Shown piece after piece: positions 1-64,000 of a stretch of 64,000 nucleotides of DNA. Below the pieces are notes generated by a model. The model saw only the letters and a program-made list of their open reading frames with translations. It ran no database searches and was not told the DNA's origin. The stretch is taken from the NCBI RefSeq assembly GCF_013410345.1, contig NZ_JACCFJ010000001.1, positions 2,331,001-2,395,000 of the forward strand, written 5' to 3'. The DNA is from Saccharopolyspora hordei. Its GTDB lineage: Bacteria > Actinomycetota > Actinomycetes > Mycobacteriales > Pseudonocardiaceae. Every line of letters begins with the position of its first letter. Position 1 is the first letter of the stretch. Made by a program: the position numbers and the translations under genes.

Positions 1-1
1 C

Positions 2-31
2 CCTGCCCGGCCCGCACCGGGACCGGGCAGG
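2..31. terminator. GC-rich hairpin upstream of the MFS gene
   Basis: A 9-bp inverted repeat (CCTGCCCGG at 2-10 and CCGGGCAGG at 23-31) has a 12-nt loop and no T-tract. It may end a gene lying to the left of the window. It could equally be part of the leader of the MFS gene, whose ribosome binding site begins only about 14 nt later. Confidence 0.35.
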
Positions 32-59
32 ACTGCGAGGTGTGCGAGGAGGACGACCG

Positions 60-1319
60 ATGAGCACGTTCCGGCGGATGTCGCGGGCCGCGCAGCTGCT
101 GATGGTCAACCAGTTCGGCATCAACGTGGGCTTCTACATGCTGCTGCCGTTCCTGGCGACCCACATGAGCGAGGACCTCGGCTACGGCGCGGCGGTGATC
201 GGCCTGCTGCTGGGCGTCCGGAACCTCAGCCAGCAAGGCATGTTCCTGGTCGGCGGGACAGCCGCGGACCGGCTCGGGTGCCGACCGATGATCATCACCG
301 GGTGCGCGCTGCGGGTGGTCTCCTTCGGACTGTTCGGCGTGTTCACCTCGCTGCCCGGGCTGTTCACCGCCGCGGTGCTCACCGGCCTGGCGGGCGCGCT
401 GTTCAACCCGGCGGTGCGCACCTACCTCATGCACGAGGCGGGGGAGGAGCGGGCCGAGGCGTTCGCGGTGTTCAACGTCTTCGCGCACGCCGGCACCCTC
501 GTCGGGCCGCTGCTCGGGGCCGCGCTGCTCGCCGTCGACTTCCGGTTGATCGCGCTGGTGGCGTGCCTGGCGTTCGCGGTGCTGACCGTGGCCCAGATCG
601 TCGTGCTGCCCCGGCGGGAGATCGAACCGCAGCGGGGCAGCGTGCTGGGGAGTTGGCGCGAGGTGGCCACCAACGGCCGCTTCCTGGTGTTCACGCTCGC
701 GCTGTCGGCCTACTTCGGCCTGTACAACCAGCTGTACCTGATGATCCCGCTGGAGGCGCAACGGGTGTCCGGGTTGTCCGGGTCGGTGGCGGCGGTGTTC
801 GTGGTGTCCACCACCATCGGCATCGCCGGCCAGGTGCGGATCACGCGCTGGTGCCGCGACCGGTGGACCCCGGGGCGGTCGGTGGCGCACGGCCTGGTGT
901 GCATGGGCGCGTCCTTCGTCCCGGTGCTGCTGACCAGCCCGCTGCTGGCGGCGCCGCCGCCGGGCGCACCGGACTGGGCGCGGATCGCGCTGGTGTGCCT
1001 GCCGGTGCTGCTGACCACGGTGCTGTTCACGGTCGGCATGGCGATCACCAACCCGTTCGCGATGGAGCTGCTCCCGGTCGTGGGCAGCGAGCGGCTGGCG
1101 GGCACCTACTACGGGTTCTACTACCTGGTCTCCAGCCTGGTGGCGGCCGGGGTGAGCTGGGTGGTGGGCGCGTTGCTCGACGCCACGGGGGAGTCCCCGC
1201 TGCGCTGGGCCCCGTGGCTGGCCCTGCTCGCGGTGGGCGTCCTCGGCGGCCTCGGCGCGGCGGTCCTGGAACGACGGGGTCTGCTGCGGCGGCGGGAGGC
1301 GGCCGGAGCGCTCGGGTGA
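60..1319 (+). CDS. MFS drug/metabolite exporter
   Basis: A 419-residue multi-pass membrane protein of the major facilitator superfamily. About 12 hydrophobic segments are visible, and the loop after the second helix carries the MFS motif-A-like stretch with GGTAADRLGCRP. The length is normal for a DHA1-type proton antiporter. The ATG at 60 is preferred over an in-frame GTG at 42 because GAGGAGG lies just upstream of it. The next gene on the strand is a tiny Gly/Trp-rich peptide about 315 nt downstream, so this could be its exporter, but nothing in the sequence proves that. The substrate cannot be read from the sequence. Confidence 0.85.
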   Translation: MSTFRRMSRAAQLLMVNQFGINVGFYMLLPFLATHMSEDLGYGAAVIGLLLGVRNLSQQGMFLVGGTAADRLGCRPMIITGCALRVVSFGLFGVFTSLPGLFTAAVLTGLAGALFNPAVRTYLMHEAGEERAEAFAVFNVFAHAGTLVGPLLGAALLAVDFRLIALVACLAFAVLTVAQIVVLPRREIEPQRGSVLGSWREVATNGRFLVFTLALSAYFGLYNQLYLMIPLEAQRVSGLSGSVAAVFVVSTTIGIAGQVRITRWCRDRWTPGRSVAHGLVCMGASFVPVLLTSPLLAAPPPGAPDWARIALVCLPVLLTTVLFTVGMAITNPFAMELLPVVGSERLAGTYYGFYYLVSSLVAAGVSWVVGALLDATGESPLRWAPWLALLAVGVLGGLGAAVLERRGLLRRREAAGALG

Positions 1320-1634
1320 GGCGGGCTCGACCGTCCGCTGTGGACGCTGTGGCCGGAGGCCCCGCGGGCGGGCCCCGGCCGGTCGCCCACGACCCGGAGC
1401 CCAGCGCGGGTTGAGGCACAAAGTCCCCTGTCCGTGCTCGCCGCAGTGCCTACGGTGGGAAGCGCATCACCGTCCGGAGCAGCTGGGAAGCCCTTTCCAG
1501 TGTCGTCCGGTCTGGGACGGGAGCCACCGCGCGGTTCCGCGGAACCACCGCTCCCGGGGATGCAGGCGCCGCGTTCGCGCGGCGTGATCGACCGAATGCC
1601 CGTGATGGACGACTACCGGAACGAGGGTTTCACC
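1320..1634 (+). other. intergenic region, likely promoter of the microprotein
   Basis: No coding sequence with plausible codon bias is seen in these 315 bases. A TTGAGG-like box near 1411 and a TACGGT-like box about 30 nt later are only weakly promoter-like. A GAGG ribosome binding motif at about 1623 serves the small gene that starts at 1635. A frame is open upstream of that ATG from about 1434, but it has no ribosome binding site and its codon use looks random. Confidence 0.4.
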
Positions 1635-1790
1635 ATGAAGATCAGCTCTGTGTTCAGCAACCGCTTCGGTCACGGCGGCGGCCGCTGGGGTGGCCACTGG
1701 GGCGGCCACTGGGGCGGCTGGAGCGGCGGCTGGGGCCGCTGGGGCGGTAACTGGGGCGGCTGGGGTGGTTGGGGCGGCTGGGGCTGCTGA
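1635..1790 (+). CDS. Gly/Trp-rich microprotein with C-terminal Cys
   Basis: A 51-residue peptide. The first dozen residues (MKISSVFSNRFG) look like ordinary protein. The rest is a GGxW-type repeat with 10 tryptophans, several histidines or arginines at the x position, and a terminal cysteine. The start is the ATG after GAGG with about 8 nt spacing. A strong hairpin terminator follows at 1843. No signal peptide or membrane segment is visible. The family is not recognised. The short ordered leader, repetitive core and nearby exporter resemble the layout of a modified peptide precursor, but no maturation enzyme is adjacent. A convergent LLM oxidoreductase is the nearest enzyme. A chance open frame in a GGGGCGGCTGG-type DNA repeat remains possible. 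Confidence 0.55.
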   Translation: MKISSVFSNRFGHGGGRWGGHWGGHWGGWSGGWGRWGGNWGGWGGWGGWGC

Positions 1791-1842
1791 TCACCCGGCT
1801 CGACCTTCCTCAGACCTGACCGCGACCGCCCGCACGGCTGTC

Positions 1843-1890
1843 GCACGACGTCGAGCTCCCGCCTGCACGCAGGCGGGAGCGTCGTCGTGC
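1843..1890. terminator. bidirectional hairpin terminator
   Basis: A 12-bp perfect stem (GCTCCCGCCTGC at 1855-1866, loop AC, then its complement at 1869-1880) is flanked by a further GCACGAC/GTCGTGC pair. It lies between the + strand microprotein gene and the convergent - strand LLM oxidoreductase, so it can end both transcripts. Confidence 0.8.
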
Positions 1891-1925
1891 CGCCCGGTCG
1901 TCCACAGCGGACGTCCCGTGCCGCT

Positions 1926-2813
1926 TCAGAACTCCAGCGCCGAGGCGAGCTCGCGCAGCGCGGGCACCGGGTCGTCGGACAGGCGGTCACCGAGCACCTG
2001 GACCACCACGTGGTCGGTGCCGGCGTCGAGGTGTCGCCGCACGCGGTCGGCGATGACCTCGGTGTCGCCCATCGCGACCATGCCCTCGGCGAGCGCGTCC
2101 GACGCGCCGTCGACGAAGTCGGACTCGGCGAAGCCCTGCCGTCGCCAGGAGGCCTGGTAGTTCGGCAGGCCCGAGTAGATCTTCAGGTGCTCGTGCGCGC
2201 GCCGCAGCCCGGTCTCGCGGTCGGTGGTCAGCGCCACCGCCTGCTCGCTGACGATCCACTTGTCCGGCCCGAGGATCTCGCGGGTGCGCGCGGTCTGCTC
2301 GGGGGTGACCAGGTACGGGTGCGCACCGTCGGCAGCGGAGCCGGACAGCTCGATCATCTTCGGCCCGAGCGCGGCCAGCAGCCGCACCGGCCGGCGCGCC
2401 CCGGGCTCGACCTTCTCCGAGACCGCGTCCATCCGCTGCAGGTAGTCCCGCATGGTGGCCAGCGGCTTGGCGTAGGTGCCTGCGCGGTGCTGCACCAGCG
2501 GGGCGTGGCTGACGCCGAGCCCGAGCACGAAGCGGCCGGGGTGCAGGGCGCTGAGCGTCCGGCCCCCGGACTCGGCGGCGAGCGCGTCCCGCGCGTGGAT
2601 GTTGGCGATGCCGGTGCCGACGACCAGCCGGTCGGTGGCCGCCAACAGCGCCGCCGCTTGGGTCAGCGACTCCTTGCCCGCGGCCTCGCCGTAGAACAGC
2701 GAACCGTAGCCGAGCTGCTCGATCTCGCGGGCGCGGGACTGCACCTCGCGGATCGGCCACGTGTCACTGGTCCACCACACGCCGACGCGGGACGGGAACT
2801 TGATCTCAGCCAT
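1926..2813 (-). CDS. LLM-class F420-dependent oxidoreductase
   Basis: A 295-residue luciferase-like (TIM-barrel) flavin/F420 oxidoreductase. Family features are the N-terminal VGVWWTSD strand, the GYGSLFYGEA segment, the VVGTGIANIHARDA strand typical of actinobacterial LLM proteins, and the FVLGLGVSHAPLV motif. This subgroup (TIGR03620-like) normally uses coenzyme F420, but the substrate is unknown. Length is typical and the gene appears complete. It is transcribed alone, towards the microprotein gene, with a shared terminator between them. Confidence 0.85.
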   Translation of the reverse strand: MAEIKFPSRVGVWWTSDTWPIREVQSRAREIEQLGYGSLFYGEAAGKESLTQAAALLAATDRLVVGTGIANIHARDALAAESGGRTLSALHPGRFVLGLGVSHAPLVQHRAGTYAKPLATMRDYLQRMDAVSEKVEPGARRPVRLLAALGPKMIELSGSAADGAHPYLVTPEQTARTREILGPDKWIVSEQAVALTTDRETGLRRAHEHLKIYSGLPNYQASWRRQGFAESDFVDGASDALAEGMVAMGDTEVIADRVRRHLDAGTDHVVVQVLGDRLSDDPVPALRELASALEF

Positions 2814-2919
2814 GTCCCGATGCTAGCCCCGCAGCCACCCCCGAGCAGGCCGTCGCGGGCCGGCGGTGCGGAGGCACCGACCGGCAGGGCACCCTGGGGA
2901 GTCAGGGGGTGCGTCCGCG

Positions 2920-3225
2920 ATGAGCTCACCACACCACGAGCCCGACGGCGGCTTCGGCGAACGGGGTCCGATGTTCTGGCTGCCGCCCGGCGGCTTCAGC
3001 AACGGCCTGGAGGCCACGAACTGGGCGGAGCTCGCCGACCTCGGCGAGGGCCAGCTCGCCGACGTGCTGTTCACGCTCGCCGACGCCGGCATCGCCGGGT
3101 ACGTCGCACACCCCACCGGCGGGCGCACCACGAAGTACCGGCTCTGGGTGGACACCCTGCAGTACCGCCGCGCGGAGGACGTGCTCATGGACGTCTTCCG
3201 CGCCCACGACCACCGCAACGGCTGA
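2920..3225 (+). CDS. small hypothetical protein
   Basis: A 101-residue soluble protein starting at the ATG after a GGGG-rich stretch. The N-terminus is polar and disordered (His/Gly/Pro). It is followed by a predicted alpha/beta domain with segments such as NWAELADLGEGQLADVLFTL and RTTKYRLWVDTLQYRRAEDV. No family is recognised. Reading frame and codon bias are good, and a GC-rich hairpin follows immediately. It is convergent with the truncated DJ-1 gene. Confidence 0.6.
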   Translation: MSSPHHEPDGGFGERGPMFWLPPGGFSNGLEATNWAELADLGEGQLADVLFTLADAGIAGYVAHPTGGRTTKYRLWVDTLQYRRAEDVLMDVFRAHDHRNG

Positions 3226-3231
3226 CGCGGT

Positions 3232-3261
3232 GGAGGGTGGCCCGGGCCGGGACCGCCCTCC
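3232..3261. terminator. hairpin between convergent genes
   Basis: GGAGGG (3232-3237) pairs with CCCTCC (3256-3261), with further partial GC pairing inside. It lies between the convergent 3' ends at 3225 and 3275. Confidence 0.55.
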
Positions 3262-3274
3262 GCAACCCGCGCTC

Positions 3275-3835
3275 CTACCGCAGCGCCGCAATCATGGCCT
3301 CGGCCACGGGGGCGCTGGAGGCCGGGTTCTGCCCGGTGATCAGGTTCCCGTCCTGCACGGTGTGGGCCTGGTACGCCGGACCTCCGGAGTGCTGCGCCCC
3401 CTTCTCGCGCAGCGTGCTGGCCAGCAGCCACGGGGCGCCGTCCGCGGTGCCGAACAACCGCTCCTCCTCGTCGGTGAAGGCCGTCATCCGCCTGCCCGCG
3501 AACAACCACTCGCCGTGCTCGTCCACCGCGGGCAGCAGACCCGCCGGGCCGTGGCAGACCGCTCCGATCACCTCCCCGGCCCGGTCCGCCTCGGCGAGCA
3601 GGCGGCCGAGGTCACGGTCGTGGTAGAGGTCGACCACGGGGCCGTGGCCGCCGGGCAGGAACACCGCGACGTGGTCGTCGACGTCGACCTCGCCGAGGTC
3701 GAGCGGCGGACCGAACACCCGCAGCGCCCGCTCGGCGTGCTCCACGTGGTGGCCGCAGTCCGGCCCGGCGATCGCCGGATCGGCGCTGTGGGCGTCCAGC
3801 GGTTGCTGCACGCCGCCCGGGGAGGCGAAGTCGAC
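3275..3835 (-). pseudogene. 5'-truncated DJ-1/PfpI (Hsp31-like) gene
   Basis: The reading frame matches type-1 glutamine-amidotransferase-like DJ-1/PfpI proteins from the VDFASPGG segment onward. It includes the nucleophile elbow AVCHGPAGLL with its cysteine and the C-terminal LITGQNPASS segment. Family members of this type are about 220-230 residues. Here the first 40-45 residues (first strand and helix) are missing. The homologous frame runs back to about 3835, where it meets an in-frame TAG. The only start left is a GTG at 3811 inside the conserved region, giving 178 residues. At the breakpoint it abuts a 5'-truncated MmyB-type gene on the other strand. It is probably non-functional, although a short product from GTG 3811 cannot be excluded. 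Confidence 0.75.
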
Positions 3836-3836
3836 C

Positions 3837-4061
3837 TACCGCGTGCACCAGCGCACGCACGGGTCGAAGCGCCTCCGCCACCCGCTCGTGGGCGACCTCA
3901 CGGTCGAGTACGAGGCGCTGACGCTCCCCGGGGACCCCGACACGACCTTGTTCATCTTCACCACCGAGCCGGACTCGCCGTCGCGGCGAGCCCTGGACCT
4001 CCTGGCCAGCTGGACCGCCACCGGGCCCGGCCTGGTCCCTGAGCAGGCCGCCGAGCAGTGA
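3837..4061 (+). pseudogene. 3' fragment of an XRE/MmyB-type regulator gene
   Basis: About 74 codons match the C-terminal end of the MmyB-like ligand-binding domain found after an XRE helix-turn-helix. Recognisable pieces are HGSKRLRHPLVGDLTVEYEA and ALDLLASW near the end. The helix-turn-helix and most of the ligand domain are absent. The matching frame starts at about 3837 and has no proper ribosome binding site; the first GTG is at 3843. It diverges from the equally truncated DJ-1 gene, with both breakpoints falling within a few bases of each other. Confidence 0.7.
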
Positions 4062-4078
4062 AGTGTCCAGACAGCACT

Positions 4079-4113
4079 GAGGCCCCTGCCGACGAACCGT
4101 CAGCAGGGGCCTC
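4079..4113. terminator. bidirectional hairpin terminator
   Basis: GAGGCCCCTGC at 4079-4089 pairs perfectly with GCAGGGGCCTC at 4103-4113 across a 13-nt loop. It sits just past the 3' end of the tRNA-Val gene (- strand) and of the MmyB fragment (+ strand). Confidence 0.75.
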
Positions 4114-4117
4114 GATG

Positions 4118-4192
4118 TGGTGCGCGATACTGGGATTGAACCAGTGACCTCTACCGTGTCAAGGTAGCGCTCTCCCACTGAGCTAATCGCGC
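4118..4192 (-). tRNA. tRNA-Val(GAC)
   Basis: The acceptor stem GCGCGAT pairs with ATCGCGC. The anticodon arm CTACC-TTGACAC-GGTAG gives anticodon GAC. The T arm contains GGTTCAATCC. Discriminator A is followed by an encoded CCA (complement of 4118-4120). It is the last gene of a Gly-Cys-Val tRNA operon read leftward. Confidence 0.95.
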
Positions 4193-4193
4193 G

Positions 4194-4265
4194 AGGCGGA
4201 GGCGGGAATCGAACCCGCGTACAGGGCTTTGCAGGCCCTTGCCTAAGCCACTCGGCCACTCCGCC
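4194..4265 (-). tRNA. tRNA-Cys(GCA)
   Basis: Acceptor GGCGGAG pairs with CTCCGCC. The anticodon loop CTGCAAA gives GCA. The discriminator is U, as expected for tRNA-Cys, and no CCA is encoded. It is separated from tRNA-Val by a single base, so the two are processed from one transcript. Confidence 0.95.
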
Positions 4266-4312
4266 GAACTCGGCATCCTCACCGGAGTCGGCGGGAACGC
4301 CAGAGGATCCAG

Positions 4313-4385
4313 AGCGGATGACGGGACTCGAACCCGCGACCCTCACCTTGGCAAGGTGATGCGCTACCAACTGCGCTACATCCGC
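4313..4385 (-). tRNA. tRNA-Gly(GCC)
   Basis: Acceptor GCGGATG pairs with CATCCGC. The anticodon arm TCACC-TTGCCAA-GGTGA gives GCC. Discriminator is U and no CCA is encoded. It is the first gene of the Gly-Cys-Val operon, 47 nt before tRNA-Cys. Confidence 0.95.
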
Positions 4386-4525
4386 GTGCCTGCGACTTCG
4401 AACCTCGGTGTCGTCCGGGGCTGTCCGCCGCGTTGCACTGAGAACTCTAGACCACGCCCGAGATCGCGATCAACGGGGGGTCCCCTTCCGCTCGACGCGG
4501 CCGGCGCCGAGCCTGTCTTCCCTGG

Positions 4526-4951
4526 TCAGCCGAGGTCGTGCGGCAGCAGCCTGGTCAACGCCTCGTCCACGTCGACCCACAGGTTCTCGTTGCCCGGGAC
4601 CACCACGTCGTAGGTCCGGTCGAGGAAGTCGGCCAGCTCCTGCGCGGAGGCCTCGAACACCGCGTGACCCGACGGCGAGCTCAGCTCGATCGCCACGACC
4701 TCCGGGTCGTCGACGGCCGGCCGGATGACCACGTCGCCCTCACCGGCGTGCGCGATGAGCCCGTCGGCGAGCAAGTCGCGCGCGAAGACCCATTCGACCC
4801 ACCCGGCGCGGCCGGTGCGGAACGCGGCCACCACCGCGTACGGGTCGCGGGTGTCGTAGCGCAGCTCGACCTGGACCGGCACGGCAGGCGCCTGTGGGGC
4901 CAGAAGGTCGAACACCGCGGTGGAACGCAGTGTCACGTGATCGTTGCGCAT
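4526..4951 (-). CDS. ssgB: SsgB-type sporulation/cell-division regulator
   Basis: A 141-residue SsgA-like protein (SALP). The conserved family core is clear: LRYDTRDPYAVVAAF, then WVEWVFARDLLADGL, then a GDVVIRP strand and an SSPSGHAVFEA segment. In Streptomyces SsgB helps recruit FtsZ to sporulation septa. In Pseudonocardiaceae it is the usual single-copy SALP. Length is normal and the start ATG is preceded by GGGGAGGA. It lies alone between the tRNA operon and a long leader region. A role in septum positioning is inferred from the family. Confidence 0.9.
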   Translation of the reverse strand: MRNDHVTLRSTAVFDLLAPQAPAVPVQVELRYDTRDPYAVVAAFRTGRAGWVEWVFARDLLADGLIAHAGEGDVVIRPAVDDPEVVAIELSSPSGHAVFEASAQELADFLDRTYDVVVPGNENLWVDVDEALTRLLPHDLG

Positions 4952-5906
4952 CGTCCTCCCCTTTCTGCTCCCTCTCGGTCTTATCGACCGAGCAACACAG
5001 TTGTGACGCCTTGACGGGCTCGCACGCTCGCGACTTTCGCTCAGATCACCCGTACGGGGCAGGGTGTACTTCGCTGGGCAATCGGTTGGATGCGTTCCGT
5101 GTCCGCCGCGACTTCCGAGATCCGGTGATCGGAGACCGCGCGCCCCTCCAGTGGGGGCGCGGTGGGTCCACGGTCACGCCAGTGGAAGGTCCACCGCGAA
5201 CTGATCCGGTAGGGCTTCTCGAACCGGTGTGCTAGAACTCGTCGGGTGACCAGCGCGGCTACTGTCCGTAGCTGGGCTCCTCGGCTGCGCTCAGGGCACT
5301 CGATCCGTCGCCCCCGCCTTGCGGAACTCGGCTTCGCGCCCGGCGTGACCACCGGGTTCACCGCTCCGTCGAGTTCGCGTGGCGCCGAGTTCGAGAATAG
5401 GCGATCGGGCCTGCGGCCTGGGCAGGCGCGCGGGCTGCCGGTGTAACGCTCGCCACGGCGATTCCCCGATTCGGACTAAGATCTCGTGACTTCTCCGTTA
5501 CGCTCCAGGCGTGCGGCCGAACGCTCGAGCGAGAGCGCCGTCACAGTGTGACCAGGATCGAGGACAGGGCACCAGGGTCCTATGGCCCGGTTCGGCGCCC
5601 CGGAGGCGATGAAACAGGTCACACCCGCAGCGGCAGCGGTGGCGGGCTGACGTCCGACTGTCGGCTTGACACCGCTGGGCGATCCCACTGCGAACAGTAC
5701 ACGTCCCGTCGCGGAGGGAGACAGCGCCTGGAGCGCGGGCCGGCCGTATCCTGGCCGCGGGACACCCCGTCGGGCGCGCCCGGCGAGGTGGCCCCGGCCG
5801 CAAGACCAAGCACGACCGATTAGGTGGAGCCCTGAGCGACGACGCCCGACCGGGATCCCGCCCCGCAGCCGCGGAGCCCGCGACCGACGACCACCACGCG
5901 CCGCGC
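4952..5906. other. 955-nt region without a convincing gene
   Basis: This holds the divergent upstream regions of ssgB (-) and the PGPGW membrane protein (+). Several short frames are open, but none has a coherent ribosome binding site, recognisable motif or good third-position bias. A hairpin (CCGCG, CCCC ... GGGGCGCGG) lies at about 5136-5162. A perfect 13-nt palindrome GTCACAGTGTGAC lies at 5540-5552. I see no match to RNase P RNA, SRP RNA or tmRNA hallmarks. The frame of the downstream gene stays open back to about 5832 with only a CTG as possible earlier start. Confidence 0.5.
5540..5552. promoter_or_regulatory. perfect palindrome, possible operator
   Basis: GTCACAGTGTGAC is a perfect inverted repeat around a central G, in the non-coding stretch upstream of the PGPGW membrane protein. 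A related half-site GGTCACAC occurs about 65 nt further on. The cognate regulator is unknown, and the spacing differs from a CRP site. Confidence 0.3.
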
Positions 5907-6317
5907 TTGCACGCTCTGCGCGAGCGCCTGGCTGCGTTCCGCGAGCGCGTCCGCGCCAGGCCCGGCTACAACCTCGCGTACCGCATCGGCATCGGCGTCA
6001 TCGGCGGCCTGGTGCTGATCGCCGGCATCCTCATGATCCCGTACCCCGGCCCCGGCTGGCTCGTGGTCTTCGCCGGGCTCGGGATCCTCGCCACCGAGTT
6101 CCACTGGGCGGGGCGCGTCAACGCCTTCGCCAAGCGCCACTACCGCCGCTGGCTCCGGTGGCTCGCCCGTCAGCACCCGGCCACCAAGCTCGCCGTCATG
6201 GGCGGCACCTGCCTGATCGTGCTGGTCACGCTGTGGATGCTCGGCCTGTTCGGCACCGTCGGGAGCTGGTTCGGCCTCCGCTGGGAGTGGTTGGCCTCCC
6301 CCCTGTTCGGGCGCTGA
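5907..6317 (+). CDS. TIGR02611-type PGPGW membrane protein
   Basis: A 136-residue small membrane protein. The charged N-terminus has a helical RERLAAFRERVRARPGYN stretch. It is followed by two hydrophobic segments around the signature PYPGPGWLVVFAGL, and a third hydrophobic helix near the C-terminus. This matches the actinobacterial TIGR02611/PGPGW family, whose function is unknown. The listed start is TTG at 5907. The frame is open upstream for about 25 more Pro/Ala-rich codons to a CTG at 5832 that follows GGTGGAG closely, so the true start is uncertain. tRNA-Val(CAC) follows 58 nt downstream. Confidence 0.75.
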   Translation: MHALRERLAAFRERVRARPGYNLAYRIGIGVIGGLVLIAGILMIPYPGPGWLVVFAGLGILATEFHWAGRVNAFAKRHYRRWLRWLARQHPATKLAVMGGTCLIVLVTLWMLGLFGTVGSWFGLRWEWLASPLFGR

Positions 6318-6375
6318 AACGGGTGGTGTATTGTTCTTCGTGTCGCCAGGGAGACCGGCGAGGACAACAGAACAA

Positions 6376-6447
6376 GGGCGATTAGCTCAGCGGGAGAGCG
6401 CTTCGTTCACACCGAAGAGGTCACTGGTTCGATCCCAGTATCGCCCA
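6376..6447 (+). tRNA. tRNA-Val(CAC)
   Basis: Acceptor GGGCGAT pairs with ATCGCCC. The anticodon arm CTTCG-TTCACAC-CGAAG gives CAC. The T arm contains GGTTCGATCC, the discriminator is A, and no CCA is encoded. It marks the left edge of the CRISPR island. Confidence 0.95.
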
Positions 6448-6452
6448 CAGCG

Positions 6453-6486
6453 AGATGCCCCGCCCGTGGACTACGGCGGGGCATCT
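6453..6486 (+). terminator. terminator of tRNA-Val(CAC)
   Basis: AGATGCCCCGCC (6453-6464) pairs perfectly with GGCGGGGCATCT (6475-6486) across a 10-nt loop, five bases after the tRNA 3' end. Confidence 0.85.
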
Positions 6487-6976
6487 GTCGTTTCGAGCGG
6501 TACCGGGAGCACAGGCTGCCAGCGTTGCGGCGTCCCGCGTTCGAGGACCGCTTGTCGGCTTCCGTCCCGCCGATCACCCGGAGCGTGCCGACCTGGCGAG
6601 CGCGATGCGCGATGGCCGACGCTCTTCGCGGCCGGCTGCCACGACGTCGGTCGGGGGGATGGCGAGAGGATCGTCCTCACCGATCGCGGATGCTCGAGAC
6701 CATGGGAGTGCTTGGGCTATCGCAAAAGGGTTGTCCATCGATCTCGACGCCATGTCCATGGTGGCATTCCTGACACAGCCCAGCCAGGATCGGACCGTGC
6801 GCCAGGCGACCGGAGTCGTCCGGAGCGGTACTGCACACGGGCTAGGGGAGCGAGGAACGGTGCGAGCACCTCTTCATCACATGATGGAGTCGGGAGAGAC
6901 GTCACAACCACGTGCCACCCGTCGAGAACCGCGCCAAAACGAGCAACGCCGTCGATGAAACCCCAGGTCACGAAGT
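6487..6976 (+). other. non-coding stretch containing the CRISPR leader
   Basis: No gene is convincing here. Composition drops to a visibly more AT-rich level than the flanks. The last 80-100 bases before the first repeat, ending CAGGTCACGAAGT, are the leader-proximal side. This is inferred because the repeats at the opposite end of the array are the degenerate ones and the repeat hairpin/handle orientation reads rightward. An open frame on the minus strand here simply runs out of the array and is not a gene. Confidence 0.55.
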
Positions 6977-7492
6977 CTGCTCTCCACGCACGTGGAGGTG
7001 ATCCGGCGCACCGGGAAAAGGCAAGCTGATCAGGGGTCTGCTCTCCACGCACGTGGAGGTGATCCCGGGCCAGCATCTCGCCGACGGCCTCTCTGTTCCT
7101 GCTCTCCACGCACGTGGAGGTGATCCCCTGCGGGCGGTGCGAGATCTGGCTCGTGAGCACTGCTCTCCACGCACGTGGAGGTGATCCCGGATGCACGTCG
7201 CTGAACGTCGTCTGCACCGCCTGCTCTCCACGCACGTGGAGGTGATCCGTACTCGCCGAGCTGGTCCCAGACTTCGTAGAACTGCTCTCCACGCACGTGG
7301 AGGTGATCCGACGGATCCGAGGCCGGTCAGGGCCGCGGTGGTCTGCTCTCCACGCACGTGGAGGTGATCCGCTCGCCCACCTCCGTGAGGGCGGGCACCA
7401 CCGCTGCTCTCCACGCACGTGGAAGTGATCCGGTGCTGGCAGCGATCCTGCCGGCAGCCGCGGTCTGCTCTCCACGCACGTGGAGGTGCGCA
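6977..7492 (+). CRISPR. type I-E CRISPR array, 9 repeats, 8 spacers
   Basis: Repeats of 28 nt (CTGCTCTCCACG..., ending GGTGATCC) start at 6977, 7038, 7099, 7160, 7221, 7282, 7343, 7404 and 7465, exactly 61 nt apart, so every spacer is 33 nt. Each repeat contains the 7-bp hairpin CTCCACG/CGTGGAG followed by a GTGATCC handle, as expected for processing by Cas6e. Repeat 8 has one change (GGAAGTG for GGAGGTG). Repeat 9 is intact for 24 nt and then diverges. The right end is therefore leader-distal and transcription is rightward. Nearest cas genes are the cas3 relic at 7659 and cas6e at 9119. Confidence 0.98.
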
Positions 7493-7658
7493 CATCTAGG
7501 TGCTCGGCGCGGCCTGGACGATGACACGTGGCCCGGAGACGCTCTTCATCGAGCACAGGGATGCACCAGGATGACTCATGTTGATCTGTTCGGGTGATCG
7601 TGTTCACGGGACTGGCGGTTCTGTCAGGGGGGACCGCTAGCGTGCGCTCGCGTTCGAA

Positions 7659-7970
7659 ATGATCTACGTGCTCGTGATGGGGCCCGGCGTCGTGGTCGTG
7701 GACTTGCGTTTGTGGGGGAAGCAGCGCGGTCTTGGTGGCGGAATCCTGTACCGGTTGGTGTGCCACGGATTGTCTGCTGCGGCCGCGGTTCGGGTGTTGT
7801 GGCGAGATGTGCTTTCACTCCGTTTGCGAGAAAGGCTGGCCGCGGGGTTGGGCTTGTCAGAGGCCGAGGCGTGTGCGGTGCTGGAGTTGTGGGCCTCGTT
7901 GCACGATGTCGGAAAACTGACGCCGTCGTTCCGAAGGCAAGGACAGGTGCCGCCAGGGTGCGGACGATGA
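7659..7970 (+). pseudogene. truncated second cas3 (HD-domain N-terminus only)
   Basis: The frame begins like a Cas3 N-terminus (VDLRLWGKQRGLGG), continues with the first HD-domain helix LVCHGLSAAAAV, and reaches the HD motif SLHDVGKLTPSF before losing similarity at about 7945 and stopping at 7970. Only about 95-104 of the usual 800-950 codons remain, with no helicase domain. Possible starts are ATG 7659 or ATG 7677. It is on the opposite strand to the complete cas3 at 14260-16677 and clearly differs from it in sequence, so it is the remains of another I-E system and not a local duplicate. The DNA between 7970 and 8126 has no recognisable cas sequence. Confidence 0.75.
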
Positions 7971-8125
7971 TTCGTCAGACACGAACGTCGCGCACGGGCC
8001 GGCGAGGGTCCGCTAACAGTCGGCGTGCTTGGTCTCCGCTGCAGGGTGAGTCGGCCTAGCTGGCGTTGAGGGATGCTACGAATCCGTAGATCGGAAGTGT
8101 CGGTGGTTCCTGGCAACCTGCAGAC

Positions 8126-9076
8126 GTGCCGATCGTTGACCAGGCTCGACGTTCTACGAGTGTGTTGTCCTGCTTGCTTGATGACAGGTTGCCCCACCGT
8201 GGTGCCATAGAGGATGGCTGGAGGGAAGCGCTTCGAGCTGCTCCGGGTCCGGATTGCGGTTTGCGCGAGAGATGGGACGACGTCGGGAGGGCCCTGGAGC
8301 TCCGCATCGGCCTTGATCTCTGCCGACACCCAGAACCTGCCGGGTTGCTGTCGTACCTTCCTCCGACGCGGTACGCAGACCTGCTGAAAGCCGTCGGTAT
8401 GCGGCGGGAGGAGGCTCGTTGCTCGCCAGCTGCACGCACCGGTGATCCGCTCGCGATGGACTGGGTACGGGTCGATTCGCAGGTCGTCGACGAGGAGCAG
8501 GAACGGCGTGCACTCGAGACTTGTCTGGATCTCATGGAGGTCAGGGACCTGGCTCACACGCATCCGGACTGGGCGGTCGAACGACGTCGATCCGTCTTCA
8601 CCAAGATCATGAAGAGTGGTCCTCTCGGGGCCGATGCCGAAGCGAGGGACGCTCTTGGCAAAGCGTGGGCGCAATACCTGGAGCACGGGCGCGAGAATTT
8701 CCATCGATTGGGATCTCGCGTCCTCGTGTCTCCCGAGATCGCGAGTGGTTTCGGGATAGCTGATCTCGTCGTCGGTGATGCGCTGGTCGATGTCAAGATC
8801 GCCAGAGGTTCCGCTCCTCCGGTGGGTGAGTGGTTGCGGCAGCTCCTCGGTTACCTGCTTCTGGACTGGGACGACGTGTTGGGCATCGGCACGCTGAGTG
8901 TGTACGCGGGCTGGCAGGGAGTCATGCTGACTTGCCCGGTGGATGAGCTGCTCGCAACTGCGAGTCCCGGGCCCACTCCTACTCTGGCTGGGCTGCGTGA
9001 TGAGTTCCGCGCTGCCTTGCGTCCTGAGTTCCTCTCGTTCCTCACCAGCGGACGCCGCCACTCATCACAACGCTGA
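8126..9076 (+). CDS. PD-(D/E)XK-like nuclease, actinobacterial hypothetical family
   Basis: A 316-residue soluble protein. The N-terminal half (LLDDRLPHRGAIEDGW, then ELRIGLDLCRHPEP) resembles a family of actinobacterial hypothetical proteins seen in accessory regions. The C-terminal half has a restriction-nuclease-fold signature: FGIADLVVGDALVDVKIA puts an Asp at about residue 213 and an Asp-x-Lys at 222-224. A QLLGYLLLDW helix and a short strand pair follow. Function as a DNase is inferred, and the substrate is unknown. The start is GTG 8126, with a weak ribosome binding site. It lies between the cas3 relic and the convergent cas6e, a defence context, but there is no evidence that it works with Cas proteins. 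Confidence 0.6.
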   Translation: MPIVDQARRSTSVLSCLLDDRLPHRGAIEDGWREALRAAPGPDCGLRERWDDVGRALELRIGLDLCRHPEPAGLLSYLPPTRYADLLKAVGMRREEARCSPAARTGDPLAMDWVRVDSQVVDEEQERRALETCLDLMEVRDLAHTHPDWAVERRRSVFTKIMKSGPLGADAEARDALGKAWAQYLEHGRENFHRLGSRVLVSPEIASGFGIADLVVGDALVDVKIARGSAPPVGEWLRQLLGYLLLDWDDVLGIGTLSVYAGWQGVMLTCPVDELLATASPGPTPTLAGLRDEFRAALRPEFLSFLTSGRRHSSQR

Positions 9077-9118
9077 CAGGACTCGATCGGTGGGATGCTT
9101 CGTCGTTTTGGCGATGGA

Positions 9119-9808
9119 TCAGTTGCGATGCGGTGGAGCGAGGGAGAGCAGCCCGCAGCCGTAGGATTTCGCGGGGCCGACGCCGTTGGCGACGGCCTCG
9201 ATGAAGGCATCGCGGTCGGTGATGATGAGGTGCCCGTCGTAGCGAACTGGGGAGACAGTCAGTTTGTTCAGGCGTTGACCGCTTTGGAGTCCGGTGAGTC
9301 TAGGAAAGGACGTGACGGCTACGTCGGGACGGTCGCCGGTGTCGGCTGGGATGGCGAAACCGTGCTTGGCACCTTGCTTGATCAGCCAGGTGATCTGAGC
9401 TTCCGGTTTGAGGATCGGGTAGCGGTTGTCGCGCCGGCTCACCCGGTCGGGATCGCCTTGGTCTTCGAGGCGCAGGCGCTTGGTCGGATTTCCCATCAGC
9501 CGGAAAGCGAATGACTGGCCCGGTTGAAGCGCATCGAGCAGGGGAGAGAGATCGCGGACCTCGGCCGGGCGGGAGAGGTAGCCGTCGAGGTGGTCCCAGC
9601 TCGGGCGTGTGCGGCTCTGGACGTACAGGGTGAAGCCGGTGCGCGCGGGATCCAGTCGCCACAGCACGGCGTGGTGTGTTCGTGCGGGTGTACCTGCGGT
9701 GGTGTCGGGGAACCCGGACATGATGGTGCGGTGCATCTGGTGCAGGTCGCAGTGGTCGCGGCGGAACGCGTGCGCGGTGGTGTCAGGGGTGAGTCGGCTC
9801 AGGTACAC
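9119..9808 (-). CDS. cas6e: Cas6e (Cse3) pre-crRNA endoribonuclease
   Basis: A 229-residue RAMP protein that cleaves the repeat hairpin of pre-crRNA and stays in Cascade. The catalytic His26 sits in MHRTIMSGFPD. The C-terminal glycine-rich loop is GVGPAKSYGCGLLSLAP. The GTG start at 9808 overlaps the end of cas5e by 10 nt. It is the last gene of the minus-strand interference operon and is convergent with the PD-(D/E)XK gene. A second, diverged cas6e 3' end occurs on the other strand at 16808-16954. Confidence 0.93.
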   Translation of the reverse strand: MYLSRLTPDTTAHAFRRDHCDLHQMHRTIMSGFPDTTAGTPARTHHAVLWRLDPARTGFTLYVQSRTRPSWDHLDGYLSRPAEVRDLSPLLDALQPGQSFAFRLMGNPTKRLRLEDQGDPDRVSRRDNRYPILKPEAQITWLIKQGAKHGFAIPADTGDRPDVAVTSFPRLTGLQSGQRLNKLTVSPVRYDGHLIITDRDAFIEAVANGVGPAKSYGCGLLSLAPPHRN

Positions 9809-10545
9809 GGGTGTGCTCCGGAGTGGATCAAAGCGGTGGTGAGCGGGACGTGTCCGGTGCGGACTGAGCGGCTCGTGAACAGGCGGTTCCGTGGATGGAA
9901 GGACTGAGGAACGTCCTGCCGTGGCTCAGCGAGTTCGTCGGTCGGGTCAGTGTCGATGAGGGTGCGCAAGAGGTGCTCCTGCCCTTCGGCTAGAGCCCTT
10001 CGCGCGCGCTCTCGAAGATCAGACCGGTTCTCCAGCCAGCAATGTCCTTCTAGCGTGGCCTCCAGCGATCGGTCTGCGATACCCAGGCACTCGTCGTCCG
10101 GGTGGGGAGCGACGAGAGGTCGTGCGGGTACGAAAGCTCGGCGGCCGAAGTAGAGCGGCCATCGTGGACGATGGAGTGCGGTGTGCCAGCGGACCAGTTC
10201 TTCGCGGTCGGGATGTTCGAGCACGACGAGGAACAACGCGTCGGCGAGGTAGTAGCGCTGGCTGAGGATCGTGCGGTGTTTCTTGCCCTCGGTGTTCGGC
10301 ACGTTGTTCACGGTGTGGAAGTCGCGCTCGACGATCCCTTCGCGGTCGGCGCGTACCCCCATGCGGACCGTCGCCAGACGTCTGATCGAGTCTGTGTCGT
10401 GGCGTGGTATACCAAGGGCAGCTGCCAGCAGTCCGACGATTCCAGACTTGGTGGGTTCTTGAGCGGTGTCGCGGCTCTGGAAGCGGGAGCGCAATCCCCA
10501 GGATTGCATCGGAGCGTCCAGGCACAGCGCCAAAGTGTGGGTCAT
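9799..10545 (-). CDS. cas5e: Cas5e (CasD) Cascade subunit
   Basis: A 248-residue RAMP protein that binds the 5' handle of the crRNA in Cascade. The family start LCLDAPMQSWGLRSRFQSRD, with the conserved PMQSWG, is intact. So are TKSGIVGLLAAALGI, the RDFHTVNNVPNTEGKKH region and the C-terminal HPRNRLFTSR. The ATG overlaps the stop of cas7e in ATGA. Length is normal. Confidence 0.95.
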   Translation of the reverse strand: MTHTLALCLDAPMQSWGLRSRFQSRDTAQEPTKSGIVGLLAAALGIPRHDTDSIRRLATVRMGVRADREGIVERDFHTVNNVPNTEGKKHRTILSQRYYLADALFLVVLEHPDREELVRWHTALHRPRWPLYFGRRAFVPARPLVAPHPDDECLGIADRSLEATLEGHCWLENRSDLRERARRALAEGQEHLLRTLIDTDPTDELAEPRQDVPQSFHPRNRLFTSRSVRTGHVPLTTALIHSGAHPCT

Positions 10546-11708
10546 GCGTGATCCAGTGCCGTAGCCAGGAGCCGAGAGGTGAACTCACCGACGCTGGTGA
10601 CAACGTCCGCGGTGGGCAGCGTGTCGTTACTGCAGCTGAGTGCGGCGCCGACCACCGTGCGCAAGTCCTCGGTGCCGTAGAAGTCGCGAAGTGCCTTGAA
10701 GTGTGTGAACAGTCGTTCGGTGGAGGTGCCCAGGAGGTCGGTGCCGGTCACCGGACGGAGGAAGGCGTTGGCCAGGTTCCAGGCACCGCGAGTACGTACT
10801 GTGCCGAGGAAGGTCTCGGGCATGGTGCGCGCCGCGGTCGTGCTCTGCTTCCCACCCGGAGTGGCGTGGATGAATGCTCCGAGCCACGCGCGGGCGGCCG
10901 CTGCGACGAGTTCGTCGTCGCCGTCCAAGTTCTTGGCCAGCTGGGCGAGATCGAGGTTGGCGTACCGGTAGTAGCAGGCGCTGTTGAAGTCGATCGTGCC
11001 GATCATGTCCGCCCCGGGCTCGGCATCGCGCTTGAGGTCGTCGACCGCGGTGTAGTAGTCGAATTCAGTCGTGACGGCATGTGTCGACAGAGCGTGCGCC
11101 ACCTGTGATGCGGCAGTGACGTTGAAGTCGGTGTTGTCGGCGATCATGCGACCGAACAGGGCGATGTCCGCAGCGCGGGTGGCGTCGAAGATGCGTTTGG
11201 CAGCAGCGGCGAACTCCTTGCTTGGTTTGACCTTGGCGCGCTTGGTTGGCTTGTTCGACGACTTCGTTTTCTTCTTCTTCGCCGCTTCCTCCTTCGCCTC
11301 GGTGAGCGACTTGTCGATCGCGCTCCAGTTCTGCTCGCAGAAGTTGGCGAGCAGATCGATCGCGTCCTTGCCGACGAAGAGGAGGTACTGCGTCAGCTGC
11401 GTCTGCTCTACCCCGAAGCCGAGCAAGTGCAGTGCCTCGGCAGCGATCTCTGCGGCCTTTCCGGCGTCGTGTCCGCGCTCACCGAGGACCTCTGCGGTTT
11501 TCGTGACCAGACGCTTCGTCCGGGACCCGAGGTGCGTCGGGTCCAAGCCGTGCTCAGCGAACAAGTCTCGTGCCGCTCGCTTGAGCGACTGGCTGGAGAT
11601 TCGAGCGCGCGGTACGCCGCCGAACGTCGCGCTCTTGGGTTGGCCGAGGTCGTCTCGGTTGAGGTTGCTGACGGGGAAGGACTGGAGCAGGTGCAGTTCG
11701 AGGATCAT
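10542..11708 (-). CDS. cas7e: Cas7e (Cse4) Cascade backbone subunit
   Basis: A 388-residue Cas7-family RAMP that forms the crRNA-binding backbone of Cascade. The N-terminus ELHLLQSFPVSNLNRDDLG followed by GGVPRARISSQSLKRAAR is diagnostic. A lysine-rich insert (EEAAKKKKTKSSNKPTKRAK) at about residues 138-157 is unusual. The start is the ATG at 11708, overlapping the cse2 stop as ATGA. A longer upstream frame that includes part of cse2 is not used. Confidence 0.95.
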   Translation of the reverse strand: MILELHLLQSFPVSNLNRDDLGQPKSATFGGVPRARISSQSLKRAARDLFAEHGLDPTHLGSRTKRLVTKTAEVLGERGHDAGKAAEIAAEALHLLGFGVEQTQLTQYLLFVGKDAIDLLANFCEQNWSAIDKSLTEAKEEAAKKKKTKSSNKPTKRAKVKPSKEFAAAAKRIFDATRAADIALFGRMIADNTDFNVTAASQVAHALSTHAVTTEFDYYTAVDDLKRDAEPGADMIGTIDFNSACYYRYANLDLAQLAKNLDGDDELVAAAARAWLGAFIHATPGGKQSTTAARTMPETFLGTVRTRGAWNLANAFLRPVTGTDLLGTSTERLFTHFKALRDFYGTEDLRTVVGAALSCSNDTLPTADVVTSVGEFTSRLLATALDHA

Positions 11709-12304
11709 TGGTCGCTCTCCTGGGGTTCCTTGCCGTTGTCGTCCTTGGGAGTGCTGTTGCGCTCTCGGTGGAAGTCGCGTGCCCATTTCCACCGGACATC
11801 ACGTGCGCGTTCTTCATCACGGGGGCGGCGCATCAGTGTGACCGCGTCATCGAGCAGGGCGTGGAAGTCCACGGCGATGTCGTGACTGGCCAGCAGCTGC
11901 AGTGACTGACGCAGGTGGTGCGGGAGCGCATGGGCGTCGGCGGCCAACAGTTGCCGGAGCCGCTTCTGCGCAGTGGAGCTGACTCGCTGACGGTCGAGCT
12001 CTCGCAGTGCGGTCCCAAGAGGAAGACCCGAAGACCCGTTCTGCGGATTGAGTGCGAACAAACCGGCGATGAACAGCCAGATGTGTTCCTCGTCCTGTGG
12101 GGGGCCGCACTCGAACACGGTGGCGAGGGCTTCGTTCTCGTACCGGTTCCCGGTGACCGAGCGGCGTAGCTGTGCCAGCTTTCGGCGCGCTGCCTGCGCG
12201 TCGCCTTTTTTCCCCGACGTCAAGTCGTTCGCGAGACTGCCGAGATGATCGACGAACGCCTTTCGCCGCCGTTCACGAAACGAGAGCTCATTCTCGCTCG
12301 TCAT
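11705..12304 (-). CDS. cse2: Cse2 (CasB) small Cascade subunit
   Basis: A 199-residue helical protein of the Cse2 family. Two copies line the target strand in Cascade. Characteristic features are the basic N-terminal helix FRERRRKAFVDHLGSL, the AARRKLAQLRRSV helix, the GLFALNP segment and the C-terminal DDAVTLMRRPRDEERARDVR. The chosen ATG 12304 overlaps the end of cas8e by 17 nt; an ATG at 12316 is an alternative. The stop overlaps the cas7e start (ATGA). Confidence 0.9.
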   Translation of the reverse strand: MTSENELSFRERRRKAFVDHLGSLANDLTSGKKGDAQAARRKLAQLRRSVTGNRYENEALATVFECGPPQDEEHIWLFIAGLFALNPQNGSSGLPLGTALRELDRQRVSSTAQKRLRQLLAADAHALPHHLRQSLQLLASHDIAVDFHALLDDAVTLMRRPRDEERARDVRWKWARDFHRERNSTPKDDNGKEPQESDQ

Positions 12305-13919
12305 CGTCGACTCCATGCTGTGGGAGGAATGCTGTGACCCGGTCGTCGAAGATCCGGCGTTGCTTGGAGACATTCCGTTCGAACTCCTCATGAGCACCGG
12401 CGAACTCGTAGAGGTGCCTGCCCTGTCGTTCCTGCAGTTGCGTCACCAAACGCCCAGCAGCTCTCCTGGCGATGTCGCAGGTGATGTGCTTCCACTCCAG
12501 CACAGATGCCTTCGGTGAAGTGCCGACGTTGACAGCGCGGCCCAGATCAAGCAGCAGTTCTGCGAACGGTGCAGGGAGGTGTGGCCAGTAGTCCTGGGTC
12601 AAGCCGAAGTTGTGCTTGGCGTTGCGTTTCTCCTTGGCTTCGTGTTCGGCGCGGAACGCGGCTCGGCAGTTCTCAGCCAGCCTGAGCAAAGCGTCACCAA
12701 GCTCGTCGGCGAGCGCTACGCAACTCCCCAGCACGCCACCGATCTCGGGGTTGCGAGCGTTGAGCAGTGCGGCGGGTGCCGGAACTTGCTCTTCGAGCCA
12801 GGTGTAGACCGAGCCGCCACCACTGTCATCCAGTTGCTGGCCGAACACGCGGATGGTGAACACCGCATCCCGCGGCAGCGTGCCTTCTTCGACCTGCTCG
12901 GCGACGTGGTCGAGCACGCGTGGCCGCTGATGCCGCTGCTCGTCGTCGACCAACAGCATCTCGCGCGCGTGGCGCCACACTCCGCGCAGTTCGTGCAGCC
13001 GTACGGGATTCCACGAGCCGGCATCGTCCTTCTTCTTCGAGGCGCGGTGCTCGAAGGCGGCCATGAGTTCAGCGCGGTAGAGCTCGTCACCTTTCAACGC
13101 TGTTCCTGGGGTGATCGCCACACCATCGACCGCGGTGCCATCACCGGTGGGGCGTAGCAAGACCCGGCGGGTTGGCCAGGTCAGTAGGTCGAGCCAGCCG
13201 TAGGGGAGCCGTTCGGACGGTTCCGGACCAGGGGGCGCCGCTTCCCATGCGGGCCGGTCTTCGTGCGCGGAGCTCCACGGCAAGTCATTGGCAGGGTCGT
13301 AGAGGCACGTGTTCAGCAGCAGCGTCTCCTTGAGCGTGCTGCCTTCGACGAGGACGACTCCGAACCGATTGCACAAGCCGGCCTGAGAAGTCTTCGTCTT
13401 CGTGAAAGCCGTTTTCGTGCCACCAGGGTCGTAGGACTGGACCGTCACCAGCCACCGTGCGGCCTCACCAGGAGAGAGGATCAGAGTGTCCGCAGCCGTG
13501 GTTTGGTCGAACAACGTCCCGTTGCTGCCCGCGGACCGGAAGTGCACCAGTTGCGCCGCTGATCGCGCCTCCAGTTTCCCCAACTCTGGGCACTGCAGGA
13601 AGGGGCGTTGCGCGTCGAACAGGTCGAACTCGTCTGCGTGCGCGTCGAGATAGTGATGCACCTGATCGGCTGGCAACGCAGGTGCGGTCCACAGCTCTCG
13701 CCACCGCTCTGACGTCGTCGGGCCGCCCACGGCGCGGTGCAACACCGCCAGCAAAAGCCTGTGCAACGCTGCGGTCATCGAGGCCGCCTCCGCTGCGAGC
13801 CAGCGCAGCTCGTGTGCCTGGAGGAACACGTCGCGCAGGCTCACTGTGTCCGGGCGGCCATCACAGCGGATCACTGGGATCCAGCGTTCTGTGGTGAGGT
13901 CGAAGGACGGTGTGGTCAT
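12288..13919 (-). CDS. cas8e: Cas8e (Cse1/CasA) PAM-recognising large subunit
   Basis: A 543-residue Cse1 protein, which recognises the PAM and recruits Cas3. The N-terminal FDLTTERWIPVIRCDGRPDTVSLRDVF is the family signature. The AQRPFLQCPEL and FVIR-type internal segments and a C-terminal helical bundle are present. Start ATG 13919 overlaps the stop of the 115-aa unknown gene as ATGA. A longer upstream frame lacks similarity and overlaps that gene completely. Confidence 0.93.
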   Translation of the reverse strand: MTTPSFDLTTERWIPVIRCDGRPDTVSLRDVFLQAHELRWLAAEAASMTAALHRLLLAVLHRAVGGPTTSERWRELWTAPALPADQVHHYLDAHADEFDLFDAQRPFLQCPELGKLEARSAAQLVHFRSAGSNGTLFDQTTAADTLILSPGEAARWLVTVQSYDPGGTKTAFTKTKTSQAGLCNRFGVVLVEGSTLKETLLLNTCLYDPANDLPWSSAHEDRPAWEAAPPGPEPSERLPYGWLDLLTWPTRRVLLRPTGDGTAVDGVAITPGTALKGDELYRAELMAAFEHRASKKKDDAGSWNPVRLHELRGVWRHAREMLLVDDEQRHQRPRVLDHVAEQVEEGTLPRDAVFTIRVFGQQLDDSGGGSVYTWLEEQVPAPAALLNARNPEIGGVLGSCVALADELGDALLRLAENCRAAFRAEHEAKEKRNAKHNFGLTQDYWPHLPAPFAELLLDLGRAVNVGTSPKASVLEWKHITCDIARRAAGRLVTQLQERQGRHLYEFAGAHEEFERNVSKQRRIFDDRVTAFLPQHGVDDDERE

Positions 13920-14263
13920 TCTTCGTCCTCCTCGATGCGCAGTCCGGTGACCTCGTCCACTGTGAAGCGCACTGGCCCGCTGCGGGCGGCCCCGTCGAGC
14001 ACGAGCAGATGGTGGTTGTGCAACCAACCGCTGCGCATGAAGTTGGTCGGGATCGGGAGGCCGCACACGACCTCGTAGGCACGAGGCGTGAGGTCGCTTG
14101 CGTAGACCTGCACGCTCGAATTGAGCAGTGCCTGTTGCTCGTGTTCGGTGAGGTCGTGTTCCGGGTCGAGGTCGATGGGGATGCCGTCGAGCGTTGTCGG
14201 ATGCGGTGCCCCGGGTCGCAGCAGCACGACGTCGAAGGGCTCCAGGTCGAGCGCGTCGATCAT
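13916..14263 (-). CDS. unknown 115-aa protein inside the cas operon
   Basis: A small acidic protein encoded between cas3 and cas8e. The start ATG 14263 overlaps the cas3 stop (ATGA), and its stop overlaps the cas8e start (ATGA). It is therefore translationally coupled on both sides and should be made in step with Cascade. An earlier GTG at 14278 would lie inside cas3. Residues 1-45 are Leu/Pro/Asp-rich with no motif. The second half has a beta-like pattern (AYEVVCGLPIPTNF, then SGWLHNHHLLVLDG, then VRFTVDEVTGLRI) and an acidic tail. No signal peptide, membrane helix or known Cas family is recognised. It could be a Cascade accessory, a Cas3-control factor or a stowaway. Confidence 0.8.
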   Translation of the reverse strand: MIDALDLEPFDVVLLRPGAPHPTTLDGIPIDLDPEHDLTEHEQQALLNSSVQVYASDLTPRAYEVVCGLPIPTNFMRSGWLHNHHLLVLDGAARSGPVRFTVDEVTGLRIEEDEE

Positions 14264-16677
14264 GCTCGGTCTTTCCACGCAGTGTCTTTGCGAGTTCGTG
14301 CTGCGACAGTGGGTTGATCTGTCAGACGCCGCACCGAGTCGATCGGGCGCAACGGCGGTAGGTAGAAGCGGCGTACTCGTGATTCGTCATCGCTCTCCTG
14401 CCGGAACAGGGTTGCTTCAGCTTTCTCGAACCGTGGCCGCAGATTCCCCTGCGGCGGCATGTGATCGGTGTACACGGCGTGGACGAGCTCCGGTGCTTCT
14501 TCGGGCAACTTGAGTTCCGTGCGCCCCCACAGCACCGACCACGTGCGCAAGAGCAGCGCGGTCGGATACACGTTGTGCAGGCCCTGTGCGAACTTCGGCC
14601 CATCCCTTCCTGTGTGTGGCTGGATCAGACCGAGTTCCGGCATCGGACACGAGCGCTGCAGGGGATCGCGATCATGGCGGTGCACTCGCCCGAGGCGTTG
14701 GATCAGTTCGTTGACCGGCGCGAGATCGCTGACCAACAGGTCGAAGTCCACGTCCAAGCTGTGCTGGAGCACTTGCGTCCCGATCACGATGGCATGAGGT
14801 CGGCTCGTCGCGTCTGGGCCGAACTCACGGCGCAGCTTCTGCTCGATCGCCGTCCGTTTTCCTGCGAGAACTTGGCTTGTGAGGAAGACCAGCTCGGGTT
14901 GCTCCTCCCACGCTCGCACCTCTTCGGTCAACCGAGCCATGGTTTGCTCGGCATCGCGGACGAGGTTGCGCACGACCAGCGCACAGCCTCGTGTGCTGAC
15001 ACGGGCGCGAAGCCAGTCCACGAGATCCTCGTCGGCGAGGTGGTGCACGGCCACGGCAGGCCGTCTGGCGTTGGTGGCGGACAAGCCGATCGACTTGCTC
15101 CGTGCTTCTCCGGTAGCACCGACCCAGGTGACCACTTGCCCGCCTCGGACTGCCTGCAACGGTTCGACAGCTCCGGGCGCGAGTCGGTTCCGCCCAGCAC
15201 GCCAGTGCGCGATGAGTTGCTCGCGATCGCCCGCGGGCAACGTGGCCGACATCAATACGCAGGGCATGCCGAACCGGCCGCACCACCACATCAGGCGGCG
15301 GAGCAACGTGGTCATGTGCGCGTCGACGTCGTGCACCTCATCGAGGACGAGGACTTTGCCCGACAGTCCAGTCAACCGAACGAAGACATGCCGAGAGCGG
15401 ATCACCGCTTGCAGCGCTTGGTCGATCGTGCCCACGCCGACGGGGAACAGCAGTCCGCGTTTGCGAGTGAACCACTCGTGTCCGTCGTGAGCGCCATCGC
15501 CGTCCTCGTCGATGCAGGAAGGGGCGACAGTAGGACCGGCCTTGACCAAGTTCGGTGGTTGCTCGAGCCCGAGACCGGAAGCCACCTCGCTGAGCTCGTG
15601 ATGGACTTGGGCAGCGGTCGCTCGCGTCGGCAGAGCGAAGTACATCCCTGTCAAGCCGAGCCGGCCGACGAGGGTTGCCGCCGCCTGGAAACCTGCGCGA
15701 GTCTTGCCCTCGCCGGTAGGCGCCTCGATGACCAGCACACCAGGCTCGACCACGTCGGCGAGGACCTCCTCGACGGCTTGCTGCAGTGGCCGTTGAGGGC
15801 CGCCGAACAACGCCGAGTAGGACGTGTCGTGCGGCGGTATCCACCGCTTCCACTTGAGCTTCTCGACCACCGCCTCGGCCGCCCGCTTCCGAGCTGTGGC
15901 GAGGTAGGCGTCGAGACTGGCCAGCTCCGCACCAGCAAAGGGGAAGTTGTCGGTGTCGGAGGCGACCCAATCCGCAACCGAAGCAAGACCAGCGAGACCG
16001 ACCATGCCCGGTACATCCAGAGAAGCCGCACTCCACCTGGCATCTGCTGGATCTCCGAGGCCCCACAGTCGTGAGACCTCTCGCACCAGTGAGCGGCGCA
16101 GCTCATACCACGGTTCGCTCCCGTGGTGCTTCACCTTCGTGCTCGCTTCCTGCACAGCTCGGGCCGACAACAGGGAACCGTGGTGGCCACCGAGGCCGTA
16201 GGCGAGCGTGTCGCGCAGGCGGGTTCCAGCTCCCCACTCGTCCAGACACCTGCGCAGGTGCACGGCCGTCAGCGTGCCGTGTGGTGTCCGCACAGAGTGG
16301 TCGCGGGAGCCGCGATGGAGTGCGTTCACCAGCTCCTTGACTTCATCACCGAGGTACTCGACCGCCAAGTCATGACGCATCGCCTGGAAGATCGGGCTGC
16401 ACTTGCCGATGTCGTGCAGCCCGCACAACACCGCCACCCACGACCGCACGTCCCCGAGCGGGGCCAGGCCAGATTCCAGATCGCGTCGAACTCCAGGACC
16501 CAGCAGCACGTCGTAGAGCAGCTCGGCGACAGCCGCGGTATCGATCGCATGGCACACCAGGGGGTGTGGCACTTCCTCCTTGCCGGCTTTCCCCCACGCT
16601 CCCCACACCGGAGCGTTGACACCGACCCCGAACACCCGCTCACCCCAGATTTCACGCCACGGGGACTTGAAGATCAT
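14260..16677 (-). CDS. cas3: Cas3 HD nuclease-helicase (type I-E)
   Basis: An 805-residue effector that nicks, unwinds and degrades DNA marked by Cascade. The HD nuclease has PLVCHAIDTAAVAE (His43), the HD motif at GLHDIGK (about 88-89) and GLGGHHGSLL. The SF2 helicase has Walker A in APTGEGKTRAG, Walker B box VLDEVHDVDAHM, motif III LMSATLPAG and motif VI ELIQRLGRVHRH. All catalytic motifs look intact. It is the first gene of the minus-strand operon. The region upstream (16678-16807) must hold its promoter, back-to-back with the cas6e relic/cas1 on +. A second, truncated cas3 lies at 7659-7970. Confidence 0.95.
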   Translation of the reverse strand: MIFKSPWREIWGERVFGVGVNAPVWGAWGKAGKEEVPHPLVCHAIDTAAVAELLYDVLLGPGVRRDLESGLAPLGDVRSWVAVLCGLHDIGKCSPIFQAMRHDLAVEYLGDEVKELVNALHRGSRDHSVRTPHGTLTAVHLRRCLDEWGAGTRLRDTLAYGLGGHHGSLLSARAVQEASTKVKHHGSEPWYELRRSLVREVSRLWGLGDPADARWSAASLDVPGMVGLAGLASVADWVASDTDNFPFAGAELASLDAYLATARKRAAEAVVEKLKWKRWIPPHDTSYSALFGGPQRPLQQAVEEVLADVVEPGVLVIEAPTGEGKTRAGFQAAATLVGRLGLTGMYFALPTRATAAQVHHELSEVASGLGLEQPPNLVKAGPTVAPSCIDEDGDGAHDGHEWFTRKRGLLFPVGVGTIDQALQAVIRSRHVFVRLTGLSGKVLVLDEVHDVDAHMTTLLRRLMWWCGRFGMPCVLMSATLPAGDREQLIAHWRAGRNRLAPGAVEPLQAVRGGQVVTWVGATGEARSKSIGLSATNARRPAVAVHHLADEDLVDWLRARVSTRGCALVVRNLVRDAEQTMARLTEEVRAWEEQPELVFLTSQVLAGKRTAIEQKLRREFGPDATSRPHAIVIGTQVLQHSLDVDFDLLVSDLAPVNELIQRLGRVHRHDRDPLQRSCPMPELGLIQPHTGRDGPKFAQGLHNVYPTALLLRTWSVLWGRTELKLPEEAPELVHAVYTDHMPPQGNLRPRFEKAEATLFRQESDDESRVRRFYLPPLRPIDSVRRLTDQPTVAARTRKDTAWKDRA

Positions 16678-16807
16678 CTGCGGCGGACATCATGCAGGCT
16701 GCGTCTGACAGTTCGAGCGGGAATCTTGTGAATCTCGCAGAAACTCCCCCATATGGAGCAACTTCCGTGTCCGCTCTGGCGCGCGGTACCGTTCCGTTGT
16801 TCTTTGA

Positions 16808-16954
16808 CAACTCCACAACGACCTGACCAGCGAAGGCGCCGCCATCGTCACAGACCCCGATCGGTTGCGGGCCGCGATCATCGACGGGATCGGGAGGGCC
16901 CGCGCCTACGGGTGCGGGCTGCTCAGCATCGGCCCCGTGCCATCCGTGTCATGA
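16808..16954 (+). pseudogene. cas6e 3' relic upstream of cas1
   Basis: Reading in frame from 16808 to the TGA at 16952-16954 gives the C-terminal end of a Cas6e: EGAAIVTDPDRLRAAIIDG, then GRARAYGCGLLSIGP. The glycine-rich loop lines up with GPAKSYGCGLLSLAP of the intact cas6e, but the rest differs, so it comes from another lineage. An in-frame TGA at 16805 ends any upstream continuation, and no start codon or N-terminal domain exists. Its stop overlaps the cas1 ATG as ATGA, the normal cas6e-cas1 junction, showing that cas1 once sat at the end of a complete + strand I-E operon. Confidence 0.85.
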
Positions 16955-17931
16955 GCGTTCCGGATCCGCGGCGGCTGCTCACAGCGCCCACGGTGGCGAT
17001 GTTGCCACGCGCCGGCGATTCCTTGTCGTTCCTCTATCTCGAAGCGGTGCGCGTGGTCCAGGACGACACCGGCGTCTGCGCTCAAGTCGAGCAGGCAGAC
17101 GGCACCACCAGCCGCACCTACCTCCCGGTTGCAGCCATCTCCTGCCTGCTGCTCGGCCCAGGTACCTCGGCGACCCAGCCGGCGATGGCGACCTGTGCCC
17201 GTCACGGCACCACCGTGCTGTGGACCGGGGCTGGCGGAGTGCGCTTGTACTCCGGTAGTCACCCACCGAACCTGACCACCGCCTGGCTCGAACGCCAAGC
17301 CCGGGCGTGGTGCGACGAGAACGTCCGCCTGCAGGTCGCCACCCGGATGTACGCAAAGCGCTTCGGCACCGACCTGCCCGAGGGGACGAGTCTGCAGCAG
17401 ATGCGCGGACTGGAAGGTCAGCGGATGAAGACCCTCTACCGCTCGTTGGCGGACAAGCACAAGCTGCGCGGGTTCCGGCGGAACTACGATCCCCACAACT
17501 GGGACGAGGGCAATCCGGTGAACCAAGCGCTGTCGGCAGCCAACACCGCACTGTACGGGGCGGTCCACAGCGCGATCCTCGCGCTGGGCTGCTCACCGGC
17601 ACTGGGGTTCATCCACAGCGGCAAACAGCACTCCTTCGTCTACGACGTCGCCGACCTCTACAAGGCCACGCACACCGTCCCGCTCGCGTTCGCCCTCCAC
17701 AAGCACCCGAACCCCGATCGCGAAGCTCGTCGACGTCTACGACGTGACTTCTACCTCTACAAGTTGATGCCCACCATCGTCCGGGACATCCAAGAACTCC
17801 TCGACCCCGAGAGCAGCACCAGCACAGACGAGCTCGATGACCCCGAGGAGATCGAACTCGTCCACCTCTGGGACCCCGAGCTCGGTCCTGTCGACGCAGG
17901 TGTCAACTACGCCCAACAGGGAGACGGCTAG
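16951..17931 (+). CDS. cas1: Cas1e integrase
   Basis: A 326-residue type I-E Cas1, the catalytic subunit of the Cas1-Cas2 spacer integrase. The N-terminal beta domain is followed by the alpha domain with catalytic Glu (GLEGQRMK, about E155) and His and Asp in GFIHSGKQHSFVYDVADLYK (about H222 and D232/D235). Length is normal and the frame is intact. The ATG overlaps the stop of the cas6e relic. The gene is followed after 5 nt by a broken cas2, so integration activity would need a Cas2 from elsewhere. Confidence 0.92.
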   Translation: MSVPDPRRLLTAPTVAMLPRAGDSLSFLYLEAVRVVQDDTGVCAQVEQADGTTSRTYLPVAAISCLLLGPGTSATQPAMATCARHGTTVLWTGAGGVRLYSGSHPPNLTTAWLERQARAWCDENVRLQVATRMYAKRFGTDLPEGTSLQQMRGLEGQRMKTLYRSLADKHKLRGFRRNYDPHNWDEGNPVNQALSAANTALYGAVHSAILALGCSPALGFIHSGKQHSFVYDVADLYKATHTVPLAFALHKHPNPDREARRRLRRDFYLYKLMPTIVRDIQELLDPESSTSTDELDDPEEIELVHLWDPELGPVDAGVNYAQQGDG

Positions 17932-17936
17932 CCACC

Positions 17937-18071
17937 ATGCCCAACCTCGTCGTCATCTCCACGACCGCTGTGCCCGACTACGTCCGCGGGTCGCTGAGCC
18001 GGTGGCTCACCGAACCTGCGCCCGGCCTCTACGTCGGCTCGATGTCCGCCCGAGTCCGCGACCAGCTCTGG
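17937..18071 (+). pseudogene. 3'-truncated cas2 (Cas2e)
   Basis: The ATG and first 45 codons are a perfect Cas2e N-terminus (NLVVISTTAVPDYVRGSLS, then APGLYVGSMSARVRDQLW). Similarity stops at about 18071, and the frame then continues without family resemblance straight into the antisense of the neighbouring rubber oxygenase gene. Cas2e proteins are normally about 90-115 residues, so half of the ferredoxin-like fold and the Cas1-binding C-terminus are lost. The break point between 18071 and 18122 marks the right edge of the CRISPR island. Confidence 0.85.
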
Positions 18072-18122
18072 CCAGCACGTACCCGAGGAACCGCCGGCGG
18101 CTCGTCCTGCTCGGCACGGTGG

Positions 18123-19355
18123 TCACTCCGGACGGTTGTGGGTCGGGATCTCGATCTTCGTCTCCTCACCCTTGGTGAGGTAGAAGAGGATGTACTGGCG
18201 CAGCGCCTCGTCGATCGTCCAGGCCACCTCGGGCACCATCGGCAACGGGACGAGGCCTTCGCGGAACTTCACCAGCAGCGGCCACGCCTCGCGGACCACC
18301 GGGTCCCACACCGGTTCGTGCTGGATGCCGTCCCAGTCGGCGGCCTGGTCGCCGACCAGGTAGCGCGCGAGCGCGTTGCACAGCGGCCGGCTGATGCTCG
18401 CGGGGCTGGTCTGTTCGGCGAGCTGGCCGAGCAGGATGTCGGTGAGCTTGACGCCTTCCCAGGTCGGACCCATGTTGCGGGCCAGGATGAGGTCCGACTG
18501 CGCGTAGGCCGCGTCCCAGGTGGCCGGGATGTACTCGTCGGCGATGCCGAGCATGTGCCCGGTGACCTGCCACAGGTGCAGGTAGGCCTCGGCGTCGTCG
18601 TCGCTGATCGGGACCTCCCACTCGCGCATCTTGCGCATCGCGAAGGTCGGCAGGGTGTGCCAGGTGACCAGCATGTCCTCCTGGCTGATCGGGATCTCCT
18701 CGTCGGTTCCCGCTTTCCAGTGCGGGGACTGCGGCAGCAGGTGGCGGACCGCCGCGTGCACCAGCCTGGTCTTGACGCACTCGACGATGCACTTGCCGTC
18801 GGGCCGGTAGGCGTTGAGCGAGCCGACGGCGAACCCGAAGAGGCTGGTCTTGGCGACCCGGTCCTCCATGTCCGCGCCGCCCGCCGAGTGGTACACCGCC
18901 CGTGCTTCCTTGGGGATGGCGGTGGCGAGGATGCCGCCGCCCGGGCCGTTGCACAGGTTGAGGTAGAGCCCGCGGCTCTTGTTGAACTCGGCCGCCCGCT
19001 CGAGCTTCTCGTGGTCGGCCCACGGCGGCAGCTGCCGGGCGTGCTCCATGAAGTCCCGCAGGTCGGCGGGGAGTCCGTCCGGCAGCGGCTGGTCGTTGCG
19101 CTCCCAGTTCCACAGCAGTTCGTTGACCTTCGGGATCACGCCCCGGTCGAACAGCGAGGACAGCAACGGGTCGCCCTCGGGGTCCCAGACGTAGGCCGGG
19201 TCGGTACCGGCTCCCCGGCCCGCGACCGAGTTCCGGGGCGACCAGTCCCAGCCGACCAGTGCCCGCGCCTGCGCCGGCGCGGTCGCGACCAAGGCGCCCA
19301 GCGCCGCGAGGCCGCCTGCTGAGATCAGCGCCTTGCGTCTGCTGAACTCCACCAT
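18123..19355 (-). CDS. lcp: latex-clearing protein (rubber oxygenase), copy 1
   Basis: A 410-residue secreted b-type haem dioxygenase of the Lcp/DUF2236 family, which cleaves cis-1,4-polyisoprene endolytically to oligo-isoprenoids with aldehyde and ketone ends. The N-terminus has a twin-arginine-type signal (FSRRKALISAG, then a hydrophobic stretch ending in AQARA), consistent with Tat export. The core holds VKTRLVHAAVRHLLPQSPHW (conserved Arg/Lys/Thr) and DMLVTWHTLPTFAMRKM with the proximal haem-ligand His. The start is well placed after GGAGGAG. It lies 75 nt after the second lcp and is probably co-transcribed with it. The role is inferred from the family. Confidence 0.88.
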   Translation of the reverse strand: MVEFSRRKALISAGGLAALGALVATAPAQARALVGWDWSPRNSVAGRGAGTDPAYVWDPEGDPLLSSLFDRGVIPKVNELLWNWERNDQPLPDGLPADLRDFMEHARQLPPWADHEKLERAAEFNKSRGLYLNLCNGPGGGILATAIPKEARAVYHSAGGADMEDRVAKTSLFGFAVGSLNAYRPDGKCIVECVKTRLVHAAVRHLLPQSPHWKAGTDEEIPISQEDMLVTWHTLPTFAMRKMREWEVPISDDDAEAYLHLWQVTGHMLGIADEYIPATWDAAYAQSDLILARNMGPTWEGVKLTDILLGQLAEQTSPASISRPLCNALARYLVGDQAADWDGIQHEPVWDPVVREAWPLLVKFREGLVPLPMVPEVAWTIDEALRQYILFYLTKGEETKIEIPTHNRPE

Positions 19356-19430
19356 GTTCGTGCTCCTCCTCCGGGTAGTCGACGTCGTCGGTGTGCGGCC
19401 TCGCGGATCGCTGGGCCTCGGTGTGTCGCG

Positions 19431-20654
19431 TTAGGACGGACGGTTGTGGGTGGGGATCTCGATGCTGATCGGGAAGTTGGCCTCGGACAGGTAGACCAGG
19501 ACCACCTGGCGGATGAACTCCTCGAAGAGGAAGTACGTCTCCTTCGAGCCGGGGAAGTTGAGGCCGAACTCGCGGGCGGCGATGAACGGCCGCCAGAACG
19601 TGTTGATCAGCGGGTCGAAGACAGGTTCCTTCGGGATCTCCAGCCAGTCGGCGATCTGGTCGCCGAGCGTGTACCGCGTGAAGGAGCCGAGCAGCGGCCG
19701 GGTGAGCACGGTGCCGTCGAGGTCCTTGCCCATGTCGAGCAGGATGTTGGCCAGGTCCTTGCCCTCCGGAGTCGGTTCCAGGATGGGCGTCAACACCTGG
19801 TCGGCCTGGGAGTTGGCCTCGTCCCAGGACTTCGGGATGTACTCGTCGCGCACGCCGAGCATGTGCGCGGTCACCTGCCACACGTGCAGGTAGGCCTCGG
19901 CGTCGTCGTCGCTGATCGGGATCTCCCACTCGCGCATCTTGCGCATCACGGTGGTGGCGAGGCTGTGCCAGGTCACCATGGTGTCGGCCTGGCTGATCGG
20001 GATCTCCTCGGGCGCGGCGTCGTTCCAGTGCGGCGACTGGGGCAGCAGGTGGCGCACCGCCGCGTGCACGATGCGGGTCTTGACGCTGGTGATGATCATC
20101 GACCCGTCGGGGACGTAGGCGTTCTGCGTGCCGATGTCGTAGCCCAGCTTGGCCGTCTTGGAGATGCGGTCCTTCATGTTGGCGCCGCCGTAGGAGTAGT
20201 AGACGGCCCGCGCCTCCTTGGGGATGACCGTGCTCACCATCCCGCTCGCCATGGCGTACAGCACGCCCAGGTAGAGGCCGCGCCGCTTGTAGAAGTCGAA
20301 GGCCTGCGCCAGCTTGTCGTGGTCGACCCACGAGGGCAGCTGGCGGAGTTCTTCGAGCAGGTCCCGCACGTCCGTCGGCAACCCGTCCGGCAGCGGCTGG
20401 TCGTTGCGGATCCAGGTCCGCAGCAGTTCGTTGACCTTGGGGACGTCACCGCGTTCCAGCAGTGAGGCGATCACCGGGTCCGCCACGGTGTCCCAGATCT
20501 CCGCGGGGGTGGGGCCGCCGGCGGCCGGGACCGCCCCTCGCTGCGACCAAGTCCACAGTGCACGCGCGTTGGCCGGGACTGCCGCTCCCAGCACGCCCAG
20601 CGCTCCCAGAGCGCCGCCCGCCATCAGTGCCTTGCGTCTGCTGAGCTCTTCCAT
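19431..20654 (-). CDS. lcp: latex-clearing protein (rubber oxygenase), copy 2
   Basis: A 407-residue paralogue of the downstream lcp with the same architecture. It has the twin-arginine signal LSRRKALMAGG followed by a hydrophobic region and cleavage near NARA. The haem pocket segments are VKTRIVHAAVRHLLPQ and TMVTWHSLATTVMRKM, and the C-terminal IEIPTHNRP is shared by both copies. The start is ATG 20654, 6 nt after a strong GAGGAGGAG. It is divergent from a TetR regulator, with an inverted repeat in between. Two different Lcp enzymes in tandem are known from a few rubber-degrading actinomycetes. Confidence 0.88.
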   Translation of the reverse strand: MEELSRRKALMAGGALGALGVLGAAVPANARALWTWSQRGAVPAAGGPTPAEIWDTVADPVIASLLERGDVPKVNELLRTWIRNDQPLPDGLPTDVRDLLEELRQLPSWVDHDKLAQAFDFYKRRGLYLGVLYAMASGMVSTVIPKEARAVYYSYGGANMKDRISKTAKLGYDIGTQNAYVPDGSMIITSVKTRIVHAAVRHLLPQSPHWNDAAPEEIPISQADTMVTWHSLATTVMRKMREWEIPISDDDAEAYLHVWQVTAHMLGVRDEYIPKSWDEANSQADQVLTPILEPTPEGKDLANILLDMGKDLDGTVLTRPLLGSFTRYTLGDQIADWLEIPKEPVFDPLINTFWRPFIAAREFGLNFPGSKETYFLFEEFIRQVVLVYLSEANFPISIEIPTHNRPS

Positions 20655-20697
20655 CGGCGGAACTCCTCCTCGAGTCGCGCCCCCCGGGCTGAAACCT

Positions 20698-20724
20698 TGA
20701 TACGCGAAGTGCTTCGCCGTATCA
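20698..20724. promoter_or_regulatory. inverted repeat between lcp and tetR (operator)
   Basis: TGATACG-CGAAG (20698-20709) faces CTTCG-C-CGTATCA (20712-20724), a near-perfect palindrome of 12 paired bases with one extra C. It lies 44 nt upstream of lcp copy 2 and 56 nt upstream of the TetR gene, the usual position of a TetR operator controlling both directions. Confidence 0.65.
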
Positions 20725-20779
20725 TGAGAGCACGATGTGAGGTGGAACACCAGACCCTCTCGAACGAAAGGCGGCTCAG

Positions 20780-21466
20780 TTGGAGCCCGTACTCTCCGGC
20801 CTGATCGCCCCGCGCTCGGACCAGTCGGCCTCGCTGTTGGAGCGCGCTTTCGCCGAGGCCGTGGAACGAGCCGAAGACACCGACGAAACGACCACGCGCG
20901 TGCTCGACGCGGCGTACGAGCAGTTCTGCCGCACGGGGATCCGCCGGTCGACGATGGAGGACGTCGCCCGTCGCGCCGGCGTCTCGCGCATCACCGTGTA
21001 CCGCCGGTTCGCCACCAAGGACGCGTTGGTCGAGCAGGTGATCCGGCGCGAGTTCCGCCGCTACTTCGACCAGTTCCTGCTCGACATCAAGGACGCCGGG
21101 ACCGTCGCCGACCGCGTGGAGCTGGGTTTCGTCAGCTCCCTGCGCGCGTTCCGGCGCAACCCGCTCATCGGTGGCCTGATGGCCGTGGAACCCGAGACCG
21201 TCGTGCCGTCCCTGGTCGGCGACGGCGGCGGCACCATGGCCACCGTCAGCCGGTTCGTCGCCGGACGGCTGCGCAGCGAGCAGCGCGCCGGCAACATCTC
21301 CGACGACCTCGACGTGGACGTGATCGCCGAGATGATGGTCCGCGTCTCGACCTCGTTCCTCGTCACACCCAGCCAGCTCATCGATCTCGACGACGACGAG
21401 CAGGTGCGCGCCATCGCCCACCGCTTCCTCGTCCCCATGCTCGACCCTCCCACCACGAAGGAATAG
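20780..21466 (+). CDS. TetR-family regulator of the lcp cluster (LcpR-like)
   Basis: A 228-residue TetR-type repressor. The helix-turn-helix is at about residues 55-85 (STMEDVARRAGVSRITVYRRF with the trailing KDALVEQV helix). The C-terminal ligand domain is variable. The listed TTG start at 20780 has AAAGGCGG upstream. It is divergent from the lcp pair and followed after 34 nt by an acyl-CoA synthetase. TetR-type LcpR regulators control lcp in Gordonia and Streptomyces, so it probably binds the 20698-20724 palindrome and responds to an isoprenoid or acyl-CoA product. Confidence 0.8.
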   Translation: MEPVLSGLIAPRSDQSASLLERAFAEAVERAEDTDETTTRVLDAAYEQFCRTGIRRSTMEDVARRAGVSRITVYRRFATKDALVEQVIRREFRRYFDQFLLDIKDAGTVADRVELGFVSSLRAFRRNPLIGGLMAVEPETVVPSLVGDGGGTMATVSRFVAGRLRSEQRAGNISDDLDVDVIAEMMVRVSTSFLVTPSQLIDLDDDEQVRAIAHRFLVPMLDPPTTKE

Positions 21467-21500
21467 ACAGCGCCGCTGTTCGCGACGAAGGGAACCGGCC

Positions 21501-23324
21501 ATGTCCACGACGAGCCAGGTCGACCACGCCGCCAGAGGACAGACGATCCCCGGACTGCTGCGCCGCAACGCGCGGTCCTACCCCGACCACCCCGCGCTGA
21601 CCGACGGCATCGGTGACGACGCGACGACGTGGACGTGGTCGCAGTTGCGCTCCGAGGTCGCCGCGCTCACCCGGAGCCTGTCCGCGCTCGGGCTGCGCAA
21701 GGGCGATCGGATGCTCATCGCCATGTCGAGGCGGCCCGAGCACTGGGTCGTCGACCTGGCCGCCATCCACCTGGGCGCGTTGCCCTGCACCACCTACGAC
21801 ACGCTGAGCACCGAGCAGATCCGCTACGTCGCCCAGCACAGCGCGGCCACCGTGGTGGTGCTGGAGGGCGCCGAGCAGTGGCAGCGCTGGCAACCCGTGC
21901 TGGAGGAGCTGCCGCACCTGCGCGCCGTCGTCGCCCTCGACCCCGCGATCACCCCCGCCGCGGCGCACCGATTCGTCAGCTACGACGAACTGCGCGGCGT
22001 CCCGTCACCGGAGTACCTCAGCACGACCTTCGAAGAGCTCACCGACGCGGCGACCCCCGACGCGCCGCTGACCGTCGTCTACACCTCGGGCACCACCGGC
22101 GAGCCCAAGGGCGTGGTCCTCTCGCACCGCAACGTCATCCACGAATCGCTGATGCAGGAGCACCTGATCCCCGTTCCGGAGCACCCGCGGACGGTGGCCT
22201 ACCTGCCCCTGGCGCACATCGCCGAACGGGTGCTCGGCATCTACATGCCCATCTGCAACGCCGGGCACGTGACGATCTGTCCCGACCAAGCGCAGCTGCT
22301 GCCGACCTTGGTCGCCGTGCGCCCGCACGGCTTCTTCGGCGTGCCGCGGGTGTGGGAGAAGCTCGCCGCCGGTCTCGAGGCGCAGCTCGGCCGGCTCGGC
22401 GGCGAGCAGGCGGCCGCCGTGGCCGAGGCCCGCGACGTCGCGCTGGAGGTCTTCCGCCTGCGCTCCGCCGGCAAGGAGGTCCCGGCCGAGCTGCAGGAGC
22501 AGCACGACCGGCTGGACGGCGCCGTGCTGCGCCCGATCCGAGCCGCGGTCGGCCTCGACGACTGCCGCCGCGCGGCCAGCGGGGCCGCGCCGATCCCCAC
22601 GGCGGTGCTGGAGTTCCTGGCCAGTCTCGGGCTGACGGTCTACGAGGTGTGGGGCCTGAGCGAGACCACCGGCGCGGCCACCGTCAGCAGTCCCGACGCG
22701 TTCGCGCTCGGCACCGTAGGCCGGCCGGGGCCGGGCATCGAGGTGCGAACGGCCGAGGACGGCGAGCTCTTCGTCCGCGGACCCGTGGTGTTCTCCGGCT
22801 ACCTCAACGCCAGCGGGGAGGTCGAGGACGCCACCGACGCCGAGGGGTGGCTGGCCACCGGTGACGTCGGGACCATCGACGAGCGCGGCATGGTCACCAT
22901 CACCGACCGCAAGAAGGACATCATCATCACCAGCGGCGGCAAGAACATCGCCCCGACCAAGATCGAGTCTCTGCTGCGGTCACACCCGCTCGTCGCCCAG
23001 GCGGTCGCGATCGGGGACCGGCGCCACTACGTCACCGCCCTGCTCGTCCTCGACGAGGAAGGCGCGCCGGCCTGGGCCAGCGCCCGCGGGATCACCACGA
23101 GCGACCTGGTGGAACTGGCCGCCCACCCCGAGGTCCACGCCGCGCTCGACGAGGTCGTCGCGCAGGCCAACACCCACCTCGCCCGCGTGGAGCAGGTCAA
23201 GAAGTACCGGATCGTCCCCGGCCCGTGGACCGCGGACTCCGGCGAGCTGACGCCCAAGCTCAGCCTCCGGCGCAAGGTGATCCACGAACGCTACGCCGCC
23301 ACCATCGATTCCCTGTACCAGTGA
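21501..23324 (+). CDS. long-chain acyl-CoA synthetase (FadD15-like)
   Basis: A 607-residue ANL-superfamily adenylate-forming enzyme. It activates a carboxylate with ATP and CoA. The P-loop VYTSGTTGEPKGVVLSH is at about 194-210. The A5 motif is YEVWGLSETTGAA and the A7/A8 region is GWLATGDVGTIDERG with DRKKDIIITSGGKNIAP, typical of the long-chain FadD15 group. The ATG is preceded by GAAGGGA. It is in line with the TetR gene and the acyl-CoA dehydrogenase. Beside two rubber oxygenases it likely activates isoprenoid acids for beta-oxidation, though a general fatty-acid role is possible. Confidence 0.85.
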   Translation: MSTTSQVDHAARGQTIPGLLRRNARSYPDHPALTDGIGDDATTWTWSQLRSEVAALTRSLSALGLRKGDRMLIAMSRRPEHWVVDLAAIHLGALPCTTYDTLSTEQIRYVAQHSAATVVVLEGAEQWQRWQPVLEELPHLRAVVALDPAITPAAAHRFVSYDELRGVPSPEYLSTTFEELTDAATPDAPLTVVYTSGTTGEPKGVVLSHRNVIHESLMQEHLIPVPEHPRTVAYLPLAHIAERVLGIYMPICNAGHVTICPDQAQLLPTLVAVRPHGFFGVPRVWEKLAAGLEAQLGRLGGEQAAAVAEARDVALEVFRLRSAGKEVPAELQEQHDRLDGAVLRPIRAAVGLDDCRRAASGAAPIPTAVLEFLASLGLTVYEVWGLSETTGAATVSSPDAFALGTVGRPGPGIEVRTAEDGELFVRGPVVFSGYLNASGEVEDATDAEGWLATGDVGTIDERGMVTITDRKKDIIITSGGKNIAPTKIESLLRSHPLVAQAVAIGDRRHYVTALLVLDEEGAPAWASARGITTSDLVELAAHPEVHAALDEVVAQANTHLARVEQVKKYRIVPGPWTADSGELTPKLSLRRKVIHERYAATIDSLYQ

Positions 23325-23338
23325 GGGGGCGCCCGAAC

Positions 23339-24481
23339 ATGCCACGGAACCTGACCGACGAACGCCGCGACCTCGTCACCGCCATCGGCGAGTTCTGCCG
23401 CAAGGAGTGCGGGACCAAGGAGCAGCGCGACAAGCTCACCGACGGCGGCGTGCAGCAGCACAGCCCCCAGCTCTACGCCAAGATGGCCGAACTCGGCTGG
23501 CTGGGCATCGCCATCCCCGAGGAGTACGGCGGGGCTGGGCAGGGCATGGCCGACCTCTGCCTGTTCCTGGAGGAGACCTCCTACTGGCGCGCGCCGATCA
23601 GCGGGTTCGCGACGACGATCATCGCCGCGGCCAGCTACGAGAAGTTCGCCACCGAGGAGCAGAAGCGCGTCGTGCTGGGCGGTGTCGTCAACGGCCGGGT
23701 GGAGGCCATCTCGATGTCCGAGCCCGGCGCCGGTTCCGACGTCGCCGCCCTGACCTGCCGCGCCGAGCGCACCACCGGCGGGTACGTGATCAACGGGCAG
23801 AAGACCTGGTGCTCCAACGCCCACCTCGCCGACCACGTCCTGCTCGTCGCCCGGACCTCGCAGGAAGCAGACCGGCACCAGGGGCTCACCCAGTTCATGG
23901 TCCCGACCGATGTGGACGGTCTGCAGATCCGGGGCATCGACACGATGGGTGGCAAGGAGGTCAACGACCTCTACTTCACCGACTGCTTCGTGCCGGACTC
24001 GGCCGTGGTCGGGACACCGGGCAACGCCTGGGCGCAGCTGATGGCCGGGCTCAACCTGGAGCGGATGATCCTCGCCGCGAACATGTACGGCCTCGCCCGG
24101 CGCGCCTTCGACGACATCCTCGCCTACGTCAAGGAGCGCGAGCAGTTCGGCCGCCCGATCGGCTCGTTCCAGGCGCTCAAGCACCGCATCGCCGACCTGG
24201 CCACCGAGCTCGAGTGCGCGCGGCTGCTGCTCGACGACGTCGCCGCCACCATCGACGCCCACCCCGGCGAGGTCTTCGCCCGGGAAGCCTCCATGGCCAA
24301 GCTCAAGTGCACCGAGCTGGCCAAGCACATGACGCTGGAGGGGATGCAGATGATGGGCGGCTACGGCTACGCCACCGAGTACGGCATGGAGTCGCTGCAC
24401 CGCGCGAGCATCGTCTCCACCGTCTACGGCGGCACCAGCGAGATCCAGCGCGACATCATCGGCAAGACCTACGGTCTCTGA
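23339..24481 (+). CDS. acyl-CoA dehydrogenase
   Basis: A 380-residue FAD-dependent acyl-CoA dehydrogenase. Recognisable parts are EEYGGAGQGMADLCLFLEE in the N-terminal helical domain, the FAD-binding SMSEPGAGSDVAAL, the KTWCSNAHLADH strand, and the C-terminal helices QMMGGYGYATEYGMESL and STVYGGTSEIQRDII. The start ATG 23339 follows GAGGGGG, 14 nt after the acyl-CoA synthetase, so the two are co-transcribed. The stop codon is the first base triplet of a 22-bp tandem repeat. The expected role is alpha,beta-desaturation of the CoA thioester made by the synthetase. Confidence 0.88.
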   Translation: MPRNLTDERRDLVTAIGEFCRKECGTKEQRDKLTDGGVQQHSPQLYAKMAELGWLGIAIPEEYGGAGQGMADLCLFLEETSYWRAPISGFATTIIAAASYEKFATEEQKRVVLGGVVNGRVEAISMSEPGAGSDVAALTCRAERTTGGYVINGQKTWCSNAHLADHVLLVARTSQEADRHQGLTQFMVPTDVDGLQIRGIDTMGGKEVNDLYFTDCFVPDSAVVGTPGNAWAQLMAGLNLERMILAANMYGLARRAFDDILAYVKEREQFGRPIGSFQALKHRIADLATELECARLLLDDVAATIDAHPGEVFAREASMAKLKCTELAKHMTLEGMQMMGGYGYATEYGMESLHRASIVSTVYGGTSEIQRDIIGKTYGL

Positions 24482-24544
24482 AGCTCCCGGGGGTGAGACC
24501 TGAAGCTCCTGGGGGTGAGACCTGAAGCTCCTGGGGGTGCGACG
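24479..24544. repeat. three tandem 22-bp repeats overlapping a stop codon
   Basis: The unit TGAAGCTCCTGGGGGTGAGA plus CC occurs at 24479, 24501 and 24523 with one or two changes. The TGA of the first unit is the stop codon of the acyl-CoA dehydrogenase. Each copy keeps a TGA in the same frame, so the array may have grown by slippage just past the gene end. Confidence 0.85.
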
Positions 24545-24581
24545 GAGGTGTCCACTGCGGACGTCTCCGTCGCAGCGCTCA

Positions 24582-24635
24582 GGCGGTGGGCGGCGGCCCC
24601 GGGCGCCCCTCGCGGCTCATCCGCCGCCCACCGCC
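24582..24635. terminator. long hairpin terminator
   Basis: GGCGGTGGGCGGCGG (24582-24596) pairs perfectly with CCGCCGCCCACCGCC (24621-24635) over a 24-nt loop. It follows the acyl-CoA dehydrogenase and its 22-bp repeats, in a region between two convergent genes. Confidence 0.75.
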
Positions 24636-24685
24636 CAGCCGGCCACCCCCAACCACGCAACCAACACCCCGACGTGAGTTGGAGT

Positions 24686-24849
24686 TGCCAGTTCTAGGCA
24701 AGACTGACGCCCTCCCAGCGTGGGCCTGGGCTGTCAGTTTCAGGCGAAATTGACGCCTCCCCAGCGTGGGCCTGGGCTGTCAGTTTTAGGCGAAACTGGC
24801 GGGTCGCTAGCGCCGGATACGGGTGCCAGTTTTGCCTAAAACTGTCGCG
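24686..24849. repeat. tandem 46-bp repeats, each with a CAGTTT/AAACTG palindrome
   Basis: Units begin TG(C/T)CAGTT at 24686, 24732, 24778 and 24824, exactly 46 nt apart. The first two are nearly identical, the third diverges in its second half and the fourth is partial. Each starts with an inverted pair such as CAGTTTTAGGCGAAACTG, and the last is CAGTTTTGCCTAAAACTG. The AT-rich palindrome is out of character for this GC-rich DNA. It lies between the convergent 3' ends of the acyl-CoA dehydrogenase and the LacI gene. Confidence 0.85.
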
Positions 24850-24899
24850 TCACCGGGAGGAGGGTCGCTCGTCGGGGGGCGGGGCGCAGGACACGCGGC

Positions 24900-25991
24900 T
24901 CAAAGCCCCCGATCTTGCGGCTGGCTGCTGAGCGTGCGCACGCAGGGAATTCCACTGTGGACTGGCGCTTCGGTGGGTCGCCGGTTCTCGGGTTGTGCCG
25001 GGGTGTTGGCGGTGGAGCTGCGGATGACGAGTTCGCTGGGGAAGAGTTCCTTCCGGGGCGGTAGGGAGCGGTCGTCGATGCGTTCCAGGAGCAGGCGCAC
25101 GGCGGCGCGGGCCATGTCCGCGATGGGTTGCCGGACCGTGGTGATGTCGTAGGAGTCCCACGCGGCGAGGGCGATGTCGTCGTAGCCGATGACCCACACG
25201 TCCTCGGGAACGCGCCGGCCCAGGGACACCGCCGCGTCGACCGCGCCGAGCGCGGTGAGGTCGTTGGCGCAGAAGACCGCGGTGGGCGGGTCGTCCTGGG
25301 TGAGCAGCTCGCGCATGGCCGAGCGCGCGCGGTCGTGCGCGAACCCGGCCTGGCGGGTGAGCTCGTCGGCCAGCGGCCGACCGAGTTCGGCCAGGCGGTC
25401 GCGGAACCCGCGCTCCCGGTGCCGGGCGGTGCTGGTCTGCTCGGGGCCCTGCAGGTAGCCGATCCGGGTGTGCCCGGTGGTCACCAGGTAGTCGGCCACT
25501 GCCCGGCCGCCGTTGAGGTTGTCGGTGGTGACCTGGTCGCACTCCAGCGAGTCCAGCCCGCGGTGCAGCAGCAGGATCGGGTCGCCGCGCCGGACCGCCT
25601 CGGCGAGCTGCTCAGAGCCCTCGGTGACGGTGGTGAAGACCAACCCGTCCACGATGCCCTCGTCGAGCGCCTGCAGGGCGCTGGATCCGCCGGGGTCGGG
25701 GGCGTTCCAGAGCACCATGCGCTGACCGGCCGCGTCGAGCGCCGCGCCGACCGCCTCCAGCAGCTGCGGGTAGAAGGGGTTGGTGATGTCGGCGACCACG
25801 ACGCCGACGGTGGAGGTGCGCCGGGTCCGCATGGTCCGCGCCGCGGCGTGCGGGCGGTAGCCGACCTCCTTCATCGCCGCCAGGACGCGCTCCCGGGTGG
25901 CCGGGGCGACCTTGTCGCTGCCCTGCAGGACCCGGGACACCGTCATCTGCGACACGCCGGCCAGCTGCGCCACGTCGCGGCTGGTGACCAC
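24900..25991 (-). CDS. LacI-family transcriptional regulator
   Basis: A 363-residue LacI/GalR repressor. The N-terminal helix-turn-helix is SRDVAQLAGVSQMTVSRVLQ, the hinge helix region is RPHAAARTMRTRRT, and the periplasmic-binding-protein-like ligand domain includes DGLVFTTVTEG and PEDVWVIGYDDIALAAW. About 30 extra C-terminal residues beyond the usual LacI end are Pro/Gln-rich and look disordered. It is divergent from an HpsN-like dehydrogenase. Two GTTTACGTAAAC-type palindromes lie in the intergenic gap, which fits repression of both genes. Confidence 0.9.
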   Translation of the reverse strand: MVTSRDVAQLAGVSQMTVSRVLQGSDKVAPATRERVLAAMKEVGYRPHAAARTMRTRRTSTVGVVVADITNPFYPQLLEAVGAALDAAGQRMVLWNAPDPGGSSALQALDEGIVDGLVFTTVTEGSEQLAEAVRRGDPILLLHRGLDSLECDQVTTDNLNGGRAVADYLVTTGHTRIGYLQGPEQTSTARHRERGFRDRLAELGRPLADELTRQAGFAHDRARSAMRELLTQDDPPTAVFCANDLTALGAVDAAVSLGRRVPEDVWVIGYDDIALAAWDSYDITTVRQPIADMARAAVRLLLERIDDRSLPPRKELFPSELVIRSSTANTPAQPENRRPTEAPVHSGIPCVRTLSSQPQDRGL

Positions 25992-26033
25992 CGCGCACCT
26001 CCACGTTCTGGATCGAGGGAGACCCGATTCTGG

Positions 26034-26045
26034 GTTTACGTAAAC
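26034..26045. promoter_or_regulatory. LacI-type operator 1
   Basis: GTTTACGTAAAC is a perfect 12-bp palindrome, 43 nt upstream of the lacI-family start and 56 nt upstream of the HpsN-like gene. It has the central CG expected of LacI/GalR-family sites. Confidence 0.75.
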
Positions 26046-26068
26046 ACCCTAGCCGCCTACAGTGCGAT

Positions 26069-26080
26069 GTGTACGTAAAC
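26069..26080. promoter_or_regulatory. LacI-type operator 2
   Basis: GTGTACGTAAAC is a one-mismatch copy of the operator at 26034, 35 nt away centre to centre, and 20 nt upstream of the HpsN-like ATG. It would block transcription of the catabolic genes when bound. Confidence 0.7.
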
Positions 26081-26100
26081 ATCGAAGGGATCACGCACCC

Positions 26101-27420
26101 ATGGCTCACGCGCTCAAGGCCCCGGCCACCACCTCGGCTGCGACCACGACCTCGCTGCCGGACGTGCAGCAGAAGGTCGCCGCGATCATCGAGGACATCC
26201 GGACCCGCGGGGACGAGGCGGTCCGCGAGTACTCGCAGAAGTTCGACGGGTGGCAGCCTGAGTCGTTCCGGCTGTCGGCGGAGCAGGTCGAGGAGATCGT
26301 CGCGCGCGTCCCGCAGCAGGTCCTCGACGACATCGAGTTCGTCCAGCGGCAGGTCCGCGGCTTCGCCGAGCGGCAGCTGGCGTCGCTGCAGGAGTTCGAG
26401 GTGGAGACGCTGCCCGGCGTGCACCTGGGGCAGAAGCACATCCCGGTCTCCGCGGCCGGTGCGTACGTGCCGGGCGGGCGGTACCCGCTGCTGGCCTCCG
26501 CACACATGACGATCCTGACGGCCAAGACCGCCGGCGTGCCGCGCGTGGTGGCCTGCACACCGCCGATCCGCGGCGAGGTCCCGGACGCCACCGTGGCGGC
26601 CATGCACCTGGCCGGCGCCGACGAGATCTACCTGCTCGGCGGCGTGCAGGCGGTGGTGAGCATGGCGCTGGGCACCGAGACCATCGCGCCGGTGGACATG
26701 CTGGCCGGTCCGGGCAACGCGTTCGTCGCGGAGGCCAAGCGGCAGCTGTTCGGCGAGATCGGCATCGACCTGTTCGCCGGTCCCACCGAGGTCCTCGTCG
26801 TCGCCGACGAGCACGCCGACCCGTTCGTGGTGGCGGTGGACCTGCTGAGCCAGGCCGAGCACGGTCCGGACTCGCCGGCGGTGCTCATCACCACCTCCGA
26901 GAAGCTGGGGCGCGCGGTGCTGCGGCACGTCGACGAGCTGCTGCCGGGGATGCCGACCCGCGACAACGCCGAGGCCGCGTGGCGTGACCACGGTGAGGTG
27001 CACGTCGTCGACGACCTCGACGAGGCCTACGCGCTCGCCGACACCTACGCCAGCGAGCACGTGCAGGTCCTCACCGAGCAGCCGCGCGAAGCGCTGGCGA
27101 AGATGCGCAACTACGGGGCGCTGTTCCTCGGCGAGGGCACCTGCGTCTCCTACGGCGACAAGGTCATCGGCACCAACCACGTGCTGCCCACCCGCGGCGC
27201 GGCCCGCTACACCGGCGGGCTCTGGGTCGGCAAGTACCTCAAGACCGTGACCTACCAGGAAGTCACCGACCCGGCGTCCAGTGCGCACCTGGGCGAGGTG
27301 TGCGGGCGCGCCGCCCGGGTCGAGCTGTTCGAGGGGCACGCCCGCTCCGGCGACGTCCGGGCCGCCAAGCACGGTGGCGCGGACCTGCCGTGGGCGCCCC
27401 ACGCCACCGCCTGGTCCTGA
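26101..27420 (+). CDS. hpsN: histidinol-dehydrogenase-family enzyme, HpsN-like
   Basis: A 439-residue NAD-dependent dehydrogenase of the HisD fold. Conserved parts include GAYVPGGRYPLLASAHM, AGPGNAFVAEAKR, the GPTEVLVVADE strand, DLLSQAEHGPDS (the HisD zinc/catalytic Glu-His region) and TNHVLPTRGAARYTGGLWVGKYLKT. The last of these is typical of the HpsN-type sulfopropanediol 3-dehydrogenase branch and not of true HisD. HpsN oxidises (R)-2,3-dihydroxypropane-1-sulfonate to sulfolactate. Its position with a LacI regulator and an MHS transporter, and away from his genes, supports a catabolic role. The substrate remains inferred. Start ATG 26101. Confidence 0.72.
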   Translation: MAHALKAPATTSAATTTSLPDVQQKVAAIIEDIRTRGDEAVREYSQKFDGWQPESFRLSAEQVEEIVARVPQQVLDDIEFVQRQVRGFAERQLASLQEFEVETLPGVHLGQKHIPVSAAGAYVPGGRYPLLASAHMTILTAKTAGVPRVVACTPPIRGEVPDATVAAMHLAGADEIYLLGGVQAVVSMALGTETIAPVDMLAGPGNAFVAEAKRQLFGEIGIDLFAGPTEVLVVADEHADPFVVAVDLLSQAEHGPDSPAVLITTSEKLGRAVLRHVDELLPGMPTRDNAEAAWRDHGEVHVVDDLDEAYALADTYASEHVQVLTEQPREALAKMRNYGALFLGEGTCVSYGDKVIGTNHVLPTRGAARYTGGLWVGKYLKTVTYQEVTDPASSAHLGEVCGRAARVELFEGHARSGDVRAAKHGGADLPWAPHATAWS

Positions 27421-27446
27421 CCCGTCCCACGGAAGGCGCACCGCCC

Positions 27447-28781
27447 ATGTCCTCCAACGCGACGACGCGTGCCGGAGCCCCGTCGGCGTCGAGAACCCTG
27501 ACGTCGAGCACCATCGGCAGCGTCATCGAGTGGTACGACTTCACCATCTACGGCACCGCCGCGGCACTGATCTTCAACCAGCTGTTCTTCAGCAGCATCA
27601 GTCCCGCGGCGGGCACGCTGGCCGCGTTCGGCACCTTCGCGGCCGGGTTCATCGCCCGCCCGCTCGGCGGTTTCGTGGCCGGCCACTACGGCGACCGGCT
27701 CGGCCGCAAGGCGACGCTCGTCGTGACCCTGACGCTGATGGGTGCGGCCACCACGCTCATCGGCCTGCTGCCCACCTACGAGCAGGTCGGCATCGCCTCG
27801 CCCGCGTTGCTGGTGCTGCTGCGGCTGGTGCAGGGCTTCGCGGTCGGCGGTGAGTGGGGCGGCGCGGTGCTCATGGCCGTCGAGCACGCCCCCGACGGGC
27901 AGCGCGGCCGGTACGGCGCGTGGCCGCAGACCGGTGTGTCCGCGGGCCTGCTGCTGGGCACCGGGGTGTTCAGCGTCGTGTCGCTGCTGCCGGAGCCCCA
28001 GCTGCTCAGCTGGGGGTGGCGGGTGCCGTTCCTGGTGAGCATCGTGCTGGCGCTGGTCGGGCTGTACATCCGGTTCCGGATCACCGAGCCCGAGTCCTTC
28101 GCGCGATCGCTGGAGTCCAGCGGGCCGTCGCGCCGACCGCTGGTGGAGGTGCTGCGCACCCACCCGAAGCAGATCCTCATCGCGATCGGGGTCCGCTTCG
28201 CCGAAGGCGGGAACTACTACGTGTTCACCGTCTTCATCCTCACCTACATCACCCAGCAGCTGGGTCTGCCGCGCCAGGCCGGGCTGACCGGGGTGCTGCT
28301 CGCGGCGGCGCTGAACATCGCCGCGCTGCCGCTGTGGGGCGCGCTGTCGGACCGCGTCGGGCGCCGGCCGGTGTTCATCGGTGGGGCGCTGTTCATGGCC
28401 GCCTACGCGTGGCCGTTCTTCTGGCTGGTCGACACCCGGTCCCCGGTGCTCATCGCGCTGGCCCTGGCCATCGCGCTCGCGGTGCCGCACGGGGCGGTGT
28501 TCGCGCCCATCGCGGCGTTCTACGCCGAGCTGTTCGAGCCGCGGGTGCGCTACAGCGGGGTGTCCATCGGCTACCAGATCGGCAGCGTGCTGCTGGGCGG
28601 TTTCACCCCGCTGCTGGCGACCTCGCTGATCCTGTGGTCCGACGGGGCGTCGTGGAGCGTGGCGGCGCTCGTCGCCGCCGGGGCGCTCATCGCGGCGGTC
28701 TCGATGGGCGTCGCCCCGGAGACCCGCCACCGCAGCCTGCACGGGCTGCGCGAGCCCTCGCGGCAGCCGGTGGACGCCTGA
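27447..28781 (+). CDS. MHS-family MFS transporter
   Basis: A 444-residue 12-helix metabolite:H+ symporter. The MHS signature IGSVIEWYDFTIYGTAAAL is at the N-terminus. GHYGDRLGRKATL is the helix 2-3 motif, and RLVQGFAVGGEWGGAVLMAVEHAP is the helix 4-5 motif. The ATG follows GGAAGGCG, 26 nt after the HpsN-like gene, so they form one operon under the LacI operators. Importers of this group take up organic acids. Here a hydroxysulfonate or similar small acid is likely. Confidence 0.9.
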   Translation: MSSNATTRAGAPSASRTLTSSTIGSVIEWYDFTIYGTAAALIFNQLFFSSISPAAGTLAAFGTFAAGFIARPLGGFVAGHYGDRLGRKATLVVTLTLMGAATTLIGLLPTYEQVGIASPALLVLLRLVQGFAVGGEWGGAVLMAVEHAPDGQRGRYGAWPQTGVSAGLLLGTGVFSVVSLLPEPQLLSWGWRVPFLVSIVLALVGLYIRFRITEPESFARSLESSGPSRRPLVEVLRTHPKQILIAIGVRFAEGGNYYVFTVFILTYITQQLGLPRQAGLTGVLLAAALNIAALPLWGALSDRVGRRPVFIGGALFMAAYAWPFFWLVDTRSPVLIALALAIALAVPHGAVFAPIAAFYAELFEPRVRYSGVSIGYQIGSVLLGGFTPLLATSLILWSDGASWSVAALVAAGALIAAVSMGVAPETRHRSLHGLREPSRQPVDA

Positions 28782-28783
28782 CC

Positions 28784-28825
28784 CCCGGGAAGCGCAGCCG
28801 TGGCACCGCGGCTGCGCTTCCCGGG
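28784..28825 (+). terminator. strong terminator of the HpsN-MHS operon
   Basis: CCCGGGAAGCGCAGCCG (28784-28800) pairs with CGGCTGCGCTTCCCGGG (28809-28825), a 17-bp perfect stem starting 3 nt after the MHS stop codon. Confidence 0.85.
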
Positions 28826-28893
28826 TCCACTGTGCACGGCGCCGCTGCGACGGGCTCGGGCTGGCCGAGGTGCGCCCTCATAGACTGAGCCCC

Positions 28894-29547
28894 ATGCGCA
28901 GGGTGGTGGGCAAGAACGTCGTGGAGTTCGCCGCGGAGGAGTTCGCCGCGATGGTCGAGCGGCACCCCGGCGGCGTCGTCCTCGACGTGGGCGCGGGCAA
29001 CGCCAAGCACGCCTACCGGATCGCGCGTGACGCGCAGGACACGCTGGTGATCGCGCTGGACGCGGCCAAGGACAACATGCAGAAGGTCGCCGGCAAGGCC
29101 GCCGCGTCGCCGAAGAAGGGCGGTGCGCCGAACCTGCTCTGCGTGTGGGCCGCCGCCGAGGACCTGCCGCCCGAGCTGCACAGCGTCACCGAGCTGCACT
29201 GCCTGATGCCGTGGGGGAGCCTGCTGCGCGGGATGCTCGGGTCCGACGCTGAGATGCTGCGGGGGCTGGCGCGGCGGTGCGTGCCCGGCGCGACGTTCCT
29301 GGTCACGCTCAACCTGCACGCGTGGCGGCCGCCCGTTCCCGAGGTGGGGGAGCACCCCGAGCCCACCCCTGACTCGGCGATGGAGCAGCTGGCGCCCTAC
29401 TACGCGGACGCCGGGTGGACCTTGGAGGGCGCGCGGTACTTCGGCGCCGAGGAGCTGGAGGCGCTGGCCACGTCGTGGACCCGGCGGCTGGGGTCGACCC
29501 GGGACGAGCTCGACGTCCTCGGTCTCACGGGCGTCATCGGGAAGTGA
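28894..29547 (+). CDS. kamB: 16S rRNA (adenine1408-N1)-methyltransferase, KamB family
   Basis: A 217-residue SAM-dependent methyltransferase that modifies A1408 of 16S rRNA and confers resistance to kanamycin/apramycin-type aminoglycosides. Start MRRVVGKN, the SAM-binding VVLDVGAGNAKHAYRIAR, ALDAAKDNMQKVAGKAA, MPWGSLLRGMLG and LVTLNLHAWRPPVPEVGEHP all match KamB-type enzymes over the full length. Homologues occur in aminoglycoside producers and in Saccharopolyspora. No aminoglycoside biosynthesis genes are present here, so it acts as a stand-alone resistance or housekeeping methylase. The stop overlaps the start of the DUF371 gene (GTGA). Confidence 0.88.
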   Translation: MRRVVGKNVVEFAAEEFAAMVERHPGGVVLDVGAGNAKHAYRIARDAQDTLVIALDAAKDNMQKVAGKAAASPKKGGAPNLLCVWAAAEDLPPELHSVTELHCLMPWGSLLRGMLGSDAEMLRGLARRCVPGATFLVTLNLHAWRPPVPEVGEHPEPTPDSAMEQLAPYYADAGWTLEGARYFGAEELEALATSWTRRLGSTRDELDVLGLTGVIGK

Positions 29548-30689
29548 TCGTGGACAGCTCGGACGTCCTCCTGCGCATGGTGTGCCGGGGGCACGCCAAC
29601 ATCCGCGCCACGCACGGCAAGACCCTGGAGTTCGCCGTCGACCCGGACATCACCCCGCGGGCGACCTGCGTGGTCGGCGTGTCCGCCGAGGTGCGGCAGC
29701 TCGACGCCCCGGGCATCGCCGGGCCGGTGCGCATCACCCTCACCGCCGGTGGGCGCAGCGCGACCGTGCGGGCGGTGGCGAACTCCGCGTGGCGCCCGGG
29801 GGCCACGGCCGTGGTGCGGCGCAGTTCCGAGCGGTTGCCGGGCACGCTGGCCACCGACGCCGACCTCGCGGCGAGCGAGCTGCCCCGCGACCTCCTCGAC
29901 CGGCTCCAGGACCCGGGGACCGAGGTGGAGGTCACCGTGGAGCGCGACCGCGAGGCCCCCGGCGGGCTCGTGCTCTTCCACGCGCGCGAGGGCGACGCCC
30001 CGCGGCTGGCGGCCGAGGTGGCCGCCGCCGACCACGTGGTCGTCGAGGACCAGCCCGCCCGCGCCCTGCTCGGCGCGGCGCGGGCGCTGGACGCCCGCAA
30101 GGCGGACCGGGCACGGCTGCGCGCGGCCCTGGAGCAGGGCGAGCGCGTCCTGGTGGTGACGGCGGTCGCCGCGCGCAGCGACGTGGTCCCCGACCTGCTC
30201 GCCGCGGACGTGCCCCTCGACGTGCTCGGCCTGCCCGCGCAGCTGGCGGTGACCGCGATGACGTCGACCCGGACGCCGGTGGTGCTGGTCGACGACACGA
30301 GCCGACGGGGCATCACCGCGGCCCTGCGCCGCCACGCGAACGCGGCGGTGGTCTTCCGGTGCGGCGCCGACCAGCTGGGCAAGCTCCTCGGCGAGGTCGA
30401 GGGCGAGCGGGCGGTGGCGACCGTGGCCGTGGGGACGTCCGCGGCGGAGCGGCCCCGGCTGGGCACCGCGGCGCGGCTGCCGGCCTCCGGCGAGGTCTTC
30501 TGCTGCGTCGCCCCGGTCGGCGGGGCCGGGGCGGACACCGAGGTCGACGCCGCCGGGCTGGTCCGGGCGCTGCTCGACGAAGGGGTCCCGCAGAAGACCA
30601 TCTCCCGCGCGCTGATGGCCTCGGCCGGCTGGTCGCGGCGCCAGGCGTACGAGATCGTCTTGGGCCTCGCAGGCGACAACGGCGAGTGA
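29544..30689 (+). CDS. DUF371 protein coupled to kamB
   Basis: A 381-residue soluble protein. Residues about 10-140 match DUF371 (CRGHANIRATHGKTLEF, then DPDITPRATCVVGVSA), a small domain otherwise mostly archaeal. The remaining 240 residues alternate strands and helices (VLVVTAVAARSDVVPDLLAA, VVLVDDTSRRGITAALRRHA) and end in a helix-turn-helix-like VPQKTISRALMASAGW followed by SRRQAYEIVL. They are not recognised. The GTG at 29544 overlaps the kamB stop (GTGA), and another GTG lies at 29550. The tight coupling suggests a shared role, possibly at the ribosome, but no function can be assigned. Confidence 0.75.
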   Translation: MIVDSSDVLLRMVCRGHANIRATHGKTLEFAVDPDITPRATCVVGVSAEVRQLDAPGIAGPVRITLTAGGRSATVRAVANSAWRPGATAVVRRSSERLPGTLATDADLAASELPRDLLDRLQDPGTEVEVTVERDREAPGGLVLFHAREGDAPRLAAEVAAADHVVVEDQPARALLGAARALDARKADRARLRAALEQGERVLVVTAVAARSDVVPDLLAADVPLDVLGLPAQLAVTAMTSTRTPVVLVDDTSRRGITAALRRHANAAVVFRCGADQLGKLLGEVEGERAVATVAVGTSAAERPRLGTAARLPASGEVFCCVAPVGGAGADTEVDAAGLVRALLDEGVPQKTISRALMASAGWSRRQAYEIVLGLAGDNGE

Positions 30690-30959
30690 CCGGCCGCCTG
30701 GTCGCGGTGGCCTGTTAGCCCATCTGGGTTACCCGTGGGCTGGGTCGCGACTACCGAGTGTTTCGGTTCACGCCGATTCGGCTGGACGCGAGGGGGGTCC
30801 GGCTCGGAGACTGGGAACCAGGCGGCCGATGGGGGGCTCCACTCCGACGGAACGAGAGTTCTCTTCGGGCTCGCTCTCTGTATCGATCCAGATCGTCGCA
30901 TCCCCGACACGCAGCGAACTGGTCCGCCGAACTTCCCTTCCTTCCCCGAGAGGAGAACC

Positions 30960-32291
30960 GTGCCCTTCGCGCTGGTCGCACTCGCTGTAGGCGCCTTCGC
31001 CATCGGCACCGCCGAGTTCGTCATGATGGGCGTCCTGCCGCAGGCCGCCGCCGAGCTCGGTGTGTCCATCCCGACCGCAGGCAACCTGATCTCCGGCTAC
31101 GCCCTCGGCGTCGTCGTCGGGGCTCCCGCGTTGACGTTGCTGGGCGCTCGCCTGTCCCGCAAGACCATGCTCGTGCTGACGATGGGCATGTTCACCGCCG
31201 GCAACGCGCTCTTCGCTCTCGCGCCCAACGCCGGGCTGGGCATGCTCTTCCGCTTCCTGAGCGGCCTGCCGCACGGTGCCTTCTTCGGCGCCGGGGCCGT
31301 GGCGGCCGCCACGATGGTCGCTCCCGGTCGCAAGGCCAAGGCCGTCTCGATGATGTTCATGGGCCTGACCCTGGCCAACGTCGTCGGTGTGCCGCTGGGC
31401 ACGCTGCTGGGCCAGCAGTTCGGCTGGCGGGCCACCTTCGCCGTGGTCGCCGCGATCGGGCTGGCCGGCGTCGCCGCCATCGTCCGGCTGGTGCCGGAGC
31501 AGGGCCGCCCCGCCCCCGGGCAGTCCACGGTGCGCGACCAGGTCGCCGTCTTCCGCTCCCCGCAGGTGTGGCTGGCCCTGGCCATCGTCACCTTCGGCCT
31601 CGGCGGCACCTTCTCCGTGCTGAGCTACCTGACCCCGATCCTCACCGACGTGTCCGGCTACTCCTCGACCTCCGTGACGCTGCTGCTGGCGCTGGCCGGG
31701 CTCGGCATGACCGTGGGCAACTACCTGGGCGGCCGGATCGCCGACAAGGCGGTCATGCCCGGCGTGTACACCGCGCTGGTCGGCGTCGCCGCGGTGCTCG
31801 GCCTGTTCACCTTCACCTCGGGCAACAAGGTGACCGCTGCGGTGACCGTCTTCGCCATCGGTGTCGTCGGGTTCATGGTCGCGCCGATCATGCAGGCCCT
31901 GGTCATGGAGAAGGCCGAGGGCGCCCCCTCGCTGGTGTCGGCGGCGCTGCAGTCCGCCTTCAACATCGCCAACTCCATCGGTGCCTACGCGGGCGGTCTG
32001 GTCATCGCGCACGGGCTCGGTCTGCTGGCGCCGAACCTGGTCGGCGTGGCGCTGGCGGGCGTCGGGATGGTGCTGGCCGTGACCATGACCGGGCTGGACC
32101 GCAAGCGCGCGGCGGTCGCCACGGCCGACCAGCCGGTCGAGGAGCCGGCGGACGAGCCGGTCGACGAGCTGGCGGACGAGCCGGTCGACGAGCTGGTGGA
32201 CGAGCCGGTCGAGGGCCTGGTGCCGGAGCTGGTCGAGGAGCTGCGCCCGGCGGAGCGACCCGCCGCCATGCCCCAACCCGTGGCAGCCTGA
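30960..32291 (+). CDS. MFS efflux transporter with acidic repeat tail
   Basis: A 443-residue DHA1-type MFS protein (AraJ/chloramphenicol-efflux-like). The start ALVALAVGAFAIGTAEFVMM is diagnostic. GARLSRKTMLVLTM is motif A, and about 12 helices are visible. The GTG start at 30960 has GAGAGGAGA upstream; an open extension before it (from 30735) lacks similarity. After helix 12 there is a tail of about 50 residues made of an acidic repeat (EPADEPVDEL, ADEPVDELVDEPVEG) and a Pro-rich end. The tail is not part of the family and is probably cytosolic. Confidence 0.87.
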   Translation: MPFALVALAVGAFAIGTAEFVMMGVLPQAAAELGVSIPTAGNLISGYALGVVVGAPALTLLGARLSRKTMLVLTMGMFTAGNALFALAPNAGLGMLFRFLSGLPHGAFFGAGAVAAATMVAPGRKAKAVSMMFMGLTLANVVGVPLGTLLGQQFGWRATFAVVAAIGLAGVAAIVRLVPEQGRPAPGQSTVRDQVAVFRSPQVWLALAIVTFGLGGTFSVLSYLTPILTDVSGYSSTSVTLLLALAGLGMTVGNYLGGRIADKAVMPGVYTALVGVAAVLGLFTFTSGNKVTAAVTVFAIGVVGFMVAPIMQALVMEKAEGAPSLVSAALQSAFNIANSIGAYAGGLVIAHGLGLLAPNLVGVALAGVGMVLAVTMTGLDRKRAAVATADQPVEEPADEPVDELADEPVDELVDEPVEGLVPELVEELRPAERPAAMPQPVAA

Positions 32292-32308
32292 CCGGCGTCC
32301 TCCCCGTG

Positions 32309-32534
32309 GTCGTGAGCGCGAGAACCGGCCAGAACCGGCCTCCGCACTCACGACCTCTTTCATGCCAAGACGAGCGGTCCTTGCCGTCGCGAAGGGGTCG
32401 TGAGTGCGAGAACCGGCTGGGACCGGTCTCCGCGCTCACGACCTTTGTCGTGTTTGGGCCAGTGGTCGCTTGCCGTGGTCGGGAACGGGTCGTGAGTGTT
32501 GGGGCCGGTTGGGACCGGTTCTTGCGCTCACGAC
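32309..32534. repeat. three REP-like 46-nt palindromic hairpins
   Basis: Three copies of an imperfect palindrome bounded by GTCGTGAG and CTCACGAC lie at 32309-32354, 32397-32442 and 32489-32534. Each is exactly 46 nt, and they start 88 and 92 nt apart. Inside are inner inverted bases around ACCGG...CCGG. The linkers are also related (CTTTGTCGTG follows copies 2 and 3). They begin 18 nt after the MFS stop and could act as terminator or mRNA stabiliser. Confidence 0.88.
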
Positions 32535-32859
32535 CTTTGTCGTGGGCGGGACAGGACTTCGGCTCGCCGTGGTTCGGCGGGTGGTGTGGTCATGACTCTT
32601 CGGCGAGGTGGTGGGCCTTGGTGACGTGCCGGGCTCGGTGACCAGCTGGGGCCCCGTCCGGTTCGTCGGGGGCGGGGCCGGGACGGGCAGGCGCGGGGCG
32701 CAAGTGCTGTCCCGTGCCGACGCTGGTTTCGGCGCACCCCGGGCCACGCGGCGCGTCCGAAGGGTTTTCGCGTGACGCACGATGGTGGTCGTGGGCGGGC
32801 GCAGGGGGTGGTCCCCGGCGAGCGTGGTGATCACACGTCGTTCCCCGGAGGAGACACCG
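32535..32859 (+). other. 325-nt spacer without a recognisable gene
   Basis: This follows the hairpin repeats and precedes a small secreted protein. No frame has a matching ribosome binding site and motif. Short low-complexity GGGG/CGGG patches are all that can be described. Confidence 0.4.
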
Positions 32860-33024
32860 ATGCGTCGGACCGTCGTCCGCATCGCGGCCGCGGCGGTGTT
32901 CGCGGCCGCCGCTCTCGTCGCAGCGCACGGCCTCACCAGCGTCCAGCACGTCGTCGCCCCCGCGTGCGAGTTCGCGCAGGACGTGACCGTGCTCGACAGC
33001 GGGCTGACGCCCGAGCCCTGCTGA
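32860..33024 (+). CDS. small secreted or lipid-anchored hypothetical peptide
   Basis: A 54-residue protein starting at an ATG 6 nt after GGAGGAG. The N-terminus MRRTVVRIAAAAVFAAAALV is a Sec-type signal or single membrane segment with a basic n-region. The short mature part (APACEFAQDVTVLDSGLTP, then EPC) has two cysteines that could form a disulfide. No family is recognised. The frame could extend upstream to 32782, but that part has no ribosome binding site. Confidence 0.6.
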   Translation: MRRTVVRIAAAAVFAAAALVAAHGLTSVQHVVAPACEFAQDVTVLDSGLTPEPC

Positions 33025-33114
33025 GCTGCGGTCGCGACTCACCCGAATGGGTTAACCGGGCTGTTAGGCTGCCTGCCGTCTGGGCGCCGCCCAGCGGTTC
33101 TCCAGGAGGTCCGA

Positions 33115-34692
33115 TTGACCCGGTCCGGCGGCAGCGCGACCAAGCGCGTGGCCATCCTCGGCAGCAGCGGCGGCAACCTGCACAGCCACGGCGGGCACGA
33201 CCCGGCCGGTCTGCTCGCCGACATCGCCCGCCAGCTGGAGGCGGCCGGGATCACCCTGGCCGCGGTGCAGTTCGTCGCGGCCGAGTCCTCGATGGACCAC
33301 GCCTCCGACGACACGGCCGCGGCACTGTGGACGCTCGGGTCCGGGACACCGGAACGCGCCATCACCGGCACGCTCGCCGAGGTCAACGAGGCCGCCCGGG
33401 CGCACGACGAGCGGGTGGCCGAGCTGGTGCGCTCCGGCGAGGTCGACGGCCTGGTCCTGGTCAGCGCCGACCCGGACGACACCAACAGCCGGGCCGTCGC
33501 CGCAGCGGCGGAACGCGGTGCGCCCGCCGCGGGCACCGGCGGCACCTCGCTGGCCGCGGCGCAGGCGCTCGGCGTCGACCTGGTCGCCGCGTCCGGCACC
33601 ACCGGCACGACCAGCGCCACCCGCGCCGTGTCCTACGTCGCCGGGCTCGCCCGCCACTGGGGGCTGAAGTACCGGCCGGTCATCGGCAGCGCGACGACTC
33701 AGGCGGCCGGCGGGAGCCCGTGGCGGCGGATCAGCGTCCGCGGGACCATGGTCGGCAGCATCCCCGCGTTCATCGCGCTGGCGCTGGTGCTGGCCCTCAG
33801 CCGGGTCCCCGGCCTGGACGGTCTGGAACCGGTCTTCGAGACCCTGCTGGACGGGCTGCCGGTCGTGGTGGCCGCCGTCGCCGCGCGCCGCGTGTCCGGG
33901 CTCGACGAGGTGGGCCTGGTCGCCGGTGCGGTGGCCGGGATCCTCTCCGCGCAGGGCGGCGTCCTCGGCGGCCTGGTCGGCGGTGTGCTGGCCGGGGTCC
34001 TGGCGTCCACCCTGCTGAGCTGGACGCTGGCCCGGCGGTTCCCCGCGACGACGGCGAACATCGTGTCCGGCGGTCTCGCCGGGCTGCTCGGCGGGCTCGT
34101 CGTGCACCTCGCGCTGGCCCCGCTGACCAGCGCGATCGGGGAGGGCGTCAAGACCGGGGTCGAGGCGCTGGTGGCGTGGAACCCGCTGCTGGCCGGGGCG
34201 GTCGCCGGGCTGGTGATGTGGCCCGCGATCATCGGCGGCGTCTACCACGCGGTGATCCTGCCGCTCGTGCTGGTGGAGATGGGGGAGAAGGGGCACAGCT
34301 TCTTCGGCGCCATCGACATGGTCGGCCTGGTCATGGTCAGCCTCGGCATCGCGCTGGCCAACGCGGTGCTCCCGCGCAGCAGCGGAGAACGCGCGCTCGC
34401 GGCGTCGGGGGCGGCGGTCAACGTCGGCTTCGGCACCTTCGTGGAGGCGGCCTACCCGTTCCTGTTCGCCGACAAGCGGGTGTTCGCGGGCGCGCTGCTC
34501 AGCGCGGCCGCCGGGGGCGCCCTGGTGGGGTGGACGGGGTCGGAGGCGACCGCCTACCTCCCGGCGTTCCTGCCGCCGTTCCTGGCGACCAACAAGCTCG
34601 GCATGGCGCTGGCGATGGTCACGGCCTGCGCCTGCGCCTTCGCCGTCACCGCCCTGGTCAACCTGCACCACCGCCGCGCGCAGCGCGCCTGA
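33115..34692 (+). CDS. PTS EIIC-like membrane protein with N-terminal soluble domain
   Basis: A 525-residue protein starting at TTG 33115, 6 nt after AGGAGG. Residues about 10-190 form a soluble alpha/beta domain (RVAILGSSGGNLHSHGG, then DGLVLVSADPDDTNSRAVAA, then GTGGTSLAAAQALGVDLVAA). From about residue 210 there are around nine Gly/Ala/Leu-rich membrane segments with short loops. The pattern resembles an EIIC-like permease annotated as PTS sugar transporter in actinomycetes. No EIIA/EIIB phosphorylation motif is visible. Substrate and phosphotransferase activity are unknown. Confidence 0.6.
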   Translation: MTRSGGSATKRVAILGSSGGNLHSHGGHDPAGLLADIARQLEAAGITLAAVQFVAAESSMDHASDDTAAALWTLGSGTPERAITGTLAEVNEAARAHDERVAELVRSGEVDGLVLVSADPDDTNSRAVAAAAERGAPAAGTGGTSLAAAQALGVDLVAASGTTGTTSATRAVSYVAGLARHWGLKYRPVIGSATTQAAGGSPWRRISVRGTMVGSIPAFIALALVLALSRVPGLDGLEPVFETLLDGLPVVVAAVAARRVSGLDEVGLVAGAVAGILSAQGGVLGGLVGGVLAGVLASTLLSWTLARRFPATTANIVSGGLAGLLGGLVVHLALAPLTSAIGEGVKTGVEALVAWNPLLAGAVAGLVMWPAIIGGVYHAVILPLVLVEMGEKGHSFFGAIDMVGLVMVSLGIALANAVLPRSSGERALAASGAAVNVGFGTFVEAAYPFLFADKRVFAGALLSAAAGGALVGWTGSEATAYLPAFLPPFLATNKLGMALAMVTACACAFAVTALVNLHHRRAQRA

Positions 34693-34695
34693 GCG

Positions 34696-35349
34696 TCAGG
34701 CGGCGACGCGCTCCGGCTCCGGGGCCTGGGCGGGGGCGGTGTTGCGGGGGAGGGCGCGGTCCACGGCCACGAGCGCCAGGCCGAGGAGCCAGAAGGCGCC
34801 GCCGTAGACCAGCACGTTGAGCGCGAGCCCGTCGTGGCCGAGGGCGTCGAGGTCGAGGAACGGGTACGGGTAGCGGTGCGGGCCGTCCAGCAGCGCGCCC
34901 CGCACCAGCGCGAACACCAGGTACCCGATCGGGTGGGCCAGCCAGGTGATCGCCCACGCCCAGCGGAACCGGCGGTGCTCGTCGAACAGCAGCCAGTCCG
35001 CGACCACGGCGATCGGGGTGACGACGTGCACCAGCTGGTTGGACAGGTCCGCGGTGCCGGAGGTGCCGGGGGTCATCTGGAACGGCGCGTCGGCCAGCAC
35101 CAGGTTGTAGACCAGGCCGGTGATGGCGATGGCGACCGTGGTGGCGCCCTTGAGCCAGGCCGGCGGCTGCCCGCGGCCGCGCAGCGTCGCCCAGCAGGTC
35201 CAGGCGAAGACGACCGCGACGAGCACGTTGCTCTGGACGGTGAAGTACACCAACGAGCTGAGGACGCCGTCCTTCGTGGTCAGGTAGACCCCGAGGACGG
35301 CGACGACCAGCACGGCGGTCCGGTACAGCGCCGCCCACGGCCTGGCCAT
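34696..35349 (-). CDS. Pr6Pr-family membrane protein
   Basis: A 217-residue polytopic protein with six predicted helices. It matches the Pr6Pr (FAR-17a/AIG1-like) family by YFTVQSNVLVAVVFAW, the NQLVHVVTPIAVVADWLLFD segment with its conserved His, and HPIGYLVFALVRG followed by YPYPFLD. Family function is poorly known. ATG 35349 is used; an in-frame GTG two codons earlier is an alternative. It is convergent with the EIIC-like gene, with only 3 nt between their stops. Confidence 0.8.
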   Translation of the reverse strand: MARPWAALYRTAVLVVAVLGVYLTTKDGVLSSLVYFTVQSNVLVAVVFAWTCWATLRGRGQPPAWLKGATTVAIAITGLVYNLVLADAPFQMTPGTSGTADLSNQLVHVVTPIAVVADWLLFDEHRRFRWAWAITWLAHPIGYLVFALVRGALLDGPHRYPYPFLDLDALGHDGLALNVLVYGGAFWLLGLALVAVDRALPRNTAPAQAPEPERVAA

Positions 35350-35419
35350 GCCCACCCCACACGATCAGGAAGAGCTTTCACGATCAGGTTAGCGGGGGTG
35401 CCGGCCGGGCCGAGCGGCG

Positions 35420-36196
35420 CTACCGGGCCAGCGGGCGGACGGTGAGCATCTGCTCCGCACGGCCGACCGGGCCGCGCGTGTCGTGCAGCACGGTGCTGGT
35501 GATGCCCCGCCCGTCGCCGCCGAAGACCACGCTGGTGTCCAGCCCGGTCCAGCGGCCCTCCGGCTGGCGGTGCAGGTGGATCGTCAGGTCCACGTTCGGG
35601 AACATCCACTCGGTCGGGTCCTGCCGCACGGCGATGCCGTTGGCGGTGTCGACGAGCGCGATGAACGAGGCCAGCGGACTGGCCTCCTCGCCCGCCACCA
35701 GGTCGTGGGAGGTGGAGACCCACGCCGTGGTGCGCCCGGGCTGCGGGTCACCGACCGTGCGGGCGTCCAGCGAGGCGATGAACCCGCCCGACCACAGCGA
35801 GCTCATCGCCCAGGGCTCCAGGGTGTCCGGGTGCGGCAGCGGTTCGGCGCCCCCACCGGCGACGGCGCTGGTGTCCTGCGCCGAGAGGTACCAGGCGCGG
35901 GCGCGGACCACGGGGCGGTCGGCGATGATCGCGGTCGCCTCCACCAGCTCGATGGTGCGGCCCGGGCGGACCGTCTCCACCCGCACCTCGAACTCGTCGA
36001 GGTCGATCTTGCCGAGGATGTCGAAGCCGATCCGGCTCATCAGCAGGCCGGGACGCGCGCCGGAGCGCTCGATCGCGTGCACCAGGAGACCACCCAGCGG
36101 GCTGAAGTGCTGCTCGTCGCTGCGCCACGCGCCGCTGGCGTGGGCGGTCGGCTTGAACCGGTTCGCGTCGAGCCGTTCGAAGTAGCTGGGGGTCAA
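35420..36196 (-). CDS. acyl-CoA thioesterase-like (double hotdog) protein
   Basis: A 258-residue protein of the thioesterase superfamily with two hotdog repeats. Segments include FSPLGGLLVHAIERS (hotdog helix), ELVEATAIIADRPVVRARAW at the end of the first fold, and DLTIHLHRQPEGRWTGLDT and TSTVLHDTRGPVGRAEQML in the second. The acyl substrate is unknown. It is a single gene divergent from nothing close by, with a short spacer to Pr6Pr. Confidence 0.8.
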   Translation of the reverse strand: MTPSYFERLDANRFKPTAHASGAWRSDEQHFSPLGGLLVHAIERSGARPGLLMSRIGFDILGKIDLDEFEVRVETVRPGRTIELVEATAIIADRPVVRARAWYLSAQDTSAVAGGGAEPLPHPDTLEPWAMSSLWSGGFIASLDARTVGDPQPGRTTAWVSTSHDLVAGEEASPLASFIALVDTANGIAVRQDPTEWMFPNVDLTIHLHRQPEGRWTGLDTSVVFGGDGRGITSTVLHDTRGPVGRAEQMLTVRPLAR

Positions 36197-36294
36197 CGGG
36201 TCTTCCCTTCCGCGTCCGTGGCCTTCGTCCTCAGGTTATGGGCCGGGGGAGCCGGACCGAACGGGCTGTGTCGATCCCCACGCGACGCGGCGCC

Positions 36295-37224
36295 TCAGTC
36301 CTGGGTGACCAGGGACCGCAGGAAGAACACCAGGTTGGCCGGGCGCTCGGCGAGGCGCCGCATGAAGTAGCCGTACCACTCGTCGCCGTAGGCCACGTAG
36401 ACCCGCAGCTTGCCGCCCTCGGCCGCGATCCGCCGCTGCTCCTCGGGGCGGATGCCGTACAGCATCTGGTACTCGAAACTGTCCGCGTCCCGCCCGGCCC
36501 GCCGGGCCAGCTCGGCGGCGATCGCGACCATCCGCGGGTCGTGGCTGGCCACCATCGGGTAGCCCGCGCCGTCCATGAGGATCTTCAGGCAGCGCACGTA
36601 GGAGCGGTCCACCTCGGCCTTGTCCTGGTAGGCCACCGAGGCCGGCTCGGCGTAGGCGCCCTTGCACAGGCGCACCCGCGAGCCCTCGGTCGCCAGGTCG
36701 CGGCAGTCCTGCTCGGTGCGGCGCAGGTAGGCCTGCAGCACCGCGCCGACCCACGGGAAGTCCACCCGCAGGTCGCGGAGGATGCCCAGCGTGGAGTCGG
36801 TGGTGGTGTGGTCCTCCATGTCGAGGGTGACCGTGGTGCCCGCCTCGGCGGCGGCCTCGCAGACCAGCCGCGCGTTGTCCAGCGCGATCTTCTCGCCGTC
36901 ACCGGGCAGGAACTGGCCGACCGCGGAGAGCTTCACCGACACCTCGGCCCGGTCGGCCAGGCCCTCGTCCGCGAGCACCCGGAGCATCCGCCGGTAGGCG
37001 CGGACGATCTCGGCGGCCTGCTGCGCGTCGAGGGTGTCCTCGCCGAGGTGGTCGAGCGTGACGTGCATGCCCTGGTCGCGCAGCGCGCGGGTGACGCGCA
37101 CCGCGTCGTCCGGGGTGGTCCCGGCGACGAACCGCTGGACGACCGGCTTGGTCAGCGGGTTGGCCTCGACGAGGCGGCGCACGCCCTGCGAACGGGCGGC
37201 GGCCAGCAGGGTGCTGCGCAGCAT
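36295..37224 (-). CDS. monofunctional proline dehydrogenase
   Basis: A 309-residue FAD-dependent TIM-barrel enzyme converting proline to delta1-pyrroline-5-carboxylate. Key segments are VTLDHLGEDTLDAQQAAE, the SVKLSAVGQFLPGDG strand, VTLDMEDHTTTDSTLGIL, RVRLCKGAYAEPASVAYQDK and the C-terminal YVAYGDEWYGYFMRRLAERP containing the substrate-binding arginines. ATG 37224 follows GAAGGAGG. The frame continues upstream but without ribosome binding site or similarity. It lies downstream of pruA on the same strand, so the two catabolic steps are encoded together. Confidence 0.92.
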   Translation of the reverse strand: MLRSTLLAAARSQGVRRLVEANPLTKPVVQRFVAGTTPDDAVRVTRALRDQGMHVTLDHLGEDTLDAQQAAEIVRAYRRMLRVLADEGLADRAEVSVKLSAVGQFLPGDGEKIALDNARLVCEAAAEAGTTVTLDMEDHTTTDSTLGILRDLRVDFPWVGAVLQAYLRRTEQDCRDLATEGSRVRLCKGAYAEPASVAYQDKAEVDRSYVRCLKILMDGAGYPMVASHDPRMVAIAAELARRAGRDADSFEYQMLYGIRPEEQRRIAAEGGKLRVYVAYGDEWYGYFMRRLAERPANLVFFLRSLVTQD

Positions 37225-37392
37225 CGCGGCTCCTCCTTCTGAGAGGTCGGGTGGGGGCTCCTGCTTTCCGCGCCGCCGTCTCGGTGCGTGCCGCGGTCCG
37301 CCGGTGGCCTGCGAGCAGCACCGGCGAGGGTCGGAGCGAGTGGAGTTGCGCGGTGCCGGGCACCGCGGGCCGGTCACCGGCCGGGGCCGCGA

Positions 37393-37452
37393 GTCCCACC
37401 GGGACCGGGTGCCCGATCCCCGTCGGGATCGTGTCCCCGACTTCGGTGGGAC
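37393..37452 (-). terminator. nested hairpins between pruA and proline dehydrogenase gene
   Basis: GTCCCACCG (37393-37401) pairs with CGGTGGGAC (37444-37452). Inside, CGATCCC (37414-37420) pairs with GGGATCG (37425-37431). The structure begins 16 nt after the pruA stop and may attenuate or end the pruA transcript before the downstream gene. Confidence 0.6.
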
Positions 37453-37468
37453 CCGCGGCGTCCGGGCG

Positions 37469-39097
<1,629 letters not shown>

Positions 39098-39186
39098 GGC
39101 CGAAGTCGCCTCCTTGTGAGAAGTCGCTGGTCTGCGACCGCGAGAGCCGCGTCACTTGGGAGGTTAAGGTCTGGGCGCCCGGTGGA

Positions 39187-39238
39187 GCTTGTTCGATCGG
39201 CTACCGTTGACCGCATCGGGTTGTCCGCTCGAACAAGC
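39187..39238. promoter_or_regulatory. 10-bp inverted repeat upstream of the PucR gene
   Basis: GCTTGTTCGA (39187-39196) and TCGAACAAGC (39229-39238) are perfect inverted repeats, 42 nt centre to centre (four helical turns). They lie between the divergent pruA and PucR-type genes, upstream of both starts. The position fits the binding site of a PruR-like activator. Confidence 0.6.
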
Positions 39239-39244
39239 GGGGTC

Positions 39245-40903
39245 GTGGTGCGTGAAGTCGAGGTCGACGCGGCCGGTGTCGCCGTGGTCGGGGTCCCGCT
39301 GCGCCAGCTCCTCATCGCGGTCGGCGAACCCCTGGTCGACGTGCTCGCCGCTCCCCGCGGCTTCGACGTCGAGGTGCGGGACGTCGTCATCGTCGACCCG
39401 GAGGAGGAGTCCGGCAGCGGGCGCAGCGGCGACTTCGTGCTGGTCATCGGCGCGCGCGGGCGGGCCGCGGTGCGGCTGGTGCGGGCGGCGGCGCGCGAGG
39501 GCGCGGTGGCCGTCGCGGTGAAGGTGGGTGCGGAGACCGACGTGCGGGTGCTGCGCGACACCGCGATCGACAGCGGGATCGCGCTGCTCGGCGTCCGCCC
39601 GGAGGTGCGCTGGGAACGCCTGGAGTCCTTCGCGCGCTCGGCCATCGACAACGCCCGGCTCACCACCGACGCCGACGTCGGGGAGGCGCTGGGCGACCTG
39701 TTCTCGCTGGCCCAGACGGTGGCGGCGATGACCGACGGCATCGTGTCGATCGAGGACACCGCGAGCCGGGTGCTGGCCTACTCGCGCTCCGACGACGAGG
39801 TCGACGAGCTGCGCCGGCTGTCCATCCTGGGCCGCCAGGGCCCCGAGCCGTACTTGGCGATGCTGCGCGAGTGGGGCGTCTACCAGCGGTTGCGCGCCGG
39901 CGAGGACGTGGTGCGCATCGACGAGCGGCCGGACCTGGGCATCCGCCGCCGGATGGCGGTGGGCATCCACGCCGGGACCCAGCCGCTCGGCTCGATCTGG
40001 GTGCAGGAGGGCAGCCGCCCGCTGTCGGAGCGCTCCGAGCGGGCCCTGCTCGGCGCGGCGCGGGTGGCGGCGCTGCAGCTCGTCCGGCAGCGCACCGAGG
40101 CCACGGCGGGGCCGCGCTTCCGGGAGAACCTGCTGACCGGGCTGCTCGACGGCCGCATCGACGCCCAGTCGGTGGCCGACAACATCGGTGCGGACGCGGC
40201 GAAACCGGCGGTGGTCGTGGTGTTCACGCTGCGCCCGTCGGAGCCCAACGCGGACCGCTCCGAGCTGGAGCTGCAGCGGGCGGAGATGACCAGCCTGATC
40301 TCGGTGCACGCCTCGGCGTACCGGCGCAGCGCGCTGGTCACCACGATCGGCTCGCGGGTCTACGTGCTGCTGCCGGACCTGCCGGAGCGCTCAGCGGTCG
40401 CCTCGACGCTGAGCCTGACGCGGGAGATCGTCGCGGCGGCCAAGCAGCACCTGCGGGCGCGCGTCCAGGTGGGGGTCGGCTCGGAGGTGCGAACGCTGGA
40501 CGAGGCGGCCGAGTCCCGCAACGAGGCGGACCGGGTCCTCGACGCGATGACCCACGACCTGCACGCGGAGATCGCGACCATCTCGGACGTCCGCGCGCAG
40601 GTGGTGGTCAGCGAGCTCCTGACGGTCCTGCAGGGCAACGAGCGCTTCCGCGACGCCCGCCTGACGCTCCTGCAGGAGCACGACGCGGAGCACGGCACGG
40701 GTCTGGCGCGCTCCCTGCTGGCCTACCTGGAGGCCTTCGGCGACGTCCGAGCGGCCAGCGACCGCCTGCACGTCCACCCCAACACCCTCCGCTACCGGGT
40801 CCGCCGGGCGGGCGAGATCACCGGCATCGACCTGTCGAACCCGGCGGAACGCCTCAACGCCCACCTCCAGCTCCTCCTCACCCGCCGAACCCGCCGCTCG
40901 TGA
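39245..40903 (+). CDS. PucR-family activator of proline catabolism (PruR-like)
   Basis: A 552-residue regulator. The N-terminal half has a PucR-type ligand domain (VPLRQLLIAVGEPLVDVLAA, then RDVVIVDPEEE, then GDFVLVIGARGRAAVRLV). A GGDEF-like middle region follows, and a C-terminal PucR helix-turn-helix (RSLLAYLEAFGDVRAASDRL, then HVHPNTLRYRVRRAGEITG). In Mycobacterium a PruR of this type activates pruB-pruA in response to proline. The start is uncertain: GTG 39245/39248 or GTG 39182. The later one is preferred because the inverted repeat would otherwise lie inside the gene. Confidence 0.85.
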   Translation: MVREVEVDAAGVAVVGVPLRQLLIAVGEPLVDVLAAPRGFDVEVRDVVIVDPEEESGSGRSGDFVLVIGARGRAAVRLVRAAAREGAVAVAVKVGAETDVRVLRDTAIDSGIALLGVRPEVRWERLESFARSAIDNARLTTDADVGEALGDLFSLAQTVAAMTDGIVSIEDTASRVLAYSRSDDEVDELRRLSILGRQGPEPYLAMLREWGVYQRLRAGEDVVRIDERPDLGIRRRMAVGIHAGTQPLGSIWVQEGSRPLSERSERALLGAARVAALQLVRQRTEATAGPRFRENLLTGLLDGRIDAQSVADNIGADAAKPAVVVVFTLRPSEPNADRSELELQRAEMTSLISVHASAYRRSALVTTIGSRVYVLLPDLPERSAVASTLSLTREIVAAAKQHLRARVQVGVGSEVRTLDEAAESRNEADRVLDAMTHDLHAEIATISDVRAQVVVSELLTVLQGNERFRDARLTLLQEHDAEHGTGLARSLLAYLEAFGDVRAASDRLHVHPNTLRYRVRRAGEITGIDLSNPAERLNAHLQLLLTRRTRRS

Positions 40904-40939
40904 GCGGGCGAGAAGCCCGACGAGCGCGCGGAAATCGCC

Positions 40940-41761
40940 TCAGGCGCGGGGGCGCCAGCGGGCGAAGCCCCCTTCGGTGTTGAGGACCTGGCCGGTGATC
41001 CAGCGGGCTTCGTCGGTGGTGAGCCAGGCGATCAGGCGCGCCGGGTCGTCCGGTTCGCCGTAGCGGCCGCGGGGGAACATCGGGCGGATCGTCTGCCAGG
41101 TCGGTTCGTCCAGGTAGCCGGTGTCGACCGGGCCGGGGTTGACGGTGTTCGTCGTGATGCCGGTGTCCGCCAGCTGGTCGGAGATCGTCAGGGTGATCTC
41201 GGCGAGCGCTCCCTTGGCCGCGGCGTAGGCGACCTCGCCGGGCATCGGGCCCTGCTGCTGGCCGGAGGTCATGAACACGATCCGCCCGCCCGGGCGGCCG
41301 TCGTGCTGCGCGGCGAAGGCCTGCGCGAGCAGGATCGACGACCTGGTGTTCACCGCCCAGTGCCCGTCGAGCATCGCCGCGTCGAGCTCGCCCAGCGCTC
41401 CGTCGCCGCCGCTGCGCGCGTGGTTGCAGACCAGGACGTCGAGGTGCCCGAACTCGGCCACCGCGGCGTCGACGAGCTGCTGCGGCGCATCGGGACCGGC
41501 CAGGTCGGCTCCGGCGTCGGCGATCCGCGCACCGGGGGCCAGCTGCTCGGCCACCCCGGCGAGCACCGCTTCGAGATCGTCGCCGCCCCACGGCTGCTCT
41601 TCGTCGTGCGGCCGGTGGTGGTGCACGAACACCGACGCGCCGTAAGCCGCCAACCGGCGCGCGATCGCGTACCCGATGCCCTGCCTGCGGCTGACCCCGG
41701 TCACCAGCGCGGTCCGGCCGCGCAGCGGAAGGGGGTCGCGGGAAAGATCGGCTGTGGTCAT
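40940..41761 (-). CDS. short-chain dehydrogenase/reductase
   Basis: A 273-residue classical SDR. The NAD(P)-binding motif is TALVTGVSRRQGIGYAIARR. The NNAG-equivalent is LVCNHARSGG (Asn-His in place of Asn-Asn). The active site has a Ser in MTSGQQQG and YAAAKGAL (Tyr-x3-Lys). The PG motif is NTVNPGPVDTGYLDEP. Start ATG 41761; the open extension upstream is not coding. It is close to 3-ketoacyl reductases with an unusual GVSRRQGIG loop. The substrate is unknown. Confidence 0.85.
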   Translation of the reverse strand: MTTADLSRDPLPLRGRTALVTGVSRRQGIGYAIARRLAAYGASVFVHHHRPHDEEQPWGGDDLEAVLAGVAEQLAPGARIADAGADLAGPDAPQQLVDAAVAEFGHLDVLVCNHARSGGDGALGELDAAMLDGHWAVNTRSSILLAQAFAAQHDGRPGGRIVFMTSGQQQGPMPGEVAYAAAKGALAEITLTISDQLADTGITTNTVNPGPVDTGYLDEPTWQTIRPMFPRGRYGEPDDPARLIAWLTTDEARWITGQVLNTEGGFARWRPRA

Positions 41762-41955
41762 GCGCGGCAGGTTAGGGCGCTGTGGTGCCCGCTGCCACCG
41801 AATTGTCCGGATCGCGCTCCGTGAATACGTACCCGTGTGGGTATTTGCACCGGTCCGCCGAGAACTCCGATGCGGCACCCTCGAACGAGCTCCCCCGAGG
41901 GAGTGAAAGACCGGTCGACCGCTCTCTCCCCCGAAGCCGGTCCCCGGAAACGCCG

Positions 41956-41982
41956 CGCCCTGCCGCCCCCAGCGGCAGGGCG
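41956..41982. terminator. hairpin in the SDR/coaA gap
   Basis: CGCCCTGCCGC (41956-41966) pairs perfectly with GCGGCAGGGCG (41972-41982) over a 5-nt loop. It is in non-coding DNA between the SDR start and the VapC relic. Confidence 0.6.
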
Positions 41983-41984
41983 TG

Positions 41985-42024
41985 CGGTTCGTCCGACCCC
42001 CTCCCCGACGGGCCGGACGAACCG
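41985..42024. terminator. second hairpin directly after the first
   Basis: CGGTTCGTCCG (41985-41995) pairs with CGGACGAACCG (42014-42024), 18-nt loop. It is two nucleotides after the preceding hairpin and 13 nt beyond the stop of the VapC relic on the minus strand, so it may be that gene's original terminator. Confidence 0.6.
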
Positions 42025-42037
42025 CCCCGGTGTCACT

Positions 42038-42151
42038 TCATGCCGGTGCTTCGACGGGGAGTGCCGCTTCAGCCAGCCGCTCGTCGTGAGTGACGAAGGC
42101 CGTCAGCGCGATTCGGGCATCCAACGCTGTGGCCAGGGGGATTGAGTCCAG
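42038..42151 (-). pseudogene. VapC-type PIN toxin 3' relic
   Basis: In the minus strand, 37 codons before a TGA at 42038-42040 read LDSIPLATALDARIALTAF, then VTHDERLAEAALPVEAPA. This matches the C-terminal end of VapC PIN-domain ribonucleases (LDAIHLATAL, TAFVTYDERLAEAA) with the conserved Asp and THD retained. The first two-thirds of the gene and any VapB antitoxin are missing, and the usual His of IHLA is Pro. It is a remnant of a toxin-antitoxin locus. Confidence 0.7.
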
Positions 42152-42212
42152 GTTTCGAAGGTGGGTGCCGCCCGGACTGCAGCGGGTCCCGGGCGGTTGT
42201 GCTCACCTCTCG

Positions 42213-43145
42213 TCAGAGCTTGCGGAGGCGGACCCGGTTGATCGAGTGGTCGACGTCCTTGCGCAGGACCAGGGTCGCGCGCGGGCGGGTGGGCAGGATG
42301 TTCTCCACCAGGTTCGGCTCGTTGATGGTGCGCCACAGGTGGTCGGCCTCGGCGCGGGCCTCCTCGTCGGACAGCTGCGCGAAGTGGTGGAAGTGCGAGT
42401 CCGGGTTGGCGAACGCCGTGCTGCGCAGCGCCAGGAAGCGGTCGGCGTACCAGCGGGCGATGTGCTCGGTGTGCGCGTCGACGTAGATGGAGAAGTCGAA
42501 CAGGTCCGACACCGCCAGGCTCGGCGCGGGCTGCAGGACGTTGAGCCCCTCGATGATCAGGATGTCCGGCTGGCGCACCACGATCTGCTCGCCGGGCACG
42601 ATGTCGTACAGCACGTGCGAGTACACCGGCGCGGCCACCTCCGGCGCACCGGACTTGACCTCGGTGACGAAGCGCAGCAGCGCGCGCCGGTCGTAGCTCT
42701 CCGGGAAGCCCTTGCGGTGCATCAGCCCGCGGCGCACCAGTTCGGCCTTGGGGTAGAGGAAGCCGTCGGTAGTCACCAGGTCCACCCGCGGGTGGTCCGG
42801 CCAGCGGGCCAGCAGGGTGCGCAGCAGCCGCGCGGTGGTCGACTTGCCGACCGCGACGCTGCCCGCGATGCCGATCACGAACGGCACCTTGGTGCCGCGG
42901 GTCTCCTCGCCGAGGAACGTCGTGGTCGTCTCGTGCAGCCGCTGGCGGGCCGCCACCTGCAGGTTGATCAACCGTGACAGCGGGAGGTAGACGTCGGCGA
43001 CCTCGGCCAGGTCGACCTGCTCGCCGAGGCCGCGCAGGTCGTCGAGCTCGTCCTCGGTCAGCGGCAGCGGGAGGGAATCCCGCAGTTCCCGCCACTGGTC
43101 CCGGTGCAGTTCGACGTATGGGCTCAGTTCGCGAACGCGTGTCAC
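42213..43145 (-). CDS. coaA: type I pantothenate kinase
   Basis: A 310-residue ATP-dependent kinase phosphorylating pantothenate, the first committed step of CoA synthesis. The P-loop is [18 protein letters not shown] at about 93-110. [41 protein letters not shown] and the ending RVRLRKL are family hallmarks. GTG 43145 is preferred because GAGGGG lies 6 nt upstream; a GTG two codons earlier overlaps that site. It is convergent with nothing nearby. A relic of vapC lies 62 nt downstream. Confidence 0.95.
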
Positions 43146-43278
43146 AGGCACCCCTCGGCGTTGAGGCCCGGCAGGAACTTCGGGGGAACAGTAAGTGGCG
43201 GATCGTCCGCAGCGCTGTGATCCACTGCACGCTGAGACGCAGGGAACACCGCTGGATCGATCGTGGGCCCCGCAGGCG

Positions 43279-43315
43279 GCAGGACGCCGGACCGGCGTGC
43301 GGTCCGGCGTCCTGC
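43279..43315 (-). terminator. terminator of the APC permease gene
   Basis: GCAGGACGCCGGACC (43279-43293) pairs with GGTCCGGCGTCCTGC (43301-43315) over a 7-nt loop. It begins 10 nt after the permease stop on the minus strand. Confidence 0.85.
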
Positions 43316-43324
43316 GTGGTCAGC

Positions 43325-44770
43325 TCACTGCTCGGAGCCGCTGGTCGTGTTCAGCTTCGACTTGCGGTAGCCGTAGGAGAAGTAGATCACCAGGCCGATG
43401 ACGAACCAGGCGGCGAAGCGCAGCCAGGTCAGCGGCTCCAGGAAGGTGACCAGCCAGAGCGAGAACGCGATGCCGATCATCGGCACCACCGGCATGCCGG
43501 GGCACTTGAAGCCGCGCGGGATCTCCGGGCGCCGGTAGCGGAGCACGATCACCGCGGCGCACACGACCACGAACGCCAGCAGGATGCCGATGTTGGTCAG
43601 CTCCGCGGCCTCGCCGATCGGCAGCAGGCCGGCGATGAGCGCGGAGGCGACGCCGATCAGCCAGGTGAACCGCGTCGGCACCTTGCGCACCGGGTGGGTT
43701 TTGGCGAACCACTGCGGCAGCAGCCCGTCGCGGCTCATCGCGTAGCCGACGCGGGTCACGCCGAGCATGAAGGTGAACAGCACGGTCAGGATGCCCAGGA
43801 TCGCGCCGACCGCGATGATCGCGCCGAGCACCGGCAGGCCCACGTCGGCGAACGCGCTGGCGAACGCGCTCTCGGTGCTGATCTGCTGGTACGGGACCAT
43901 GCCGGTGAGCACCAGGCAGGCCAGCACGTAGAGCACCATCGCGATGACCAGCGAGTACATGATGGCCTTCGGCATGTGCTTCTGGGCTTCCTTGGACTCC
44001 TCGGCCGCGGTGCTCATCGCGTCGTAGCCGAAGACCGCGAAGAACACCGTCGCCGCCCCGGCGAAGGCGCCACCGATGCCGTAGGGGAAGAACGGGTTGT
44101 AGTTGCCCGCGTTGACGTGGAAGGCGCCGACGACGATCACCACCAGGACCACGCCGACCTTCAGGTAGACCAGCAGGGTCTCGAACCGGGCGGCGCTCTT
44201 CATGCCCTGGTTGAGGACGAAGGCGATGAGCAGGCACAGCAGCGCGGCGAACAGGTTGATCTTGTAGCTGCCGGGCGGCGCGGCGCCGTCCTCGGTGCCC
44301 GGGGCGCCCAGCATCCACGCCGGCAGGTCGATGCCGAGGAACCCGAGCAGCTCGTTGAAGTAGCCGGAGATGCCGATGGCCACCACGGCCACGATCGCGG
44401 TGTACTCCAGCAGCAGGTCCCAGCCGATCAGCCAGCCGACGACCTCACCGAGCACGGCGTAGCCGTAGGTGTAGGCCGACCCGGCCTTGGGGATCATCCC
44501 GGCGAACTCGGCGTAGGAGAACGCGGCGGCCGCGCTGGCGATGCCGGCGATGAGGAACGAGATCAACACCGCGGGCCCGGCCTTCTCGTTGGCCACCGCG
44601 CCCGCCAGCGAGAAGATCCCGGCCCCGATGATGCCGCCGACGCCGATGGCAGTGAGCTGCCACAGGCCCAGCGACCGCTGCAGACCACCACCACCGGTGT
44701 CCTCGGTGATGGCGTCGATCGGCTTGCGGCGGAAGATCCCCCGCCCGGGTTGGAGACTTGGTGAGGTCAC
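43325..44770 (-). CDS. APC-superfamily amino acid permease
   Basis: A 481-residue membrane protein with 12 helices of the cationic amino acid transporter (CAT/YfnA-like) branch. The helix 1 motif is GVGGIIGAGIFSLAG. SAAAAFSYAEFAGMIPKAGS is helix 2-3. FAVFGYDAMSTAAEESKEAQ is the helix 6 substrate region. The C-terminus has GFKCPGMPVVP and ends in a charged tail. The N-terminal RRKPIDAI is conserved in this group. It likely imports basic or branched amino acids; the precise substrate is unknown. It is divergent from the universal stress gene. Confidence 0.9.
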   Translation of the reverse strand: MTSPSLQPGRGIFRRKPIDAITEDTGGGGLQRSLGLWQLTAIGVGGIIGAGIFSLAGAVANEKAGPAVLISFLIAGIASAAAAFSYAEFAGMIPKAGSAYTYGYAVLGEVVGWLIGWDLLLEYTAIVAVVAIGISGYFNELLGFLGIDLPAWMLGAPGTEDGAAPPGSYKINLFAALLCLLIAFVLNQGMKSAARFETLLVYLKVGVVLVVIVVGAFHVNAGNYNPFFPYGIGGAFAGAATVFFAVFGYDAMSTAAEESKEAQKHMPKAIMYSLVIAMVLYVLACLVLTGMVPYQQISTESAFASAFADVGLPVLGAIIAVGAILGILTVLFTFMLGVTRVGYAMSRDGLLPQWFAKTHPVRKVPTRFTWLIGVASALIAGLLPIGEAAELTNIGILLAFVVVCAAVIVLRYRRPEIPRGFKCPGMPVVPMIGIAFSLWLVTFLEPLTWLRFAAWFVIGLVIYFSYGYRKSKLNTTSGSEQ

Positions 44771-45105
44771 GGTTCTACTCCTGGTGCTTCGTCATGCGCG
44801 AAAGGGTACGTACCTGGCGTGGTTCGGCCCGGCGAACGTTCCGCGCGACGTCGTGCGTGTCCTGCGTCACCAGTGGCTTCGCACGTTGTTGGCGAAACCT
44901 ACGCGGACGCGTCACGTGATCATGTTGTGGGGTCGGACGACACTTCCCCGCATCCTTTGTCCGGTGTGACAGAACGGCTGCTGGGACGTGTCGGTCCGCT
45001 CACAACTCGCCGCGGAGGGTCGCGACCCGTGACTGCGCGGGGTCGCGATCGTTAAGGTTCACGCCGGTGTCATGCGCCAGGACCAGCCAGGGAAGAGGGA
45101 GCGCG
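44771..45105. other. divergent promoter region of permease and stress gene
   Basis: This is 335 nt without a coding frame of quality. AGGAGT lies just before the permease start on the minus strand, and GGGAGCGCG just before the ATG at 45106 on the plus strand. No clear palindrome or riboswitch hallmark is seen. Confidence 0.4.
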
Positions 45106-45558
45106 ATGTCCAGTTACCGCACTGTCGTCGTCGGGACGGACGGCTCGGAGCCCTCGCTGCGCGCGGTGGCCCGTGCGGGGACCGTCGCCAGTGACTCCGA
45201 CGCCCGGCTGGTGATCGTCTGCGCCTACTACCCGACGCCGGCCCGCGAGGTCGAGCAGGCGCGTGACGAGCTGGGGGACGAGGCCTTCCAGGTGGTCGGG
45301 TCGGCACCGGCCGAGGCGACCCTGCGCGACGCCGCCGACGTCGCCCGCAAGGCCGGGGCGAGCCAGGTGAGCACCTTCGCCGCGGTCGGCGCGCCGATAG
45401 GGGTGCTGCTGGCCGCCGCCGAGAAGGAGGGCGCCGACCTGCTGGTGGTCGGGAGCCGTGGTCTGAACACGCTGAAGGGGCGGATCCTCGGCTCGGTGCC
45501 GTCGGAGATCTCGCGCCGAGCGGAATGCGATGTGCTCGTTGTCCGAACCGCACGGTGA
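45106..45558 (+). CDS. universal stress protein (UspA family)
   Basis: A 150-residue single-domain UspA protein. The N-terminal strand is TVVVGTDGSEPSLRAVARAG. The ATP-binding motif GSRGLNTLKGRILGSVPSEI (G-2x-G-9x-GS) is intact, so it probably binds ATP, and it ends with a CDVLVVR strand. ATG 45106 has AGAGGGAG upstream; the in-frame GTG at 45067 is less likely. Its last 29 nt overlap the adenylate cyclase gene in another frame, which couples the two. Confidence 0.9.
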   Translation: MSSYRTVVVGTDGSEPSLRAVARAGTVASDSDARLVIVCAYYPTPAREVEQARDELGDEAFQVVGSAPAEATLRDAADVARKAGASQVSTFAAVGAPIGVLLAAAEKEGADLLVVGSRGLNTLKGRILGSVPSEISRRAECDVLVVRTAR

Positions 45559-46522
45559 GCCGCCGGCGCGCGGCGACGAGGTCCAGGAGACGATCCTCGG
45601 CGGCGCCCCGCGCTACACGAAGAAGCAGGTCGCCGAGGCCGCCGGGGTGCCGGTGCAGCGGGCCGAGCAGCTGTGGCAGGCGATGGGCTTCGCGCACGTC
45701 ACCGACGAGGACGTGGTGTTCACCGACTCCGACGTGGCGGCGCTGCGCGCGCTGGTGGAGCTGGTCTCGGCCGACGTGATCCCGCCGGAGCTGGAGACGG
45801 CGGTGGCCCGGTCGCTGGCGCAGACGATGTCCCGGCTGGCCGAGTGGCAGGTCGAGATCTTCAAGCAGCTGCTCGGCGAGGAGTTCGCCGTCGACGTCGA
45901 GACCACCGCCCAGATGGCCTCGGTGATCCTGCCGGTGATGGCGCGGCTGCAGGACTACGTGTGGCGGCGGCACCTGGCCGCCAGCGCCTCCCGGGAGATG
46001 GCCGAGCGGGACGCCGGTACCGACGAGCGGGTGCAGGTGATCGGCTTCGCCGACCTGGTCGGCTACACCCGGCTGATCCGCGACTTCTCCGCGCAGGCGG
46101 GCGAGCTGGAGGAGCTCATCGACGGCTTCGAGGCGCTGGCCTGGGGCGTGGTCGCGGAGAACCACGGCCGGGTGATCAAGACGATCGGCGACGAGGTGCT
46201 GTTCGTGACCGACACGGCCGCCGACGCCGCCGAGATCGCGCTGACGCTCAACGAGAAGGTCGCCGAGAACGACCTGTTGCCGCCGCTGCGGATCGGGATG
46301 GCCGAGGGACCGGTGCTGGCCCGCTTCGGTGACGTCTACGGCTCGACGGTGAACGCCGCCAGCCGCCTGACCTCGGCGGCCCGCCCGGCGTCGGCGCTGG
46401 TCGACCGCGACCTGGCGATGTCGCTGCGGGGCAACCCGAAGTACCGGTTGATCTCGCTCGGTCCGCAGAAGGTGCAGGGCTTCCGCGGTCTGCGCGCCTG
46501 GGCCCTCCGCCGCGCGAAGTGA
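45530..46522 (+). CDS. class III adenylate/guanylate cyclase
   Basis: A 330-residue cytosolic protein. Residues about 25-130 form an N-terminal helical regulatory domain (RYTKKQVAEAAGVPVQRAEQ, a MerR-like helix pair). The class III cyclase catalytic domain follows. It has metal-binding Asp in VIGFADLVGYTRLI, the second Asp in IKTIGDEVLFV, and transition-state residues in YGSTVNAASRLTSAARP. It makes cAMP or cGMP; the Lys/Asp selectivity residues cannot be fixed with confidence. ATG 45530 lies inside the usp gene (29-nt overlap), an arrangement that suggests joint translation. Confidence 0.85.
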   Translation: MCSLSEPHGEPPARGDEVQETILGGAPRYTKKQVAEAAGVPVQRAEQLWQAMGFAHVTDEDVVFTDSDVAALRALVELVSADVIPPELETAVARSLAQTMSRLAEWQVEIFKQLLGEEFAVDVETTAQMASVILPVMARLQDYVWRRHLAASASREMAERDAGTDERVQVIGFADLVGYTRLIRDFSAQAGELEELIDGFEALAWGVVAENHGRVIKTIGDEVLFVTDTAADAAEIALTLNEKVAENDLLPPLRIGMAEGPVLARFGDVYGSTVNAASRLTSAARPASALVDRDLAMSLRGNPKYRLISLGPQKVQGFRGLRAWALRRAK

Positions 46523-46570
46523 GCCGGCCTGACCCGGACGAGGACTGCTCCATGTGATCGAATTCGCAGG

Positions 46571-46595
46571 GAACTTGCTTGTCGCATGCAAGTTC
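46571..46595 (+). terminator. hairpin after the cyclase gene
   Basis: GAACTTGC (46571-46578) pairs with GCAAGTTC (46588-46595) over a 9-nt loop and is followed by TTCTG. It starts 48 nt after the cyclase stop. Confidence 0.6.
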
Positions 46596-46736
46596 TTCTG
46601 ATATGCGATCTCGCCGTCGTCACCTGCGATATCGCGATTCCCGCGGTCCCATGACCGGCGCGAGCCGGGTTCCCGAGGGGCTGCACGCGCGGGAAAGCGG
46701 GATGCCCGGTGCCGGTCCCGGCAATAGAGTCGGGTC

Positions 46737-48116
46737 ATGGCGGATCGGGGAGCAGTGGCGACAGGTGGGCATTCCGACGACGTAGCCGCCCTGGTCGGGG
46801 AGTACCGGCGGCTGCCTCCCGGCGCGCCGGTGCGGCTGGCGAAACCCACCTCGAACCTGTTCCGGTTCCGTGACCCGGCGGCCGGGCCGGGGCTGGACGT
46901 CGGCCGCTTCAACCGGGTGCTGGAGGTCGACACCACCCACCGCACCGCCCAGGTGCAGGGCATGGCGACCTACGAGCGCATCGTGGACGCGCTGCTGCCG
47001 TCCGGGCACGTCCCGCTGGTGGTGCCGCAGCTGAAGACCATCACGCTCGGTGGCGCGGTGGCCGGGCTCGGCATCGAGTCCACCTCGTTCCGCAACGGCC
47101 TGCCGCACGAGTCGGTGCGCGAGCTGGAGGTCCTCACCGGCTCCGGGGAGGTCGTGCGGGCCCGCCCGGACAACGAGCACGCCGAGCTGTTCCGCGGGTT
47201 CCCCAACTCCTACGGCACCCTGGGCTACGCGCTGCGGCTGGAGATCGAGATCGAACCGGTGCGCCCCTACGTCCGGCTGCAGCACGTCCGGTTCGGCACG
47301 GCGCGGGAGTGCGCGGACGCGCTCGCGCGCATCTGCCGGGACCGCAGCTTCGACGGCCACCCGGTGGACTTCCTCGACGGGACGGTCTTCAGCGCCCGCG
47401 ACCAGTACCTGACCCTGGGGTCCTACGTGGACGAAGCGCCGCGCACCAGCGACTACACCGGGCAGCAGGTCTACTACCGCTCCATCCCGCAGCGGGGCAC
47501 CGACTACCTGAGCGTTCACGACTACCTGTGGCGCTGGGACACCGACTGGTTCTGGTGCTCCCGCGCGTTCGGCGTGCAGCACCCGCTGGTGCGGCGGTTC
47601 TGGCCGCGGCGCTACCGCCGCTCCGACGTCTACCGCCGCATCGTCGCCTGGGACCGGCGGCACGCGTTCACCGACCGGCTCGCCGTGCTGCGCGGCCGCG
47701 GCGTCAACGAACCGGTGATCCAGGACGTGGAGATCCCGGTCGACCGGCTGCCGGAGTTCCTGGAGTTCTTCCACCGCGACATCGGGATCTCCCCGGTGTG
47801 GCTGTGCCCGGTCACGCTGCGCGACCCCAAGGGCTGGCCGCTGTACCCGATGGACCCCGACGAGCTCTACGTCAACGTCGGGTTCTGGTCCACCGTGCCG
47901 CTGCGTCGCGGCGAGGCGCCGGGACGGCACAACAGGGCGATCGAGCGCGTGGTGACCGAGCTGGACGGCCACAAGTCGCTGTACTCCAACTCCTACTACA
48001 CCGAGGAGGAGTTCTGGCGGCTCTACAACCAACCCGTCTACCAGCGGCTCAAGGAGCGCTACGACCCGGACGGCCGGTTGCCGGGCCTGTACGAGAAGTG
48101 CGTGCGGGAGAAGTGA
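46737..48116 (+). CDS. FAD-binding oxidoreductase, BfaA/TmsA-like
   Basis: A 459-residue flavoprotein of the DHCR24-like FAD-oxidase group. The FAD domain carries VVPQLKTITLGGAVAGLGIE and SFRNGLPHESVRELEVL, and the C-terminal half has the LDGTVFSARDQYL and YPMDPDELYVNVGFW segments. Together with the next gene it matches the actinobacterial pair that makes 10-methyl branched (tuberculostearic-type) fatty acids, in which the methyltransferase forms a 10-methylene intermediate and this enzyme reduces it with NADPH. The start ATG is 16 nt from an unclear ribosome binding site. The stop is 16 nt before the methyltransferase ATG, indicating an operon. Confidence 0.8.
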   Translation: MADRGAVATGGHSDDVAALVGEYRRLPPGAPVRLAKPTSNLFRFRDPAAGPGLDVGRFNRVLEVDTTHRTAQVQGMATYERIVDALLPSGHVPLVVPQLKTITLGGAVAGLGIESTSFRNGLPHESVRELEVLTGSGEVVRARPDNEHAELFRGFPNSYGTLGYALRLEIEIEPVRPYVRLQHVRFGTARECADALARICRDRSFDGHPVDFLDGTVFSARDQYLTLGSYVDEAPRTSDYTGQQVYYRSIPQRGTDYLSVHDYLWRWDTDWFWCSRAFGVQHPLVRRFWPRRYRRSDVYRRIVAWDRRHAFTDRLAVLRGRGVNEPVIQDVEIPVDRLPEFLEFFHRDIGISPVWLCPVTLRDPKGWPLYPMDPDELYVNVGFWSTVPLRRGEAPGRHNRAIERVVTELDGHKSLYSNSYYTEEEFWRLYNQPVYQRLKERYDPDGRLPGLYEKCVREK

Positions 48117-48132
48117 CGGAAGGGGATCGCTC

Positions 48133-49365
48133 ATGGGCTGGGCAGAGTTGTTCGCGCGCGTCCTCGGGGGCGAGTCCCCGGTGGAGATCCGGGCCTTCGA
48201 CGGCAGCCGGACCGGCCCGCCCGGCGCCGAGGTCTGCGTCGAGATCCGGTCGCCGCTGGCCCTGTCGCACCTGGCGGCGGCGCCCGGCGAGCTCGGCCTG
48301 GCCCGCGCCTACGTGACCGGGGCGATCGAGGTGCACGGCGACATGTACACCGCGCTCGCCGCGTTCCCCTCGATCGCGCTGGAGGACGTCCCGCCGAGCC
48401 TGCGCCGCGAGCTGCTGGTGAAGCTCGCCGGGTACCGCCTGTGGTGGCCGGTGCGGCCGCCGGCGGTCGAGCACCGCCCGCGCGGCTTGCGGCGGCACTC
48501 CAAGCGCCGCGACAGCGAGGTGATCTCCTACCACTACGACGTGTCCAACCGCTTCTACGAGTGGGTGCTGGGCCCGTCGATGACCTACACCTGCGCGGTG
48601 TACCCGACCGCCACGTCCACCTTGGAGGAAGCGCAGTTCACCAAGCACGACCTGGTGGCGCGCAAGCTCGGGCTGCGGGAGGGCATGCGGCTGCTGGACG
48701 TCGGCTGTGGCTGGGGCGGCATGGTCATGCACGCCGCGGAGCACTACGGGGTCCGCGCGCTGGGCGTCACGCTGTCGCGGCAGCAGGCGCAGTGGGCGCA
48801 GAAGGCCATCGCCGAGCGCGGGCTGGCCGACCTCGCCGAGGTCCGGCACCTGGACTACCGCGACGTCACCGAGACCGGCTTCGACGCGATCAGCTCGATC
48901 GGCCTCACCGAGCACGTGGGACTCAAGCAGCTGCCGTCGTACTTCTCGTTCCTGCACGACAAGCTGGTGCCCGGCGGGCGGCTGCTCAACCACTGCATCA
49001 CCCGCCCGGACGGCAGCTACGGCGCCCGGCCGGGCAAGTTCATCGGCCGCTACGTGTTCCCGGACGGCGAGCTGGAGCCGGTGGGCACCCTGGTGTCGGC
49101 GATGAACGACAACGGCTTCGAGGTGCGCCACGAGGAGAACCTGCGCGAGCACTACGCCCTGACCCTGGCGGGGTGGTGCGCGAACCTCGAGGCGCACTGG
49201 GACGAGGCGGTCGCCGAGGCCGGGCTCGACCGGGCACGGGTGTGGCGGCTGTACATGGCGGCCTGCCGGCTGGGGTTCGAGCGCAACGTCGTCCAGCTCC
49301 ACCAGGTCCTCGGCGTCCGACTCGACGGCACCACCGCGCACTACCCGCTTCGCCCGTCCTGGTGA
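48133..49365 (+). CDS. CFA-synthase-type fatty acid methyltransferase, UfaA/TmsB-like
   Basis: A 410-residue SAM-dependent methyltransferase of the cyclopropane-fatty-acid-synthase family. SAM motif I is RLLDVGCGWGGMVMHAAEHY. SYHYDVSNRFYEWVLGPSMT and YTCAVYP are the family signature before it, and SIGLTEHVGLKQLPSYF with the catalytic Glu follows. The N-terminal 90 residues form the usual lipid-substrate domain. It acts on oleoyl chains of phospholipids. Paired with the preceding FAD oxidoreductase it most likely produces 10-methylstearic acid and not a cyclopropane, by analogy with mycobacterial UfaA1/TmsB. ATG 48133 follows GGAAGGGG. Confidence 0.85.
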   Translation: MGWAELFARVLGGESPVEIRAFDGSRTGPPGAEVCVEIRSPLALSHLAAAPGELGLARAYVTGAIEVHGDMYTALAAFPSIALEDVPPSLRRELLVKLAGYRLWWPVRPPAVEHRPRGLRRHSKRRDSEVISYHYDVSNRFYEWVLGPSMTYTCAVYPTATSTLEEAQFTKHDLVARKLGLREGMRLLDVGCGWGGMVMHAAEHYGVRALGVTLSRQQAQWAQKAIAERGLADLAEVRHLDYRDVTETGFDAISSIGLTEHVGLKQLPSYFSFLHDKLVPGGRLLNHCITRPDGSYGARPGKFIGRYVFPDGELEPVGTLVSAMNDNGFEVRHEENLREHYALTLAGWCANLEAHWDEAVAEAGLDRARVWRLYMAACRLGFERNVVQLHQVLGVRLDGTTAHYPLRPSW

Positions 49366-49412
49366 CCGACCGGTGAGTTCCGCCGTCCCGGCTGGTCCAC
49401 CCCTGCGCGGAG

Positions 49413-49898
49413 GTGAGCAGCCGGGAGGCGGAGATCGCCGAGATCGCGCAGAAGACCACCCCGAACCTGTGGTGCGACACCGAGGCCGACGAGGCCGCGC
49501 ACCACTGCGCGAGCCTCTTCGAGGACTCGCGGGTCGTGCGGGTCCTCCGGTGCACCGAGGCCGGGCCGGGCGAGTCGGGCACGGTCGTGGCGGTGCAGTT
49601 CGAGCTGGCCGGGCAGCGGTTCGTCGGCATCAACGGCGGCCCGCTGTTCCGGTTCACCGAGGCGGTCTCGCTGGAGGTGCGGTGCGCCGCGCAGGAGGAG
49701 GTGGACCGGCTTCGGGAGCAGCTCGGCGAAGGCGGCGAGCACGGCCCGTGCGGCTGGGTGGCGGACAGGTGCGGCCTGTCCTGGCAGGTGGTGCCGAACC
49801 GGCTGCACGAGCTGATCACCGACCCGGACGAGGCGAAGGTCGCGCGGGTCACCAAGGCGGTGCTCGGCACGGGCAAGCTGGAGGCCGCGGCGGGCTGA
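49413..49898 (+). CDS. VOC/PhnB-like protein
   Basis: A 161-residue protein of the vicinal-oxygen-chelate fold, PhnB-like branch. It has TPNLWCDTEADEAAHHCASL at the start, VVAVQFELAGQRFVGINGGP in the middle, and PCGWVADRCGLSWQVVPNRL near the end. Metal ligands are not all obvious. The GTG start at 49413 sits directly on a GGAGG, so the real start may be a few codons further on. The function is unknown; annotations such as glyoxalase or demethylubiquinone methyltransferase for this group are not reliable. Confidence 0.75.
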   Translation: MSSREAEIAEIAQKTTPNLWCDTEADEAAHHCASLFEDSRVVRVLRCTEAGPGESGTVVAVQFELAGQRFVGINGGPLFRFTEAVSLEVRCAAQEEVDRLREQLGEGGEHGPCGWVADRCGLSWQVVPNRLHELITDPDEAKVARVTKAVLGTGKLEAAAG

Positions 49899-49902
49899 GG
49901 CG

Positions 49903-51306
49903 TCACTCCAGGTCGTCGAGGCTCACCGGCGGGACGAAGTCGCCGACGCGGGTGCGCACCCAGAACGCGCCGGTCTCCTCGCGCTCGGCGCGGGTGGTGA
50001 AGCGGTAGCGGTAGAAGTCCGCGCGCACCAGCTTCGGCGGGCGGTCCGGGAAGGGGTTGTGCCGCAGCAGGCGCAGCACCTGCTCGTCGTTGCGCAGCAG
50101 CGCGCGCACCAGGCCGGGCAGCCAGCTGCGGCCGTAGCTGGGGGAGAGCGCGAGGAACCACATCAGCCAGTCCAGCCGCAGGTGGTAGGGCGCCACCTGC
50201 GGCGGGCGGCGGTACGGGTCGCCGGGCTTGCCCCGGAACCCGTACTCGCGCCACTCGCCGCCGACGTCGTCGGCCCCGGAGAGCACCACCTCGTAGCGGG
50301 TGCGGGTGATGCTGCCGAACGCGCCGTAGGTGTTGCCCAGGTGCAGCTTGTTGAAGCTGCGGTTCATCACCTGGCGCTTGCCGAGCATGTTGCGCACCGG
50401 CCAGTAGCTCAGCACCACGAACACCACGGTCACCAGCAGCACGAGCACGGCGAACCACGGCGGCAGCCCCGACACCGGTGGCGTCGGGACGGGGATCACC
50501 ATGGCGGAGAACGCCAGCGTGATGGTCAGCAGGTTCAGCCAGGCGAAGTTGCCGCTGAGCACCAGCCAGCCCTGCGTCACCACCACGACCACCGCGGCGG
50601 CGGTCGCGACCGGCTGCGGGGCGAACAGCAGGAACGGCACGACGAGCTGCGTGACGTGGTTGGCCAGCACCTCGACCTCGTGCAGCGGGCGCGGCAGCCA
50701 GTGGAACCACCGGCTCAGCGGGCCGGGCATCGGCTGGGTCTCGTGGTGGTAGTACAGCGCGGTGAGGTCGCGCCAGCAGGAGTCGCCCCGCATCTTGATC
50801 AGCCCGGCGCCGAACTCGACGCGGAACAGCAGCCACGTCAGCAACCACAGCACCAGGGTGGGCGGCGCGACGTGGGCCGGCCCGAGGAAGATCGCCAGGA
50901 AGCCCGCCTCGAGCAGCAGCGACTCCCAGCCGAACGAGTACCAGACCTGGCCGACGTTGACGATCGACAGGTACAGCAGCCACAGCACCGTCCACAGCAC
51001 CAGCCACGCCCACAGCGGTGCCAGGTCGGCGACCAGGGCGAGCACGCTGCCGACGATCCCGGCCCAGCAGACGCCGGCGAAGAACCGGTCGGAGTAGTGC
51101 AGGTGGAACAGGCTGGGCGAGTCGCGGAACCCGACGCGCGCCAGGTAGCGGGGGATGGGCGTGAGCCCGCGCTCGCCCAGCAGACCCCGGAACTGCCGCA
51201 GCGCGCAGACGAACGCGATGAGGTAGGTGAGGGCCAGCAGGTGCGCGACCACGAACCGCGCGCCCCAGTACTCCGGTGCTGCCGCCCACTCCCACATCGC
51301 GTCCAC
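49903..51306 (-). CDS. lipase maturation factor family membrane protein
   Basis: A 467-residue polytopic protein of the LMF family. The N-terminal half has six to eight membrane helices with the conserved LFRVEFGAGLIKMRGDSCWR and DLTALYYHHETQPMPGPLSR. The C-terminal domain contains ITRTRYEVVLSGAD, WREYGFRGKPGDPYRRPP and RLDWLMWFLALS. Eukaryotic members assist folding of secreted lipases; the bacterial role is not established. GTG 51306 and ATG 51297 are alternative starts. It is convergent with the VOC gene (4 nt between stops). Confidence 0.85.
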   Translation of the reverse strand: MDAMWEWAAAPEYWGARFVVAHLLALTYLIAFVCALRQFRGLLGERGLTPIPRYLARVGFRDSPSLFHLHYSDRFFAGVCWAGIVGSVLALVADLAPLWAWLVLWTVLWLLYLSIVNVGQVWYSFGWESLLLEAGFLAIFLGPAHVAPPTLVLWLLTWLLFRVEFGAGLIKMRGDSCWRDLTALYYHHETQPMPGPLSRWFHWLPRPLHEVEVLANHVTQLVVPFLLFAPQPVATAAAVVVVVTQGWLVLSGNFAWLNLLTITLAFSAMVIPVPTPPVSGLPPWFAVLVLLVTVVFVVLSYWPVRNMLGKRQVMNRSFNKLHLGNTYGAFGSITRTRYEVVLSGADDVGGEWREYGFRGKPGDPYRRPPQVAPYHLRLDWLMWFLALSPSYGRSWLPGLVRALLRNDEQVLRLLRHNPFPDRPPKLVRADFYRYRFTTRAEREETGAFWVRTRVGDFVPPVSLDDLE

Positions 51307-51417
51307 CGTCCCACCTGTCCGACGGGTCTTCGAGCTCGCCCGGCGAACCGCCGCGCGGACCGCCCGGCTCGTGGACTCCTACAATCGCCTACCGACGATG
51401 CGGTGTGGAGGGCTGGC

Positions 51418-52242
51418 GTGCTGGACGACGTGGTGGCGGCGCTGGCCTGCCCGCACTGCGGTGCCGACCTGGACCGGTCCGGCGGCAGCCTGCGGTGCAC
51501 TGCGAACCACGTGTTCGACATCGCCCGCCAGGGCTACGTGAGCCTGCTGCCCGGCGGCACGAAGGTCGTCGGCGACACCGCGGCGATGGTCGCGGCCCGC
51601 GCGGACTTCCTCGCCGCGGGCCACTACGCGCCGATCGCCGACGCGGTGGCCGAGGCGGTGGCCGACGTCGAGGGCTGCCTGGTGGACATCGGTGCCGGCA
51701 CCGGCTACTACCTCGCTCGCGCGCTGGCGGACTCCGGCCGCGTCGGTCTGGCGCTCGACGTGTCGAAGTACGCCGCCCGTCGCGCGGCCAAGGCGCACCC
51801 GCGCGTGGGCGCGGCGGTCGCCGACGCGTGGCAGCGGCTGCCGGTCCGCACGGGCGCGGCCGCGGCGGTGCTCAACGTCTTCGCGCCCCGCAACGCCCCG
51901 GAGATGCACCGGGTGCTCACGGCCGACGGACGCCTCGTGGTGGTGGTGCCGAACGCCGGCCACCTGGCGGACCTGGTGTCGGCGCTGGGGCTGCTCACCG
52001 TCGACGAGCGCAAGCAGGAGCGCCTGTCCGAGCAGCTGGCCGACCACTTCGACCTGGTCGAGCAGCGCAGCTGCGAGTTCAGGCTGGAGTTGACCGAGGC
52101 GGAGGCCGAGGCGGTGGTGGCGATGGGCCCCAGCGCCTGGCACGCCGACCCGGAGGACCTGCGCGCCCGCATCGCGGCACTGCCGGGGCCGCTCACGCCG
52201 ACGGCGTCCGTCACGGTCGCCACCTACCGCCCTCGGGGCTAG
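51418..52242 (+). CDS. rlmA: 23S rRNA (guanine-N1)-methyltransferase, RlmA-like
   Basis: A 274-residue methyltransferase. The N-terminal zinc finger is ALACPHCGADLDRSGGSLRC (followed by a His/Cys pair region NHVFD). The ARQGYVSLLPGG segment is the family hallmark, and the SAM-binding motif is LVDIGAGTGYYLARAL. RlmAI/RlmAII methylate G745/G748 of helix 35 in 23S rRNA; RlmAII contributes to tylosin-type resistance. Which base is targeted cannot be told from sequence. The GTG at 51418 is used; a long open extension upstream belongs to the antisense of the LMF gene. Confidence 0.82.
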   Translation: MLDDVVAALACPHCGADLDRSGGSLRCTANHVFDIARQGYVSLLPGGTKVVGDTAAMVAARADFLAAGHYAPIADAVAEAVADVEGCLVDIGAGTGYYLARALADSGRVGLALDVSKYAARRAAKAHPRVGAAVADAWQRLPVRTGAAAAVLNVFAPRNAPEMHRVLTADGRLVVVVPNAGHLADLVSALGLLTVDERKQERLSEQLADHFDLVEQRSCEFRLELTEAEAEAVVAMGPSAWHADPEDLRARIAALPGPLTPTASVTVATYRPRG

Positions 52243-52414
52243 GCGGCGACGCCACCGATCGCTCGGCGCGGGACTCGATCTCCCGGCGGTCAGAGCGTCG
52301 GTCGAGGCCGAGCCGTGGCCTGGAGGGGGCCCGCCACGTCCTCGGAGCCGGTGCTCGCCGACGGCGCGTCCGGCAGCGCTGGTCGGCGCACCGTGACGAC
52401 CGAGGTCTGCACGA

Positions 52415-52459
52415 CCCGGCCCGTGAGCCGCCGGCGCGCCCGGCGGCTCACGGGCCGGG
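52415..52459 (-). terminator. 20-bp-stem terminator of the aldehyde dehydrogenase gene
   Basis: CCCGGCCCGTGAGCCGCCGG (52415-52434) pairs perfectly with CCGGCGGCTCACGGGCCGGG (52440-52459) over a 5-nt loop, 3 nt beyond the stop codon of the minus-strand gene. It can also stop the rlmA transcript from the other side. Confidence 0.88.
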
Positions 52460-52462
52460 GGG

Positions 52463-53917
52463 TCACTTCGGGGTGTGCCGGGTCTGGGGGACGCCCCAGG
52501 GGTTGTCGTCCCGGAGCGGTTCCGGCAGGAGGGCCTGCGGGACGTTCTGGTAGGTCACCGGGCGGAGGAAGCGGTCGATGGCGGCCGTGCCGACCGAGGT
52601 GAAGCGGGCGTCGGTCGTCGCCGGGTAGGGGCCGCCGTGCTGCATGGCGGGGGAGACCGCCACACCGGTCGGCCAGCCGTTGAACAGCACGCGGCCCGCG
52701 CGGTCGCGCAGGCGGCGGACCAGGCTGGCGGCGAACTCGGCGTCGTCGTCCTCGGCGTGCACGGTGGCGGTGAGGTTGCCGTCGAAGGCCTCGGCCGCGC
52801 GCCGCGCCTCGTCCTCGGAGGAGTAGGTGACCACGATGGACAGCGGCCCGAAGACCTCCTCCAGCAGCGTCTCGCGGTGCTCCAGCAGCGTGTCCACGTC
52901 GGTGCTCAGCAGGGTCGGGGTCGCGCCGTCGTCGACGCTGCCCTCGACCAGCACCCGCACGCCCGGGACCTCGGTGACCGCCGCGCGGCGGGAGCAGTAG
53001 CCCTCGTGCAGGCGGTCGTTGAGCAGCCGGTGCGCGGCGACCGCCTTGGACTCCGCGGTCAGCACCTCGTCCAGGCCGTGGTCGGCGGGCAGGAACAGCA
53101 GGCCTGGCTTGGTGCACAGCTGGCCCGCGTTGCCCGAGTAGGACGTGACGTAGCCCTTGGCGATCTCCTCGCCGCGCGCCCGCACCGCGTTCGGGGTGGC
53201 GAACACCGGGTTGAGGCTGCCGAGCTCACCGAAGAACGGGATCGGGCTCGGGCGGGAGTTGGCGATGTCGAACAGGGCGCGCCCGGCCGGGACCGAGCCG
53301 GTGAACGCCGCCGCCTTGATCCGCGGGTCGCGCAGCGCGACGGTGCCGGTCTCGAAGCCCAGCACCACCTGGAACGCGCCGTCCGGCGCACCGGACTGGG
53401 CCAGGGCCTTCGTGATGATCTCGCCGGTGCGCACCGACAGGCGCGGGTGGCCGGGGTGGGCCTTGAGCACCACCGGGCAGCCCGCGGCCAGGGCCGAGGC
53501 CGTGTCGCCGCCGGCGACGGAGAACGCGAACGGGAAGTTGCTCGCGGCGAACACCAGGACCGGGCCCACCGGCACCAGCACGCGCCGCAGGTCCGGCTTG
53601 GCGCCCAGCGGGAAGTCCGGATCCGCGCTGTCCACAGTGGCCTGCAGGTAGCCGCCGTCGTCGAGGACGTCGGCGAACAGCCGCAGCTGGAAGGTGGTGC
53701 GCTTGAGCTCGCCCGTCAGGCGTCCCTCGCTGAGCCGGGACTCCTCCATGGCCAGGGGGATCAGCTCGCCGGCCGCGGCGTCGAGCGCGTCGGCGACCGC
53801 GCGGACCTGGCCGGCGCGGGTGGCGGGGGACTGCGCGCCGAACGCCTCGGCGGCGTCGGCCGCTCGCTGCAGGGCGGTCTCCAGTTCGGCTGGCGTGGTG
53901 TCCGGGATCTCGGTCAA
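52463..53917 (-). CDS. aldehyde dehydrogenase (NADP+), ketoglutarate-semialdehyde type
   Basis: A 484-residue ALDH of the KGSADH/AldH group. The cofactor region is VLVPVGPVLVFAASNFPFAF, PVVLKAHPGHPR follows, and the catalytic Glu sits in FFGELGSLNPVF. The catalytic Cys is in YSGNAGQLCTKPGLL, and the C-terminal LFNGWPTGVAVSPAMQHGGP is characteristic. It oxidises a short dicarboxylic semialdehyde such as alpha-ketoglutaric semialdehyde from pentose, glucarate or hydroxyproline breakdown. No such pathway genes are adjacent, so the substrate is open. Confidence 0.85.
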   Translation of the reverse strand: MTEIPDTTPAELETALQRAADAAEAFGAQSPATRAGQVRAVADALDAAAGELIPLAMEESRLSEGRLTGELKRTTFQLRLFADVLDDGGYLQATVDSADPDFPLGAKPDLRRVLVPVGPVLVFAASNFPFAFSVAGGDTASALAAGCPVVLKAHPGHPRLSVRTGEIITKALAQSGAPDGAFQVVLGFETGTVALRDPRIKAAAFTGSVPAGRALFDIANSRPSPIPFFGELGSLNPVFATPNAVRARGEEIAKGYVTSYSGNAGQLCTKPGLLFLPADHGLDEVLTAESKAVAAHRLLNDRLHEGYCSRRAAVTEVPGVRVLVEGSVDDGATPTLLSTDVDTLLEHRETLLEEVFGPLSIVVTYSSEDEARRAAEAFDGNLTATVHAEDDDAEFAASLVRRLRDRAGRVLFNGWPTGVAVSPAMQHGGPYPATTDARFTSVGTAAIDRFLRPVTYQNVPQALLPEPLRDDNPWGVPQTRHTPK

Positions 53918-54093
53918 GGTACCCGTCCTTTGCGCGGTCGGATGACGTCTTGCCTACACCGTAGTACGTCGGACGGCCGACTGGTCGGACGACGTTCGAG
54001 ATGACGGCGCGTCGCGCAGGGCCGGGACCCACCTGACCAGGGCGAGCACGGAGGGCACCTCCCGTCGACCCGCGGCGGAAGGCGCCCTCGAGA

Positions 54094-55443
54094 TCACTCC
54101 GCGCGGGAGATGCGGACCATCTCCTCGCGGGGCACGACCTTGATGCGCTCCCGGCCCTGGGCCTCGCCCAGCGCCCGCTCGTGGGCGTCCAGCCGGCCCC
54201 AGCCCTCCCACGTCGTGCACTCCACGCCGCGCTCCTCGAGCAGGCGCAGGACGCTGTCGCTCGACGGCTCCTCGGGCTCCGGCAGCGACTCCACGTCGGC
54301 GAGCAGGTTGCCGATCGTCTCCAGCGCGTCGCCCTTGGTGTGGCCGATCAGACCCACCGGTCCGCGCTTGATCCAGCCCGTGGTGTAGACGCCGGGGATG
54401 TGCTGGCCGTCCAGGTCCAGCACCCGGCCGCCCTCGTTGGGCACGGTGCCCGAGGCGTGGTCGAACGGGATGCCGGCCAGCGGCGAGCTCAGGTAGCCCA
54501 CGGCGCGGTAGACCTGCTGCACCGGGTAGGTCTCGTACTCGCCGGTGCCGCGCACCCCGCCGTCGCCGGTGAGCTCCATGACCTCGACCGTGAAGCCCTC
54601 GACCCGGTCGGTGCCCAGCACCTCGACCGGCGCGCGCAGGAAGTGCAGGTGCAGCCGCCGCGGGGTGTCGTGCTTCGGGTCGCGCAGCGCCCAGTCCTGC
54701 AGCGTCTTGACGACCGTCTTCACCTGGTTGTTGGTGCGGACCGCTTCCTCGCTGGCCTCGTCGAGCTCGAAGCCCTCGGGGTGCACGATGATCTCCACCC
54801 CGTCCTGGTGGTCGAGCTCGCGCAGCTCCAGCGGCGTGAACTTGGCCTGCGCGGGACCGCGGCGGGCGAACAGGTGCACGTCGGTGACCTTCGAGTCCGC
54901 CAGCCCGCGGTGCACGTTGTCCGGGATCTCGGTGCGCAGCAGGTCGTCGGCCTGCTTGGCCAGCACGCGCGCCACGTCCAGCGCCACGTTGCCGGCGCCG
55001 ATCACCGCGACCTGCTCGCCGTCCAGCGTCCAGTCGCGCGGGGCGTCCGGGTGGCCGTCGTACCAGGAGACGAAGTCGGCGGCGCCGTAGCTGTGCGGCA
55101 GGTCGATGCCCGGGATGTCCAGCGGGCGGTCCTTGGTCGCACCGGTGGCGAAGACGACCGCGTCGTAGTGGCGCCGCAGGTCGTCCAGCTTGACGTCCAC
55201 GCCGTAGTCGACGTGCCCGAGGAAGCGGATCTCCGGCTTCTCCACCACGCGGTGCAGCGCGCTGACGATGCCCTTGATGCGCGGGTGGTCGGGGGCCACG
55301 CCGTAGCGGATCAAGCCGTAGGGCGCGGGCATCCGGTCCAGCAGGTCGATCTCGACCGCGGTCTCGGACTTGGTCAGGACGTCGGCCGCGTACACCCCGG
55401 CCGGCCCCGCGCCGACGATCGCTACCCGCAGTGGGCGAGTCAT
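54094..55443 (-). CDS. fprA: ferredoxin/flavodoxin-NADP+ reductase FprA
   Basis: A 449-residue adrenodoxin-reductase-type flavoprotein. FAD-binding is VAIVGAGPAGVYAADVL at the N-terminus. PAPYGLIRYGVAPDHPRIKG is the family hallmark. The NADP-binding motif is VAVIGAGNVALDVARVL, and ARRGPAQAKFTPLELREL is also conserved. The C-terminal GWIKRGPVGLIGHTKGDA completes the FAD site. It passes electrons from NADPH to ferredoxins serving P450s and other enzymes. The stop is followed by a short spacer to the ALDH gene. A partial iron-box-like element lies 122 nt upstream. Confidence 0.93.
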   Translation of the reverse strand: MTRPLRVAIVGAGPAGVYAADVLTKSETAVEIDLLDRMPAPYGLIRYGVAPDHPRIKGIVSALHRVVEKPEIRFLGHVDYGVDVKLDDLRRHYDAVVFATGATKDRPLDIPGIDLPHSYGAADFVSWYDGHPDAPRDWTLDGEQVAVIGAGNVALDVARVLAKQADDLLRTEIPDNVHRGLADSKVTDVHLFARRGPAQAKFTPLELRELDHQDGVEIIVHPEGFELDEASEEAVRTNNQVKTVVKTLQDWALRDPKHDTPRRLHLHFLRAPVEVLGTDRVEGFTVEVMELTGDGGVRGTGEYETYPVQQVYRAVGYLSSPLAGIPFDHASGTVPNEGGRVLDLDGQHIPGVYTTGWIKRGPVGLIGHTKGDALETIGNLLADVESLPEPEEPSSDSVLRLLEERGVECTTWEGWGRLDAHERALGEAQGRERIKVVPREEMVRISRAE

Positions 55444-55564
55444 TCCATCTCCTCCTGCCCCGGCACCGCGGCCGAACGGACGTCGGCCGAACCCCCGGAG
55501 TGCTTCGCTGACCGGCCCATCACGGCTGGGCCTGGTGGACGTCCACCACCCGGACGAGTTCAGC

Positions 55565-55583
55565 TTAGGTTCGCCTTACTCGG
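55565..55583. promoter_or_regulatory. possible IdeR/DtxR iron box
   Basis: TTAGGTTCGCCTTACTCGG matches 12 of 19 positions of the consensus iron box, with a perfect left half (TTAGGTT). It lies between fprA (-) and the DUF574 gene (+). The right half is poor, so this is tentative. Confidence 0.25.
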
Positions 55584-55786
55584 GATCCCGCGATGCGGAC
55601 GGTGATGATGGTCATAACGGGGCGTGAGTGCTGCCCCGGGCGGACGCGGAGTGCGTGACTCGATGCGGTGGGTGACAGTAGGATCGCCGCGTTGATCAAC
55701 GTCCGGTCGCGGTGGACGCTCGCCCGTTGACGCACGAGGTGATCTCGGCGGCCGGGCGGGGAGCGAGGGCTTGGAGGTCACGCGAC

Positions 55787-56596
55787 ATGGCACAGCGACC
55801 GGACTGGGCACCCGAGGGAGTCGACCTGGAGACGCCCAGTGCAGCGAGGGTCTACGACTTCTACTTGGGCGGTGCCCACAACTTCGAGGTGGACCGCGAG
55901 CTCGGGCGCAAGGCCATCGCAGCGGTGCCCCACCTCAAGGAGATCGCGGTCAACAACCGCGCGTTCCTGCGGCGCGCGGTGCGGTACTGCCTGGACCAGG
56001 GTGTGCGGCAGTTCCTCGACATCGGGGCGGGGATCCCGACCGCGGGCAACGTGCACGAGATCGCGCAGGCGGTCGACCCGGAGACCCGGGTGGTGTACGT
56101 CGACAACGAGCCGGTGGCGGTGGCGCACAGCCGCGCCATCCTCGACGGCAACGACAAGGCGACCATCGTGCAGGCCGACGCGCTGGAGGTCGAGAGCGTC
56201 CTGGACGCCCCGGAGACCCAGGGCCTGCTGGACTTCTCCCAGCCCATCGCGGTGATGATGGTCGCGCTGCTGCACTTCGTGCCGGAGAGCGCCAAGCCGC
56301 GCGAGGTGATCCGCCAGTACCACGAGCGGCTCGCGCCCGGCAGCCACATCGTCGTCTCCCACGTCACCGGGGACCACGACCCGGCCAGCGCGCAGGCCCT
56401 GGTCGACCTGTACCAGAACAGCAGCAACCCGGGCACGCTGCGCTCGCGGGACGAGGTGGCCGAGCTGGTCAGCGACTTCGAGCTCGTCGAGCCGGGCGTG
56501 GTGCACGTCCCGGAGTGGCACCCGGACTCCCCGGAGGACGTGTGGGAGGAACCGGAGCGGTCCATCGTCTACGGGGCTGTCGGACGCAAGGCCTGA
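55787..56596 (+). CDS. DUF574 (S-adenosyl methyltransferase family) protein, copy 1
   Basis: A 269-residue SAM-dependent methyltransferase of the actinobacteria-specific DUF574 (PF04672) family. It has the N-terminal DWAPEGVDLETPSAARVYDF and YLGGAHNFEVDRE signature, SAM motif QFLDIGAGIPTAGNVHEIAQ, ARVVYVDNEP-type second strand, and PIAVMMVALLHFVPE. The target is unknown. ATG 55787 follows TTGGAGG. It is 37 nt upstream of a close paralogue; the two share long identical stretches at DNA level, showing tandem duplication. Confidence 0.88.
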   Translation: MAQRPDWAPEGVDLETPSAARVYDFYLGGAHNFEVDRELGRKAIAAVPHLKEIAVNNRAFLRRAVRYCLDQGVRQFLDIGAGIPTAGNVHEIAQAVDPETRVVYVDNEPVAVAHSRAILDGNDKATIVQADALEVESVLDAPETQGLLDFSQPIAVMMVALLHFVPESAKPREVIRQYHERLAPGSHIVVSHVTGDHDPASAQALVDLYQNSSNPGTLRSRDEVAELVSDFELVEPGVVHVPEWHPDSPEDVWEEPERSIVYGAVGRKA

Positions 56597-56633
56597 GGTC
56601 GGTGCGGAGCGAAGAGCGGGGAGGTCACGCGGC

Positions 56634-57431
56634 ATGCAGGAGCGGCCGGACTGGGCGCCGGAGGGGATCGACCTGAGCAAGCCCAGCGCTGCGCGGGTCT
56701 ACGACTTCTACCTGGGCGGGGCGCACAACTTCGAGGTGGACCGCGAGCTCGGGCGCAAGGTCATGGCGGTCGTGCCCGAGGTCGGTGAGCTCGCGGTCAA
56801 CAACCGTTCGTTCCTGCGGCGCGCGGTGCGGTACTGCCTGGACCAGGGTGTGCGGCAGTTCCTCGACATCGGGGCGGGGATCCCGACCGCGGGCAGCGTC
56901 CACGAGATCGCGCCGGAGGCTCGGGTGGTCTACGTGGACAACGAGCCGGTGGCGGTGGCGCACAGCCGCGCCATCCTCGAGGGCAACGACCGGGCCACCG
57001 TCGTCCAGGCGGACGTGCGGGACGTCGACGGCGTCCTGGACGCCCCGGAGACCCGGGAGCTGCTGGACTTCTCCCAGCCCATCGCGGTGATGATGGTCGC
57101 GCTGCTGCACTTCGTGCCGGAGAGCGCGAAGCCCCGCGAGGTGGTCCGCCGCTACCACGAGCGGCTCGCGCCCGGCAGCTACCTGGCCCTCTCCCACATC
57201 ACCGGGGACGACGACGAGGAGCGCGTGGGCAAGCTGGTCGAGCTCTACCAGGGCAGCAGCGATCCGCTCACGCTGCGCTCGCGGGACGAGGTGGCCGAGC
57301 TGGTCAGCGACTTCGAGCTCGTCGAGCCGGGCGTGGTCTACCTCTCGGAGTGGCGTCCGGAGTCCCCCGAGGACAGGTGGGAACGACCGGAGCAGTCCAT
57401 TGGTTACGGCGCCCTCGGGCGCAAGGTGTGA
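56634..57431 (+). CDS. DUF574 (S-adenosyl methyltransferase family) protein, copy 2
   Basis: A 265-residue tandem paralogue of the preceding gene. It keeps the YLGGAHNFEVDRELGRK, DIGAGIPTAGSVHEIAPEA and VMMVALLHFVPESAKPREV motifs. It is four residues shorter, mainly from a deletion next to the HEIA segment. The ATG follows GGGGAGG. Its stop is 5 nt before the ATG of the GGDEF/EAL gene, so the three genes are probably one transcript. Confidence 0.88.
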   Translation: MQERPDWAPEGIDLSKPSAARVYDFYLGGAHNFEVDRELGRKVMAVVPEVGELAVNNRSFLRRAVRYCLDQGVRQFLDIGAGIPTAGSVHEIAPEARVVYVDNEPVAVAHSRAILEGNDRATVVQADVRDVDGVLDAPETRELLDFSQPIAVMMVALLHFVPESAKPREVVRRYHERLAPGSYLALSHITGDDDEERVGKLVELYQGSSDPLTLRSRDEVAELVSDFELVEPGVVYLSEWRPESPEDRWERPEQSIGYGALGRKV

Positions 57432-57436
57432 GGTTG

Positions 57437-59551
57437 ATGCCAGACACAGTCGATGCTGGACCGGAGCACGACGAAGCGGTCAAGGAGTGGGCTCGCCGCA
57501 TCATCCACACCAGCTACGTCGCGATGGGGCGACCCGAGCTGGAGGCCTTCCTGGCCGAGCGCCTGGGCGAGCTGCTGGCCGCGCTCGACAGCGGGCCGCC
57601 CGACGCCGCTGCCGACGTCGGGCGGCACCTGGTCGACGTGCACCTGACCAACTCGCAAGCGCTGGCCCGCACGCTGCGGCACCTGGCGACCGTGCTGCCC
57701 ACCCTCCGCGAGGTCGACCCGGTCCGGCTGCACGAGGTGCTCAGCGAGCTGGCCGCGGGCTACGCCGGCGCGCTGCGCGAGCAGACCCTCACCGAGCAGG
57801 CGTTGATCCAGCGCGCGGTGTCGGCCGCCCGCGACGCCGCCGAGGAGGCGCTGCGCGCCAGCGAGGCCCGGTCCCGCGCCGTGGTCACCTCCTCCGCGCT
57901 GGGCATCGCCGTGGTCCGGCTGGACGGCGTCATCGAGGAGGTCAACACGGCGCTGCGCCGGATCTTCCGGCGGGGCGACGACGAGCTGCTCGGCCGCACG
58001 ATCTTCGAGCTGGCCGACGAGGCGTGGACCAAGGAGCTGGAGGCCGCCAACGACCGCCTGGTCGGGGGCAGCGACGACCACTACCAGCTGGACACCCGGT
58101 TCACCGCGCCGGACGGCTCGCACGTGTGGACCCAGCTCTCGGCCGCCCTCGTCCGCGACGCCCGCGGCGAACCCGAGTACCAGGTGGTGCTCTACGAGGA
58201 CATCACCGACCGGCACATGCTCCAGGAGAACTTCCGCAGGCAGGCCGTGCACGACCCGCTCACCGGCCTGGCGAACCGGACCCAGCTGCAGACCAGCCTG
58301 GACTCGGCGCTGGAGGAGACCCAGCCGGGCCGGCGGGTGGGGCTGTGCTACTTCGACCTGGACGGGTTCAAGGCGGTCAACGACAGCCTCGGCCACCAGA
58401 TCGGCGACCAGCTGCTGCGCACCGTCGCGCAGCGGCTGCAGGCCGCGGCGCAGCGCGCGGCGAAGGGGGCGCTCGCGGCCCGGATGGGCGGTGACGAGTT
58501 CGTCGTCCTGGTGCCCGACTCGACCGGTGCCACCCACCTGATCGCCGTGGTCGAGGAGATGCTGCGCGAGGTCACCAGCCCCGCGCGCATCGGCTCGCAC
58601 GAGCTCAGCGCCTCGGCCAGCGTCGGGATCGTGGAGCGCCCGGTCGCCGAGACCGACGCCGAGTCGCTGCTGCGCGACGCCGACGTCACCCTCTACCGGG
58701 CCAAGCAGGACGGCCGGGCCCAGTGGGTGCTGTACGACCCGGAGCGCAACGCGGCGGCGCTGGACCGGTTCCGGCTCTCCGCCGAGCTGCCCGCGGCGAT
58801 CGAGCAGTACGAGCTGTTCGTCGAGTACCGGCCGATCGTGGAGCTGGCGACCGGGCGCTGCATCTCGGCCGCCGCCAGCATCCGCTGGGACCACCCGAAG
58901 TTCGGCGAGCTCGGCGAGGAGAGCTTCCTCGGGCTGGCCGAGGAGACCGGGTTGATCACCCGGCTCGGCACCTGGGCCCTGGAGCAGGTGTGCGAGCAGG
59001 CCGCGCGCTGGGTGCAGCAGCTCGGCGAGGCGGCCCCGGTCGCCGCCGTGCGCCTGTCGCCGCGCCACGTCCGCGACCCCGAGCTGGTCGGTGACGTGCA
59101 GCGCATCCTCCGCGACACCGGGTTGCCGCCCCGGTACCTCGCGCTCGGGCTGCCCGAGTCGGCGCTGTTCGACCCGCAGGGCGACCCCGAGGACATGCTG
59201 GAGATCTTCGCCGACATGGGGCTGCGGCTGTGCGTCTACGAGTTCGGCGAGGACTACGCCCGCATGTCGCGGCTGAAGGACCTGCCGCTGGGGATGGCGC
59301 GGATCGAGGGCCCGCACCTGGACAGCTTCGCCGACCCGAGCGGCCCCACTCCGCTGGACGAGCACCTGGTGGTGGCCGCCTGCGGCGCGGCCAAGCTGCT
59401 GGGCCTGCCGGTCAGCGCGGCGGGCGTGCGCGACGAGCGGCAGGCCCACCGCCTGCGCGACCTGGGCGTGTCGCTGGCGCTGGGGCCGTTCACCGGCGGC
59501 CTGGTGTCGGCGGTCGAGCTGGTCGAGCTCGTGCTCGAGCAGTCGGCGTGA
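57437..59551 (+). CDS. PAS-GGDEF-degenerate EAL signalling protein
   Basis: A 704-residue cytosolic protein. Residues about 1-125 are an N-terminal helical domain, about 130-265 a PAS domain (ARSRAVVTSSALGIAVVRLD to VVLYEDITDRH), and about 270-440 a GGDEF domain with an intact active site (RMGGDEFVVL). The last 255 residues align with EAL domains but the EAL triplet is replaced (ISAAASIRWDHPKFG), ELTES is replaced by GLPES and the LKID strand by MARIEG. It should therefore make c-di-GMP but not degrade it; the EAL part may sense or dimerise. The ATG follows GAGG and overlaps nothing. Confidence 0.88.
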   Translation: MPDTVDAGPEHDEAVKEWARRIIHTSYVAMGRPELEAFLAERLGELLAALDSGPPDAAADVGRHLVDVHLTNSQALARTLRHLATVLPTLREVDPVRLHEVLSELAAGYAGALREQTLTEQALIQRAVSAARDAAEEALRASEARSRAVVTSSALGIAVVRLDGVIEEVNTALRRIFRRGDDELLGRTIFELADEAWTKELEAANDRLVGGSDDHYQLDTRFTAPDGSHVWTQLSAALVRDARGEPEYQVVLYEDITDRHMLQENFRRQAVHDPLTGLANRTQLQTSLDSALEETQPGRRVGLCYFDLDGFKAVNDSLGHQIGDQLLRTVAQRLQAAAQRAAKGALAARMGGDEFVVLVPDSTGATHLIAVVEEMLREVTSPARIGSHELSASASVGIVERPVAETDAESLLRDADVTLYRAKQDGRAQWVLYDPERNAAALDRFRLSAELPAAIEQYELFVEYRPIVELATGRCISAAASIRWDHPKFGELGEESFLGLAEETGLITRLGTWALEQVCEQAARWVQQLGEAAPVAAVRLSPRHVRDPELVGDVQRILRDTGLPPRYLALGLPESALFDPQGDPEDMLEIFADMGLRLCVYEFGEDYARMSRLKDLPLGMARIEGPHLDSFADPSGPTPLDEHLVVAACGAAKLLGLPVSAAGVRDERQAHRLRDLGVSLALGPFTGGLVSAVELVELVLEQSA

Positions 59552-59650
59552 CCCCGGGTGGTGGCCGAGGACCGTCCGCGACCAGCCGATAGCATCGGGG
59601 ATGCGAAGCGTGTCCGCGCCGGTCGCGGCCGGCCCAGTGGAGGAGTGATC

Positions 59651-61705
59651 GTGTCCGTACAGCCTTCCCAAGCCCAGCAAGCTCCCCGGGTGAAGGTTCC
59701 GGCGGGCACTACTGCGGGGGCAGCCGTGGCCGAGGCCGGGCTGCCGTCCAAGGGCCCGGAGGCGGTCGTCGTCGTCCGTGACGCCGAGGGCACCCTGCGC
59801 GACCTGGCCTGGGCGCCCGAGACCGACGTCGAGGTGGAGGCGGTCGCCGCCGACACCGAGGAGGGCCGCAGCGTCATCCGGCACTCCGCCGCGCACGTGC
59901 TCGCGCAGGCGGTGCAGAACCTCTTCCCGGACGCCAAGCTCGGGATCGGCCCGCCGGTCAAGGACGGTTTCTACTACGACTTCGACGTCGACCGCCCGTT
60001 CACCCCGGAGGACCTGCAGGCGCTCGAGAAGCGCATGAAGCAGATCATCAAGTCCGGGCAGAAGTTCTCCCGCCGCCGGCTGGAGTCGGTCGAGGAGGCG
60101 AAGGAGGAGCTGGCCTCCGAGCCCTACAAGCTGGAGCTGGTCGACCTCAAGTCCGATGTGGACACCAGTGAGGTGATGGAGGTCGGCGGCGGCGAGCTCA
60201 CCGTCTACGACAACATCGACCGGCACGGCGAGGTCGTCTGGGGCGACCTGTGCCGCGGCCCGCACGTCCCGCACACCCGGTTCATCCCCGCGTTCAAGCT
60301 GATGCGGGTGGCCGCCGCCTACTGGCGCGGCAACCAGAACAACCCGCAGCTGCAGCGCATCTACGGCACCGCGTGGGAGTCCAAGGAGAAGCTCGAGGAG
60401 CACCTGGAGCTGCTGGCCGAGGCCGAGCGCCGCGACCACCGCCGGCTCGGCGCCGAGCTGGACCTGTTCTCCTTCCCGGAGGAGATCGGGTCCGGGCTGC
60501 CGGTGTTCCACCCCAAGGGCGGCATCATCCGGCGCGAGCTGGAGGACTACTCCCGCAAGCGGCACGAGCAGGCCGGCTACGAGTTCGTCAACACCCCGCA
60601 CATCACCAAGGACACGCTGTTCAAGACCTCCGGTCACCTCGACTGGTACCAGGACGGCATGTTCCCGGCGATGCACCTCGACGAGGAGCGCGACGCCAAC
60701 GGCGAGCTGCGCAAGCCCGGGGTGGACTACTACCTCAAGCCGATGAACTGCCCGTTCCACAACCTGATCTACCGCTCCCGCGGGCGCTCCTACCGGGAGC
60801 TGCCGCTGCGGTTGTTCGAGTTCGGGTCGGTGTACCGGTACGAGAAGTCCGGTGTGGTGCACGGGCTGACCCGCGTGCGCGGCATGACCCAGGACGACGC
60901 GCACATCTACTGCACCCCGGACCAGCTCCAGGACGAGCTGAAGTCGCTGCTGGGCTTCGTGCTCGACCTGCTGCGCGACTACGGCCTGGACGACTTCTAC
61001 CTGGAGCTGTCCACCCGCAACGAGGAGAAGTACGTCGGGGACGACGAGAGCTGGGAGGTCGCGACCGAGGCGCTGCGCCAGGCGGCCGAGGCCTCCGGCC
61101 TGGAACTGGTGCCGGACCCGGGCGGCGCGGCGTTCTACGGGCCGAAGATCTCGGTGCAGGCCAAGGACGCGCTGGGCCGCAGCTGGCAGATGTCGACCAT
61201 CCAGGTCGACTACCACCTGCCGGAGCGGTTCGACCTGGAGTACACCGCGCCGGACGGCAGCAAGCAGCGGCCGATCAAGATCCACCGGGCGCTGTTCGGC
61301 TCCATCGAGCGGTTCTTCGGCGTGCTCACCGAGCACTACGCGGGCGCCTTCCCGGCCTGGCTCTCCCCGGTGCAGGCGGTGGGCATCCCGATCGCCGACG
61401 AGCACGTCGAGCACCTGCAGCGGGTCGCGAAGGCGTTGCGCGACAAGGGGATCCGCGTCGACATCGACACCAGCGACGACCGCATGCAGAAGAAGATCCG
61501 CACCCACACCACGCAGAAGGTGCCGTTCCTGCTGCTGGCCGGCGGCAAGGACGTGGAAGCGGACGCCGTGTCGTTCCGGTTCCGCGACGGCTCGCAGATC
61601 AACGGGGTGCCGGTGGACGCCGCGGTGAACGCGCTCGTCGACTGGGTGCAGCGCCGCGAGAACGCCTCGCCGAACGCGGAGAACTTCCAGGTGGGGACGG
61701 CGTGA
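59651..61705 (+). CDS. thrS: threonyl-tRNA synthetase
   Basis: A 684-residue class II synthetase. It has an N-terminal TGS domain ([19 protein letters not shown]), the editing/SAD domain ([20 protein letters not shown] with the HxxxH of the zinc site, and [13 protein letters not shown]), and the catalytic core with motif 2 ([20 protein letters not shown]), zinc-binding Cys/His residues and motif 3. An anticodon-binding domain follows. The GTG at 59651 is 6 nt after GGAGGAG. No T-box leader was recognised in the 99-nt gap upstream. It starts the conserved thrS-HIT-pgsA block of actinobacteria. Confidence 0.96.
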
Positions 61706-62271
61706 GCGTCGAGCCGGGAGGAGTGGAGCTGACCGAGCAGCACGGGGTCGGGGTCCAGGACGCCCTGCAGCGGTTGTGGACCCCGCACCGGATGGCCTAC
61801 ATCCAGGGCGAGAACAAGCCCGACGGTGACGACAGCGACGGCTGCCCGTTCTGCCGCCTGCTGGAGTCCGGCCGCCCCGACTCCGAGACGCTCATCGTCG
61901 CCCGCGGCGAGCTGGTCTTCGCGATCCTCAACCTGTACCCGTACAACCCCGGGCACCTCATGGTGCTGCCGTACCGGCACGTGGCCGACTACACCGAGCT
62001 CACCGAGGCCGAGACGGCGGGGGTCGCGGAGTACACCCAGCGCGCGATGCGGGTGATCCGCCGGGTGTCGGCGCCGCACGGGTTCAACATCGGGCTCAAC
62101 CAGGGCCCGGTGGCGGGCGCGGGCATCGCCGCGCACCTGCACCAGCACGTGGTGCCCCGCTGGGGCGGTGACTCGAACTTCATGCCCGTCATCGGGCACA
62201 CCAAGGTCCTGCCCCAGCTGCTCGGCGAGACCCGCCAGCTCCTCGCCGACGCCTGGGGCGAGCTGGACTGA
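61702..62271 (+). CDS. HIT-family hydrolase/phosphorylase
   Basis: A 189-residue histidine-triad protein. [20 protein letters not shown] opens the fold with a CxxC zinc pair. [20 protein letters not shown] is the first beta sheet, and the catalytic triad is [10 protein letters not shown]. It is closest to the actinobacterial Ap4A phosphorylase group (Rv2613c-like), which sits between thrS and pgsA in mycobacteria too. The GTG at 61702 overlaps the thrS stop as GTGA; GTG 61723 is an alternative with a tight GGGAGGA. Confidence 0.9.
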
Positions 62272-62330
62272 CGCGACTCTGGTGGGAACCGGGCCCGCGA
62301 TTCCCACGGGGATCGCGCACTGACGCCGGC

Positions 62331-62363
62331 GAGGGGCCGGGGACCTGGGGTCCCCGGCCCCTC
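62331..62363. terminator. bidirectional terminator between HIT and yceI
   Basis: GAGGGGCCGGGGACC (62331-62345) pairs with GGTCCCCGGCCCCTC (62349-62363), 15-bp stem and 3-nt loop. It lies between convergent 3' ends. Confidence 0.88.
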
Positions 62364-62376
62364 CGCGTGCGTGGGC

Positions 62377-62904
62377 TCAGCTGCGGAGCTTGGCCTCGAT
62401 GTCGAGGCTGATGGTCACCTTCTCGCCGATCATCGCGCCGCCCGGCGCGCCCACGCCGAAGTCGGTGCGGTTGATGACGGTCTTGGCGGACAGGCCCAGC
62501 AGGCCGTCCTCGGTGAAGCCGCCCAGCTCGGTCTCCAGCGAGATCGGCTTGGTCACGCCGTGCAGGGTGAACTCGCCGTCGATGATGAAGTCCTCGCCGT
62601 CCTGGCGGATCCCGGTGGAGCGGAAGGTCGCGGTCGGGAACTGCTCGACGTCCAGGAAGTCGGCGTTGCGCACGTGGGCGTCCCGGTCGGCGTTGCCGGT
62701 GTCGATCGAGGCGGTGTCGATGGTCGCGGTGACCGAGGACTGCAGCGGGTCGGCGGCGGTGACGATCTCGCCCTGGAAGGAGCCGAAGCGGCCGCGGGAC
62801 TTGCCGACCCCCATGTGCCGCACGGTGAACTGGATGTCGGAGTGGACGGTGTCGATGTCCCAGGTGCCGGTGACGTAGCCCGGGATCTGCTCGGTGGTGG
62901 TCAT
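62377..62904 (-). CDS. YceI-family lipocalin-like protein
   Basis: A 175-residue YceI-domain protein that binds polyisoprenoid lipids in a beta barrel. GTWDIDTVHSDIQFTVRHMG is the N-terminal signature, ATIDTASIDTGNADRDAHVR follows with FLDVEQFPTATF, and the C-terminal INRTDFGVGAPGG and VTISLDIEAKL are conserved. No signal peptide is visible from ATG 62904 (preceded by GGGAGG), so it is cytosolic. It is inserted, in opposite orientation, between the HIT and pgsA genes that are adjacent in mycobacteria. Confidence 0.9.
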   Translation of the reverse strand: MTTTEQIPGYVTGTWDIDTVHSDIQFTVRHMGVGKSRGRFGSFQGEIVTAADPLQSSVTATIDTASIDTGNADRDAHVRNADFLDVEQFPTATFRSTGIRQDGEDFIIDGEFTLHGVTKPISLETELGGFTEDGLLGLSAKTVINRTDFGVGAPGGAMIGEKVTISLDIEAKLRS

Positions 62905-63162
62905 GCTGCCTCCCGTGTTGCTGTGCGGGGTCTGTGTCGCTTGCGGGGTCTGCGTCGACGTCGTGCCGCCGCGCACCGTGCGCGGGGTGCCTCGGACGCA
63001 GGCGTTTCCCACCGCCAACACCCTTGAAACTTCAATGATTCCGTGGTGTGTTCGAGATCACCGAGGGGGTCCCGGTGGGCGCCCACCGGTGTTCGTGATC
63101 AGCGCGGGCTAGTCTGCTGGCAGGGCACACGACAAGCACAGGGCGGCTGACTCTTCACGCAC

Positions 63163-63780
63163 ATGCTGAACATCTTCGCGCGGGACTCGCTGTCCCGACT
63201 GACCAACCCGATCGGTGCGGGCCTGGTCCGGCTCGGTCTCTCGCCGAACGCGGTGACGCTGACCGGCACGGTCGCCAGCGCTGCGGCTGCGCTGTGGTTC
63301 TTCCCGCGCGGCGAGCTCTTCGTGGGCACCGTGGTGGTCGCGGTGTTCCTGCTCTTCGACGTCCTCGACGGCGCGATGGCCCGCGCGGGCGGCCGGGCCT
63401 CGCGGTTCGGCGGGGTGCTCGACGCGAGCTGCGACCGGCTCGTGGACGGCGCGCTGTTCGGCTCGCTGGTGTGGTGGTCGCTGGTGGTGGAGGTGGACCG
63501 GTCGCGCGGCCTGGGCCTGCTCATCTGCCTGGTCAGCGCGCAGGTGATCTCCTACGTCAAGGCCCGCGCGGAGGCCAACGGGCTCCGGGCCGACGGCGGC
63601 CTGGCCGAGCGCGCGGAGCGCTTCCTGGTGGTGCTCATCGGCACCGGCCTGCACGGCCTCGGCGTCCCGTACGTCCTCGACGTGGCGGTGTGGCTGCTGG
63701 TGCTGCTGTGCCTGATCACCATCGCCCAACGCCTGGCCACCGTCCACCGCTCCGCCCGCACCCAACGCGAGATGAGGTGA
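63163..63780 (+). CDS. pgsA: CDP-alcohol phosphatidyltransferase (phosphatidylinositol phosphate synthase type)
   Basis: A 205-residue membrane enzyme transferring a phosphatidyl group from CDP-diacylglycerol. The CDP-alcohol motif DG-x2-AR-x8-G-x3-D-x3-D is complete in DVLDGAMARAGGRASRFGG and the following LDASCDR. About six membrane helices are visible. Position after thrS and a HIT gene matches mycobacterial pgsA1, which makes phosphatidylinositol phosphate for PIM lipids. The ATG at 63163 has no strong ribosome binding site. The neighbouring acyltransferase and pimA of the mycobacterial cluster are not present downstream. Confidence 0.9.
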   Translation: MLNIFARDSLSRLTNPIGAGLVRLGLSPNAVTLTGTVASAAAALWFFPRGELFVGTVVVAVFLLFDVLDGAMARAGGRASRFGGVLDASCDRLVDGALFGSLVWWSLVVEVDRSRGLGLLICLVSAQVISYVKARAEANGLRADGGLAERAERFLVVLIGTGLHGLGVPYVLDVAVWLLVLLCLITIAQRLATVHRSARTQREMR

Positions 63781-63820
63781 AGGGCACCGCCCGCCGACCG
63801 GGTCGGCGGGCGGTGCCCTT
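63780..63820. terminator. 19-bp-stem terminator between pgsA and pdxS
   Basis: AAGGGCACCGCCCGCCGAC (63780-63798) pairs with GTCGGCGGGCGGTGCCCTT (63802-63820) over a CGG loop. It begins on the last base of the pgsA stop codon and separates two convergent genes. Confidence 0.92.
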
Positions 63821-63916
63821 GGCGCTTCACCAGGACGTGTCGTCGGTTGCGGTGGTCTTCGGCGTCCTGCCCGATGTGCGGGGGAGGAGGCGCCCTTCAC
63901 GCCTCGCTCGGTCGGG

Positions 63917-64000
63917 TCACCAGCCGCGGTGGGCGTAGCGCTGCTGCTCGGGGAGGTCGTCCACGTTGATGCCGACCATCGCCTCGCCGAGACCGCGGGA
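63917..64000 (-). CDS. pdxS: pyridoxal 5'-phosphate synthase lyase subunit, C-terminus (partial)
   Basis: The last 27 codons of a minus-strand gene run off the window. They read SRGLGEAMVGINVDDLPEQQ then RYAHRGW and stop. This matches the C-terminus of PdxS (SNZ family), which forms PLP from ribose 5-phosphate, glyceraldehyde 3-phosphate and ammonia supplied by PdxT. Its presence near pgsA agrees with the pdxS/pgsA/thrS neighbourhood of mycobacteria. Confidence 0.85.
   Translation of the reverse strand, partial: SRGLGEAMVGINVDDLPEQQRYAHRGW

Follow-up and report, generated by a model that had tools for sequence, protein, structure and literature searches.

Saccharopolyspora hordei carries a complete type I-E CRISPR interference operon on the minus strand that is bracketed on the plus strand by pieces of other I-E genes. 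How did one set of genes come to lie inside the other, and what could the composite do? We analyzed a 64,000-nucleotide stretch of DNA containing this locus (the window). A first-pass annotation proposed that the interference core of a resident system had been replaced by a foreign system in inverted orientation. Our results (Table 1) agree with replacement, but the incoming genes belong to a clade that lacks adaptation genes, rather than making up a whole CRISPR system. We assign a probability of roughly 0.8 to the reading that an inverted foreign I-E cassette, termed m, from a clade without its own cas1-cas2, took the place of the interference genes of the resident I-E system, termed p.

Table 1. 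Features of the composite I-E locus (coordinates in the window)
Feature	Coordinates	Strand	Basis or remark
tRNA-Val(CAC)	6376..6448	+	ARAGORN; homology to L160-L165 stops at 6448-6451
Array leader end, resembles p-type leaders	6930..6977	+	Similarity
CRISPR array, 9 repeats, 8 spacers, p-family repeat	6978..7489	+	Spacing 61; last repeat truncated
Conserved region upstream of resident p cas3	7574..7658	+	7804-7574 alignment with L030
Resident p cas3 5' remnant, part of HD domain only	7659..7970	+	Pfam Cas3_HD, E 6.8e-17; tree
orf316, no confident family	8126..9076	+	Pfam, NCBIfam searches
m cas6e	9119..9808	-	TIGR01907, 3.1e-24
m cas5e	9799..10545	-	TIGR01868, 1.2e-45
m cas7e	10542..11708	-	TIGR01869, 3.2e-88; start set by similarity; the open frame extends to 11792
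m cse2 / cas11	11705..12304	-	TIGR02548, 3.2e-17; start by similarity
m cas8e	12288..13919	-	TIGR02547, 6.9e-55
m cas3C, predicted Cas3 C-terminal domain as its own gene	13916..14263	-	ATGA start overlaps cas3 stop
m cas3, HD + helicase, without C-terminal domain	14260..16677	-	Catalytic motifs kept
Upstream region of m cas3, conserved with m cas3 of G021 and G368	16678..16762	-	Alignment
Resident p cas6e 3' remnant	16814..16954	+	Position and continuous DNA match
Resident p cas1, intact	16951..17931	+	TIGR03638, 9.2e-103, profile 2-268 of 269; tree
Resident p cas2, 5' half	17937..18076	+	Cas2e profile positions 1-56 of 102

The m core spans positions 9119-16677, and the earlier reading of this segment as a complete I-E operon is borne out: for each of cas3, cas8e, cse2, cas7e, cas5e and cas6e, one or more Pfam or NCBIfam models score above their curated cut-offs, and all seven m genes have intact open frames. 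The type I-E effector set (cas8e, cse2, cas7e, cas5e and cas6e) is present, and m Cas3 bears the HD nuclease and helicase motifs that type I-E requires. A complete cas1-cas2 adaptation module is absent.

The seventh gene had been left as "unknown" at 13916-14278. Judging from sequence profiles of its relatives and a predicted fold, its product is the Cas3 C-terminal domain; the window protein itself matches Pfam Cas3_C below the gathering score (23.3 bits, E 9.1e-5, compared with a gathering score of 27). Of 35 m loci examined, 34 encode this domain, 31 as a separate gene and 3 as a fusion to the N-terminus of Cas8e; the start of cas3C usually lies on the cas3 stop. An o-type Cas3 encoded in the same genome carries the domain fused, at residues 855-955. 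The p-type Cas3 of locus L004 gives no Pfam match to this domain, and the contrast between fused and detached forms rests on the o-type protein and solved Cas3 structures. We found no description of a split Cas3 C-terminal domain in our literature searches, which reached few subscription papers or preprints. The function assigned to Cas3C is putative.

On the left of the m core, the plus-strand fragment covers positions 1-77 of the 207 in the Cas3_HD profile, and its similarity to p-type Cas3 stops at about position 7958, as expected for the cas3 cut inside its HD domain that the first-pass annotation described. The intact cas1 and half cas2 that it placed on the right are likewise present (whole cas2 products in six relatives have 101-121 amino acids). 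The second cas6e end is less distinctive. Its 42 amino acids are 46-68% identical to p sequences and 60% and 66% identical to two m sequences, and thus do not by themselves separate p from m. Its assignment instead follows from position and from unbroken DNA similarity to L004 across 16831-18071 (70.8% over 1252 columns), which takes in the end of cas6e, all of cas1 and the half cas2 gene. Three p genes (cas3, cas6e and cas2) are therefore broken, and the right array is absent. A candidate for the missing C-terminal half of cas2 to the left of the array (about 6737-6787) was rejected as a chance-level match (E about 1, among the matches listed).

Phylogenetic trees separate the two gene sets. 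The Cas7 tree places m and p on opposite sides of one branch (support 100/100). In the Cas3 tree, the left fragment falls on the p-type side and the 12 m Cas3 sequences form their own clade (98/97), and the window cas1 lies inside p (100/100). The flanking remnants thus derive from a different I-E operon, as had been suggested. Neither of the outcomes that the first-pass annotation had named as refuting its reading was observed: the cas3 fragment is significantly similar to Cas3 and the right-hand piece to a p operon, and they do not group with the intact m genes as recent local duplicates. The GC comparison proposed to distinguish the sets does not do so: the m core (0.647) and the right side of p (0.671) are both below the flanks (0.72-0.73), so both look imported. 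Uninterrupted p operons of the predicted kind exist, for example in L114, L115 and L118, with all genes from cas3 to cas2 matched. L031, from the same genus as the window, has p cas3, cas8, cas7, cas5 and cas6e in order and a cas1 cut after about 93 residues. The same inverted nesting as in the window occurs in G368, from another genus.

We assigned loci to the m clade if Cas8e scored at least 384 bits in a family survey and Cas7 fell in the m clade; the window was the query of the Cas8e survey, so its Cas8e membership holds by construction. The clade is actinobacterial, and its cores come without cas1-cas2. A whole cas1 lies beside the m core in only two of the 35 loci (the window and L032), and a whole cas2 in neither. 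Six of the 35 are nested in remnants of other I-E systems, involving two resident lineages and both orientations, so replacement of this kind recurs outside the window. Fewer than two repeats were detected by motif scan in 13 of the 35 (one of them on a 4.4-kb contig), and local array use is thus not universal in the clade. A search of plasmids for m-type Cas8e matched 105 records, all at less than 60% identity (34% for the best of the 20 listed), with no clear m member among those.

The leader of the window array has the CCAGGTC form that is also found in the right arrays of L031 and L030 and in the left array of L004. Its orientation relative to cas3 is the less common one: of 15 p loci in which an array precedes cas3, 12 have the opposite orientation, as do L030 and L089, and 3 (L005, L012 and L123) are oriented like the window. 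A locus-specific rearrangement is therefore not required to explain the array orientation. The retention of p-family repeats and an intact cas1 fits the proposal that the old system kept its array and cas1, although its cas2 is not whole. A search of phages with the array yielded two records, both with E 0.5 and neither convincing; in the host genome, the best match apart from the array itself has E 0.018.

The CRISPR region lies in a variable region adjacent to a tRNA: six genomes from the genus lose synteny with the window at the 3' end of tRNA-Val(CAC), which probably serves as an integration site in the genus. A broken, partial relative of orf316 adjoins tRNA-Val in G015, and orf316 is a probable island passenger. 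Searches with it gave no plasmid match, no PHROGs family and a weak PADLOC match (0.069).

Could a single I-E operon have produced this arrangement by local inversion and partial duplication? In its favor, the window does contain two cas6e ends in inverted orientation, and two cas3 5' parts likewise. However, the Cas7, Cas3 and Cas1 trees place the cas3 fragment and cas1 with p and the intact genes with m, which leaves this explanation with almost no probability. Because uninterrupted p operons exist and G368 shares the inverted nesting, assembly error and local duplication alike fail to account for the arrangement. The overlap of cas3 and cas3C in different frames might also mean that the two form one protein by ribosomal frameshifting, or that a recent frameshift mutation split them. 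We consider this improbable, given that the split recurs in nearly all m loci, usually at a similar junction, and that the domain is carried on Cas8e in others.

Whether the window and G368 reflect a single ancient nesting, passed on as a composite by descent or transfer, or two insertions is evenly balanced. Both m cores fall in one four-member subclade (Cas3 N-terminus, 100/99); the orientation is inverted in each, and the breakpoints are compatible. Two observations speak against a single event: G021, which belongs to this subclade and to the window's genus, is nested in direct orientation, and no p remnant was detected at the locus of G351, another member. It is also possible, but in our view doubtful, that the p locus had already decayed when the m core arrived and that nothing there functions together, as debris of a dead defence island. 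The broken p cas2, cas3 and cas6e, the missing right array, the lack of a convincing phage match for any spacer and the position after a tRNA would all fit. However, every one of the seven m genes has an open frame and the catalytic motifs of Cas3 are preserved. As a qualitative argument, 6 nestings in 35 loci are also more than chance insertion into genomes of several megabases would be likely to produce.

We therefore favor replacement of the p interference genes by m, which supplies cas3, detached cas3C, cas8e, cse2, cas7, cas5 and cas6e. Most likely, m is a plug-in interference cassette that uses the resident array. Transcripts of the p-family array would be processed and used by m Cas6e and Cascade, and m Cas3 would then be recruited and cut. 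The detached domain may rejoin Cas3 or sit on Cas8e as a subunit. Because cas2 is broken, spacer acquisition is presumably dead at this locus, and immunity would be limited to eight old spacers, a frozen memory. With the right array gone and three p genes broken, the locus may be decaying. More speculatively, the m clade might be a mobile module without memory genes that invades different resident I-E lineages, takes over their arrays through a match between Cas6e and repeat, and has shifted the accessory domain of Cas3 away from the nuclease and onto Cascade, with the Cas3C-Cas8e fusion as the end point. Some members that lack a local array would then persist by an RNA-guarded addiction or autorepression element between cas3C and cas8e; an addiction-type element was sought within the window and none was found.

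Readable scars of natural core swaps open the exchange between CRISPR interference and adaptation modules to direct tests. The separation of the Cas3 C-terminal domain, and in a sub-branch its attachment to Cas8e, provide a natural experiment on the role of this domain and on Cas3 recruitment to Cascade.

Canonical type I-E systems have the order cas3, cas8e, cse2, cas7, cas5, cas6e. Those of E. coli and T. fusca resemble m in genes and order, but the m core lacks cas1-cas2, and its Cas3 C-terminal domain is separate or on Cas8e. I-E variants lacking cas1-cas2 are described in Streptomycetaceae; some carry tnsB/tnsC and others also lack cas3 (PMC12231136). As far as the available part of that report describes them, they share with m the absence of adaptation genes and actinomycete hosts, whereas in m Cas3 is retained together with its HD and helicase motifs; the presence of cas3 likewise sets the window apart from the Streptomyces I-E systems that lack cas1, cas2 and cas3. 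The I-E2, I-E3 and I-E5 variants are derived I-E effectors (PMC12669027, in part). I-E2 and I-E3 have HNH fused to Cas5 or PD-(D/E)XK fused to Cas11, whereas the window Cas5 and Cse2 have only Cas5 and Cse2 domains above the Pfam cut-off and neither nuclease. Corynebacterium striatum also carries two unlike I-E operons, I-E and I-E', which the accessible portion of the source describes without nesting or core replacement (PMC9944170). Known split or fused forms of Cas3 (Cas3'/Cas3'', Cas2-Cas3 and Cas3''-Cas10d, as given in part of PMC7074321) resemble m in having Cas3 parts on separate genes, but m splits off the accessory C-terminal domain rather than the HD nuclease.

The type I-E interference operon on the minus strand of the window (m; the genome is a single contig of 5.78 Mb, of which the window is 2,331,001-2,395,000) has the order cas3, a small gene, cas8e, cse2, cas7, cas5, and cas6e. 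Its Cas3 retains the HD, Walker A, DExH, and helicase motifs. On the plus strand, the 5' end of a different cas3 lies to its left; to its right are the 3' end of a different cas6e, a cas1 joined to it by an overlapping stop-start, and half of a cas2. The first-pass annotation had described this bracketing of one I-E operon by remnants of another, and gene matches bear it out, as does a continuous DNA match of the right-hand flank to one operon of the resident lineage (p). The window array has a minority orientation common to 3 of 15 p loci, and the right array is absent.

The two lineages are distinct. A fully supported branch of the Cas7 tree (53 rows) places 34 m rows on one side and 17 p rows on the other. 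As the earlier annotation proposed, separate trees were built: m Cas3 forms its own clade in the N-terminal tree (12 of 35 rows; support 98/97), the window fragment falls apart from it near p, and the window Cas1 is placed within p. The fragments of L030 and L089 also lie near p rows, that of L132 groups with the L033 type (100/97), and that of L093 is unresolved on the side opposite the m clade; these rows are short, and their exact placement is weakly supported.

m-type Cas8e, defined by at least 384 bits to the window protein (next matches at most 192), is present in 31 of 390 genomes of the family. Wider even draws, with matches taken at E up to 1e-75, found it in 10 of 397 genomes for the order, 8 of which belong to the family and are included in the count above; for the class it was present in 3 of 394 and for the phylum in 1 of 316. 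Every count includes the window's own genome. We examined 35 m loci (window, L030, L032, L088-L113, L128-L133), of which L133 spans a contig of 4.4 kb and a few more are truncated at contig ends. Only in the window, where it is the resident p gene, and in L032 does a whole cas1 adjoin the m core. L089 has a cas1 fragment near the core, and cas2 occurs near it without a whole cas1 in L089, L092, L098, and L132. Whole-genome searches match Cas1e in 15 of the 31 m genomes, 12 above the curated cut-off. At least two repeats were found in 22 of the 35 loci by a hairpin-motif scan, which could miss arrays of other repeat kinds.

In 6 of the 35 loci the m core is flanked by remnants of a different I-E operon (table). 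Because these six occupy at least four places in the Cas7 tree, the nesting likely arose in several separate events. Beyond them, L092 and L098 each have an isolated cas2, encoded on the opposite strand.

Nested m loci and coordinates of features
Locus	Position	Orientation	Feature
Window	9119-16677	m inverted	p remnants on both sides
L089		m inverted	p cas3 fragment, cas1 fragment, cas2, arrays both sides
L030 (G021)		m direct	p cas3 5' end, cas2 3' half, array
L093		m direct	p-like cas3 5' part, 43% to L004 (p locus, Haloechinothrix aidingensis)
L107		m direct	p cas8, cse2, start of cas7
L132		m direct	cas3 5' part and cas2 of third lineage, L033-type
Window	6376-6448		tRNA-Val(CAC)
Window	8126-9076		orf316, without known family; very weak hint of PD-(D/E)XK-like segment (E 0.069)
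Window	16831-18071		right-hand DNA, unbroken match to one p operon
Window	18123-20750	minus	two tandem related genes, 54.5% identical, directly after broken cas2
L157 (G015)	894-1310		broken orf316 relative adjoining tRNA-Val; matches residues 1-91 and 254-316
L030	14769-19037		two p-type arrays with similar leaders, cas3 helicase pieces close by; apparently a duplicated, decayed p locus
L032 (m locus, G014)	4854-5888		Cas1 directly beside array, no cas2 match; long branch next to p Cas1
L088	about 11530-11670		hairpin element
L095	about 8266-8400		hairpin element
L128	about 6477-6600		hairpin element
L114 (p)	about 14848-15132		strict-scan match
L028 (o)	about 2.90-2.91 Mb of genome		second I-E system

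p operons with arrays on both sides occur in Haloechinothrix, Streptomonospora, Glycomyces, Streptomyces, Marinitenerispora, Nocardiopsis, and further family members. In genome G005, of the window's genus, p cas3, cas8, cas7, cas5, and cas6e follow one another in the usual order, and cas1 breaks off after about 93 residues. The second I-E system of the window's genome (o) matched cas3, cas8, cas7, cas5, cas6, cas1, and cas2; a 215-aa frame occupies its cse2 position, and its repeat differs from that of the window array.

Six genomes of the genus are syntenic with the window only up to the 3' end of tRNA-Val, and partial copies of this end (45-67 nt) lie elsewhere in several of 22 genus genomes. 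These two observations make the tRNA gene a probable integration site in the genus. Its last 22 nt have no second exact copy within the window. Partial 3'-end repeats were noted in G018, G005, G008, G020, and G021.

In five m loci (L088, L095, L128, L094, and L097), a repeat-like element sits between cas8 and cas3C, the separate gene for the Cas3 C-terminal domain. Each has a short spacer between two CRISPR-repeat-like hairpins, and the first 10-11 bases of the spacer match a nearby site preceded by AAG. The L094 and L097 matches were made by eye, with one mismatch, and the L097 site is preceded by AAT. A small hydrophobic frame, also seen by eye, adjoins the element in L088, L095, and L128. 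Repeat scans revealed no local array in L088, L094, L095, or L097. A relaxed scan of 34 m loci matched L088, L095, L128, and a site within the L096 cas3 (resampled controls 0, 0, 0); the matches of a strict scan were L088, L095, one site in L114, and five rows that lie within arrays (shuffles 0). The elements look like RNA-guided addiction or autorepression elements of the CreTA or CreR type, as described in PMC8501985 and PMC12737573.

The simplest account is that m would be an interference cassette drawing on a resident array, a function that we infer throughout. Because cas2 is broken, memory at the window locus would be frozen. Cas3-Cse1 fusions are present in Streptomyces. Among the Cas3 fissions listed in the available portion of a Cas3 review (PMC7074321), which are of other kinds, fission of the C-terminal domain does not appear. 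The adaptation-less variants listed in the corresponding portions of a classification (PMC12669027) and an actinomycete review (PMC12231136) are different from m.
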